In this document: positions 1 through 64,000 of the stretch, piece by piece
Position numbering within the stretch: the stretch's first letter is position 1
Layout: the number at the start of each line of letters is the position of its first letter
Assembly (NCBI GenBank): GCA_037893245.1
Contig: JBAIAA010000094.1
Coordinates: 2,108,001 to 2,172,000 of the forward strand
Reading direction: 5' to 3'
Source of the DNA: Crossaster papposus
Lineage: Eukaryota > Echinodermata > Asteroidea > Velatida > Solasteridae
DNA length: 64,000 bases
The notes under the pieces: model-generated
The model's database searches: none
What the model was told of the DNA's origin: nothing
Seen by the model: only the letters and a program-made list of their open reading frames with translations
Position numbers and translations under genes: made by a program

Positions 1-217
1 GGCTCAGATGTCGAGCTGGTGAGTGTCTCTTCATTCTTGAACAACGTTGAGGTTCGCAGCTCAGATACAAGTAGAGAAGATTATCCTCATTCGCAGCCAT
101 GTTTTCTTATGTGTATCAATGTACACATGTATTGCCGCATTGGCCTATGTCGCCAGTGCCCTGACGCATGAGTTTCACAGTTTGGGTCCTTTCCATTGAG
201 AAAGTTGGCAATATTTT

Positions 218-651
218 GGCTCAGATGTCGAGCTGGTGAGTGTCTCTTCATTCTCGAACAACGTTGAGGTTCGCAGCTCAGATATAAGTCGAGAAAATTA
301 TCCTCATTCGCACCCACCTTTTCTGATGTGTATGTTTGTACACTTGTGTTGCCGCATAGGCCTATGCCGTCAGTGCCCTGACACATGGGTCTCACGGTTT
401 GGGTTTTTTCCAGTGAGAAGTTTGGCAATATTTTGGCTCAGATGTCGAGCTGGTGAGTGTCTCTTCATTCTCGAACAACGTTGAGGTTCGCAGCTCAGAT
501 ATAAGTCGAGAAAATTATCCTCATTCGCACCCACCTTTTCTGATGTGTATGTTTGTACACTTGTGTTGCCGCATAGGCCTATGCCGTCAGTGCCCTGACA
601 CATGGGTCTCACGGTTTGGGTTTTTTCCAGTGAGAAGTTTGGCAATATTTT
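218..651 (+). repeat. Identical tandem pair of monomers (218-434 and 435-651)
   Basis: The two adjacent 217-bp monomers read as identical base for base, including the uncommon GCACCCACC and the CACTTGTGTTGCC variants. The third neighbour (652-868) is the same family but differs at several sites (CTCAAACATAAG, GCAGCCACC, TTGTATTGCC). This is what a recent single-monomer duplication, or local conversion, would leave. Confidence 0.85.
354..367. other. 14-bp perfect palindrome GCATAGGCCTATGC (first example)
   Basis: The sequence equals its own reverse complement over 14 bases and contains an AGGCCT core. It sits at monomer positions 137-150 and recurs in every family 2 and family 3 monomer that has the ATAGGCCTATGCC variant. 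Family 1 monomers have GCATTGGCCTATGT, or GCATTGGCCTAGG, and lose the long dyad. A structural or protein-binding role is inference. Confidence 0.9.
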
Positions 652-989
652 GGCTCAGATGTCGAGCTGGTGAGTGTCTCTTCATTCTCGAACAACGTTG
701 AGGTTCGCAGCTCAAACATAAGTCGAGAAAATTATCCTCATTCGCAGCCACCTTTTCTGATGTGTATGTTTGTACACTTGTATTGCCGCATAGGCCTATG
801 CCGTCAGTGCCCTGACACATGGGTCTCACGGTTTGGGTTTGTTCCAGTGAGAAGTTTGGCAATATTTTGGCTCAGATGTCGAGCTGGTGAGTGTCTCTTC
901 ATTCTCGAACAACGTTGAGGTTCGCAGCTCAGATATAAGTCGAGAAAATTATCCTCATTCGCAGCCACCTTTTCTGATGTGTATGTTTG

Positions 990-999
990 TACACGTGTA
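990..999. other. 10-bp palindrome TACACGTGTA with CACGTG core (first example)
   Basis: Perfect dyad at monomer positions 122-131, present in family 1 and family 3 monomers across the window. The CACGTG core is the classic E-box for bHLH proteins, but nothing here shows that it is bound. In family 2 the core is CACTTG and the dyad is lost. In the B monomers of the 21-31 kb region the left flank is GAACACGTGT, which trims the dyad to 8 bases. Confidence 0.85.
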
Positions 1000-1302
1000 T
1001 TGCCGCATAGGCCTATGCCGCCAGTGGCCTGACGCATGAGTCTCACGGTTTGGGTTATTTCCAGTGAGAAATTTGGCAATATTTTGGCTCAGATGTCGAG
1101 CTGGTGAGTGTCTCTTCATTCTCGAACAACGTTGAGGTTCGCAGCTCAGATATAAGTCTAGAAAATTATCCTCATTCGCAGCCATGTTTTCTTATGTGTA
1201 TCTATGTACACGTGTATTGCCGCATTGGCCTATGTCGCCAGTGCCCTGACGCATGAGTCTCACAGTTTGGGTCCTTTCCATTGAGAAAGTTGGCAATATT
1301 TT

Positions 1303-2170
1303 GGCTCAGATGTCGAGCTGGTGAGTGTCTCTTCATTCTCGAACAACGTTGAGGTTCGCAGCTCAAACATAAGTCGAGAAAATTATCCTCATTCGCAGCC
1401 ACCTTTTCTGATGTGTATGTTTGTACACTTGTATTGCCGCATAGGCCTATGCCGTCAGTGCCCTGACACATGGGTCTCACGGTTTGGGTTTTTTCCAGTG
1501 AGAAGTTTGGCAATATTTTGGCTCAGATGTCGAGCTGGTGAGTGTCTCTTCATTCTCGAACAACGTTGAGGTTCGCAGCTCAGATATAAGTCGAGAAAAT
1601 TATCCTCATTCGCAGCCACCTTTTCTGATGTGTATGTTTGTACACGTGTATTGCCGCATAGGCCTATGCCGCCAGTGGCCTGACGCATGAGTCTCACGGT
1701 TTGGGTTATTTCCAGTGAGAAATTTGGCAATATTTTGGCTCAGATGTTGAGCTGGTGAGTGTTTCTTCATTTTCAAACAACGTTTAGGTTTGCAGCTAAG
1801 ATATAAGTCGAGAAAATTATCCTCATTCGCAGCCACCTTTTCTCATGTGTATGTTTGTACACGTGTATTGCCGCATAGGCCTAAGCCGCCAGTGGCCTGA
1901 CGCATGAGTCTCACGGTTTGGGTTATTTCCAGTGAGAAATTTGGCAATATTTTGGCTCAGATGTTGAGCTGGTGAGTGTCTCTTCATTTTCAAACAACGT
2001 TGAGGTTTGCAGCTAAGATATAAGTCGAGAAAATTATCCTCATTCGCAGCCACCTTTTCTGATGTGTATGTTTGTACACGTGTATTGCCGCACAGGCCTA
2101 TGCCGCCAGTGGCCTGACGCATGAGTCTCACGGTTTGGGTTATTTCCAGTGAGAAATTTGGCAATATTTT
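1303..2170 (+). repeat. Tetramer HOR unit 1 (868 bp)
   Basis: Four monomers starting at 1303, 1520, 1737 and 1954. The next 868 bases repeat them in the same order with almost no differences, including CTCAAACATAAG in the first and TTTTCAAACAACG in the third and fourth. Sequence immediately before 1303 does not match that before 2171, which fixes the left edge of the duplication. Confidence 0.88.
1737..2170 (+). repeat. Private TTTTCAAACAACG monomer pair, copy 1
   Basis: Two adjacent monomers share TGTTGAGCTGG, TTTTCAAACAACG, TTTGCAGCTAAGATATAAG. The first of the pair has GTTTAGG instead of GTTGAGG and CCTAAGCCGCC further right. This linked haplotype occurs only between about 1.7 and 4.8 kb, always as a pair, four times. 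Confidence 0.85.
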
Positions 2171-3038
2171 GGCTCAGATGTCGAGCTGGTGAGTGTCTCT
2201 TCATTCTCGAACAACGTTGAGGTTCGCAGCTCAAACATAAGTCGAGAAAATTATCCTCATTCGCAGCCACCTTTTCTGATGTGTATGTTTGTACACTTGT
2301 ATTGCCACATAGGCCTATGCCGTCAGTGCCCTGACACATGGGTCTCACGGTTTGGGTTTTTTCCAGTGAGAAGTTTGGCAATATTTTGGCTCAGATGTCG
2401 AGCTGGTGAGTGTCTCTTCATTCTCGAACAACGTTGAGGTTCGCAGCTCAGATATAAGTCGAGAAAATTATCCTCATTCGCAGCCACCTTTTCTGATGTG
2501 TATGTTTGTACACGTGTATTGCCGCATAGGCCTATGCCGCCAGTGGCCTGACGCATGAGTCTCACGGTTTGGGTTATTTCCAGTGAGAAATTTGGCAATA
2601 TTTTGGCTCAGATGTTGAGCTGGTGAGTGTTTCTTCATTTTCAAACAACGTTTAGGTTTGCAGCTAAGATATAAGTCGAGAAAATTATCCTCATTCGCAG
2701 CCACCTTTTCTCATGTGTATGTTTGTACACGTGTATTGCCGCATAGGCCTAAGCCGCCAGTGGCCTGACGCATGAGTCTCACGGTTTGGGTTATTTCCAG
2801 TGAGAAATTTGGCAATATTTTGGCTCAGATGTTGAGCTGGTGAGTGTCTCTTCATTTTCAAACAACGTTGAGGTTTGCAGCTAAGATATAAGTCGAGAAA
2901 ATTATCCTCATTCGCAGCCACCTTTTCTGATGTGTATGTTTGTACACGTGTATTGCCGCACAGGCCTATGCCGCCAGTGGCCTGACGCATGAGTCTCACG
3001 GTTTGGGTTATTTCCAGTGAGAAATTTGGCAATATTTT
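2171..3038 (+). repeat. Tetramer HOR unit 2 (868 bp)
   Basis: Near-exact copy of the preceding 868 bp (monomers at 2171, 2388, 2605, 2822). One visible difference is GCCACATAGG against GCCGCATAGG in the first monomer. The private TTTTCAAACAACG pair occupies 2605-3038 and again has GTTTAGG in its first member. Confidence 0.88.
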
Positions 3039-3906
3039 GGCTCAGATGTCGAGCTGGTGAGTGTCTCTTCATTCTCGGACAAGGTTGAGTTTCGCAGCTC
3101 AGATATAAGTCGAGAAAATTATCCTCATTCGCAGCCATGTTTTCTTATGTGTATATATGTACACGTGTATTGCCGCATTGGCCTAGGTCGCCAGTGCCCT
3201 GACGCATGGGTCTCACAGTTTGGGTTCTTTCTATTGAGAAATTTGGCAATATTTCGGCTCCGATGTCGAGCTGGTGAGTGTCTCTTCATTCTCGAACAAC
3301 GTTGAGGTTCGCAGCTCAGATATAAGTCGAGAAAATTATCCTCATTTGCAGCCACCTTTTCTGATGTGTATGTTTGTACACGTGTATTGCCGCATAGGCC
3401 TATGCCGCCAGTGGCCTGACGCATGAGTCTCACGGTTTGGGTTATTTCCAGTGAGAAATTTGGCAATATTTTGGCTCAGATGTTGAGCTGGTGAGTGTTT
3501 CTTCATTTTCAAACAACGTTGAGGTTTGCAGCTAAGATATAAGTCGAGAAAATTATCCTCATTCGCAGCCACCTTTTCTCATGTGTATGTTTGTACACGT
3601 GTATTGCCGCATAGGCCTATGCCGCCAGTGGCCTGACGCATGAGTCTCACGGTTTGGGTTATTTCCAGTGAGAAATTTGGCAATATTTTGGCTCAGATGT
3701 TGAGCTGGTGAGTGTCTCTTCATTTTCAAACAACGTTGAGGTTTGCAGCTAAGATATAAGTCGAGAAAATTATCCTCATTCGCAGCCACCCTTTCTCATG
3801 TGTATGTTTGCACACGTGTATTGCCGCATATGCCTATGCCGCCAGTGGCCTGACGCATGAGTCTCACGGTTTGGTTTTTTTTCAGTGAGAAATTTGGCAA
3901 TATTTT
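3039..3906 (+). repeat. Tetramer HOR unit 3, first monomer replaced
   Basis: The 868-bp spacing continues, and the private pair is present at 3473-3906. The first monomer (3039) is a different type: CTCGGACAAGGTTGAGTTTCG, family 1 middle, CCTAGGTCGCC. The unit therefore keeps its length and its second half while its first half was exchanged. Confidence 0.75.
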
Positions 3907-4341
3907 GGCTCAGATGTCGAGCTGGTGAGTGTCTCTTCATTCTCGAACAACGTTGAGGTTCGCAGCTCAGATATAAGTCGAGAAAATTATCCTCATTCGC
4001 AGCCACCTTTTCTGATGTGTATGTTTGTACACGTGTATTGCCGCATAGGCCTATGCCGCCAGTGGCCTGACGCATGAGTATCATGGTTTGGGTTTTTTTC
4101 CAGTGAGAAATTTGGCAATATTTTGGCTCCGATGTCGAGCTGGTGAGTGTCTCTTCATTCTCGGACAACGTAGAGTTTCGCAGCTCAGATATAAGTCGAG
4201 AAAATTATCCTCATTCGCAGCCATGTTTTCTTATGTGTATCTAGGTACACGTGTATTGCGGCATTGGCCTATGTCGCCAGTGCCCTGACGCATGAGTCTC
4301 ACAGTTTTGGTTCTTTCTATTGAGAAATTTGGCAATATTTT
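3473..4341 (+). repeat. 869-bp tetramer, copy 1 of a second tandem pair
   Basis: Bases 3473-4341 recur at 4342-5210 with a shift of 869. Shared uncommon marks are TTTGCACACGTG, TATCATGGTTTGGG and CTCGGACAACGTAGAGTTTCGC. The extra base relative to 868 lies in a T tract. The private pair is its first half (3473-3906). Confidence 0.82.
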
Positions 4342-5210
4342 GGCTCCGATGTTGAGCTGGTGAGTGTTTCTTCATTTTCAAACAACGTTGAGGTTTGCAG
4401 CTAAGATATAAGTCGAGAAAATTATCCTCATTCGCAGCCACCTTTTCTCATGTGTATGTTTGTACACGTGTATTGCCGCATAGGCCTATGCCGCCAGTGG
4501 CCTGACGCATGAGTCTCACGGTTTGGGTTATTTCCAGTGAGAAATTTGGCAATATTTTGGCTCAGATGTTGAGCTGGTGAGTGTCTCTTCATTTTCAAAC
4601 AACGTTGAGGTTTGCAGCTAAGATATAAGTCGAGAAAATTATCCTCATTCGCAGCCACCTTTTCTCATGTGTATGTTTGCACACGTGTATTGCCGCATAG
4701 GCCTATGCCGCCAGTGGCCTGACGCATGAGTCTCACGGTTTGGGTTTTTTTCAGTGAGAAATTTGGCAATATTTTGGCTCAGATGTCGAGCTGGTGAGTG
4801 TCTCTTCATTCTCGAACAACGTTGAGGTTCGCAGCTCAGATATAAGTCGAGAAAATTATCCTCATTCGCAGCCACCTTTTCTGATGTGTATGTTTGTACA
4901 CGTGTATTGCCGCATAGGCCTATGCCGCCAGTGGCCTGACGCATGAGTATCATGGTTTGGGTTTTTTCCCAGTGAGAAATTTGGCAATATTTTGGCTCCG
5001 ATGTCGAGCTGGTGAGTGTCTCTTCATTCTCGGACAACGTAGAGTTTCGCAGCTCAGATATAAGTCGAGAAAATTATCCTCATTCGCAGCCATGTTTTCT
5101 TATGTGTATCTAGGTACACGTGTATTGCGGCATTGGCCTATGTCGCCAGAGCCCTGACGCATGAGTCTCACAGTTTTGGTTCTTTCTATTGAGAAATTTC
5201 GCAATATTTT
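4342..5210 (+). repeat. 869-bp tetramer, copy 2 of the second tandem pair
   Basis: Repeats 3473-4341, with the fourth and last TTTTCAAACAACG pair at 4342-4775. CTAGGTACACGTGTATTGCGGC, seen at about 4.24 kb, recurs at about 5.11 kb. To the right the private haplotype never returns. Confidence 0.82.
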
Positions 5211-5971
5211 GGCTCCGATGTCGAGCTGGTGAGTGTCTCTTCATTTTCGAACAACGTTGAGGTTCGCAGCTCAAATATAAGTCGATAACATTATCCTCAT
5301 TCGCAGCCATGTTTTCTTATGTGTATCTATGTACACGTGTATTGCCGCATAGGTCTATGTCGCCGGTGCCCTGACGCATGAGTCTCACAGTTTGGGTTCT
5401 TTCTATTGAGAAATTTGGCAATATTTTGGCTCCGATGTCGAGCTGGTGAGTGTCTCTTCATTCTAGAACAACGTTGAGGTTCGCAGCTCAAATATAAGTC
5501 GAGAACATTATCCTCATTCGCAGCCATGTTTTCTTATGTGTATCTATGTAGACGTGTATTGCCGCATTGGCCTAGGTCGCGAGTGGCCTGACGCATGAGT
5601 CTCACAGTTTGGGTACTTTCTATTGAGAAATTTGGCAATATTTTGGCTCCGATGTCGAGCTGGTGAGTGTCTCTTCATTCTCGAACAACGTTGAGGTTCG
5701 CAGCTCAAATATAAGTCGAGAAAATTATCCTCATTCGCAGCCACCTTTTCTGATGTGTATGTTTGTACACTTGTATTGCCGCATAGACCTATGCCGTCAG
5801 TGCCCTGACACATGGGTCTCACGGTTTGGTTTTTTTCCAGTGAGAAGTTTGGCAATATTTTGGCTCAGATGTCGAGCTGGTGAGTGTCTCTTCATTCTCG
5901 AACAACGTTGAGGTTCGCAGCTCAGATATAAGTCGATAAAATTATCCTCATTCGCAGCCATGTTTTCTTAT

Positions 5972-5983
5972 GTGTATATACAC
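5972..5983. other. 12-bp palindrome GTGTATATACAC created by a 4-bp loss
   Basis: Most monomers have GTGTA, six bases, TACAC here (a 5-bp stem with a short loop). In this copy the loop is shortened by 4 bases, so the two arms meet as a perfect 12-bp palindrome. It is the only copy with this change that I noticed. Confidence 0.8.
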
Positions 5984-6725
5984 GTGTATTGTCGCATTGG
6001 CCTAGGTCGCCAGTGCCCTGACGCATGAGTCTCACAGTTTGGGTTCTTTCTATTGAGAAATTTGGCAATATTTCGGCTCCGATGTCGAGCTGGTGAGTGT
6101 CTCTTCATTCTCGAACAACGTTGAGGTTCGCAGCTCAGATATAAGTCGAGAAAATTATCCTCATTCGCAACCACCTTTTCTGATGTGTATGTTTGTACAC
6201 GTGTATTGCCGCATAGGCCTATGCCGCCAGTGGACTGACGCATGAGTATCATGGTTTGGTTTTTTTCCAGTGAGAAATTTGGCAATATTTTGGCTCCGAT
6301 GTCGAGCTGGTGAGTGTCTCTTCATTCTCGAACAACGTTGAGGTTCGCAGCTCAAATATAAGTCGAGAACATTATCCTCATTCGCAGCCATGTTTTCTTA
6401 TGTGTATCTATGTACACGTGTATTGCCGCATTGGCCTAGGTCGCCAGTGGCCTGACGCATGAGTCTCACAGTTTGGGTTCTTTCTATTGAGAAATTTGGC
6501 AATATTTTGGCTCCGATGTCGAGCTGGTGAGTGTCTCTTCATTCTCGAACAACGTTGAGGTTCGCAGCTCAGATACAAGTCGAGAAGATTATCCTCATTC
6601 GCAGCCATGTTTTCTTATGTGTATCTATGTACACGTGTATTGCCGCATTGGCCTATGTCGCCAGTGCCCTGACGCATGAGTCTCACAGTTTGGGTCCTTT
6701 CCATTGAGAAAGTTGGCAATATTTT

Positions 6726-6942
6726 GGCTCAGATATCGCGCTGGTGAGTGTCTCTTCATTCTCGAACAACGTTGAGGTTCGCAGCACAAATAAAAGTCCA
6801 GAACATTATCCTCATTCGCAGCCATGTTTTCTTATGTGTATGTTTGTACACTTGTATTGCCGCATAGGCCTATGCCGTCAGTGCCCTGACGCATGAGTCT
6901 CACAGTTTGGGTTCTTTCTATTGAGAAATTTGGCAATATTTT
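6726..6942 (+). repeat. ATATCGCGCTGG marker monomer, copy 1
   Basis: This monomer begins GGCTCAGATATCGCGCTGG instead of GATGTCGAGCTGG, and has GCACAAATAAAAGTCCAGAA in the middle. These linked changes make it an easily followed tracer. Its copies at 8029, 10201, 39482 and 45733 mark the same neighbourhood each time. Confidence 0.85.
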
Positions 6943-7594
6943 GGCTCCGATGTCGAGCTGGTGAGTGTCTCTTCATTCTGGAACAACGTTGAGGTTCGCA
7001 GCTCAGATACAAGTCGAGAAGATTATCCTCATTCGCAGCCATGTTTTCTTATGTGTATCAATGTACACGTGTATTGCCGCATTGGCCAATGTCGCCAGTG
7101 CCCTGACGCATGATTTTCACAGTTCGGGTCCTTTCCATTGAGAAAGTTGGCAATATTTTGGCTCAGATGTTGAGCTGGTGAGTGTCTCTTCATTCTCGAA
7201 CAACGTTGAGGTTCGCAGCTCAGATATAAGTCGAGAAAATTATCCTCATTCGCACCCACCTTTTCTGATGTGTATGTTTGTACACTTGTATTGCCGCATA
7301 GGCCTATGCCGCCAGTGCCCTGACACATGGGTCTCACGGTTTGGGTTTTTTTCAGTGAGAAGTTTGGCAATATTTTGGCTCAGATGTCGAGCTGGTGAGT
7401 GTCTCTTCATTCTCGAACAACGTTGAGGTTCGCAGATCAGATATAAGTCTCGAAAATTATCCTCATTTGCAGCCATGTTTTCTTTATGTGTATCTATGTA
7501 CACGTGTAGTGCCGCATTGGCCTATGTCGCCAGTGCCCTGACGCATGAGTCTCACAGTTTGGGTCCTTTCCATTGAGAAAGTTGACAATATTTT

Positions 7595-9766
7595 GGCTCC
7601 GATGTCGAGCTGGTGAGTGTCTCTTCATTCTCGAACAACGTTGAGGTTCGCAGCTCAAATATAAGTCGAGAACATTATCCTCATTCGCAGCCATGTTTTC
7701 TTATGTGTATCTATGTAGACGTGTATTGCCGCATAGGCCTATGTCGCCAGTGCCCTGACGCATGAGTCTCACAGTTTGGGTTCTTTCTATTGAGAAATTT
7801 GGCAATATTTTGGCTCCGATGTCGAGCTGGTGAGTGTCTCTTCATTCTCGAACAACGTTGAGGTTCGCAGCTCAGATACAAGTCGAGAAGATTATCCTCA
7901 TTCGCAGCCATGTTTTCTTATGTGTATCTATGTACACGTGTATTGCCGCATTGGCCTATGTCGCCAGTGCCCTGACGCATGAGTCTCACAGTTTGGGTCC
8001 TTTCCATTGAGAAAGTTGGCAATATTTTGGCTCAGATATCGCGCTGGTGAGTGTCTCTTCATTCTCGAACAACGTTGAGGTTCGCAGCACAAATAAAAGT
8101 CCAGAACATTATCCTCATTCGCAGCCATGTTTTCTTATGTGTATGTTTGTACACTTGTATTGCCGCATAGGCCTATGCCGTCAGTGCCCTGACGCATGAG
8201 TCTCACAGTTTGGGTTCTTTCTATTGAGAAATTTGGCAATATTTTGGCTCCGATGTCGAGCTGGTGAGTGTCTCTTCATTCTAGAACAACGTTGAGGTTC
8301 GCAGCTCAAATATAAGTCGAGAACATTATCCTCATTCGCAGCCATGTTTTCTTATGTGTATCTATGTACACGTGTATTGCCGCATTGGCCTAGGTCGCCA
8401 GTGGCCTGACGCATGAGTCTCACGGTTTGGGGTTTTTTCCAGTGAGAAGTTTTGCAATATTTTGGCTTAGATGTCGAGCTGGTGAGTGTCTCTTCATTCT
8501 GGAACAACGTTGAGGTTCGCAGCTCAGATACAAGTCGAGAAGATTATCCTCATTCGCAGCCATGTTTTCGTATGTGTATCAATGTACACGTGTATTGCCG
8601 CATTGGCCTAGGTCGCCAGTGGCCTGACGCATGATTTTCACAGTTTGGGTCCTTTCCATTGAGAAAGTTGGCAATATTTTGGCTCAGATGTAGAGCTGGT
8701 GAGTGTCTCTTCATTCTCGAACAACGTTGAGGTTCGCAGCTCAGATATAAGTCGAGAAAATTATCCTCATTCGCACCCACCTTTTCTGATGTGTATGTTT
8801 GTACACTTGTATTGCCGCATAGGCCTATGCCGCCAGTGCCCTGACACATGGGTCTCACGGTTTGGGTTTTTTCCAGTGAGAAGTTTGGCAATATTTTGGC
8901 TCAGATGTCGAGCTGGTGAGTGTCTCTTCATTCTCGAACAACGTTGAGGTTCGCAGATCAGATATAAGTCTCGAAAATTATCCTCATTCGCAGCCATGTT
9001 TTCTTTATGTGTATCTATGTACACGTGTAGTGCCGCATTGGCCTATGTCGCCAGTGCCCTGACGCATGAGTCTCACAGTTTGGGTCCTTTCCATTGAGAA
9101 AGTTGACAATATTTTGGCTCAGATGTCGAGCTGGTGAGTGTCTCTTCATTCTCGAAAAACGTTGAGGTTCGCAGCTCAAATACAAGTCGAGAAGATTATC
9201 CTCATTCGCAGCCATGTTTTCTTATGTGTATCAATGTACACGTGTATTGCCGCATTGGCCTATGTCGCCAGTGCCCTGACGCATAAGTTTCACAGTTTGG
9301 GTCCTTTCCATTGAGAAAGTTGGCAATATTTTGGCTCAGATGTAGAGCTGGTGAGTGTCTCTTCATTCTCGAACAACGTTGAGGTTCGCAGCTCAGATAT
9401 AAGTCGAGAAAATTATCCTCATTCGCACCCACCTTTTCTGATGTGTATGTGTGTACACTTGTATTGCCGCATAGGCCTATGCCGTCAGTGCCCTGACACA
9501 TGGGTCTCACAGTTTGGGTTCTTTCTATTGAGAAATTTGGCAATATTTTGGCTCCGATGTCGAGCTGGTGAGTGTCTCTTCATTCTCGAACAACGTTGAG
9601 GTTCGCAGCTCAAATATAAGTCGAGAACATTATCCTCATTCGCAGCCATGTTTTCTTATGTGTATCTATGTACACGTGTATTGCCGCATAGGCCTATGTT
9701 GCCAGTGCCCTGACGCATGAGTCTCACAGTTTGGGTTCTTTCTATTGAGAAATTTGGCAATATTTT
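7595..9766 (+). repeat. Decamer HOR unit 1 (2172 bp)
   Basis: Ten monomers that recur in the same order at 9767-11939. Marks inside include the ATATCGCGCTGG monomer (8029), a GCTTAGATG monomer (about 8464), the family 2 copy with GCACCCACC (about 8.7 kb), the TTTTCTTTATGTG insertion and CACGTGTAGTGCC (about 9.0 kb). Left of 7595 the sequence differs from that left of 9767, which defines the edge. Confidence 0.85.
8029..8245 (+). repeat. ATATCGCGCTGG marker monomer, copy 2
   Basis: Same linked variants as the copy at 6726, at a distance of 1303 bp (six monomers). Belongs to the first decamer unit. Confidence 0.85.
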
Positions 9767-11939
9767 GGCTCCGATGTCGAGCTGGTGAGTGTCTCTTCAT
9801 TCTCGAACAACGTTGAGGTTCGCAGCTCAAATATAAGTCGAGAACATTATCCTCATTCGCAGCCATGTTTTCTTATGTGTATCTATGTACACGTGTATTG
9901 CCGCATTGGCCTAGGTCGCCAGTGGCCTGACGCATGAGTCTCACAGTTTGGGTTCTTTCTATTGAGAAATTTGGCAATATTTTGGCTCTGATGTCGAGCT
10001 GGTGAGTGTCTCTTCATTCTCGAACAACGTTGAGGTTCGCAGCTCAGATACAAGTCGAGAAGATTATCCTCATTCGCAGCCATGTTTTCTTATGTGTATC
10101 TATGTACACGTGTATTGCCGCATTGGCCTATGTCGCCAGTGCCCTGACGCATGAGTCTCAAAGTTTGGGTCCTTTCCATTGAGAAAGTTGGCAATATTTT
10201 GGCTCAGATATCGCGCTGGTGAGTGTCTCTTCATTCTCGAACAACGTTGAGGTTCGCAGCACAAATAAAAGTCCAGAACATTATCCTCATTCGCAGCCAT
10301 GTTTTCTTATGTGTATGTTTGTACACTTGTATTGCCGCATAGGCCTATGCCGTCAGTGCCCTGACGCATGAGTCTCACAGTTTGGGTTCTTTCTATTGAG
10401 AAATTTGGCAATATTTTGGCTCCGATGTCGAGCTGGTGAGTGTCTCTTCATTCTAGAACAACGTTGAGGTTCGCAGCTCAAATATAAGTCGAGAACATTA
10501 TCCTCATTCGCAGCCATGTTTTCTTATGTGTATCTATGTACACGTGTATTGCCGCATTGGCCTAGGTCGCCAGTGGCCTGACGCATGAGTCTCACGGTTT
10601 GGGTTTTTTTCCAGTGAGAAGTTTTGCAATATTTTGGCTTAGATGTCGAGCTGGTGAGTGTTTCTTCATTTTGGAACAACGTTGAGGTTCGCAGCTCAGA
10701 TACAAGTCGAGAAGATTATCCTCATTCGCAGCCATGTTTTCTTATGTGTATCAATGTACACGTGTATTGCCGCATTGGCCTATGTCGCCAGTGCCCTGAC
10801 GCATAATTTTCACAGTTTGGGTCCTTTCCATTGAGAAAGTTGGCAATATTTTGGCTCAGATGTTGAGCTGGTGAGTGTCTCTTCATTCTCGAACAACGTT
10901 GAGGTTCGCAGCTCAGATATAAGTCGAGAGAATTATCCTCATTCGCACCCACCTTTTCTGATGTGTATGTTTGTACACTTGTATTGCCGCATAGGCCTAT
11001 GCCGCCATTGCCCTGACACATGGGTCTCACGGTTTGGGTTTTTTCCAGTGAGAAGTTTGGCAATATTTTGGCTCAGATGTCGAGCTGGTGAGTGTCTCTT
11101 CATTCTCGAACAACGTTGAGGTTCGCAGATCAGATATAAGTCTAGAAAATTATCCTCATTCGCAGCCATGTTTTCTTTATGTGTATCTATGTACACGTGT
11201 AGTGCCGCATTGGCCTATGTCGCCAGTGCCCTGACGCATGAGTCTCACAGTTTGGGTCCTTTCCATTGAGAAAGTTGACAATATTTTGGCTCAGATGTCG
11301 AGCTGGTGAGTGTCTCTTCATTCTCGAACAACGTTGAGGTTCGCAGCTCAAATACAAGTCGAGAAGATTATCCTCATTCGCAGCCATGTTTTCTTATGTG
11401 TATCAATGTACACGTGTATTGCCGCATTGGCCTATGTCGCCAGTGCCCTGACGCATAAGTTTCACAGTTTGGGTCCTTTCCATTGAGAAAGTTGGCAATA
11501 TTTTGGCTCAGATGTAGAGCTGGTGAGTGTCTCTTCATTCTCGAACAACGTTGAGGTTCGCAGCTCAGATATAAGTCGAGAAAATTATCCTCATTCGCAC
11601 CCAGCTTTTCTGATGTGTATGTTTGTACACTTGTATTGCCGCATAGGCCTATGCCGTCAGTGCCCTGACACATGGGTCTCACGGTTTGGGTTTTTTTCTA
11701 TTGAGAAATTTGGCAATATTTTGGCTCCGATGTCGAGCTGGTGAGTGTCTCTTCATTCTCGAACAACGTTGAGGTTCGCAGCTCAGATATAAGTCGAGAA
11801 AATTATCCTCATTCGCAGCTATGTTTTCTTATGTGTATCTATGTACACGTGCATTGCCGCATAGGCCTATGTCGCCAGTGCCCTGACGCATGAGTCTCAC
11901 AGTTTGGGTTCTTTCTATTGAGAAATTTGGCAATATTTT
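9767..11939 (+). repeat. Decamer HOR unit 2 (2173 bp)
   Basis: Co-linear with 7595-9766 at a shift of 2172, becoming 2173 after a T-tract change near 11.69 kb. It carries the same ordered markers, with sparse substitutions such as GCCGCCATTGCCC at about 11.0 kb and CATAATTTTCAC at about 10.80 kb. Confidence 0.85.
10201..10417 (+). repeat. ATATCGCGCTGG marker monomer, copy 3
   Basis: Third copy of the marker monomer, 2172 bp after the second. It lies just left of the start of the 6086-bp duplication, and that is why it is absent from the 16.6-22 kb copy. Confidence 0.85.
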
Positions 11940-12483
11940 GGCTCCGATGTCGAGCTGGTGAGTGTCTCTTCATTCTCGAACAACGTTGAGGTTCGCAGCT
12001 CAAATATAAGTCGAGAACATTATCCTCATTCGCAGCCATGTTTTCTTATGTGTATCTATGTACACGTGTATTGCCGCATTGGCCTAAGTCGCCAGTGGCC
12101 TGACGCATGAGTCTCACGGTTTGGGTTCTTTCCCGTGAGAAATTTGGCAATATTTTGGCTCAGATGTCGAGCTGGTGAGTGTCTCTTCATTCTTGAACAA
12201 CGTTGAGGTTCGCAGCTCAGATACAAGTCGAGAAGATTATCCTCATTCGCAGCCATGTTTTCTTATGTGTATCAATGTACACGTGTATTGCCGCATTGGC
12301 CTATGTCGCCAGTGCCCTGACGCATGAGTTTCACAGTTTGGGTCCTTTCCATTGGGAAAGTTGGCAATATTTTGGCTCAGATGTTGAGCTGGTGAGTGTC
12401 TTTTCATTCTCGAACAACGTTGAGGTTCGCAGCTCAAATAAAAGTCCAGAACATTATCCTCATTCGCAGCCATGTTTTCTTAT
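11615..12483 (+). repeat. 869-bp tetramer tandem duplication, unit 1
   Basis: Bases from about 11615 recur from about 12484 at a shift of 869. Shared marks are the GCAGCTATG variant, CACGTGCATTGCC, CCTAAGTCGCC with TTCTTTCCCGTGAG, and CATTGGGAAAGTTGGC. The other copy of the surrounding 6-kb block has this tetramer only once. Confidence 0.88.
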
Positions 12484-13352
12484 GTGTATGTTTGTACACT
12501 TGTATTGCCGCATAGGCCTATGCCGTCAGTGCCCTGACACATGGGTCTCACGGTTTGGGTTTTTTTCTATTGAGAAATTTGGCAATATTTTGGCTCCGAT
12601 GTCGAGCTGGTGAGTGTCTCTTCATTCTCGAACAACGTTGAGGTTCGCAGCTCAGATATAAGTCGAGAAAATTATCCTCATTCGCAGCTATGTTTTCTTA
12701 TGTGTATCTATGTACACGTGCATTGCCGCATAGGCCTATGTCGCCAGTGCCCTGACGCATGAGTCTCACAGTTTGGGTTCTTTCTATTGAGAAATTTGGC
12801 AATATTTTGGCTCCGATGTCGAGCTGGTGAGTGTCTCTTCATTCTCGAACAACGTTGAGGTTCGCAGCTCAAATATAAGTCGAGAACATTATCCTCATTC
12901 GCAGCCATGTTTTCTTATGTGTATCTATGTACACGTGTATTGCCGCATTGGCCTAAGTCGCCAGTGGCCTGACGCATGAGTCTCACGGTTTGGGTTCTTT
13001 CCCGTGAGAAATTTGGCAATATTTTGGCTCAGATGTCGAGCTGGTGAGTGTCTCTTCATTCTTGAACAACGTTGAGGTTCGCAGCTCAGATACAAGTCGA
13101 GAAGATTATCCTCATTCGCAGCCATGTTTTCTTATGTGTATCAATGTACACGTGTATTGCCGCATTGGCCTATGTCGCCAGTGCCCTGACGCATGAGTTT
13201 CACAGTTTGGGTCCTTTCCATTGGGAAAGTTGGCAATATTTTGGCTCAGATGTTGAGCTGGTGAGTGTCTTTTCATTCTCGAACAACGTTGAGGTTCGCA
13301 GCTCAAATAAAAGTCCAGAACATTATCCTCATTCGCAGCCATGTTTTCTTAT
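12484..13352 (+). repeat. 869-bp tetramer tandem duplication, unit 2
   Basis: Second copy of the preceding tetramer. The exchange point between the units lies between about 12482 and 12538, because left of it the sequence is of the ATGTTTTCTTATGTG type and right of it GACACATGGG appears. This stretch carries the GCATAGGCCTATGC palindrome. Confidence 0.85.
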
Positions 13353-15650
13353 GTGTATGTTTGTACACTTGTATTGCCGCATAGGCCTATGCCGTCAGTG
13401 CCCTGACGCATGAGTCTCACAGTTTGGGTTCTTTCTATTGAGAAATTTGGCAATATTTTGGCTCCGATGTCGAGCTGGTGAGTGTCTCTTCATTCTAGAA
13501 CAACGTTGAGGTTCGCAGCTCAGATACAAGTCGAGAAGATTATCCTCATTCGCAGCCATGTTTTCTTATGTGTATCAATGTACACGTGTATTGCCGCATT
13601 GGCCTATGTCGCCAGTGCCCTGACGCATGAGTTTCACAGTTTGGGTCCTTTCCATTGAGAAAGTTGGCAATATTTTGGCTCAGATGTTGAGCTGGTGAGT
13701 GTCTTTTCATTCTCGAACAACGTTGAGGTTCGCAGCTCAAATAAAAGTCCAGAACATTATCCTCATTCGCAGCCATGTTTTCTTATGTGTATGTTTGTAC
13801 ACTTGTATTGCCGCATAGGCCTATGCCGTCAGTGCCCTGACGCATGAGTCTCACAGTTTGGGTTCTTTCTATTGAGAAATTTGGCAATATTTTGGCTCCG
13901 ATGTCGAGCTGGTGAGTGTCTCTTCATTCTAGAACAACGTTGAGGTTCGCAGCTCAAATATAAGTCGAGAACATTATCCTCATTCGCAGCCATGTTTTCT
14001 TATGTGTATCTATGTACACGTGTATTGCCGCATTGGCCTAGGTCGCCAGTGGCCTGACGCATGAGTCTCACGGTTTGGGCTTTTTTCCAGTGAGAAGTTT
14101 TGCAATATTTTGGCTCAGATGTCGAGCTGGTGAGTGTCTCTTCATTCTGGAACAACGTTGAGGTTCGCAGCTCAGATATAAGTCTAGAAAATTATCCTCA
14201 TTCGCAGCCATGTTTTCTTATGTGTATCTATGTACACGTGTATTGCCGCACTGGCCTATGTCGCCAGTGGCCTGACGCATGAGTTTCACAGTTTGGGTTC
14301 TTTCCATTGAGAAATTTGGCAATATTTTGGCTCAGATGTCTAGCTGGTGAGTGTCTCTTCATTCTTGAACAACGTTGAGGTTCGCAGCTCAGATACAAGT
14401 CGAGAAGATTATCCTCATTCGCAGCCATGTTTTCTGATGTGTATCAATGTACACGTGTATTGCCGCATTGGCCTATGTCGCCAGTGCCCTGACGCATGAG
14501 TCTCACAGTTTGGGTTCTTTCTATTGAGAAATTTGGCAATATTTTGGCTCCGATGTCGAGCTGGTGAGTGTCTCTTCATTCTCGAACAACGTTAAGGTTC
14601 GCAGCTCGGATATAAGTCGAGAAAATTATCCTCATTCGCAGCTATGTTTTCTTATGTGTATCTATGTACACGTGTATTGCCGCATAGGCCTATGTCGCCA
14701 GTGCCCTGACGCATGAGTCTCACAGTTTGGGTTCTTTCTATTGAGAAATTTGGCAATATTTTGGCTCCGATGTCGAGCTGGTGAGTGTCTCTTAGTTCTC
14801 GAACAACGTTGAGGTTCGCAGCTCAAATATAAGTCGAGAACATTATCCTCATTCGCAGCCATGTTTTCTTATGTGTATCTATGTACACGTGTATTGCCGC
14901 ATTGGCCTAGGTTGCCAGTGGCCTGACGCATGAGTCTCACGGTTTGGGTTATTTCCAGTGAGACATTTGGCAATATTTTGGCTCAGATGTCGAGCTGGTG
15001 AGTGTCTCTTCATTCTCGAACAACGTTGAGGTTCGCAGCTCAGATATAAGTCTAGAAAATTATCCTCATTCGCAGCCATGTTTTCTTATGTGTATCTATG
15101 TACACGTGTATTGTCGCATTGGCCTATGTCGCCAGTGCCCTGACGCATGAGTCTCACAGTTTGGGTCCTTTCCATTGAGAAAGTTGGCAATATTTTGGCT
15201 CAGATGTCGAGCTGGTGAGTGTCTCTTCATTCTCGAACAACGTTGAGGTTCGCAGCTCAAATAAAAGTCTAGAAAATTATCATCATTCGCAGCCACCTTT
15301 TCTGATGTGTATGTTTGTACACTTGTATTGCCGCATAGGCCTATGCCGTCAGTGCCCTGACACATGGGTCTCACGGTTTGGTTTTTTTCCAGTGAGAAGT
15401 TTGGCAATATTTTGGCTCAGATGTCGAGCTGGTGAGTGTCTCTTCATTCTCGAACAACGTTGAGGTTCGCAGCTCAGATATAAGTCTAGAAAATTATCCT
15501 CATTCGCAGCCATGTTTTCTTATGTGTATCTATGTACACGTGTATTGCCGCATTGGCCTATGTCGCCAGTGCCCTGACGCATGAGTCTCACAGTTTAGGT
15601 CCTTTCCATTGAGAAAGTTGGCAATATTTTGGCTCAGATGTCGAGCTGGT

Positions 15651-15658
15651 GAGTGAGT
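15651..15658 (+). other. GTGA micro-duplication marker (copy 1)
   Basis: GGTGAGTGAGTGTC replaces GGTGAGTGTC, adding 4 bases. Only this copy and the one at about 20.65 kb have it, at the expected distance of 5001 bp, so it predates the large duplication. Confidence 0.85.
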
Positions 15659-16644
15659 GTCTCTTCATTCTCGAACAACGTTGAGGTTCGCAGCTCAAAT
15701 ATAAGTCGAGAAAATTATCCTCATTCGCAGCCACCTTTTCTGATGTGTATGTTTGTACACTTGTATTGCCGCATAGGCCTATGCCGTCAGTGCCCTGACA
15801 CATGGGTCTCACGGTTTGGGTTCTTTCTATTGAGAAATTTGGCAATATTTTGGCTCCGATGTCGAGCTGGTGAGTGTCTCTTCATTCTAGAACAACGTTG
15901 AGGTTCGCAGCTCAAATATAAGTCGAGAACATTATCCTCATTCGCAGCCATGTTTTCTTATGTGTATCTATGAACACGTGTATTGCCGCATTGGCCTAGG
16001 TTGCCAGTGGCCTGACGCATGAGTCTCACGGTTTGGGTTTTTTTTCAGTGAGAAGTTTTGCAATATTTTGGCTCAGATGTCGAGCTGGTGAGTGTCTCTT
16101 CATTCTGGAACAACGTTGAGGTTCGCAGCTCAGATATAAGTCTAGAAAATTATCCTCATTCGCAGCCATGTTTTCTTATGTGTATCTATGTACACGTGTA
16201 TTGCCGCATTGGCCTAGGTCGCCAGTGGCCTGACGCATGAGTCTCACGGTTTGGGTTTTTTTCAGTGAGAAGTTTTGCAATATTTTGGCTCAGATGTCGA
16301 GCTGGTGAGTGTCTCTTCATTCTGGAACAACGTTGAGGTTCGCAGCTCAGATATAAGTCGAGAACATTATCCTCATTCGCAGCCATGTTTTCTTATGTGT
16401 ATCTATGTACACGTGTATTGCCGCATTGGCCTATGTCGCCAGTGCCCTGACGCATGAGTCTCACAGTTTAGGTCCTTTCCATTGAGAAAATTGGCAATAT
16501 TTTGGCTCTGATGTCGAGCTGGTGAGTGTCTCTTCATTATCGAACAACGTTGAGGTTCGCAGCTCAAATATAAGTCGAGAAAATTATCCTCATTCGCAGC
16601 CACCTTTTCTGATGTGTATGTTTGTACACTTGTATTGCCGCATA

Positions 16645-16650
16645 GGCCTA
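16645..16650. other. Exchange junction of the 6-kb duplication at GGCCTA
   Basis: The monomer is chimeric. Left of this point it is family 2 (CCACCTTTTCTGA, TACACTTG, GCATAGG) and matches 22.04-22.08 kb. Right of it the sequence is GGTCGCCAGTGGCCTGACGC and matches 10.56 kb onward. The last left-specific base is A16644 and the first right-specific base is G16651. The two parents share exactly GGCCTA between them. Confidence 0.85.
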
Positions 16651-19600
16651 GGTCGCCAGTGGCCTGACGCATGAGTCTCACGGTTTGGGTTTTTTTCCAG
16701 TGAGAAGTTTTGCAATATTTTGGCTTAGATGTCGAGCTGGTGAGTGTCTCTTCATTTTGGAACAACGTTGAGGTTCGCAGCTCAGATACAAGTCGAGAAG
16801 ATTATCCTCATTCGCAGCCATGTTTTCTTATGTGTATCAATGTACACGTGTATTGCCGCATTGGCCTATATCGCCAGTGCCCTGACGCATAATTTTCACA
16901 GTTTGGGTCCTTTCCATTGAGAAAGTTGGCAATATTTTGGCTCAGATGTTGAGCTGGTGAGTGTCTCTTCATTCTCGAACAACGTTGAGGTTCGCAGCTC
17001 AGATATAAGTCGAGAGAATTATCCTCATTCGCACCCACCTTTTCTGATGTGTATGTTTGTACACTTGTATTGCCGCATAGGCCTATGCCGCCATTGCCCT
17101 GACACATGGGTCTCACGGTTTGGGTTTTTTCCAGTGAGAAGTTTGGCAATATTTTGGCTCAGATGTCGAGCTGGTGAGTGTCTCTTCATTCTCGAACAAC
17201 GTTGAGGTTCGCAGATCAGATATAAGTCTAGAAAATTATCCTCATTCGCAGCCATGTTTTCTTTATGTGTATCTATGTACACGTGTAGTGCCGCATTGGC
17301 CTATGTCGCCAGTGCCCTGACGCATGAGTCTCACAGTTTGGGTCCTTTCCATTGAGAAAGTTGACAATATTTTGGCTCAGATGTCGAGCTGGTGAGTGTC
17401 TCTTCATTCTCGAACAACGTTGAGGTTCGCAGCTCAAATACAAGTCGAGAAGATTATCCTCATTCGCAGCCATGTTTTCTTATGTGTATCAATGTACACG
17501 TGTATTGCCGCATTGGCCTATGTCGCCAGTGCCCTGACGCATAAGTTTCACAGTTTGGGTCCTTTCCATTGAGAAAGTTGGCAATATTTTGGCTCAGATG
17601 TAGAGCTGGTGAGTGTCTCTTCATTCTCGAACAACGTTGAGGTTCGCAGCTCAGATATAAGTCGAGAAAATTATCCTCATTCGCACCCAGCTTTTCTGAT
17701 GTGTATGTTTGTACACTTGTATTGCCGCATAGGCCTATGCCGTCAGTGCCCTGACACATGGGTCTCACGGTTTTGGTTTTTTTCTATTGAGAAATTTGGC
17801 AATATTTTGGCTCCGATGTCGAGCTGGTGAGTGTCTCTTCATTCTCGAACAACGTTGAGGTTCGCAGCTCAGATATAAGTCGAGAAAATTATCCTCATTC
17901 GCAGCTATGTTTTCTTATGTGTATCTATGTACACGTGCATTGCCGCATAGGCCTATGTCGCCAGTGCCCTGACGCATGAGTCTCACAGTTTGGGTTCTTT
18001 CTATTGAGAAATTTGGCAATATTTTGGCTCCGATGTCGAGCTGGTGAGTGTCTCTTCATTCTCGAACAACGTTGAGGTTCGCAGCTCAAATATAAGTCGA
18101 GAACATTATCCTCATTCGCAGCCATGTTTTCTTATGTGTATCTATGTACACGTGTATTGCCGCATTGGCCTAAGTCGCCAGTGGCCTGACGCATGAGTCT
18201 CACGGTTTGGGTTCTTTCCCGTGAGAAATTTGGCAATATTTTGGCTCAGATGTCGAGCTGGTGAGTGTCTCTTCATTCTTGAACAACGTTGAGGTTCGCA
18301 GCTCAGATACAAGTCGAGAAGATTATCCTCATTCGCAGCCATGTTTTCTTATGTGTATCAATGTACACGTGTATTGCCGCATTGGCCTATGTCGCCAGTG
18401 CCCTGACGCATGAGTTTCACAGTTTGGGTCCTTTCCATTGGGAAAGTTGGCAATATTTTGGCTCAGATGTTGAGCTGGTGAGTGTCTTTTCATTCTCGAA
18501 CAACGTTGAGGTTCGCAGCTCAAATAAAAGTCCAGAACATTATCCTCATTCGCAGCCATGTTTTCTTATGTGTATGTTTGTACACTTGTATTGCCGCATA
18601 GGCCTATGCCGTCAGTGCCCTGACGCATGAGTCTCACAGTTTGGGTTCTTTCTATTGAGAAATTTGGCAATATTTTGGCTCCGATGTCGAGCTGGTGAGT
18701 GTCTCTTCATTCTAGAACAACGTTGAGGTTCGCAGCTCAGATACAAGTCGAGAAGATTATCCTCATTCGCAGCCATGTTTTCTTATGTGTATCAATGTAC
18801 ACGTGTATTGCCGCATTGGCCTATGTCGCCAGTGCCCTGACGCATGAGTTTCACAGTTTGGGTCCTTTCCATTGAGAAAGTTGGCAATATTTTGGCTCAG
18901 ATGTTGAGCTGGTGAGTGTCTTTTCATGCTCGAACAACGTTGAGGTTCGCAGCTCAAATAAAAGTCCAGAACATTATCCTCATTCGCAGCCATGTTTTCT
19001 TATGTGTATGTTTGTACACTTGTATTGCCGCATAGGCCTATGCCGTCAGTGCCCTGACGCATGAGTCTCACAGTTTGGGTTCTTTCTATTGAGAAATTTG
19101 GCAATATTTTGGCTCCGATGTCGAGCTGGTGAGTGTCTCTTCATTCTAGAACAACGTTGAGGTTCGCAGCTCAAATATAAGTCGAGAACATTATCCTCAT
19201 TCGCAGCCATGTTTTCTTATGTGTATCTATGTACACGTGTATTGCCGCATTGGCCTAGGTCGCCAGTGGCCTGACGCATGAGTCTCACGGTTTGGGTTTT
19301 TTTTCCAGTGAGAAGTTTTGCAATATTTTGGCTCAGATGTCGAGCTGGTGAGTGTCTCTTCATTCTGGAACAACGTTGAGGTTCGCAGCTCAGATATAAG
19401 TCTAGAAAATTATCCTCATTCGCAGCCATGTTTTCTTATGTGTATCTATGTACACGTGTATTGCCGCACTGGCCTATGTCGCCAGTGGCCTGACGCATGA
19501 GTTTCACAGTTTGGGTTCTTTCCATTGAGAAATTTGGCAATATTTTGGCTCAGATGTCTAGCTGGTGAGTGTCTCTTCATTCTTGAACAACGTTGAGGTT

Positions 19601-19663
19601 CGCAGCTCAGATACAAGTCGAGAAGATTATCCTCATTCGCAGCCATGTTTTCTGATGTGTATC

Positions 19664-19687
19664 AATGTACACGTGTATTGCCGCATA
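19664..19687 (+). other. Single-monomer exchange junction
   Basis: Copy 1 of the 6-kb block has two monomers here (14.43-14.86 kb); this copy has one fused from their halves. Its left part has TCTGATGTGTATCAATG (first parent), its right part GCATAGGCCTATGTCGCC (second parent). The exchange lies between, at monomer positions about 119-141. Confidence 0.75.
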
Positions 19688-20651
19688 GGCCTATGTCGCC
19701 AGTGCCCTGACGCATGAGTCTCACAGTTTGGGTTCTTTCTATTGAGAAATTTGGCAATATTTTGGCTCCGATGTCGAGCTGGTGAGTGTCTCTTCGTTCT
19801 CGAACAACGTTGAGGTTCGCAGCTCAAATATAAGTCGAGAACATTATCCTCATTCGCAGCCATGTTTTCTTATGTGTATCTATGTACACGTGTATTGCCG
19901 CATTGGCCTAGGTCGCCAGTGGCCTGACGCATGAGTCTCACGGTTTGGGTTATTTCCAGTGAGACATTTGGCAATATTTTGGCTCAGATGTCGAGCTGGT
20001 GAGTGTCTCTTCATTCTCGAACAACGTTGAGGTTCGCAGCTCAGATATAAGTCTAGAAAATTATCCTCATTCGCAGCCATGTTTTCTTATGTGTATCTAT
20101 GTACACGTGTATTGTCGCATTGGCCTATGTCGCCAGTGCCCTGACGCATGAGTCTCACAGTTTGGGTCCTTTCCATTGAGAAAGTTGGCAATATTTTGGC
20201 TCAGATGTCGAGCTGGTGAGTGTCTCTTCATTCTCGAACAACGTTGAGGTTCGCAGCTCAAATAAAAGTCTAGAAAATTATCATCATTCGCAGCCACCTT
20301 TTCTGATGTGTATGTTTGTACACTTGTATTGCCGCATAGGCCTATGCCGTCAGTGCCCTGACACATGGGTCTCACGGTTTGGTTTTTTTCCAGTGAGAAG
20401 TTTGGCAATATTTTGGCTCAGATGTCGAGCTGGTGAGTGTCTCTTCATTCTCGAACAACGTTGAGGTTCGCAGCTCAGATATAAGTCTAGAAAATTATCC
20501 TCATTCGCAGCCATGTTTTCTTATGTGTATCTATGTACACGTGTATTGCCGCATTGGCCTATGTCGCCAGTGCCCTGACGCATGAGTCTCACAGTTTAGG
20601 TCCTTTCCATTGAGAAAGTTGGCAATATTTTGGCTCAGATGTCGAGCTGGT

Positions 20652-20659
20652 GAGTGAGT
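20652..20659 (+). other. GTGA micro-duplication marker (copy 2)
   Basis: Same 4-base insertion as at 15.65 kb, carried along in the second copy of the 6-kb block. Confidence 0.85.
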
Positions 20660-21070
20660 GTCTCTTCATTCTCGAACAACGTTGAGGTTCGCAGCTCAAA
20701 TATAAGTCGAGAAAATTATCCTCATTCGCAGCCACCTTTTCTGATGTGTATGTTTGTACACTTGTATTGCCGCATAGGCCTATGCCGTCAGTGCCCTGAC
20801 ACATGGGTCTCACGGTTTGGGTTCTTTCTATTGAGAAATTTGGCAATATTTTGGCTCCGATGTCGAGCTGGTGAGTGTCTCTTCATTCTAGAACAACGTT
20901 GAGGTTCGCAGCTCAAATATAAGTCGAGAACATTATCCTCATTCGCAGCCATGTTTTCTTATGTGTATCTATGAACACGTGTATTGCCGCATTGGCCTAG
21001 GTTGCCAGTGGCCTGACGCATGAGTCTCACGGTTTGGGTTTTTTTTCAGTGAGAAGTTTTGCAATATTTT

Positions 21071-21940
21071 GGCTCAGATGTCGAGCTGGTGAGTGTCTCT
21101 TCATTCTGGAACAACGTTGAGGTTCGCAGCTCAGATATAAGTCTAGAAAATTATCCTCATTCGCAGCCATGTTTTCTTATGTGTATCTATGTACACGTGT
21201 ATTGCCGCATTGGCCTAGGTCGCCAGTGGCCTGACGCATGAGTCTCACGGTTTGGGTTTTTTTCAGTGAGAAGTTTTGCAATATTTTGGCTCAGATGTCG
21301 AGCTGGTGAGTGTCTCTTCATTCTGGAACAACGTTGAGGTTCGCAGCTCAGATATAAGTCGAGAACATTATCCTCATTCGCAGCCATGTTTTCTTATGTG
21401 TATCTATGAACACGTGTATTGCCGCATTGGCCTAGGTTGCCAGTGGCCTGACGCATGAGTCTCACGGTTTGGGTTTTTTTTCAGTGAGAAGTTTTGCAAT
21501 ATTTTGGCTCAGATGTCGAGCTGGTGAGTGTCTCTTCATTCTGGAACAACGTTGAGGTTCGCAGCTCAGATATAAGTCTAGAAAATTATCCTCATTCGCA
21601 GCCATGTTTTCTTATGTGTATCTATGTACACGTGTATTGCCGCATTGGCCTAGGTCGCCAGTGGCCTGACGCATGAGTCTCACGGTTTGGGTTTTTTTCA
21701 GTGAGAAGTTTTGCAATATTTTGGCTCAGATGTCGAGCTGGTGAGTGTCTCTTCATTCTGGAACAACGTTGAGGTTCGCAGCTCAGATATAAGTCTAGAA
21801 AATTATCCTCATTCGCAGCCATGTTTTCTTATGTGTATCTATGTACACGTGTATTGCCGCATTGGCCTATGTCGCCAGTGCCCTGACGCATGAGTCTCAC
21901 AGTTTAGGTCCTTTCCATTGAGAAAATTGGCAATATTTTG
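21071..21940 (+). repeat. 435-bp A-B dimer HOR, first expansion
   Basis: Monomers alternate A (GTCTAGAAAATTATCC, CTATGTACACG, TAGGTCGCC) and B (GTCGAGAACATTATCC, CTATGAACACG, TAGGTTGCC). Starts of A type lie at 21071 and 21506, a spacing of 435, with B between. Copy 1 of the 6-kb block has one fewer dimer here. Because XbaI-type TCTAGA sites occur in A but not at that place in B, the dimer is also visible as an alternating site pattern. Confidence 0.82.
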
Positions 21941-22374
21941 GCTCTGATGTCGAGCTGGTGAGTGTCTCTTCATTATCGAACAACGTTGAGGTTCGCAGCT
22001 CAAATATAAGTCGAGAAAATTATCCTCATTCGCAGCCACCTTTTCTGATGTGTATGTTTGTACACTTGTATTGCCGCATAGGCCTATGCCGTCAGTGCCC
22101 TGACACATGGGTCTCACGGTTTGGGTTCTTTCTATTGAGAAATTTGGCAATATTTTGGCTCCGATGTCGAGCTGGTGAGTGTCTCTTCATTCTAGAACAA
22201 CGTTGAGGTTCGCAGCTCAAATATAAGTCGAGAACATTATCCTCATTCGCAGCCATGTTTTCTTATGTGTATCTATGAACACGTGTATTGCCGCATTGGC
22301 CTAGGTTGCCAGTGGCCTGACGCATGAGTCTCACGGTTTGGGTTTTTTTTCAGTGAGAAGTTTTGCAATATTTT

Positions 22375-24508
22375 GGCTCAGATGTCGAGCTGGTGAGTGT
22401 CTCTTCATTCTGGAACAACGTTGAGGTTCGCAGCTCAGATATAAGTCTAGAAAATTATCCTCATTCGCAGCCATGTTTTCTTATGTGTATCTATGTACAC
22501 GTGTATTGCCGCATTGGCCTAGGTCGCCAGTGGCCTGACGCATGAGTCTCACGGTTTGGGGTTTTTTCAGTGAGAAGTTTTGCAATATTTTGGCTCAGAT
22601 GTCGAGCTGGTGAGTGTCTCTTCATTCTGGAACAACGTTGAGGTTCGCAGCTCAGATATAAGTCGAGAACATTATCCTCATTCGCAGCCATGTTTTCTTA
22701 TGTGTATCTATGAACACGTGTATTGCCGCATTGGCCTAGGTTGCCAGTGGCCTGACGCATGAGTCTCACGGTTTGGGTTTTTTTTCAGTGAGAAGTTTTG
22801 CAATATTTTGGCTCAGATGTCGAGCTGGTGAGTGTCTCTTCATTCTGGAACAACGTTGAGGTTCGCAGCTCAGATATAAGTCTAGAAAATTATCCTCATT
22901 CGCAGCCATGTTTTCTTATGTGTATCTATGTACACGTGTATTGCCGCATTGGCCTAGGTCGCCAGTGGCCTGACGCATGAGTCTCACGGTTTGGGGTTTT
23001 TTCAGTGAGAAGTTTTGCAATATTTTGGCTCAGATGTCGAGCTGGTGAGTGTCTCTTCATTCTGGAACAACGTTGAGGTTCGCAGCTCAGATATAAGTCG
23101 AGAACATTATCCTCATTCGCAGCCATGTTTTCTTATGTGTATCTATGAACACGTGTATTGCCGCATTGGCCTAGGTTGCCAGTGGCCTGACGCATGAGTC
23201 TCACGGTTTGGGTTTTTTTTCAGTGAGAAGTTTTGCAATATTTTGGCTCAGATGTCGAGCTGGTGAGTGTCTCTTCATTCTGGAACAACGTTGAGGTTCG
23301 CAGCTCAGATATAAGTCTAGAAAAGTATCCTCATTCGCAGCCATGTTTTCTTATGTGTATCTATGTACACGTGTATTGCCGCATTGGCCTAGGTCGCCAG
23401 TGGCCTGACGCATGAGTCTCACGGTTTGGGTTTTTTTCAGTGAGAAGTTTTGCAATATTTTGGCTCAGATGTCGAGCTGGTGAGTGTCTCTTCATTCTGG
23501 AACAATGTAGAGGTTCGCAGCTCAGATATAAGTCTAGAAAATTATCCTCATTCGCAGCCATGTTTTCTTATGTGTATCTATGTACACGTATATTGCCGCA
23601 TAGGCCTATGCCGCCAGTGGCCTGACGCATGAATCTCACAGTTTGGGTTCTTTCCATTGAGAAATTTGGCAATATTTTGTCTAAGATTGCGAGCTGGTGA
23701 GTGTCTCTTCATTCTTGAACAACGTTGAGGTTCGCAGTTAAGATATAAGTTGAAACAATTATCCTGTGTATTGGCGCATTGGCCTATGTCACCAGTGCCC
23801 TGACGCATGAGTCTCACAGTTTGGGTTCTTTCCGTTGAGAAATTTGGCAATATTTTGGCTCAGATGTCGAGCTGGTGAGTGTCTCTTCATTCTCGAACAA
23901 CGTTGAGGTTCGCAGCTCAGATATAAGTCTAGAAAATTATCCTCATTCGCAGCCATGTTTTCTTTTGTGTATCTATGTACACGTGTATTGCCGCATTGGC
24001 CTATGTCGCCAGTGCCCTGACGCATGAGTCTCACAGTTTGGGTCCTTTCCATTGAGAAAGTTGGCAATATTTTGGCTCAGATGTCGAGCTGGTGAGTGTC
24101 TCTTCATTCTCGAACAACGTTGAGGTTCGCAGCTCAAATATAAGTCGAGAAAATTATCCTCATTCGCAGCCACCTTTTCTGATGTGTATGTTTGTACACT
24201 TGTATTGCCGCATAGGCCTATGCCGTCAGTGCACTGACACATGGGTCTCACGGTTTGGGTTTTTTCTATTGAGAAATTTGGCAATATTTTGGCTCCGATG
24301 TCGAGCTGGTGAGTGTCTCTTCATTCTGGAACAACGTTGAGGTTCGCAGCTCAGATATAAGTCGAGAACATTATCCTCATTCGCAGCCATGTTTTCTTAT
24401 GTGTATCTATGAACACGTGTATTGCCGCATTGGCCTAGGTTGCCAGTGGCCTGACGCATGAGTCTCACGGTTTGGGGTTTTTTTCAGTGAGAAGTTTTGC
24501 AATATTTT
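22375..24508 (+). repeat. Decamer super-unit alpha-1 (2134 bp)
   Basis: Order of monomers: A B A B A C T N N N, where A-B is the 435-bp dimer, C has the GTAGAGG variant, T is a 178-bp truncated monomer (23679-23856) and the N monomers are family 1 and 2. Alpha-specific marks shared with 26643-28775 are AAAAGTATCC in the fifth monomer, AACAATGTAGAGG in C, GTCACCAGTG in T, and CAGTGCACTGACAC near the end. Confidence 0.9.
23679..23856 (+). repeat. Truncated monomer T1 (178 bp)
   Basis: Begins GTCTAAGATTGCGAGCTGG and has GTTGAAACAATTATCCTG, where 39 bases are missing between ATCCT (ends 23765) and GTGTATTGG. Lineage I (CGCAGTTAAG). Carries GTCACCAGTG, shared only with the copy at 27947. Confidence 0.92.
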
Positions 24509-26642
24509 GGCTCAGATGTCGAGCTGGTGAGTGTCTCTTCATTCTGGAACAACGTTGAGGTTCGCAGCTCAGATATAAGTCTAGAAAATTATCCTCATTC
24601 GCAGCCATGTTTTCTTATGTGTATCTATGTACACGTGTATTGCCGCATTGGCCTAGGTCGCCAGTGGCCTGACGCATGAGTCTCACGGTTTGGGTTTTTT
24701 TCAGTGAGAAGTTTTGCAATATTTTGGCTCAGATGTCGAGCTGGTGAGTGTCTCTTCATTCTGGAACAACGTTGAGGTTCGCAGCTCAGATATAAGTCGA
24801 GAACATTATCCTCATTCGCAGCCATGTTTTCTTATGTGTATCTATGAACACGTGTATTGCGGCATTGGCCTAGGTTGCCAGTGGCCTGACGCATGAGTCT
24901 CACGGTTTGGGTTTTTTTTCAGTGAGAAGTTTTGCAATATTTTGGCTCAGATGTCGAGCTGGTGAGTGTCTCTTCATTCTGGAACAACGTTGAGGTTCGC
25001 AGCTCAGATATAAGTCTAGAAAATTATCCTCATTCGCAGCCATGTTTTCTTATGTGTATCTATGTACACGTGTATTGCCGCATTGGCCTAGGTCGCCAGT
25101 GGCCTGACGCATGAGTCTCACGGTTTGGGTTTTTTTCAGTGAGAAGTTTTGCAATATTTTGGCTCAGATGTCGAGCTGGTGAGTGTCTCTTCATTCTGGA
25201 ACAACGTTGAGGTTCGCAGCTCAGATATAAGTCGAGAACATTATCCTCATTCGCAGCCATGTTTTCTTATGTGTATCTATGAACACGTGTATTGCGGCAT
25301 TGGCCTAGGTTGCCAGTGGCCTGACGCATGAGTCTCACGGTTTGGGTTTTTTTTCAGTGAGAAGTTTTGCAATATTTTGGCTCAGATGTCGAGCTGGTGA
25401 GTGTCTCTTCATTCTGGAACAACGTTGAGGTTCGCAGCTCAGATATAAGTCTAGAAAATTATCCTCATTCGCAGCCATGTTTTCTTATGTGTATCTATGT
25501 ACACGTGTATTGCCGCATTGGCCTAGGTCGCCAGTGGCCTGACGCATGAGTCTCACGGTTTGGGTTTTTTTCAGTGAGAAGTTTTGCAATATTTTGGCTC
25601 AGATGTCGAGCTGGTGAGTGTCTCTTCATTCTTGAACAACGTAGAGGTTCGCAGCTCAGATACAAGTCGAGAAAATTATCCTCATTCGCAGCCATGTTTT
25701 CTTATGTGTATATATGTACACGTGTATTGCCGCATAGGCCTATGCCGCCAGTGGCCTGACGCATGAATCTCACAGTTTGGGTTCTTTCCATTGAGAAATT
25801 TGGCAATATTTTGTCTAAGATTGCGAGCTGGTGAGTGTCTCTTCATTCTTGAACAACGTTGAGGTTCGCAGTTAAGATATAAGTTGAAACAATTATCCTG
25901 TGTATTGGCGCATTGGCCTATGTCGCCAGTGCCCTGACGCATGAGTCTCACAGTTTGGGTTCTTTCCGTTGAGAAATTTAGCAATATTTTGGCTCAGATG
26001 TCGAGCTGGTGAGTATTCTCTTCATTCTCGAACAACGTTGAGGTTCGCAGCTCAGATATAAGTCTAGAAAATTATCCTCATTCGCAGCCATGTTTTCTTT
26101 TGTGTATCTATGTACACGTGTATTGCCGCATTGGCCTATGTCGCCAGTGCCCTGACGCATGAGTCTCACAGTTTGGGTCCTTTCCATTGAGAATTTGGCA
26201 ATATTTTGGCTCAGATGTCGAGCTGGTGAGTGTCTCTTCATTCTCGAACAACGTTGAGGTTCGCAGCTCAAATATAAGTCGAGAAAATTATCCTCATTCG
26301 CAGCCACCTTTTCTGATGTGTATGTTTGTACACTTGTATTGCCGCATAGGCCTATGCCGTCAGTGCCCTGACACATGGGTCTCACGGTTTGGGTTCTTTC
26401 TATTGAGAAATTTGGCAATATTTTGGCTCCGATGTCGAGCTGGTGAGTGTCTCTTCATTCTAGAACAACGTTGAGGTTCGCAGCTCAAATATAAGTCGAG
26501 AACATTATCCTCATTCGCAGCCATGTTTTCTTATGTGTATCTATGAACACGTGTATTGCCGCATTGGCCTAGGTTGCCAGTGGCCTGACGCATGAGTCTC
26601 ACGGTTTGGGTTTTTTTTCAGTGAGAAGTTTTGCAATATTTT
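24509..26642 (+). repeat. Decamer super-unit beta-1 (2134 bp)
   Basis: Same monomer order as the previous unit, but with different private marks: B monomers with TATTGCGGCATTGG, C with CTTGAACAACGTAGAGG and GATACAAGT, T followed by GAAATTTAGC, a neighbour with GGTGAGTATTCTC, and TTGAGAATTTGGC two bases shorter. The unit at 28776-30909 shares these, the units on either side do not. Confidence 0.9.
25813..25990 (+). repeat. Truncated monomer T2 (178 bp)
   Basis: Same 39-bp deletion; lineage I. Ends GAAATTTAGCAATATT rather than TTTGGC, a change shared only with T4. Confidence 0.92.
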
Positions 26643-28775
26643 GGCTCGGATGTCGAGCTGGTGAGTGTCTCTTCATTCTGGAACAACGTTGAGGTTCGCA
26701 GCTCAGATATAAGTCTAGAAAATTATCCTCATTCGCAGCCATGTTTTCTTATGTGTATCTATGTACACGTGTATTGCCGCATTGGCCTAGGTCGCCAGTG
26801 GCCTGACGCATGAGTCTCACGGTTTGGGGTTTTTTCAGTGAGAAGTTTTGCAATATTTTGGCTCAGATGTCGAGCTGGTGAGTGTCTCTTCATTCTGGAA
26901 CAACGTTGAGGTTCGCAGCTCAGATATAAGTCGAGAACATTATCCTCATTCGCAGCCATGTTTTCTTATGTGTATCTATGAACACGTGTATTGCCGCATT
27001 GGCCTAGGTTGCCAGTGGCCTGACGCATGAGTCTCACGGTTTGGGGTTTTTTTCAGTGAGAAGTTTTGCAATATTTTGGCTCAGATGTCGAGCTGGTGAG
27101 TGTCTCTTCATTCTGGAACAACGTTGAGGTTCGCAGCTCAGATATAAGTCTAGAAAATTATCCTCATTCGCAGCCATGTTTTCTTATGTGTATCTATGTA
27201 CACGTGTATTGCCGCATTGGCCTAGGTCGCCAGTGGCCTGACGCATGAGTCTCACGGTTTGGAGTTTTTTCAGTGAGAAGTTTTGCAATATTTTGGCTCA
27301 GATGTCGAGCTGGTGAGTGTCTCTTCATTCTGGAACAACGTTGAGGTTCGCAGCTCAGATATAAGTCGAGAACATTATCCTCATTCGCAGCCATGTTTTC
27401 TTATGTGTATCTATGAACACGTGTATTGCCGCATTGGCCTAGGTTGCCAGTGGCCTGACGCATGAGTCTCACGGTTTGGGTTTTTTTTCAGTGAGAAGTT
27501 TTGCAATATTTTGGCTCAGATGTCGAGCTGGTGAGTGTCTCTTCATTCTGGAACAACGTTGAGGTTCGCAGCTCAGATATAAGTCTAGAAAAGTATCCTC
27601 ATTCGCAGCCATGTTTTCTTATGTGTATCTATGTACACGTGTATTGCCGCATTGGCCTAGGTCGCCAGTGGCCTGACGCATGAGTCTCACGGTTTGGGTT
27701 TTTTTCAGTGAGAAGTTTTGCAATATTTTGGCTCAGATGTCGAGCTGGTGAGTGTCTCTTCATTCTGGAACAATGTAGAGGTTCGCAGCTCAGATATAAG
27801 TCTAGAAAATTATCCTCATTCGCAGCCATGTTTTCTTATGTGTATCTATGTACACGTATATTGCCGCATAGGCCTATGCCGCCAGTGGCCTGACGCATGA
27901 ATCTCACAGTTTGGGTTCTTTCCATTGAGAAATTTGGCAATATTTTGTCTAAGATTGCGAGCTGGTGAGTGTCTCTTCATTCTTGAACAACGTTGAGGTT
28001 CGCAGTTAAGATATAAGTTGAAACAATTATCCTGTGTATTGGCGCATTGGCCTATGTCACCAGTGCCCTGACGCATGAGTCTCACAGTTTGGGTTCTTTC
28101 CGTTGAGAAATTTGGCAATATTTTGGCTCAGATGTCGAGCTGGTGAGTGTCTCTTCATTCTCGAACAACGTTGAGGTTCGCAGCTCAGATATAAGTCTAG
28201 AAAATTATCCTCATTCGCAGCCATGTTTTCTTTTGTGTATCTATGTACACGTGTATTGCCGCATTGGCCTATGTCGCCAGTGCCCTGACGCATGAGTCTC
28301 ACAGTTTGGGTCCTTTCCATTGAGAAAGTTGGCAATATTTTGGCTCAGATGTCGAGCTGGTAAGTGTCTCTTCATTCTCGAACAACGTTGAGGTTCGCAG
28401 CTCAAATATAAGTCGAGAAAATTATCCTCATTCGCAGCCACCTTTTCTGATGTGTATGTTTGTACACTTGTATTGCCGCATAGGCCTATGCCGTCAGTGC
28501 ACTGACACATGGGTCTCACGGTTTGGGTTTTTTCTATTGAGAAATTTGGCAATATTTTGGCTCCGATGTCGAGCTGGTGAGTGTCTCTTCATTCTGGAAC
28601 AACGTTGAGGTTCGCAGCTCAGATATAAGTCGAGAACATTATCCTCATTCGCAGCCATGTTTTCTTATGTGTATCTATGAACACGTGTATTGCCGCATTG
28701 GCCTAGGTTGCCAGTGGCCTGACGCATGAGTCTCACGGTTTGGGGTTTTTTCAGTGAGAAGTTTTGCAATATTTT
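26643..28775 (+). repeat. Decamer super-unit alpha-2 (2133 bp)
   Basis: Matches alpha-1 at a shift of 4268 with few visible differences: GGCTCGGATG at the start, TTGGAGTTTTTT at about 27.26 kb, and CTGGTAAGTG at about 28.36 kb. It shares AAAAGTATCC, AACAATGTAGAGG and CAGTGCACTGACAC with alpha-1. Confidence 0.9.
27947..28124 (+). repeat. Truncated monomer T3 (178 bp)
   Basis: Same deletion; lineage I with GTCACCAGTG, as in T1, exactly 4268 bp upstream. Confidence 0.92.
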
Positions 28776-30909
28776 GGCTCAGATGTCGAGCTGGTGAGTG
28801 TCTCTTCATTCTGGAACAACGTTGAGGTTCGCAGCTCAGATATAAGTCTAGAAAATTATCCTCATTCGCAGCCATGTTTTCTTATGTGTATCTATGTACA
28901 CGTGTATTGCCGCATTGGCCTAGGTCGCCAGTGGCCTGACGCATGAGTCTCACGGTTTGGGTTTTTTTCAGTGAGAAGTTTTGCAATATTTTGGCTCAGA
29001 TGTCGAGCTGGTGAGTGTCTCTTCATTCTGGAACAACGTTGAGGTTCGCAGCTCAGATATAAGTCGAGAACATTATCCTCATTCGCAGCCATGTTTTCTT
29101 ATGTGTATCTATGAACACGTGTATTGCGGCATTGGCCTAGGTTGCCAGTGGCCTGACGCATGAGTCTCACGGTTTGGGTTTTTTTTCAGTGAGAAGTTTT
29201 GCAATATTTTGGCTCAGATGTCGAGCTGGTGAGTGTCTCTTCATTCTGGAACAACGTTGAGGTTCGCAGCTCAGATATAAGTCTAGAAAATTATCCTCAT
29301 TCGCAGCCATGTTTTCTTATGTGTATCTATGTACACGTGTATTGCCGCATTGGCCTAGGTCGCCAGTGGCCTGACGCATGAGTCTCACGGTTTGGGTTTT
29401 TTTCAGTGAGAAGTTTTGCAATATTTTGGCTCAGATGTCGAGCTGGTGAGTGTCTCTTCATTCTGGAACAACGTTGAGGTTCGCAGCTCAGATATAAGTC
29501 GAGAACATTATCCTCATTCGCAGCCATGTTTTCTTATGTGTATCTATGAACACGTGTATTGCGGCATTGGCCTAGGTTGCCAGTGGCCTGACGCATGAGT
29601 CTCACGGTTTGGGTTTTTTTTCAGTGAGAAGTTTTGCAATATTTTGGCTCAGATGTCGAGCTGGTGAGTGTCTCTTCATTCTGGAACAACGTTGAGGTTC
29701 GCAGCTCAGATATAAGTCTAGAAAATTATCCTCATTCGCAGCCATGTTTTCTTATGTGTATCTATGTACACGTGTATTGCCGCATTGGCCTAGGTCGCCA
29801 GTGGCCTGACGCATGAGTCTCACGGTTTGGGTTTTTTTCAGTGAGAAGTTTTGCAATATTTTGGCTCAGATGTCGAGCTGGTGAGTGTCTCTTCATTCTT
29901 GAACAACGTAGAGGTTCGCAGCTCAGATACAAGTCGAGAAAATTATCCTCATTCGCAGCCATGTTTTCTTATGTGTATCTATGTACACGTGTATTGCCGC
30001 ATAGGCCTATGCCGCCAGTGGCCTGACGCATGAATCTCACAGTTTGGGTTCTTTCCATTGAGAAATTTGGCAATATTTTGTCTAAGATTGCGAGCTGGTG
30101 AGTGTCTCTTCATTCTTGAACAACGTTGAGGTTCGCAGTTAAGATATAAGTTGAAACAATTATCCTGTGTATTGGCGCATTGGCCTATGTCGCCAGTGCC
30201 CTGACGCATGAGTCTCACAGTTTGGGTTCTTTCCGTTGAGAAATTTAGCAATATTTTGGCTCAGATGTCGAGCTGGTGAGTATTCTCTTCATTCTCGAAC
30301 AACGTTGAGGTTCGCAGCTCAGATATAAGTCTAGAAAATTATCCTCATTCGCAGCCATGTTTTCTTTTGTGTATCTATGTACACGTGTATTGCCGCATTG
30401 GCCTATGTCGCCAGTGCCCTGACGCATGAGTCTCACAGTTTGGGTCCTTTCCATTGAGAATTTGGCAATATTTTGGCTCAGATGTCGAGCTGGTGAGTGT
30501 CTCTTCATTCTCGAACAACGTTGAGGTTCGCAGCTCAAATATAAGTCGAGAAAATTATCCTCATTCGCAGCCACCTTTTCTGATGTGTATGTTTGTACAC
30601 TTGTATTGCCGCATAGGCCTATGCCGTCAGTGCCCTGACACATGGGTCTCACGGTTTGGGTTCTTTCTATTGAGAAATTTGGCAATATTTTGGCTCCGAT
30701 GTCGAGCTGGTGAGTGTCTCTTCATTCTAGAACAACGTTGAGGTTCGCAGCTCAAATATAAGTCGAGAACATTATCCTCATTCGCAGCCATGTTTTCTTA
30801 TGTGTATCTATGAACACGTGTATTGCCGCATTGGCCTAGGTTGCCAGTGGCCTGACGCATGAGTCTCACGGTTTGGGTTTTTTTTCAGTGAGAAGTTTTG
30901 CAATATTTT
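28776..30909 (+). repeat. Decamer super-unit beta-2 (2134 bp)
   Basis: Matches beta-1 at a shift of 4267, including TATTGCGGCATTGG in both B monomers, CTTGAACAACGTAGAGG in C, GGTGAGTATTCTC and TTGAGAATTTGGC. It differs visibly at the T-tract length of the first monomers and at TATCTATG for TATATATG in C. Confidence 0.9.
30080..30257 (+). repeat. Truncated monomer T4 (178 bp)
   Basis: Same deletion; lineage I; carries GAAATTTAGC, as in T2, 4267 bp upstream. Confidence 0.92.
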
Positions 30910-33043
30910 GGCTCAGATGTCGAGCTGGTGAGTGTCTCTTCATTCTGGAACAACGTTGAGGTTCGCAGCTCAGATATAAGTCTAGAAAATTATCCTCATT
31001 CGCAGCCATGTTTTCTTATGTGTATCTATGTACACGTGTATTGCCGCATTGGCCTAGGTCGCCAGTGGCCTGACGCATGAGTCTCACGGTTTGGGGTTTT
31101 TTCAGTGAGAAGTTTTGCAATATTTTGGCTCAGATGTCGAGCTGGTGAGTGTCTCTTCATTCTGGAACAACGTTGAGGTTCGCAGCTCAGATATAAGTCG
31201 AGAACATTATCCTCATTCGCAGCCATGTTTTCTTATGTGTATCTATGAACACGTGTATTGCCGCATTGGCCTAGGTTGCCAGTGGCCTGACGCATGAGTC
31301 TCACGGTTTGGGTTTTTTTTCAGTGAGAAGTTTTGCAATATTTTGGCTCAGATGTCGAGCTGGTGAGTGTCTCTTCATTCTGGAACAACGTTGAGGTTCG
31401 CAGCTCAGATATAAGTCTAGAAAATTATCCTCATTCGCAGCCATGTTTTCTTATGTGTATCTATGTACACGTGTATTGCCGCATTGGCCTAGGTCGCCAG
31501 TGGCCTGACGCATGAGTCTCACGGTTTGGGTTTTTTTCAGTGAGAAGTTTTGCAATATTTTGGCTCAGATGTCGAGCTGGTGAGTGTCTCTTCATTCTGG
31601 AACAACGTTGAGGTTCGTAGCTCAGATATAAGTCGAGAACATTATCCTCATTCGCAGCCATGTTTTCTTATGTGTATCTATGAACACGTGTATTGGCGCA
31701 TTGGCCTAGGTTGCCAGTGGCCTGACGCATGAGTCTCACGGTTTGGGTTTTTTTTCAGTGAGAAGTTTTGCAATATTTTGGCTCAGATGTCGAGCTGGTG
31801 AGTGTCTCTTCATTCTGGAACAACGTTGAGGTTCGCAGCTCAGATATAAGTCTAGAAAATTATCCTCATTCGCAGCCATGTTTTCTTATGTGTATCTATG
31901 TACACGTGTATTGCCGCATTGGCCTAGGTCGCCAGTGGCCTGACGCATGAGTCTCACGGTTTGGGTTTTTTTCAGTGAGAAGTTTTGCAATATTTTGGCT
32001 CAGATGTCGAGCTGGTGAGTGTCTCTTCATTCTGGAACAACGTAGAGGTTCGCAGCTCAGATATAAGTCTAGAAAATTATCCTCATTCGCAGCCATGTTT
32101 TCTTATGTGTATATATGTACACGTGTATTGCCGCATAGGCCTATGCCGCCAGTGGCCTGACGCATGAATCTCACAGTTTGGGTTCTTTCCATTGAGAAAT
32201 TTGGCAATATTTTGTCTAAGATTGCGAGCTGGTGAGTGTCTCTTCATTCTTGAACAACGTTGAGGTTCGCAGTTAAGATATAAGTTGAAACAATTATCCT
32301 GTGTATTGGCGCATTGGCCTATGTCGCCAGTGCCCTGACGCATGAGTCTCACAGTTTGGGTTCTTTCCGTTGAGAAATTTGGCAATATTTTGGCTCAGAT
32401 GTCGAGCTGGTGAGTGTCTCTTCATTCTCGAACAACGTTGAGGTTCGCAGCTCAGATATAAGTCTAGAAAATTATCCTCATTCGCAGCCATGTTTTCTTT
32501 TGTGTATCTATGTACACGTGTATTGCCGCATTGGCCTATGTCGCCAGTGCCCTGACGCATGAGTCTCACAGTTTGGGTCCTTTCCATTGAGAAAGTTGGC
32601 AATATTTTGGCTCAGATGTCGAGCTGGTGAGTGTCTCTTCATTCTCGAACAACGTTGAGGTTCGCAGCTCAAATATAAGTCGAGAAAATTATCCTCATTC
32701 GCAGCCACCTTTTCTGATGTGTATGTTTGTACACTTGTATTGCCGCATAGGCCTATGCCGTCAGTGCCCTGACACATGGGTCTCACGGTTTGGGTTTTTT
32801 CTATTGAGAAATTTGACAATATTTTGGCTCCGATGTCGAGCTGGTGAGTGTCTCTTCATTCTAGAACAACGTTGAGGTTCGCAGCTCAAATATAAGTCGA
32901 GAACATTATCCTCATTCGCAGCCATGTTTTCTTATGTGTATCTATGTACACGTGTATTGCCGCATTGGCCTAGGTCGCCAGTGGCCTGACGCATGAGTCT
33001 CACGGTTTGGGTTTTTTTTCAGTGAGAAGTTTTGCAATATTTT
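30910..33043 (+). repeat. Decamer super-unit alpha-3 (2134 bp)
   Basis: Closer to the alpha units (no TATTGCGGC, no GGTGAGTATTCTC, full-length TTGAGAAAGTTGGC), but without AAAAGTATCC and GTCACCAGTG. It has private changes GGTTCGTAGC and TATTGGCGCATTGG in its second B monomer. Its right part overlaps the first 13-mer (31997-34781). Confidence 0.85.
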
Positions 33044-34781
33044 GGCTCAGATGTCGAGCTGGTGAGTGTCTCTTCATTCTGGAACAACGTTGAGGTTCGC
33101 AGCTCAGATATAAGTCTAGAAAATTATCCTCATTCGCAGCCATCTTTTCTTATGTGTATCTATGTACACGTGTATTGCCGCACTGGCCTATGTCGCCAGT
33201 GGCCTGACGCATGAGTTTCACAGTTTGGGTCCTTTCCATTGAAAAAGTTGGCAATATTTTAGCTCAGATGTCGAGCTGGTGAGTGTCTCTTCATTCTCGA
33301 ACAACGTTGAGGTTCGCAGCTCAAATATAAGTCGAGAAAATTATCCTCATTCGCAGCCACCTTTTCTGATGTGTATGTTTGTACACTTGTGTTGCCGCAT
33401 AGGCCTATGCCGTCAGTGCCCTGACACATGGGTCTCACGGTTTGGGTTCTTTCTATTGAGAAATTTGGCAATATTTTGGCTCCGATGTCGAGCTGGTGAA
33501 TGTCTCTTCATTCTATAACAACGTTGAGGTTCGCAGCTCAAATATAAGTCGAGAACATTATCCTCATTCGCAGCCATGTTTTCTTATGTGTATCTATGTA
33601 CACGTGTATTGCCGCATTGGCCTAGGTCGCCAGTGGCCTGACGCATGAGTCTCACGGTTTGGGTTTTTTTTCAGTGAGAAGTTTTGCAATATTTTGGCTC
33701 AGATGTCGAGCTGGTGAGTGTCTCTTAATTCTGGAACAACGTTGAGGTTCGCAGCTCAGATATAAGTCTAGAAAATTATCCTCATTCGCAGCCATCTTTT
33801 CTTATGTGTATCTATGTACACGTGTATTGCCGCACTGGCCTATGTCGCCAGTGGCCTGACGCATGAGTTTCACAGTTTGGGTTCTTTCCATTGAGAAATT
33901 TGGCAATATTTTGGCTCAGATGTCGAGCTGGTGAGTGTCTCTTCATTCTTGAACAACGTTGAGGTTCGCAGCTCAGATACAAGTCGAGAAGATTATCCTC
34001 ATTCGCAGCCATGTTTTCTTATGTGTATCTATGTGCACGTGTATTGCCGCATTGGTCCGTGTCGCCAGTGCCCTGACGCATGAGTCTCACAGTTTGGGTC
34101 CTTTCCATTGAGAAATTTGGCAATATTTTGGCTCAGATGTCGAGCTGGTGAGTGTCTCTTCATTCTCGAACAACGTTGAGGTTCGCAGCTCAAATATAAG
34201 TCGAGAAAATTATCCTCATTCGCAGCCATGTTTTCTTATGTGTATCTATGTACACGTGTATTGCCGCATTGGCCTAGGTCGCCAGTGGCCTGACGCATGA
34301 GTCTCACGGTTTGGGTTTTTTTCAGTGGGAAGTTTTGCAATAATTTGGCTCAGATGTCGAGCTGGTGAGTGTCTCTTCATTCTGGAACAACGTTGAGGTT
34401 CGCAGCTCAGATATAAGTCGAGAACATTATCCTCATTCGCAGCCATGTTTTCTTATGTGTATCTATGAACACGTGTATTGGCGCATTGGCCTAGGTTGCC
34501 AGTGGCCTGACGCATGAGTCTCACGGTTTGGGTTTTTTTTCAGTGAGAAGTTTTGCAATATTTTGGCTCAGATGTCGAGCTGGTGAGTGTCTCTTCATTC
34601 TGGAACAACGTTGAGGTTCGCAGCTCAGATATAAGTCTAGAAAATTATCCTCATTCGCAGCCATGTTTTCTTATGTGTATCTATGTACACGTGTATTGCC
34701 GCATTGGCCTAGGTCGCCAGTGGCCTGACGCATGAGTCTCACGGTTTGGGTTTTTTTCAGTGAGAAGTTTTGCAATATTTT
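31997..34781 (+). repeat. 13-mer HOR unit 1 (2785 bp)
   Basis: Starts at the C monomer and includes T5. Bases recur from 34782 at a shift of 2785. It contains an internal 652-bp (three-monomer) repeat: about 32.63 kb onward recurs from about 33.28 kb. Private marks are CCATCTTTTCTTATG, TATTTTAGCTCAG, GGTGAATGTC with TTCTATAACAACG, and CATTGGTCCGTGTCGCC. Confidence 0.86.
32214..32391 (+). repeat. Truncated monomer T5 (178 bp)
   Basis: Same deletion; lineage I with GTCGCCAGTG. First T of the 13-mer zone. Confidence 0.92.
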
Positions 34782-37131
34782 GGCTCAGATGTCGAGCTGG
34801 TGAGTGTCTCTTCATTCTGGAACAACGTAGAGGTTCGCAGCTCAGATATAAGTCTAGAAAATTATCCTCATTCGCAGCCATGTTTTCTTATGTGTATCTA
34901 TGTACACGTGTATTGCCGCATAGGCCTATGCCGCCAGTGGCCTGACGCATGAATCTCACAATTTGGGTTCTTTCCATTGAGAAATTTGGCAATATTTTGT
35001 CTAAGATTGCGAGCTGGTGAGTGTCTCTTCATTCTTGAACAACGTTGAGGTTCGCAGTTAAGATATAAGTTGAAACAATTATCCTGTGTATTGGCGCATT
35101 GGCCTATGTCGCCAGTGCCCTGACGCATGAGTCTCACAGTTTGGGTTCTTTCCGTTGAGAAATTTGGCAATATTTTGGCTCAGATGTCGAGCTGGTGAGT
35201 GTCTCTTCATTCTCGAACAACGTTGAGGTTCGCAGCTCAGATATAAGTCTAGAAAATTATCCTCATTCGCAGCCATGTTTTCTTTTGTGTATCTATGTAC
35301 ACGTGTATTGCCGCATTGGCCTATGTCGCCAGTGCCCTGACGCATGAGTCTCACAGTTTGGGTCCTTTCCATTGAGAAAGTTGGCAATATTTTGGCTCAG
35401 ATGTCGAGCTGGTGAGTGTCTCTTCATTCTCGAACAACGTTGAGGTTCGCAGCTCAAATATAAGTCGAGAAAATTATCCTCATTCGCAGCCACCTTTTCT
35501 GATGTGTATGTTTGTACACTTGTATTGCCGCATAGGCCTATGCCGTCAGTGCCCTGACACATGGGTCTCACGGTTTGGGTTTTTTCTATTGAGAAATTTG
35601 GCAATATTTTGGCTCCGATGTCGAGCTGGTGAGTGTCTCTTCATTCTAGAACAACGTTGAGGTTCGCAGCTCAAATATAAGTCGAGAACATTATCCTCAT
35701 TCGCAGCCATGTTTTCTTATGTGTATCTATGTACACGTGTATTGCCGCATTGGCCTAGGTCGCCAGTGGCCTGACGCATGAGTCTCACGGTTTGGGTTTT
35801 TTTTCAGTGAGAAGTTTTGCAATATTTTGGCTCAGATGTCGAGCTGGTGAGTGTCTCTTCATTCTGGAACAACGTTGAGGTTCGCAGCTCAGATATAAGT
35901 CTAGAAAATTATCCTCATTCGCAGCCATCTTTTCTTATGTGTATCTATGTACACGTGTATTGCCGCACTGGCCTATGTCGCCAGTGGCCTGACGCATGAG
36001 TTTCACAGTTTGGGTCCTTTCCATTGAAAAAGTTGGCAATATTTTAGCTCAGATGTCGAGCTGGTGAGTGTCTCTTCATTCTCGAACAACGTTGAGGTTC
36101 GCAGCTCAAATATAAGTCGAGAAAATTATCCTCATTCGCAGCCACCTTTTCTGATGTGTATGTTTGTACACTTGTATTGCCGCATAGGCCTATGCCGTCA
36201 GTGCCCTGACACATGGGTCTCACGGTTTGGGTTCTTTCTATTGAGAAATTTGGCAATATTTTGGCTCCGATGTCGAGCTGGTGAATGTCTCTTCATTCTA
36301 TAACAACGTTGAGGTTCGCAGCTCAAATATAAGTCGAGAACATTATCCTCATTCGCAGCCATGTTTTCTTATGTGTATCTATGTACACGTGTATTGCCGC
36401 ATTGGCCTAGGTCGCCAGTGGCCTGACGCATGAGTCTCACGGTTTGGGTTTTTTTTCAGTGAGAAGTTTTGCAATATTTTGGCTCAGATGTCGAGCTGGT
36501 GAGTGTCTCTTCATTCTGGAACAACGTTGAGGTTCGCAGCTCAGATATAAGTCTAGAAAATTATCCTCATTCGCAGCCATCTTTTCTTATGTGTATCTAT
36601 GTACACGTGTATTGCCGCACTGGCCTATGTCGCCAGTGGCCTGACGCATGAGTTTCACAGTTTGGGTTCTTTCCATTGAGAAATTTGGCAATATTTTGGC
36701 TCAGATGTCGAGCTGGTGAGTGTCTCTTCATTCTTGAACAACGTTGAGGTTCGCAGCTCAGATACAAGTCGAGAAGATTATCCTCATTCGCAGCCATGTT
36801 TTCTTATGTGTATCTATGTGCACGTGTATTGCCGCATTGGTCCGTGTCGCCAGTGCCCTGACGCACGAGTCTCACAGTTTGGGTCCTTTCCATTGAGAAA
36901 TTTGGCAATATTTTGGCTCAGATGTCGAGCTGGTGAGTGTCTCTTCATTCTCGAACAACGTTGAGGTTCGCAGCTCAAATATAAGTCGAGAAAATTATCC
37001 TCATTCGCAGCCATGTTTTCTTATGTGTATCTATGTACACGTGTATTGCCGCATTGGCCTAGGTCGCCAGTGGCCTGACGCATGAGTCTCACGGTTTGGG
37101 TTTTTTTCAGTGAGAAGTTTTGCAATATTTT
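34782..37131 (+). repeat. 13-mer HOR unit 2, shortened to 11 monomers (2350 bp)
   Basis: Follows unit 1 at shift 2785 until about 37.1 kb, then goes directly to the next C and T monomers, so two monomers (about 435 bp, an A-type neighbour pair at 34.35-34.78 kb) are absent. The fusion lies at monomer positions of about 46-73, since the left part has ACGTTGAGG and the right part GTCTAGAAAA. Confidence 0.82.
34999..35176 (+). repeat. Truncated monomer T6 (178 bp)
   Basis: Same deletion; lineage I. Recurs as T10 at a distance of 14606. Confidence 0.92.
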
Positions 37132-37348
37132 GGCTCAGATGTCGAGCTGGTGAGTGTCTCTTCATTCTGGAACAACGTTGAGGTTCGCAGCTCAGATATA
37201 AGTCTAGAAAATTATCCTCATTCGCAGCCATGTTTTCTTATGTGTATCTATGTACACGTGTATTGCCGCATAGGCCTATGCCGCCAGTGGCCTGACGCAT
37301 GCATCTCACAGTTTGGGTTCTTTCCATTGAGAAATTTGGCAATATTTT

Positions 37349-37526
37349 GTCTAAGATTGCGAGCTGGTGAGTGTCTCTTCATTCTTGAACAACGTTGAGG
37401 TTCGCAGCTAAGATATAAGTTGAAACAATTATCCTGTGTATTGGCGCATTGGCCTATGTCGCCAGTGCCCTGACGCATGAGTCTCACAGTTTGGGTTCTT
37501 TCCGTTGAGAAATTTGGCAATATTTT
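37349..37526 (+). repeat. Truncated monomer T7 (178 bp)
   Basis: Same deletion, but lineage II: CGCAGCTAAG instead of CGCAGTTAAG, and the monomer after it has GAGCTGCTGAGTG instead of GAGCTGGTGAGTG. Recurs as T11 at a distance of 14606. Confidence 0.92.
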
Positions 37527-37999
37527 GGCTCAGATGTCGAGCTGCTGAGTGTCTCTTCATTCTCGAACAACGTTGAGGTTCGCAGCTCAGATATAAGTCG
37601 AGAAAATTATCCTCATTCGCAGCCATGTTTTTTTTATGTGTATCTATGTACACGTGTATTGCCGCATTGGCCTATGTCGCCAGTGTCCTGACGCATGAGT
37701 CTCACAGTTTGGGTTCTTTCCATTGAGAGATTTGGCAATATTTTGGCTCAGATGTCGAGCTGGTTAGTGTCTCTTCATTCTCGAACAACGTTGAGGTTCG
37801 CAGCTCAAATATAAGTCGAGAAAATTATCCTCATTCGCAGCCATGTTTTCTTATGTGTATCTATGTACAAGTGTATTGCCGCATAGGCCTATGTCGCCAG
37901 TGCCCTGACGCATGAGTCTCACAGTTTGGGTTCTTTCCATTGAGAAATTTGGCAATATTTTGGCTCAGATGTCGAGCTGGTGAGTGTCTCTTCATTCTC

Positions 38000-40900
38000 G
38001 AACAACGTTGAGGTTCGCAGCTCAGATATAAGTCGAGAAAAGTATCCTCATTCGCACCCACCTTTTCTGATGTGTATGTTTGTACACTTGTATTGCCGCA
38101 TAGGCCTATGCCGCCAGTGCCCTGACACATGGGTCTCACGGTTTGGGTTTTTTCCAGTGAGAAGTTTGGCAATATTTTGGCTCAGATGTCGAGCTGGTGA
38201 GTGTCTCTTCATTCTCGAACAACGTTGAGGTTCGCAGATCAGATATAAGTCTCGAAAATTATCCTCATTCGCAGCCATGTTTTCTTTATGTGTATCTATG
38301 TACACGTGTAGTGCCGCATTGGCCTATGTCGCCAGTGCCCTGACGCATGAGTCTCACAGTTTGGGTCCTTTCCATTGAGAAAGTTGACAATATTTTGGCT
38401 CAGATGTCGAGCTGGTGAGTGTCTCTTCATTCTCGAACAACGTTGAGGTTCGCAGCTCAAATACAAGTCGAGAAGATTATCCTCATTCGCAGCCATGTTT
38501 TCTTATGTGTATCAATGTACACGTGTATTGCCGCATTGGCCTATGTCGCCAGTGCCCTGACGCATAAGTTTCACAGTTTGGGTCCTTTCCATTGAGAAAG
38601 TTGGCAATATTTTGGCTCAGATGTAGAGCTGGTGAGTGTCTCTTCATTCTCGAACAACGTTGAGGTTCGCAGCTCAGATATAAGTCGAGAAAATTATCCT
38701 CATTCGCACCCACCTTTTCTGATGTGTATGTTTGTACACTTGTATTGCCGCATAGGCCTATGCCGTCAGTGCCCTGACACATGGGTCTCACAGTTTGGGT
38801 TCTTTCTATTTAGAAATTTGGCAATATTTTGGCTCCGATGTCGAGCTGGTGAGTGTCTCTTCATTCTCGAACAACGTTGAGGTTCGCAGCTCAAATATAA
38901 GTCGAGAACATTATCCTCATTCGCAGCCATGTTTTCTTATGTGTATCTATGTACACGTGTATTGCCGCATAGGCCTATGTCGCCATTGCCCTGACGCATG
39001 AGTCTCACAGTTTGGGTTCTTTCTATTGAGAAATTTGGCAGTATTTTGGCTCCGATGTCGAGCTGGTGAGTGTCTCTTCATTCTCGAACAACGTTGAGGT
39101 TCGCAGCTCAAATATAAGTCGAGAACATTATCCTCATTCGCAGCCATGTTTTCTTATGTGTATCTATGTACACGTGTATTGCCGCATTGGCCTAGGTCGC
39201 CAGTGGCCTGACGCATGAGTCTCACAGTTTGGGTTCTTTCTATTGAGAAATTTGGCAATATTTTGGCTCCGATGTCGAGCTGGTGAGTGTCTCTTCATTC
39301 TCGAACAACGTTGAGGTTCGCAGCTCAGATACAAGTCGAGAAGATTATCCTCATTCGCAGCCATGTTTTCTTATGTGTATCTATGTACACGTGTATTGCC
39401 GCATTGGCCTATGTCGCCAGTGCCCTGACGCATGAGTCTCACAGTTTGGGTCCTTTCCATTGAGAAAGTTGGCAATATTTTGGCTCAGATATCGCGCTGG
39501 TGAGTGTCTCTTCATTCTCGAACAACGTTGAGGTTCGCAGCACAAATAAATGTCCAGAACATTATCCTCATTCGCAGCCATGTTTTCTTATGTGTATGTT
39601 TGTACACTTGTATTGCCGCATAGGCCTATGCCGTCAGTGCCCTGACGCATGAGTCTCACAGTTTGGGTTTTTTCTATTGAGAAATTTGGCAATATTTTGG
39701 CTCCGATGTCGAGCTGGTGAGTGTCTCTTCATTCTAGAACAACGTTGAGGTTCGCAGCTCAAATATAAGTCGAGAACATTATCCTCATTCGCAGCCATGT
39801 TTTCTTATGTGTATCTATGTACACGTGTATTGCCGCATTGGCCTAGGTCGCCAGTGGCCTGACGCATGAGTCTCACGGTTTGGGGTTTTTTCCAGTGAGA
39901 AGTTTTGCAATATTTTGGCTTAGATGTCGAGCTGGTGAGTGTCTCTTCATTCTGGAACAATGTTGAGGTTCGCAGCTCAGATACAAGTCGAGAAGATTAT
40001 CCTCATTCGCAGCCATGTTTTCTTATGTGTATCAATGTACACGTGTATTGCCGCATTGGCCTATGTCGCCAGTGCCCTGACGCATAATTTTCACAGTTTG
40101 GGTCCTTTCCATTGAGAAAGTTGGCAATATTTTGGCTCAGATGTTGAGCTGGTGAGTGTCTCTTCATTCTCGAACAACGTTGAGGTTCGCAGCTCAGATA
40201 GAAGTCGAGAAAATTATCCTCATTCGCACCCACCTTTTCTGATGTGTATGTTTGTACACTTGTATTGCCGCATAGGCCTATGCCGCCAGTGCCCTGACAC
40301 ATGGGTCTCACGGTTTGGGTTTTTTCCAGTGAGAAGTTTGGCAATATTTTGGCTCAGATGTCGAGCTGGTGAGTGTCTCTTCATTCTCGAACAACGTTGA
40401 GGTTCGCAGATCAGATATAAGTCTAGAAAATTATCCTCATTCGCAGCCATGTTTTCTTTATGTGTATCTATGTACACGTGTAGTGCCGCATTGGCCTATG
40501 TCGCCAGTGCCCTGACGCATGAGTCTCACAGTTTGGGTCCTTTCCATTGAGAAAGTTGACAATATTTTGGCTCAGATGTCGAGCTGGTGAGTGTCTCTTC
40601 ATTCTCGAACAACGTTGAGGTTCGCAGCTCAAATACAAGTCGAGAAGATTATCCTCATTCGCAGCCATGTTTTCTTATGTGTATCAATGTACACGTGTAT
40701 TGCCGCATTGGCCTATGTCGCCAGTGCCCTGACGCATAAGTTTCACAGTTTGGGTCCTTTCCATTGAGAAAGTTGGCAATATTTTGGCTCAGATGTCGAG
40801 CTGGTGAGTGTCTCTTCATTCTCGAACAACGTTGAGGTTCGCAGCTCAAATATAAGTCTAGAAAATTATCCTCATTCGCAGCCATGTTTTCTTATGTGTA

Positions 40901-41230
40901 TCTATGTACACGTGTATTGCCGCATGGGCCTATGCCGTCAGTGCCCTGACACATGGGTCTCACGGTTTGGTTTTTTTCTATTGAGAAATTTGGCAATATT
41001 TTGGCTCCGATGTCGAGCTGGTGAGTGTCTCTTCATTCTCGAACAACGTTGAGGTTCGCAGCTCAGATATAAGTCGAGAAAATTATCCTCATTCGTAGCT
41101 ATGTTTTCTTATGTGTATCTATGTACACGTGCATTGCCGCATAGGCCTATGTCGCCAGTGCCCTGACGCATGAGTCTCACAGTTTGGGTTCTTTCTATTG
41201 AGAAATTTGGCAATATTTTGGCTCCGATGT
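38000..41230 (+). repeat. Block co-linear with 8.72-11.95 kb (shift about 29281)
   Basis: About fifteen monomers keep the order of the 8.7-12 kb decamer zone, including GCACCCACC, TTTTCTTTATGTG with CACGTGTAGTGCC, the ATATCGCGCTGG monomer and the GCTTAGATG monomer. The intervening region (20-37 kb) is a different HOR family. The match ends at about 41.23 kb, where one monomer is missing relative to 11.94-12.19 kb. Confidence 0.82.
39482..39698 (+). repeat. ATATCGCGCTGG marker monomer, copy 4
   Basis: Same linked variants as the copies at 6.7-10.4 kb, 29281 bp from the one at 10201. It has AAATAAATGTCC where the others have AAATAAAAGTCC. Confidence 0.85.
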
Positions 41231-42087
41231 CGAGCTGGTGAGTGTCTCTTCATTCTTGAACAACGTTGAGGTTCGCAGCTCACATACAAGTCGAGAAGAT
41301 TATCCTCATTCGCAGCCATGTTTTCTTATGTGTATCAATGTACACGTGTATTGCCGCATTGGCCTATGTCGCCAGTGCCCTGACGCATGAGTTTCACAGT
41401 TTGGGTCCTTTCCATTGAGAAAGTTGGCAATATTTTGGCTCAGATGTTGAGCTGGTGAGTGTCTTTTCATTCTCGAACAACGTTGAGGTTCGCAGCTCAA
41501 ATAAAAGTCCAGAACATTATCCTCATTCGCAGCCATGTTTTCTTATGTGTATGTTTGTACACTTGTATTGCCGCATAGGCCTATGCCGTCAGTGCCCTGA
41601 CGCATGAGTATCACAGTTTGGGTTCTTTCTATTGAGAAATTTGGCAATATTTTGGCTCCGATGTCGAGCTGGTGAGTGTCTCTTCATTCTAGAACAACGT
41701 TGAGGTTCGCAGCTCAAATATAAGTCGAGAACATTATCCTCATTCGCAGCCATGTTTTCTTATGTGTATCTATGTACACGTGTATTGCCGCATTGGCCTA
41801 GGTCGCCAGTGGCCTGACGCATGAGTCTCACGGTTTGGGTTTTTTTCAGTGAGAAGTTTTGCAATATTTTGGCTCAGATGTCGAGCTGGTGAGTGTCTCT
41901 TCATTCTGGAACAACGTTGAGGTTCGCAGCTCAGATATAAGTCTAGAAAATTATCCTCATTCGCAGCCATGTTTTCTTATGTGTATCTATGTACACGTGT
42001 ATTGCCGCATAGGCCTATGCCGCCAGTGGCCTGACGCATGAATCTCACAGTTTGGGTTCTTTCCATTGAGAAATTTGGCAATATTTT

Positions 42088-42265
42088 GTCTAAGATTGCG
42101 AGCTGGTGAGTGTCTCTTCATTCTTGAACAACGTTGAGGTTCGCAGCTAAGATATAAGTTGAAACAATTATCCTGTGTATTGGCGCATTGGCCTATGTCG
42201 CCAGTGCCCTGACGCATGAGTCTCACAGTTTGGGTTCTTTCCGTTGAGAAATTTGGCAATATTTT
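42088..42265 (+). repeat. Truncated monomer T8 (178 bp)
   Basis: Same deletion; lineage II (CGCAGCTAAG, followed by GAGCTGCTGAGTG). Confidence 0.92.
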
Positions 42266-42390
42266 GGCTCAGATGTCGAGCTGCTGAGTGTCTCTTCATT
42301 CTCGAACAACGTTGAGGTTCGCAGCTCAGATATAAGTCGAGAAAATTATCCTCATTCGCAGCCATGTTTTTTTTATGTGTATCTATGTAC

Positions 42391-42410
42391 ACGTGTATTG
42401 GCCTATGTCG
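42391..42410 (+). other. 8-bp deletion between ATTG repeats
   Basis: CGTGTATTGGCCTATG replaces CGTGTATTGCCGCATTGGCC. The lost 8 bases lie between two ATTG copies, so slippage or short-homology deletion explains it. It makes the distance from T7 to T8 4739 minus 8 when compared with the flanking shift of 4731. Confidence 0.82.
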
Positions 42411-43930
42411 CCAGTGTCCTGACGCATGAGTCTCACAGTTTGGGTTCTTTCCATTGAGAGATTTGGCAATATTTTGGCTCAGATGTCGAGCTGGTAAGTG
42501 TCTCTTCATTCTCGAACAACGTTGAGGTTCGCAGCTCAAATATAAGTCGAGAAAATTATCCTCATTCGCAGCCATGTTTTCTTATGTGTATCTATGTACA
42601 AGTGTATTGCCGCATAGGCCTATGTCGCCAGTGCCCTGACGCATGAGTCTCACAGTTTGGGTTCTTTCCATTGAGAAATTTGGCAATATTTTGGCTCAGA
42701 TGTCGAGCTGGTGAGTGTCTCTTCATTCTCGAACAACGTTGAGGTTCGCAGCTCAGATATAAGTCGAGAAAATTATCCTCATTCGCACCCACCTTTTCTG
42801 ATGTGTATGTTTGTACACTTGTATTGCCGCATAGGCCTATGCCGCCAGTGCCCTGACACATGGGTCTCACGGTTTGGGTTTTTTCCAGTGAGAAGTTTGG
42901 CAATATTTTGGCTCAGATGTCGAGCTGGTGAGTGTCTCTTCATTCTCGAACAACGTTGAGGTTCGCAGATCAGATATAAGTCTCGAAAATTATCCTCATT
43001 CGCAGCCATGTTTTCTTTATGTGTATCTATGTACACGTGTAGTGCCGCATTGGCCTATGTCGCCAGTGCCCTGACGCATGAGTCTCACAGTTTGGGTCCT
43101 TTCCATTGAGAAAGTTGACAATATTTTGGCTCAGATGTCGAGCTGGTGAGTATCTCTTCATTCTCGAACAACGTTGAGGTTCGCAGCTCAAATACAAGTC
43201 GAGAAGATTATCCTCATTCGCAGCCATGTTTTCTTATGTGTATCAATGTACACGTGTATTGCCGCATTGGCCTATGTCGCCAGTGCCCTGACGCATAAGT
43301 TTCACAGTTTGGGTCCTTTCCATTGAGAAAGTTGGCAATATTTTGGCTCAGATGTAGAGCTGGTGAGTGTCTCTTCATTCTCGAACAACGTTGAGGTTCG
43401 CAGCTCAGATATAAGTCGAGAAAATTATCCTCATTCGCACCCACCTTTTCTGATGTGTATGTTTGTACACTTGTATTGCCGCATAGGCCTATGCCGTCAG
43501 TGCCCTGACACATGGGTCTCACAGTTTGGGTTCTTTCTATTTAGAAATTTGGCAATATTTTGGCTCCGATGTCGAGCTGGTGAGTGTCTCTTCATTCTCG
43601 AACAACGTTGAGGTTCGCAGCTCAAATATAAGTCGAGAACATTATCCTCATTCGCAGCCATGTTTTCTTATGTGTATCTATGTACACGTGTATTGCCGCA
43701 TAGGCCTATGTCGCCAGTGCCCTGACGCATGAGTCTCACAGTTTGGGTTCTTTCTATTGAGAAATTTGGCAATATTTTGGCTCCGATGTCGAACTGGTGA
43801 GTGTCTCTTCATTCTCGAACAACGTTGAGGTTCGCAGCTCAAATATAAGTCGAGAACATTATCCTCATTCGCAGCCATGTTTTCTTATGTGTATCTATGT
43901 ACACGTGTATTGCCGCATTGGCCTAGGTCG
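42411..43930 (+). repeat. Heptamer HOR unit 1 (1520 bp)
   Basis: Seven monomers that recur directly at 43931-45450. Shared marks include GTGTCCTGACGC with GAGAGATTTGG, CTGGTAAGTG, TACAAGTGTATTG, GCACCCACC, TTTTCTTTATGTG, GTGAGTATCTCTTC and GTCGAACTGGTG. Confidence 0.86.
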
Positions 43931-43936
43931 CCAGTG
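43926..43936 (+). other. Exchange junction of the heptamer duplication
   Basis: Chimeric monomer. Its left part is CCTAGGTC (as at 45.44 kb), its right part CAGTGTCCTGACGC with GAGAGATTTGG (as at 42.42 kb). The switch lies between G43925 and T43937, at monomer positions of about 148-157. Confidence 0.82.
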
Positions 43937-45450
43937 TCCTGACGCATGAGTCTCACAGTTTGGGTTCTTTCCATTGAGAGATTTGGCAATATTTTGGCTC
44001 AGATGTCGAGCTGGTAAGTGTCTCTTCATTCTCGAACAACGTTGAGGTTCGCAGCTCAAATATAAGTCGAGAAAATTATCCTCATTCGCAGCCATGTTTT
44101 CTTATGTGTATCTATGTACAAGTGTATTGCCGCATAGGCCTATGTCGCCAGTGCCCTGACGCATGAGTCTCACAGTTTGGGTTCTTTCCATTGAGAAATT
44201 TGGCAATATTTTGGCTCAGATGTCGAGCTGGTGAGTGTCTCTTCATTCTCGAACAACGTTGAGGTTCGCAGCTCAGATATAAGTCGAGAAAATTATCCTC
44301 ATTCGCACCCACCTTTTCTGATGTGTATGTTTGTACACTTGTATTGCCGCATAGGCCTATGCCGCCAGTGCCCTGACACATGGGTCTCACGGTTTGGGTT
44401 TTTTCCAGTGAGAAGTTTGGCAATATTTTGGCTCAGATGTCGAGCTGGTGAGTGTCTCTTCATTCTCGAACAACGTTGAGGTTCGCAGATCAGATATAAG
44501 TCTCGAAAATTATCCTCATTCGCAGCCATGTTTTCTTTATGTGTATCTATGTACACGTGTAGTGCCGCATTGGCCTATGTCGCCAGTGCCCTGACGCATG
44601 AGTCTCACAGTTTGGGTCCTTTCCATTGAGAAAGTTGACAATATTTTGGCTCAGATGTCGAGCTGGTGAGTATCTCTTCATTCTCGAACAACGTTGAGGT
44701 TCGCAGCTCAAATACAAGTCGAGAAGATTATCCTCATTCGCAGCCATGTTTTCTTATGTGTATCAATGTACACGTGTATTGCCGCATTGGCCTATGTCGC
44801 CAGTGCCCTGACGCATAAGTTTCACAGTTTGGGTCCTTTCCATTGAGAAAGTTGGCAATATTTTGGCTCAGATGTAGAGCTGGTGAGTGTCTCTTCATTC
44901 TCGAACAACGTTGAGGTTCGCAGCTCAGATATAAGTCGAGAAAATTATCCTCATTCGCACCCACCTTTTCTGATGTGTATGTTTGTACACTTGTATTGCC
45001 GCATAGGCCTATGCCGTCAGTGCCCTGACACATGGGTCTCACAGTTTGGGTTCTTTCTATTTAGAAATTTGGCAATATTTTGGCTCCGATGTCGAGCTGG
45101 TGAGTGTCTCTTCATTCTCGAACAACGTTGAGGTTCGCAGCTCAAATATAAGTCGAGAACATTATCCTCATTCGCAGCCATGTTTTCTTATGTGTATCTA
45201 TGTACACGTGTATTGCCGCATAGGCCTATGTCGCCAGTGCCCTGACGCATGAGTCTCACAGTTTGGGTTCTTTCTATTGAGAAATTTGGCAATATTTTGG
45301 CTCCGATGTCGAACTGGTGAGTGTCTCTTCATTCTCGAACAACGTTGAGGTTCGCAGCTCAAATATAAGTCGAGAACATTATCCTCATTCGCAGCCATGT
45401 TTTCTTATGTGTATCTATGTACACGTGTATTGCCGCATTGGCCTAGGTCG
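43931..45450 (+). repeat. Heptamer HOR unit 2 (1520 bp)
   Basis: Second copy of the heptamer. Continues into sequence co-linear with 39.2-41.3 kb (shift 6251), so it is also the start of copy 2 of the 6251-bp block. Confidence 0.86.
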
Positions 45451-45732
45451 CCAGTGGCCTGACGCATGAGTCTCACAGTTTGGGTTCTTTCTATTGAGAA
45501 ATTTGGCAATATTTTGGCTCCGATGTCGAGCTGGTGAGTGTCTCTTCATTCTCGAACAACGTTGAGGTTCGCAGCTCAGATACAAGTCGAGAAGATTATC
45601 CTCATTCGCAGCCATGTTTTCTTATGTGTATCTATGTACACGTGTATTGCCGCATTGGCCTATGTCGCCAGTGCCCTGACGCATGAGTCTCACAGTTTGG
45701 GTCCTTTCCATTGAGAAAGTTGGCAATATTTT

Positions 45733-45949
45733 GGCTCAGATATCGCGCTGGTGAGTGTCTCTTCATTCTCGAACAACGTTGAGGTTCGCAGCACAAATAA
45801 AAGTCCAGAACATTATCCTCATTCGCAGCCATGTTTTCTTATGTGTATGTTTGTACACTTGTATTGCAGCATAGGCCTATGCCGTCAGTGCCCTGACGCA
45901 TGAGTCTCACAGTTTGGGTTTTTTCTATTGAGAAATTTGGCAATATTTT
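45733..45949 (+). repeat. ATATCGCGCTGG marker monomer, copy 5
   Basis: Last copy of the marker monomer, 6251 bp after the fourth. It has TTGCAGCATAGG where the others have TTGCCGCATAGG. Confidence 0.85.
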
Positions 45950-47369
45950 GGCTCCGATGTCGAGCTGGTGAGTGTCTCTTCATTCTAGAACAACGTTGAG
46001 GTTCGCAGCTCAAATATAAGTCGAGAACATTATCCTCATTCGCAGCCATGTTTTCTTATGTGTATCTATGTACACGTGTATTGCCGCATTGGCCTAGGTC
46101 GCCAGTGGCCTGACGCATGAGTCTCACGGTTTGGGTTTTTTTCCAGTGAGAAGTTTTGCAATATTTTGGCTTAGATGTCGAGCTGGTGAGTGTCTCTTCA
46201 TTCTGGAACAACGTTGAGGTTCGCAGCTCAGATACAAGTCGAGAAGATTATCCTCATTCGCAGCCATGTTTTCTTATGTGTATCAATGTACACGTGTATT
46301 GCCGCATTGGCCTATGTCGCCAGTGCCCTGACGCATAATTTTCACAGTTTGGGTCCTTTCCATTGAGAAAGTTGGCAATATTTTGGCTCAGATGTTGAGC
46401 TGGTGAGTGTCTCTTCATTCTCGAACAACGTTGAGGTTCGCAGCTCAGATATAAGTCGAGAAAATTATCCTCATTCGAACCCACCTTTTCTGATGTGTAT
46501 GTTTGTACACTTGTATTGCCGCATAGGCCTATGCCGCCAGTGCCCTGACACATGGGTCTCACGGTTTGGGTTTTTTCCAGTGAGAAGTTTGGCAATATTT
46601 TGGCTCAGATGTCGAGCTGGTGAGTGTCTCTTCATTCTCGAACAACGTTGAGGTTCGCAGATCAGATATAAGTCTAGAAAATTATCCTCATTCGCAGCCA
46701 TGTTTTCTTTATGTGTATCTATGTACACGTGTAGTGCCGCATTGGCCTATGTCGCCAGTGCCCTGACGCATGAGTCTCACAGTTTGGGTCCTTTCCATTG
46801 AGAAAGTTGACAATATTTTGGCTCAGATGTCGAGCTGGTGAGTGTCTCTTCATTCTCGAACAACGTTGAGGTTCGCAGCTCAGATATAAGTCGAGAAAAG
46901 TATCCTCATTCGCACCCACCTTTTCTGATGTGTATGTTTGTACACTTGTATTGCCGCATAGGCCTATGCCGTCAGTGCCCTGACACATGGGTCTCACGGT
47001 TTGGGTTTTTTCCAGTGAGAAGTTTGGCAATATTTTGGCTCAGATGTCGAGCTGGTGAGTGTCTCTTCATTCTCGAACAACGTTGAGGTTCGCAGCTCAA
47101 ATATAAGTCTAGAAAATTATCCTCATTCGCAGCCATGTTTTCTTATGTGTATCTATGTACACGTGTATTGCCGCATAGGCCTATGCCGTCAGTGCCCTGA
47201 CACATGGGTCTCACGGTTTGGTTTTTTTCTATTGAGAAATTTGGCAATATTTTGGCTCCGATGTCGAGCTGGTGAGTGTCTCTTCATTCTCGAACAACGT
47301 TGAGGTTCGCAGCTCAGATATAAGTCGAGAAAATTATCCTCATTCGTAGCTATGTTTTCTTATGTGTAT

Positions 47370-48660
47370 CTATGTACACGTGCATTGCCGCATAGGCCTA
47401 TGTCGCCAGTGCCCTGACGCATGAGTCTCACAGTTTGGGTTCTTTCTATTGAGAAATTTGGCAATATTTTGGCTCCGATGTCGAGCTGGTGAGTGTCTCT
47501 TCATTCTCGAACAACGTTGAGGTTCGCAGCTCAAATATAAGTCGAGAACATTATCCTCATTCGCAGCCATGTTTTCTTATGTGTATCTATGTACACGTGT
47601 ATTGCCGCATTGGCCTAAGTCGCCAGTGGCCTGACGCATGAGTCTCACGGTTTGGGTTCTTTCCCGTGAGAAATTTGGCAATATTTTGGCTCAGATGTCG
47701 AGCTGGTGAGTGTCTCTTCATTCTTGAACAACGTTGAGGTTCGCAGCTCACATACAAGTCGAGAAGATTATCCTCATTCGCAGCCATGTTTTCTTATGTG
47801 TATCAATGTACACGTGTATTGCCGCATTGGCCTATGTCGCCAGTGCCCTGACGCATGAGTTTCACAGTTTGGGTCCTTTCCATTGAGAAAGTTGGCAATA
47901 TTTTGGCTCTGATGTTGAGCTGGTGAGTGTCTTTTCATTCTCGAACAACGTTGAGGTTCGCAGCTCAAATAAAAGTCCAGAACATTATCCTCATTCGCAG
48001 CCATGTTTTCTTATGTGTATGTTTGTACACTTGTATTGCCGCATAGGCCTATGCCGTCAGTGCCCTGACGCATGAGTATCACAGTTTGGGTTCTTTCTAT
48101 TGAGAAATTTGGCAATATTTTGGCTCCGATGTCGAGCTGGTGAGTGTCTCTTCATTCTAGAACAACGTTGAGGTTCGCAGCTCAAATATAAGTCGAGAAC
48201 ATTATCCTCATTCGCAGCCATGTTTTCTTATGTGTATCTATGTACACGTGTATTGCCGCATTGGCCTAGGTCGCCAGTTGCCTGACGCATGAGTCTCACG
48301 GTTTGGGTTTTTTTTCCAGTGAGAAGTTTTGCAATATTTTGGCTCAGATGTCGAGCTGGTGAGTGTCTCTTCATTTTGGAACAACGTTGAGGTTCGCAGC
48401 TCAGATATAAGTCTAGAAAATTATCCTCATTCGCAGCCATGTTTTCTTATGTGTATCTATGTACACGTGTATTGCCGCACTGGCCTATGTCGCCAGTGGC
48501 CTGACGCATGAGTTTCACAGTTTGGGTTCTTTCCATTGAGAAATTTGGCAATATTTTGGCTCAGATGTCTAGCTGGTGAGTGTCTCTTCATTCTTGAACA
48601 ACGTTGAGGTTCGCAGCTCAGATACAAGTCGAGAAGATTATCCTCATTCGCAGCCATGTT
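47370..48660 (+). repeat. Block co-linear with 17.9-19.65 kb
   Basis: Matches 17925-18559 at a shift of 29445, then 18763-19650 at 29011; the difference is two monomers. Shared marks are GTCTTTTCATTC with AAATAAAAGTCC, TTTTTTTTCCAGTGAGAAGTTTTGC, GCACTGGCC and GTCTAGCTGG with TTTTCTGATGTGTATC. Confidence 0.78.
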
Positions 48661-48774
48661 TTCTGATGTGTATCAATGTACACGTGTATTGCCGCATTGG
48701 CCTATGTCGCCAGTGCCCTGACGCATGAGTCTCACAGTTTGGGTTCTTTCCATTGAGAAATTTGGCAATATTTT

Positions 48775-48953
48775 GTCTAAGATTGCGAGCTGGTGAGTGT
48801 CTCTTCATTCTTGAACAACGTTGAGGTTCGCAGCTAAGATATAAGTTGAAACAATTATCCTGTGTATTGGCGCATTGGCCTATGTCGCCAGTGCCCTGAC
48901 GCATGGGTCTCACGGTTTGGGTTTTTTTTCAGTGAGAAGTTTTGCAATATTTT
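48775..48953 (+). repeat. Truncated monomer T9, chimeric right half (179 bp)
   Basis: The left half and the 39-bp deletion are as in the other T copies (lineage II base, CGCAGCTAAG). The right half differs: GCATGGGTCTCACGG, a T tract and TCAGTGAGAAGTTTTGC, as in A-type monomers. It is the only T whose right end was exchanged. Confidence 0.85.
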
Positions 48954-49604
48954 GGCTCAGATGTCGAGCTGGTGAGTGTCTCTTCATTCTGGAACAACGT
49001 TGAGGTTCGCAGCTCAGATACAAGTCGAGAAGATTATCCTCATTCGCAGCCATGTTTTCTTATGTGTATCAATGTACACGTGTATTGCCGCATTGGCCTA
49101 TGTCGCCAGTGCCCTGACGCATAATTTTCACAGTTTGGGTCCTTTCCATTGAGAAAGTTGGCAATATTTTGGCTCAGATGTCGAGCTGGTGAGTGTCTCT
49201 TCATTCTGGAACAACGTTGAGGTTCGCAGCTCAGATATAAGTCGAGAACATTATCCTCATTCGCAGCCATGTTTTCTTATGTGTATCTATGAACACGTGT
49301 ATTGCCGCATTGGCCTAGGTCGCCAGTGGCCTGACGCATGAGTCTCACGGTTTGGGTTTTTTTCAGTGAGAAGTTTTGCAATATTTTGGCTCAGATGTCG
49401 AGCTGGTGAGTGTCTCTTCATTCTGGAACAACGTTGACGTTCGCAGCTCAGATATAAGTCTAGAAAATTATCCTCATTCGCAGCCATGTTTTCTTATGTG
49501 TATCTATGTACACGTGTATTGCCGCATAGGCCTATGCCGCCAGTGGCCTGACGCATGAATCTCACAGTTTGGGTTCTTTCCATTGAGAAATTTGGCAATA
49601 TTTT

Positions 49605-49782
49605 GTCTAAGATTGCGAGCTGGTGAGTGTCTCTTCATTCTTGAACAACGTTGAGGTTCGCAGTTAAGATATAAGTTGAAACAATTATCCTGTGTATTGG
49701 CGCATTGGCCTATGTCGCCAGTGCCCTGACGCATGAGTCTCACAGTTTGGGTTCTTTCCGTTGAGAAATTTGGCAATATTTT
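49605..49782 (+). repeat. Truncated monomer T10 (178 bp)
   Basis: Same deletion; lineage I (CGCAGTTAAG), as expected for the copy of T6. Confidence 0.92.
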
Positions 49783-51737
49783 GGCTCAGATGTCGAGCTG
49801 GTGAGTGTCTCTTCATTCTCGAACAACGTTGAGGTTCGCAGCTCAGATATAAGTCTAGAAAATTATCCTCATTCGCAGCCATGTTTTCTTATGTGTATCT
49901 ATGTACACGTGTATTGCCGCATTGGCCTATGTCGCCAGTGCCCTGACGCATGAGTCTCACAGTTTGGGTCCTTTCCATTGAGAAAGTTGGCAATATTTTG
50001 GCTCAGATGTCGAGCTGGTGAGTGTCTCTTCATTCTCGAACAACGTTGAGGTTCGCAGCTCAAATATAAGTCGAGAAAATTATCCTCATTCGCAGCCACC
50101 TTTTCTGATGTGTATGTTTGTACACTTGTATTGCCGCATAGGCCTATGCCGTCAGTGCCCTGACACATGGGTCTCACGGTTTGGGTTCTTTCTATTGAGA
50201 AATTTGGCAATATTTTGGCTCCGATGTCGAGCTGGTGAGTGTCTCTTTATTCTAGAACAACGTTGAGGTTCGCAGCTCAAATATAAGTCGAGAACATTAT
50301 CCTCATTCGCAGCCATGTTTTCTTATGTGTATCTATGTACACGTGTATTGCCGCATTGGCCTAGGTCGCCAGTGGCCTGACGCATGAGTCTCACGGTTTG
50401 GGTTTTTTTTCAGTGAGAAGTTTTGCAATATTTTGGCTCAGATGTCGAGCTGGTGAGTGTCTCTTCATTCTGGAACAACGTTGAGGTTTGCAGCTCAGAT
50501 ATAAGTCTAGAAAATTATCCTCATTCGCAGCCATCTTTTCTTATGTGTATCTATGTACACGTGTATTGCCGCACTGGCCTATGTCGCCAGTGGCCTGACG
50601 CATGAGTTTCACAGTTTGGGTCCTTTCCATTGAGAAAGTTGGCAATATTTTAGCTCAGATGTCGAGCTGGTGAGTGTCTCTTCATTCTCGAACAACGTTG
50701 AGGTTCGCAGCTCAAATATAAGTCGAGAAAATTATCCTCATTCGCAGCCACCTTTTCTGATGTGTATGTTTGTACACTTGTATTGCCGCATAGGCCTATG
50801 CCGTCAGTGCCCTGACACATGGGTCTCACGGTTTGGGTTCTTTCTATTGAGAAATTTGGAAATATTTTGGCTCCGATGTCGAGCTGGTGAATGTCTCTTC
50901 ATTCTAGAACAACGTTGAGGTTCGCAGCTCAAATATAAGTCGAGAACATTATCCTCATTCGCAGCCATGTTTTCTTATGTGTATCTATGTACACGTGTAT
51001 TGCCGCATTGGCCTAGGTCGACAGTGGCCTGACGCATGAGTCTCACGGTTTGGGTTTTTTTTCAGTGAGAAGTTTTTCAATATTTTGGCTCAGATGTCGA
51101 GCTGGTGAGTGTCTCTTCATTCTGGAACAACGTTGAGGTTCGCAGCTCAGATATAAGTCTAGAAAATTATCCTCATTCGCAGCCATCTTTTCTTATGTGT
51201 ATCTATGTACACGTGTATTGCCGCACTGGCCTATGTCGCCAGTGGCCTGACGCATGAGTTTCACAGTTTGGGTTCTTTCCATTGAGAAATTTGGCAATAT
51301 TTTGGCTCAGATGTCGAGCTGGTGAGTGTCTCTTCATTCTTGAACAACGTTGAGGTTCGCAGCTCAGATACAAGTCGAGAAGATTATCCTCATTCGCAGC
51401 CATGTTTTCTTATGTGTATCTATGTGCACGTGTATTGCCGCATTGGTCCGTGTCGCCAGTGCCCTGACGCATGAGTCTCACAGTTTGGGTCCTTTCCATT
51501 GAGAAATTTGGCAATATTTTGGCTCAGATGTCGAGCTGGTGAGTGTCTCTTCATTATCGAACAACGTTGAGGTTCGCAGCTCAAATATAAGTCGAGAAAA
51601 TTATCCTCATTCGCAGCCATGTTTTCTTATGTGTATCTATGTACACGTGTATTGCCGCATTGGCCTAGGTCGCCAGTGGCCTGACGCATGAGTCTCACGG
51701 TTTGGGTTTTTTTCAGTGAGAAGTTTTGCAATATTTT

Positions 51738-54700
51738 GGCTCAGATGTCGAGCTGGTGAGTGTCTCTTCATTCTGGAACAACGTTGAGGTTCGCAGCTCA
51801 GATATAAGTCTAGAAAATTATCCTCATTCGCAGCCATGTTTTCTTATGTGTATCTATGTACACGTGTATTGCCGCATAGGCCTATGCCGCCAGTGGCCTG
51901 ACGCATGAATCTCACAGTTTGGGTTCTTTCCATTGAGAAATTTGGCAATATTTTGTCTAAGATTGCGAGCTGGTGAGTGTCTCTTCATTCTTGAACAACG
52001 TTGAGGTTCGCAGCTAAGATATAAGTTGAAACAATTATCCTGTGTATTGGCGCATTGGCCTATGTCGCCAGTGCCCTGACGCATGAGTCTCACAGTTTGG
52101 GTTCTTTCCGTTGAGAAATTTGGCAATATTTTGGCTCAGATGTCGAGCTGCTGAGTGTCTCTTCATTCTCGAACAACGTTGAGGTTCGCAGCTCAGATAT
52201 AAGTCGAGAAAATTATCCTCATTCGCAGCCATGTTTTTTTAATGTGTATCTATGTACACGTGTATTGCCGCATTGGCCTATGTCGCCAGTGTCCTGACGC
52301 ATGAGTCTCACAGTTTGGGTTCTTTCCATTGAGAGATTTGGCAATATTTTGGCTCAGATGTCGAGCTGGTAAGTGTCTCTTCATTCTCGAACAACGTTGA
52401 GGTTCGCAGCTCAAATATAAGTCGAGAAAATTATCCTCATTCGCAGCCATGTTTTCTTATGTGTATCTATGTACAAGTGTATTGCCGCATAGGCCTATGT
52501 CGCCAGTGCCCTGACGCATGAGTCTCACAGTTTGGGTTCTTTCCATTGAGAAATTTGGCAATATTTTGGCTCAGATGTCGAGCTGGTGAGTGTCTCTTCA
52601 TTCTCGAACAACGTTGAGGTTCGCAGCTAAGATATAAGTCGAAAAAATTATCCTCATTCGCAGCCACCTTTTCTTATGTGTATGTTTGTACACGTGTATT
52701 GCCGCATAGGCCTATGCCGCCAGTGGCCTGACGCATGAGTCTCACGGTTTGGGTTTTTTTCCAGTGAGAAGTTTGGCAATATTATGGCTCAGATGTCGAG
52801 CTGGTGAGTGTCTCTTCATTCTAGAACAACGTTGAGGTTCGCAGCTCAAATATAAGTCGAGAACATTATCCTCATTCGCAGCCATGTCTTCTTATGTGTA
52901 TCTATGTACACGTGTATTGCCGCATTGGCCTAGGTCGCCAGTGGCCTGACGCATGAGTCTCACGGTTTGGGTTTTTTTTCAGTGAGAAGTTTTGCAATAT
53001 TTTGGCTCAGATGTCGAGCTGGTGAGTGTCTCTTCATTCTGGAACAACGTTGAGGTTCGCAGCTCAGATATAAGTCTAGAAAATTATCCTCATTCGCAGC
53101 CATCTTTTCTTATGTGTATCTATGTACACGTGTATTGCCGCACTGGCCTATGTCGCCAGTGGCCTGACGCATGAGTTTCACAGTTTGGGTCCTTTCCATT
53201 GAGAAAGTTGGCAATATTTTGGCTCAGATGTCGAGCTGGTGAGAGTCTCTTCATTCTCGAACAACGTTGAGGTTCGCAGCTCAGATATAAGTCGATAAAA
53301 TTATCCTCATTCGCAGCCATGTTTTCTTATGTGTATCTATGTACACGTGTATTGCCGCATTGGCCTATGTCGCCAGTGCCCTGACGCATGAGTCTCACAG
53401 TTTGGGTTCTTTCCATTGAGAAATTTGGCAAAATTTTGGCTCAGATGTCGAGCTGGTGAGTGTCTCTTCATTCTCGAACAACGTTGAGGTTCGCAGCTAA
53501 GATATAAGTCGAAAAAATTATCCTCATTCGCAGCCACCTTTTCTTATGTGTATGTTTGTACACGTGTATTGCCGCATAGGCCTATGCCGCCAGTGGCCTG
53601 ACGCATGAGTCTCACGGTTTGGTTTTTTTTCGAGTGAGAAGTTTGGCAATATTTTGGCTCAGATGTCGAGCTGGTGAGAGTCTCTTCATTCTCGAACAAC
53701 GTTGAGGTTCACAGCTCAGATATAAGTCGAGAAAATTATCCTCATTCGCAGCCATGTTTTCTTATGTGTATCTATGTACACGTGTATTGCCGCATTGGCC
53801 TATGTCGCCAGTGCCCTGACGCATGAGTCTCACAGTTTGGGTTCTTTTCATTGAGAAATTTGGCAATATTTTGGCTCAGATGTCGAGCTGGTGAGTGTCT
53901 CTTCATTCTCGAACAACGTTGAGGTTCTCAGCTCAAATATAAGTCGAGAAAATTATCCTCATTCGCAGCCATGTTTTCTTATGTGTATCTATGTACACGT
54001 GTATTGCCGCATAGGCCTATGTCGCCAGTGCCCTGACGCATGAGTCTCACAGTTTGGGTTCTTTCCATTGAGAAATTTGGCAATATTTTGGCTCAGATGT
54101 CGAGATGGTTAGTGTCCCTTCATTCTCAAACAACGTTGAGGTTCGCAGCTCAGATATAAGTCGAGAACATTATCCTCATTCGCAGCCATGTTTTCTTATG
54201 TGTATCTATGTACACGTGTATTGGTGCATTGTCCTATGTCGCCAGTGCCCTGACGCACAAGTCTCACAGTTTGGGTTCTTTCCATTGAGAAATTTGGCAA
54301 TAATTTGGCTCAGATGTCGAGCTGGTGAGTGTCTCTTCATTCTCGAACAACGTTGAGGTTCGCAGCTCAAATATAAGTCGAGAAAATTATCCTCATTCGC
54401 AGCCACCTTTTCTGATGTGTATGTTTGTACACTTGTATTGCCGCATAGGCCTATGCCGTCAGTGCCCTGACGCATGAGTCTCACAGTTTGGGTTCTTTCC
54501 ATTGAGAAATTTGGCAATATTTTGGCACAGATGTCGAGCTGGTGAGTGTCTCTTCATTCTGGAACAACGTTGAGGTTCGCAGCTCGAATATAAGTCGAGA
54601 AAATTATCCTCATTCGCAGCCACCTTTTCTGATGTGTATGTTTGTACACTTGTATTGCCGCATAGGCCTATGCCGCCAGTGGCCTGACGCATGAGTCTCA

Positions 54701-54740
54701 CAGTTTGGGTTCTTTTCAGTGAGAAGTTTTGCAATATTTT
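51738..54740 (+). repeat. 14-mer HOR unit 1 (3003 bp)
   Basis: Fourteen monomers, one of them T11, which recur at 54741-57743. Private marks in order: ATGTTTTTTTAATGTG, GAGAGATTTGG, TACAAGTGTATTG, GTCGAAAAAATTATCC, TATTATGGCTCAG, GGTGAGAGTCTC, GCAAAATTTTGG, TTTTTTCGAGTGAG, GAGATGGTTAGTGTCCC and GGTGCATTGTCC with GCACAAGTC. Confidence 0.9.
51955..52132 (+). repeat. Truncated monomer T11 (178 bp)
   Basis: Same deletion; lineage II (CGCAGCTAAG, followed by GAGCTGCTGAGTG), as expected for the copy of T7. Confidence 0.92.
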
Positions 54741-57700
54741 GGCTCAGATGTCGAGCTGGTGAGTGTCTCTTCATTCTGGAACAACGTTGAGGTTCGCAGC
54801 TCAGATATAAGTCTAGAAAATTATCCTCATTCGCAGCCATGTTTTCTTATGTGTATCTATGTACACGTGTATTGCCGCATAGGCCTATGCCGCCAGTGGC
54901 CTGACGCATGAATCTCACAGTTTGGGTTCTTTCCATTGAGAAATGTGGCAATATTTTGTCTAAGATTGCGAGCTGGTGAGTGTCTCTTCATTCTTGAACA
55001 ACGTTGAGGTTCGCAGCTAAGATATAAGTTGAAACAATTATCCTGTGTATTGGCGCATTGGCCTATGTCGCCAGTGCCCTGACGCATGAGTCTCACAGTT
55101 TGGGTTCTTTCCGTTGAGAAATTTGGCAATATTTTGGCTCAGATGTCGAGCTGCTGAGTGTCTCTTCATTCTCGAACAACGTTGAGGTTCGCAGCTCAGA
55201 TATAAGTCGAGAAAATTATCCTCATTCGCAGCCATGTTTTTTTAATGTGTATCTATGTACACGTGTATTGCCGCATTGGCCTATGTCGCCAGTGTCCTGA
55301 CGCATGAGTCTCACAGTTTGGGTTCTTTCCATTGAGAGATTTGGCAATATTTTGGCTCAGATGTCGAGCTGGTAAGTGTCTCTTCATTCTCGAACAACGT
55401 TGAGGTTCGCAGCTCAAATATAAGTCGAGAAAATTATCCTCATTCGCAGCCATGTTTTCTTATGTGTATCTATGTACAAGTGTATTGCCGCATAGGCCTA
55501 TGTCGCCAGTGCCCTGACGCATGAGTCTCACAGTTTGGGTTCTTTCCATTGAGAAATTTGGCAATATTTTGGCTCAGATGTCGAGCTGGTGAGTGTCTCT
55601 TCATTCTCGAACAACGTTGAGGTTCGCAGCTAAGATATAAGTCGAAAAAATTATCCTCATTCGCAGCCACCTTTTCTTATGTGTATGTTTGTACACGTGT
55701 ATTGCCGCATAGGCCTATGCCGCCAGTGGCCTGACGCATGAGTCTCACGGTTTGGGTTTTTTTCCAGTGAGAAGTTTGGCAATATTATGGCTCAGATGTC
55801 GAGCTGGTGAGTGTCTCTTCATTCTAGAACAACGTTGAGGTTCGCAGCTCAAATATAAGTCGAGAACATTATCCTCATTCGCAGCCATGTTTTCTTATGT
55901 GTATCTATGTACACGTGTATTGCCGCATTGGCCTAGGTCGCCAGTGGCCTGACGCATGAGTCTCACGGTTTGGGGTTTTTTTCAGTGAGAAGTTTTGCAA
56001 TATTTTGGCTCAGATGTCGAGCTGGTGAGTGTCTCTTCATTCTGGAACAACGTTGAGGTTCGCAGCTCAGATATAAGTCTAGAAAATTATCCTCATTCGC
56101 AGCCATCTTTTCTTATGTGTATCTATGTACACGTGTATTGCCGCACTGGCCTATGTCGCCAGTGGCCTGACGCATGAGTTTCACAGTTTGGGTCCTTTCC
56201 ATTGAGAAAGTTGGCAATATTTTGGCTCAGATGTCGAGCTGGTGAGAGTCTCTTCATTCTCGAACAACGTTGAGGTTCGCAGCTCAGATATAAGTCGATA
56301 AAATTATCCTCATTCGCAGCCATGTTTTCTTATGTGTATCTATGTACACGTGTATTGCCGCATTGGCCTATGTCGCCAGTGCCCTGACGCATGAGTCTCA
56401 CAGTTTGGGTTCTTTCCATTGAGAAATTTGGCAAAATTTTGGCTCAGATGTCGAGCTGGTGAGTGTCTCTTCATTCTCGAACAACGTTGAGGTTCGCAGC
56501 TAAGATATAAGTCGAAAAAATTATCCTCATTCGCAGCCACCTTTTCTTATGTGTATGTTTGTACACGTGTATTGCCGCATAGGCCTATGCCGCCAGTGGC
56601 CTGACGCATGAGTCTCACGGTTTGGTTTTTTTTCGAGTGAGAAGTTTGGCAATATTTTGGCTCAGATGTCGAGCTGGTGAGAGTCTCTTCATTCTCGAAC
56701 AACGTTGAGGTTCACAGCTCAGATATAAGTCGAGAAAATTATCCTCATTCGCAGCCATGTTTTCTTATGTGTATCTATGTACACGTGTATTGCCGCATTG
56801 GCCTATGTCGCCAGTGCCCTGACGCATGAGTCTCACAGTTTGGGTTCTTTTCATTGAGAAATTTGGCAATATTTTGGCTCAGATGTCGAGCTGGTGAGTG
56901 TCTCTTCATTCTCGAACAACGTTGAGGTTCTCAGCTCAAATATAAGTCGAGAAAATTATCCTCATTCGCAGCCATGTTTTCTTATGTGTATCTATGTACA
57001 CGTGTATTGCCGCATAGGCCTATGTCGCCAGTGCCCTGACGCATGAGTCTCACAGTTTGGGTTCTTTCCATTGAGAAATTTGGCAATATTTTGGCTCAGA
57101 TGTCGAGATGGTTAGTGTCCCTTCATTCTCAAACAACGTTGAGGTTCGCAGCTCAGATATAAGTCGAGAACATTATCCTCATTCGCAGCCATGTTTTCTT
57201 ATGTGTATCTATGTACACGTGTATTGGTGCATTGTCCTATGTCGCCAGTGCCCTGACGCACAAGTCTCACAGTTTGGGTTCTTTCCATTGAGAAATTTGG
57301 CAATAATTTGGCTCAGATGTCGAGCTGGTGAGTGTCTCTTCATTCTCGAACAACGTTGAGGTTCGCAGCTCAAATATAAGTCGAGAAAATTATCCTCATT
57401 CGCAGCCACCTTTTCTGATGTGTATGTTTGTACACTTGTATTGCCGCATAGGCCTATGCCGTCAGTGCCCTGACGCATGAGTCTCACAGTTTGGGTTCTT
57501 TCCATTGAGAAATTTGGCAATATTTTGGCACAGATGTCGAGCTGGTGAGTGTCTCTTCATTCTCGAACAACGTTGAGGTTCGCAGCTCGAATATAAGTCG
57601 AGAAAATTATCCTCATTCGCAGCCACCTTTTCTGATGTGTATGTTTGTACACTTGTATTGCCGCATAGGCCTATGCCGCCAGTGGCCTGACGCATGAGTC

Positions 57701-57743
57701 TCACAGTTTGGGTTCTTTTCAGTGAGAAGTTTTGCAATATTTT
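54741..57743 (+). repeat. 14-mer HOR unit 2 (3003 bp)
   Basis: Follows unit 1 at a shift of 3003 with very few visible changes (GCCATGTTTTC for GCCATGTCTTC, TTGGGGTTTTTTT for a longer T tract, CTCGAAC for CTGGAAC near 57.57 kb, GAAATGTGGC shared by both units). All ordered marks listed for unit 1 are present. Confidence 0.9.
54958..55135 (+). repeat. Truncated monomer T12 (178 bp)
   Basis: Same deletion; lineage II. Exactly 3003 bp after T11. Confidence 0.92.
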
Positions 57744-57960
57744 GGCTCAGATGTCGAGCTGGTGAGTGTCTCTTCATTCTGGAACAACGTTGAGGTTCGC
57801 AGCTCAGATATAAGTCTACAAAATTATCCTCATTCGCAGCCATGTTTTCTTATGTGTATCTATGTACACGTGTATTGCCGCATAGGCCTATGCCGCCAGT
57901 GGCCTGACGCATGAATCTCACAGTTTGGGTTCTTTCCATTGAGAAATGTGGCAATATTTT

Positions 57961-58138
57961 GTCTAAGATTGCGAGCTGGTGAGTGTCTCTTCATTCTTGA
58001 ACAACGTTGAGGTTCGCAGCTAAGATATAAGTTGAAACAATTATCCTGTGTATTGGCGCATTGGCCTATGTCGCCAGTGCCCTGACGCATGAGTCTCACA
58101 GTTTGGGTTCTTTCCGTTGAGAAATTTGGCAATATTTT
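57961..58138 (+). repeat. Truncated monomer T13 (178 bp)
   Basis: Same deletion; lineage II. Last T of the window, 3003 bp after T12. Confidence 0.92.
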
Positions 58139-60094
58139 GGCTCAGATGTCGAGCTGCTGAGTGTCTCTTCATTCTCGAACAACGTTGAGGTTCGCAGCTC
58201 AGATATAAGTCGAGAAAATTATCCTCATTCGCAGCCATGTTTTTTTTATGTGTATCTATGTACACGTGTATGCAGCATTGGCCTATGTCGCCAGTGTCCT
58301 GACGCATGAGTCTCACAGTTTGGGTTCTTTCCATTGAGAGATTTGGCAATATTTTGGCTCAGATGTCGAGCTGGTAAGTGTCTCTTCATTCTCGAACAAC
58401 GTTGAGGTTCGCAGCTCAAATATAAGTCGAGAAAATTATCCTCATTCGCAGCCATGTTTTCTTATGTGTATCTATGTACAAGTGTATTGCCGCATAGGCC
58501 TATGTCGCCAGTGCCCTGACGCATGAGTCTCACAGTTTGGGTTCTTTCCATTGAGAAATTTGGCAATATTTTGGCTGAGATGTCGAGCTGGTGAGTGTCT
58601 CTTCATTCTCGAACAACGTTGAGGTTCGCAGCTAAGATATAAGTCGAAAAAATTATCCTCATTCGCAGCCACCTTTTCTTATGTGTATGTTTGTACACGT
58701 GTATTGCCGCATAGGCCTATGCCGCCAGTGGCCTGACGCATGAGTCTCACGGTTTGGGTTTTTTTCCAGTGAGAAGTTTGGCAATATTTTGGCTCAGATG
58801 TCGAGCTGGTGAGAGTCTCTTCATTCTCGAACAACGTTGAGGTTCGCAGCTCAGATATAAGTCGAGAAAATTATCCTCATTCGCAGCCATGTTTTCTTAT
58901 GTGTATCTATGTACACGTGTATTGCCGCATTGGCCTATGTCGCCAGTGCCCTGACGCATGAGTCTCACAGATTGGGTTCTTTCCATTGAGAAATTTGGCA
59001 AAATTTTGGCTCAGATGTCGAGCTGGTGAGTGTCTCTTCATTCTCGAACAACGTTGAGGTTCGCAGCTAAGATATAAGTCGAAAAAATTATCCTCATTCG
59101 CAGCCACCTTTTCTTATGTGTATGTTTGTACACGTGTATTGCCGCATAGGCCTATGCCGCCAGTGGCCTGACGCATGAGTCTCACGGTTTGGTTTTTTTT
59201 CGAGTGAGAAGTTTGGCAATATTTTGGCTCAGATGTCGAGCTGGTGAGAGTCTCTTCATTCTCGAACAACGTTGAGGTTCACAGCTCAGATATAAGTCGA
59301 GAAAATTATCCTCATTCGCAGCCATGTTTTCTTATGTGTATCTATGTACACGTGTATTGCCGCATTGGCCTATGTCGCCAGTGCCCTGACGCATGAGTCT
59401 CACAGTTTGGGTTCTTTTCATTGAGAAATTTGGCAATATTTTGGCTGAGATGTCGAGCTGGTAAGTGTCTCTTCATTCTCGAACAACGTTGAGGTTCGCA
59501 GCTCAAATATAAGTCGAGAAAATTATCCTCATTCGCAGCCATGTTTTCTTATGTGTATCTATGTACACGTGTATTGCCGCATTGGCCTATGTCGCCAGTG
59601 CCCTGACGCATGAGTCTCACAGTTTGGTTTTTTTACCATTGAAAAATTTGGCAATATTTTGGCACAGATGTCGAGCTGGTGAGTGTCTCTTCATTCTCGA
59701 ACAACGTTGAGGTTCGCAGCTCAGATATAAGTCAAGAAAATTATCCTCATTCGCAGCCACCTTTTCTTATGTGTATGTTTGTACACGTGTATTGCCGCAT
59801 TGGCCTAAGCCGCCAGTGGCCTGACGCATGAGTCTCACAGTTTGGGTTCTTTCCATTGAGAGATTTGGCAATATTTTGGCTCAGATGTCGAGCTGGTGAG
59901 TGTCTCTTCATTCTCGAACAACGTTGAGGTTCGCAGCTCAGATACAAGTCGAGAAAATTATCCTCATTCGCAGCCATGTTTTCTTATGTGTATCTATGTA
60001 CACGAGTATTGCCGCATTGGCCTAGGTCGCAAGTGCCCTGACGCATGAGTCTAGCAGTTTGGGTTCTTTCCATTGAGAAATTTGGCAATATTTT

Positions 60095-60528
60095 GGCTCA
60101 GATGTCGAGCTGGTGAGAGTCTCTTCATTCTCGAACAACGTTGAGGTTCGAAGCTCAGATATAAGTCGAGAACATTATCCTCATTCGCAGCCATGTTTTC
60201 TTATGTGTATCTATGTACACGTGTATTGGTGCATTGTCCTATGTCGCCAGTGCCCTGACGCACAAGTCTCACAGTTTGGGTTCTTTCCATTGAGAAATTT
60301 GGCAATATTTTGGCTCAGATGTCGAGATGGTTAGTGTCCCTTCATTCTCAAACAACGTTGAGGTTCGCAGCTCAGATATAAGTCGGGAACATTATCCTCA
60401 TTCGCAGCCATGTTTTCTTATGTGTATCTATGTACACGTGTATTGGTGCATTGTCCTATGTCGCCAGTGCCCTGACGCACAAGTCTCACAGTTTGGGTTC
60501 TTTCCATTGAGAAATTTGGCAATATTTT
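60095..60528 (+). repeat. Single-monomer duplication of the GGTGCATTGTCC type
   Basis: Monomers 60095-60311 and 60312-60528 both carry GGTGCATTGTCC (60228 and 60445) and GACGCACAAGTCTC. In the 14-mer units at 54.2 and 57.2 kb this monomer occurs once. The left ends differ (GAGCTGGTGAGAGTC against GAGATGGTTAGTGTCCC), so the duplication exchanged only part of the unit. Confidence 0.82.
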
Positions 60529-62351
60529 GGCACAGATGTCGAGCTGGTGAGTGTCTCTTCATTCTCGAACAACGTTGAGGTTCGCAGCTCAAATATAAGT
60601 CGAGAAAATTATCCTCATTCGCAGCCACCTTTTCTGATGTGTATGTTTGTACACTTGTATTGCCGCATAGGCCTATGCCGCCAGTGGCCTGACGCATGAG
60701 TCTCACAGTTTGGGTTCTTTCCATTGAGAGATTTGGCAATATTTTGGCTCAGATGTCGAGCTGGTGAGTGTCTCTTCATTCTCGAACAACGTTGAGGTTC
60801 GCAACTCAAATATAAGTCGAGAAAATTATCCTCATTCGCAGCCATGTTTTCTTATGTGTATCTATGTACACGTGTATTGCCGCATTGGCCTATGTCGCCA
60901 GTGCCCTGACGCATGAGTCTCACAGTTTGGTTTTTTTACCATTGAGAAATTTGGCAATATTTTGGCACAGATGTCGAGCTGGTGAGTGTCTCTTCATTCT
61001 CGAACAACGTTGAGGTTCGCAGCTCAGATATAAGTCAAGAAAATTATCCTCATTCGCAGCCACCTTTTCTTATGTGTATGTTTGTACACGTGTATTGCCG
61101 CATTGGCCTAGGTCGCAAGTGCCCTGACGCATGAGTCTAGCAGTTTGGGTTCTGTCCATTGAGAAATTTGGCAATATTTTGGCTCAGATGTCGAGCTGGT
61201 GAGAGTCTCTTCATTCTCGAACAACGTTGAGGTTCGCTGCTCAGATATAAGTCGAGAAAATTATCCTCATTCGCAGCCATGTTTTCTTATGTGTATCTAT
61301 GTACACGTGTATTGCCGCATTGGCCTATGTCGCCAGTGCCCTGACGCATGAGTCTCACAGTTTGGGTTCTTTTCATTGAGAAATTTGGCAATATTTTGGC
61401 TCAGATGTCGACCTGGTGAGTGTCTCTTGATTCTCGAACAACGTTGAGGTTCACAGCTCAGATATAAGTCAAGAAAATTATCCTCATTCGCAGCCACCTT
61501 TTCTTATGTGTATGTTTGTACACGTGTATTGCAGCATAGGCCTATGCCGCCAGTCGCCTGACGCATGAGTCTCACAGTTTGGGTTCTTTCCATTGAGAGA
61601 TTTGGCAATATTTTGGCTCAGATGTCGAGCTGGTGAGTGTCTCTTCATTCTCGAACAACGTTGAGGTTCGCAGCTCAGATACAAGTCGAGAAAATTATCC
61701 TCATTCGCAGCCATGTTTTCTTATGTGTATCTATGTACACGAGTATTGCCGCATTGGCCTAGGTCGCCAGTGCCCTGACGCATGAGTCTCACAGTTTGGG
61801 TTCTTTCCATTGAGAAATTTGGCAATATTTTGGCACAGATGTCGAGCTGGTGAGTGTCTCTTTATTCTCGAACAACGTTGATGTTCGCAGCTCAAATATA
61901 AGTCGAGAAAATTATCCTCATTCGCAGCCACCTTTTCTGATGTGTATGTTTGTACACTTGTATTGCCGCATAGGCCTATGCCGCCAGTGGCCTGACGCAT
62001 GAGTCTCACAGTTTGGGTTCTTTCCATTGAGAGATTTGGCAATATTTTGGCTCAGATGTCGAGCTGGTGAGTGTCTCTTCATTCTCGAACAACGTTGAGG
62101 TTCGCAGCTCAGATACAAGTCGAGAAAATTATCCTCATTCGCAGCCATGTTTTCTTATGTGTATCTATGTACACGAGTATTGCCGCATTGGCCTAGGTCG
62201 CCACTGCCCTGACGCATGAGTCTAGCAGTTTGGGTTCTTTCCATTGAGAAATTTGGCAATATTTTGGCTCAGATGTCGAGCTGGTGAGCGTCTCTTCATT
62301 CTCGAACAACGTTGAGGTTCGCTGCTAAGATATAAGTCGAGAAAATTATCC
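60529..62351 (+). repeat. Heterogeneous monomers, right part of window
   Basis: Continuous 217-bp monomers with frequent individual changes (GGCACAGATG, TTTTTTTACCATTGAG, GTCAAGAAAATT, ACACGAGTATTG, GTCTAGCAG, GTTGATGTTCGC). Some changes recur in two or three copies at irregular distances, but I found no clean long HOR period. No gene or unique sequence. Confidence 0.75.
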
Positions 62352-64000
62352 TCATTCGCAGCCACCTTTTCTTATGTGTATGTTTGTACACGTGTATTGC
62401 CGCATTGGCCTATGCCGCCAGTGCCCTGACGCATGAGTCTCACAGTTTGGGTTCTTTCTATTGAGAAATTTGGCAATATTTTGGCTCCGATGTCGAGCTG
62501 GTGAGTGTCTCTTCATTCTCGAACAACGTTGAGGTTCGCAGCTCAGATATAAGTCGAGAAAATTATCCTCATTCGCAGCCATGTTTTCTTATGTGTATCT
62601 ATGTACACGTGTATTGCCGCATTGGCCTATGTTGCCAGTGCCCTGACGCATGAGTCTCACAGTTTGGGTTCTTTCCATTGAGAAATTTGGCAATATTTTG
62701 GCTCAGATATCGAGCTGGTGAGTGTCTCTTCATTCTCGAACAACGTTGAGGTTCGCAGCTCAAATATAAGTCGAGAAAATTGTCCTCATTCGCAGCCACC
62801 TTTTCTTAGGTGTATCTATGTACACGTGTATTGGCGCATTTTCCTATGCCGCCAGTGCACTGACGCATGAGTCTCACAGGTTAGGTTCTTTCCATTAAGA
62901 AATTTGGCAATATTTTGGCTCAGATGTCGAGCTGGTGAGCGTCTCTTCATTCTCGAACAACGTTGAGGTTCGCAGCTAAGATATAAGTCGAGAAAATTAT
63001 CCTCATTCGCAGCCACCTTTTCTTATGTGTATGTTTGTACACGTGTATTGCCGCATTGGCCTATGCCGCCAGTGCCCTGACGCATGAGTCTCACAGTTTG
63101 GGTTCTTTCTATTGAGAAATTTGGCAATATTTTGGCTCAGATATCGAGCTGGTGAGCGTCTCTTCATTCTGGAACAACGTTGAGGTTCGCAGCTCAAATA
63201 TAAGTCGAGAAAATTGTCCTCATTCGCAGCCACCTTTTCTTAGGTGTATCTATGTACACGTGTATTGGCGCATTGGCCTATGCCGCCAGTGCCCTGACGC
63301 ATGAGTCTCACAGTTAGGGTTCTTTCCATTAAAACAATTTGGCAATATTTTGGCTCAGATGTCGAGCTGGTGAGCGTCTATTCATTCTCGAACAACGTTG
63401 AGGTTTGCAGCTCAAATATAAGTCGAGAAAATTATCCTCATTCGCAGCCATGTTTTCTTATGTGTATCTATGTACACGTGTATTGCCGCATTGGCCTAAT
63501 GTCGCCAGTGCCCTGACGCATGAGTCTCACAGTTTGGGTTCTTTCCATTAAGAAATTTGCCAATATTTTGGCTCAGATGTCGAGCTGGTGAGCGTCTCTT
63601 CATTCTCGAACAACGTTGAGGTTCGCAGCTATGATATAAGTCGAGAAAATTATCCTCATTCGCAGCCACCTTTTCTTATGTGTATGTTTGTACACGTGTA
63701 TTGCCGCATTGGCCTATGCCGCCAGTGCCCTGACGCATGAGTCTCACAGTTTGGATTCTTTCTATTGAGAAATTTGGCAATATTTTGGCTCCGATGTCGA
63801 GCTGGTGAGTGTCTCTTCATTCTCGAACAACGTTGAGGTTCGCAGCTCAGATATAAGTCGAGAAAATTATCCTCATTCGCAGCCATGTTTTCTTATGTGT
63901 ATCTATGTACACGTGTATTGCCGCATAGGCCTATGTTGCCAGTGCCCTGACGCATGAGTCTCACAGTTTGGGTTCTTTCCATTGAGAAATTTGCCAATAT
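62352..64000 (+). repeat. Rightmost monomers with private GAGCGTC variant
   Basis: From about 62.28 kb five monomers have CTGGTGAGCGTCT instead of GTGAGTGTCT, and two have AAATTGTCCTC with TTTCTTAGGTGTATC. Neither variant was seen elsewhere. A six-monomer repeat (shift 1304) links about 62.35-62.58 kb with 63.66-63.89 kb. The window stops inside a monomer. Confidence 0.75.

Follow-up and report, generated by a model that had tools for sequence, protein, structure and literature searches.

Between about 22 and 33 kb of a 64-kb stretch of satellite DNA from the sea star Crossaster papposus, repeat units appear to be nested within repeat units at four levels (217, 435, 2134, and 4267 bp), and the question that this locus raises is whether the longest of them is the standing unit of its array or the trace of local duplications, and by what steps such nesting could have come about. 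The window, by which we mean the whole 64,000-nucleotide stretch that was analyzed, covers positions 2108001–2172000 of contig C94 (JBAIAA010000094.1; 2,238,877 bases) in an assembly of 1,023,315,904 bases and 1841 contigs. We conclude, with a probability of roughly 0.8, that local nested amplification gave rise to the block, inside a centromere-type satellite array of megabase length.

The Satellite and Its Genomic Setting

Rows of period 217 reported by Tandem Repeats Finder tile all 64 kb of the window, with a mean pairwise identity of 0.924 among its monomers (n = 296 complete monomers; table 1). A 10-bp palindrome, TACACGTGTA, spans the monomer junction (consensus 213 to 5) and is present in 184 exact copies in the window. 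The core motif of the CENP-B box is NTTCGNNNNANNCGGGN, and no such box was found: the best match in the consensus retains six of the nine core bases and the best in the window seven of nine, as compared with five to eight in 200 shuffles of the consensus, and the 217-bp monomer does not belong among the CENP-B-box satellites. Nor did best-window tests detect a locally conserved box in the monomer (P = 0.42–0.90), the least conserved 20-bp window being consensus 191–210 (P = 0.07). Rfam returned no matches for the satellite at gathering score, its folding as single-stranded DNA is not unusual (z = −1.26), and a literature search, judged from the openings of abstracts, found no published description of this 217-bp satellite.

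Among 13 further stretches of C94, nine consist of 70–100% satellite, one of 59%, and one (C94:1950001–1955000) of 34%, and the two adjacent to the window are essentially satellite-free; the satellite matches in the sampled C94 stretches lie on the plus strand throughout. On C146, satellite was found in all five 1-kb samples at 4.0–5.2 Mb (four fully, one to 35%) and in none of six outside this interval, so that an array exceeding 1 Mb lies within a 6.93-Mb contig, flanked on both sides by nonsatellite DNA. Six of the nine 1-kb samples from C337 contain satellite, five at 1.8–2.85 Mb and a sixth at 3.4 Mb, and it is absent from those at 1.0, 3.2, and 3.59 Mb; on both C146 and C337 the satellite samples are on the minus strand throughout. 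Arrays of megabase scale are present on at least three contigs, C94, C146, and C337 (C94 and C337 as judged from samples), and satellite matches occur also on C287, C606, C186, C1804, and C9, the last having both strands, at different places, among the matches listed. A 5-kb sample of C606 (386001–391000) carries both strands (7 plus and 20 minus), a switch not seen in the other stretches sampled on C94, C146, and C337.

The satellite 20-mer AACAACGTTGAGGTTCGCAG has 51,537 exact occurrences in the assembly (30,631 forward and 20,906 reverse). Among 689 monomers sampled, 503 carry it, and among the 393 of these that lie outside the window, 242 do; from these figures we estimate a total of roughly 71,000–84,000 monomers, or 15–18 Mb. 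In extent the satellite is comparable with a centromeric one, forming megabase arrays that are bounded by nonsatellite DNA and lie on several contigs, and its size and flanks make the array as a whole a candidate centromere or pericentromere.

Several other elements were encountered in and around the sampled DNA. The satellite-free region adjacent to the window (C94:2088001–2108000) is at least 19.9 kb of nonsatellite DNA that stops some 80 bases short of the window, and its halves carry near-duplicate sets of open reading frames (ORFs): a 685-aa ORF has a Phage_integrase match below threshold (20 bits vs. 27.1), and ORFs of 260 and 251 aa, for which there were no Pfam matches, are by eye what we take to be Rep/helicase-like proteins. 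This region probably represents two mobile elements in tandem that lie within the array. At C94:1950001–1955000 the satellite is broken by a 467-aa transposase ORF (DDE_Tnp_4, 4.2e-34) that adjoins a gag-like ORF (Retrotrans_gag, 0.002, below cut-off). Outside the sampled satellite, C146:3500001–3501000 is a dispersed repeat with at least 28 full or nearly full-length copies, itself included, at 96–100% identity among the 40 of 194 candidates that were scored. A COX1-family gene on C8 (5208663–5210009; a 682-aa open frame) looks bacterial by eye, and C8 may hence be a symbiont or contaminant contig. On C1841, genetic codes 4, 5, 9, and 13 all leave the COX1 frame open; upstream of COX1 lie reversed tRNAs Leu, Tyr, and Leu, whereas that for Gln is forward. 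By eye, its COX1 has AAA at what we take to be conserved Asn positions (code 9, of echinoderms and flatworms), and ND1 is presumably reversed upstream of COX1, in a gene order that we take to be sea-star-like; on this mitochondrial evidence the genome is probably that of an echinoderm.

Table 1. Positions of repeat features within the 64,000-nucleotide window.
Feature	Position	Strand	Remarks
217-bp satellite, head to tail	1–64000	+	296 complete monomers segmented
Decamer U0, beta class	21632–23765	+	first 345 bp diverge from other units
Decamer U1, alpha class	23766–25899	+	
Decamer U2, beta class	25900–28033	+	
Decamer U3, alpha class	28034–30166	+	3 mismatches vs. U1
Decamer U4	30167–32300	+	beta-like at most class sites; alpha-like at four from column 1367 on
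Tract least diverged at lag 20 (4268 bp)	about 22001–31500	+	most recent pair duplication
B-A-B-A-B tract, 435-bp period, in U1	24417–25504	+	
B-A-B-A-B equivalents	22283–23370, 26551–27638, 28685–29771, 30818–31905		
178-bp monomer, last in decamer	23588–23765	+	39-bp deletion, consensus 179–217
Further 178-bp monomers (starts)	25722, 27856, 29989, 32123, 34908, 37258, 41997, 48684, 49514, 51864, 54867, 57870		
13-monomer duplication, neighboring	31471–37040	+	2785 bp, two copies, 99.7%
14-monomer duplication with the same truncated monomer	51864–58264	+	3003 bp, 99.8%
Lag-29 duplication	37654–46728	+	37654–40477 and 43905–46728, 6251 bp apart, 99.5%

Alternating Decamers and Nested Periods

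When the block is compared with itself base by base at fixed offsets, identity is highest at 2134 bp (0.769) and 4267 bp (0.741), followed by 0.643 at 435 bp and 0.642 at 217 bp, so that all four periods named in the preliminary description of this DNA were recovered. Mean identity between the monomers of the block (n = 50) is 0.996 at lag 20, 0.993 at lag 40, 0.992 at lag 30, and 0.990 at lag 10, compared with 0.940 at both lag 1 and lag 2, and the excess at lags 10 and 20 over lag 1 places the block among higher-order repeats (HORs). That description had also reasoned that an alternation of two decamer classes, alpha and beta, would be unreal if identity at lag 10 equaled or exceeded that at lag 20; the reverse was found.

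Decamers of 2133–2134 bp, each composed of nine full monomers and one 178-bp monomer, occupy about 22.0–33.2 kb, and similarity at the level of the decamer reaches to about 33.17 kb. We phased five of them, U0–U4, to end in the 178-bp monomer (lengths 2134, 2134, 2134, 2133, and 2134 bp); the units first described, numbered 1–5, follow the phase 22375 + n × 2134. In the latter phase, units 1 and 3 differ at 4 positions and units 2 and 4 at 1, as against 20 between units 1 and 2, 24 between 2 and 3, and 23 between 3 and 4, corresponding to a divergence of about 1% for adjacent units among the first four and 0.05–0.2% for units two apart. Unit 5 is equidistant from the rest (15–19 mismatches from every other unit), and hence, of the five decamers originally described, the alternation extends to the first four.

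Within U1–U4, 16 of the columns that divide the units two versus two (two of them gap columns) agree with the alternating split, and the other two possible splits have 0 and 1. The lag-10 divergence exceeded the lag-20 divergence in all 5000 column bootstraps (columns from 346 on), and of the 120 orders in which the units can be arranged, 4 reach a difference as large as that observed, the actual order being one of these. Self-BLAST returned a single merged pair (8540 bp, offset 4268, 98.2%), which is too coarse to separate the two classes. The alternation is real, although two of the short marks by which the classes had first been told apart are not exclusive to them: AAAAGTATCC is found also at 38038 and 46896, and TATTGCGGCATTGG at 4254 and 5123. 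The first 345 bp of U0 have 16–18 differences from each other unit and the remainder just 3 from U2, a contrast that delimits the duplicated segment on its left.

A 20-mer of about 4267 bp had been put forward as the true repeat. The tract of low lag-20 divergence is real but contains about 2.2 copies of the 20-mer, which was hence duplicated locally and is not the unit that the array at large is built of.

The internal A-B dimer of 435 bp is likewise present, but is confined to part of each decamer: positions 1–3 differ, positions 4–8 follow the order B-A-B-A-B, position 9 is a related monomer (B′), and the 178-bp monomer occupies position 10. Parity across the whole decamer is without effect (permutation P = 0.51), and it is through the B-A-B-A-B tract at positions 4–8 of each decamer that the block qualifies as a local-nested HOR. 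In each of the two alpha units, positions 5–6 and 7–8 hold identical dimers, although alpha and beta units differ there by 1–2 bases per monomer; the remaining units have 0–2 differences between dimer monomers. This pattern, in small counts, suggests that the dimers were homogenized or re-copied at or after the split between alpha and beta. A strict ladder of four successively younger levels is doubtful, since the dimer copies, on the same small counts, appear no older than that split.

A Deletion Junction Private to the Window

The junction left by the 39-bp deletion in the 178-bp monomer provides a tag for this HOR. As an exact 20-mer, a definition under which junctions with an altered base go uncounted, it occurs 13 times in the 1.02-Gb assembly, and all 13 occurrences lie at 23.75–58.06 kb of the window, which indicates that the HOR is private to about 35 kb. 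Thirteen occurrences within 35 kb make the junction a natural marker with which duplications can be ordered, and the locus a clean example of how a nested repeat originates.

Recent duplication is not restricted to the decamers. Of the 296 window monomers, 214 fall in 45 duplicated runs (four or more monomers at an identity of at least 98.5%), with lags of 10, 13, 14, 20, 24, 28, 29, 68, and more; shuffling the order of the monomers yields 0.02 runs on average (50 shuffles). Beyond the window, 16 other satellite stretches were sampled, and 14 of them contain monomers that have a partner of at least 99% identity within the same stretch, at best lags that vary by stretch (in 5-kb stretches, long lags depend on few monomer pairs); the two stretches lacking one hold 7 monomers (C94:1950001–1955000) and 15 monomers. 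An array on C9 (669501–678500) contains a separate 2861-bp repeat, with an identity of 0.990 at its own unit lag, in which a 61-bp deletion starting at consensus 177 occurs 10 times in 9 kb, or about three deleted monomers per unit. The confined junction, the varied lags, and the separate repeat on C9 together indicate that the HORs of this satellite are of local extent and that the two that were traced carry different marks.

History of the Block

A tree of the decamers with two neighboring units as outgroups has the form ((U0,U2)99,U4)63,(U1,U3)100. Together with the step in divergence, whereby a two-decamer segment recurs at far lower divergence than neighboring decamers and produces the order beta-alpha-beta-alpha, the tree supports the history suggested at the outset, in which a decamer was duplicated, the copies diverged, and the pair was duplicated again. 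At its four alpha-like sites, U4 has the same state as both outgroup units, and these sites are hence probably ancestral. We also considered an exchange between classes as the source of the mixed sites in U4; a tree without exchange suffices, yet the node that joins U4 has a support of only 63.

Segments bearing the 39-bp deletion multiplied into decamers; we propose that the deletion arose once, and that two versions of the decamer drifted apart before the pair was copied again. Unequal sister-chromatid exchange of the ordinary kind, or replication-based template switching, would have done the copying, gene conversion over short distances would have kept the 435-bp dimers similar, and the pattern would require no selection.

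A neutral model points in the same direction. In arrays of 296 monomers, blocks were duplicated at random, losses balanced the gains, and mutations accumulated, with tuning to a similar divergence (mean 14–18 differences per monomer pair). For mean blocks of 4, 8, and 15 monomers, alternation, counted at unit lengths of 3 to 30, appeared with at least 10 sites in 11, 13, and 8 of 100 arrays, respectively, and with at least 16 sites in 4, 6, and 7 of 100; in a first, small simulation (18 runs) it appeared solely in arrays less diverged than the real one. The simulated arrays exceed the real window in the number of duplicated runs (medians 76.5, 126.5, and 172 vs. 45), whereas their longest runs fall short of it (medians 13, 17, and 26 vs. 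30), so the model is rough and serves as a check of sufficiency. Under this model, ordinary random copying can account for the alternation, selection being unnecessary.

Alternative Explanations

A chromosome-wide HOR of the human type, in which a single 20-mer unit is homogenized throughout the array and maintained by functional selection, would produce the canonical nesting that the block displays at 99–99.9% identity. We consider it scarcely credible here, as the low-divergence tract holds too few 20-mer copies, the exact junction is restricted to about 35 kb of a 2.24-Mb contig, and different lags prevail in other parts; the block is hence not a canonical chromosome-wide HOR. Repeated decamers could also have been generated by a misjoin or a false expansion during assembly, and units two apart do differ by so little (1–4 bases per 2134 bp) that an assembler could confuse them. 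An artifact of this kind is nevertheless very improbable given the 16 consistent columns that distinguish alpha from beta and the local duplicates in most other sampled stretches, and the block is presumably shorter than many long reads.

Functional readings center on the truncated monomers. The amplified truncations, one on each of two contigs, affect the same monomer end: one removes 39 bp from consensus 179 and the other 61 bp from consensus 177, crossing the junction, and both, as judged by coordinates, destroy the TACACGTGTA palindrome. This coincidence speaks for a reading in which the block with its 178-bp monomers would be the core, still actively expanding, of a domain that bears the kinetochore, the truncations being kept for altering spacing or for breaking the palindrome. 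The distinct deletions of at least 7 bp, however, number eight (between exact 20-mer anchors), which is too small a number to test; recent duplications are seen in the majority of the other stretches sampled as well; and loss at this end of the monomer may simply be tolerated, because consensus 191–210 is the least conserved window. We therefore regard a kinetochore core as quite improbable. A broader proposal, that the arrays of a centromere-forming satellite have repeatedly founded private nested HORs from truncated, palindrome-breaking monomers, and that the founder deletions mark a kinetochore-associated zone of current turnover, seems to us unlikely. Local nested amplification within a large satellite array is the reading that we carry into the comparison below.

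Comparison with Known Satellite Systems

Human alpha-satellite arrays are organized as a hierarchy from monomer to HOR with near-identical HOR copies, and primary work on CEN180 reportedly describes Arabidopsis arrays with irregular, variable-length duplications. Local-nested HORs have been described in human centromeres in the HiCAT report (PMC10053651). They resemble the present block in that a subunit of the HOR is itself tandemly amplified and dimers expand within longer units, and differ from it in that here the monomer is 217 bp, there is no CENP-B box, and about two to five local copies exist rather than a chromosome-wide unit.

A survey of satellites in 21 species, the SRF paper, reports that most of the species are without rich higher-order structure and includes the spiny starfish (Table 4 in PMC10153287). 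Our results suggest that local structure can be common and yet be overlooked when a method looks for a single unit across the genome. The same survey (PMC10153287) describes human alpha-satellite HOR arrays, with which the block shares the hierarchy and the near-identity of HOR copies. Unlike human alpha satellite, the array studied here has no CENP-B box and no unit homogenized array-wide, and its monomer is 217 bp long as opposed to 171 bp. The weak high-order patterns of Arabidopsis CEN180, as they are presented in that survey (PMC10153287), resemble those of the sea star array, with irregular duplications of variable length and no stable dominant unit; the organism and the monomer length are different, and the comparison is one of pattern.
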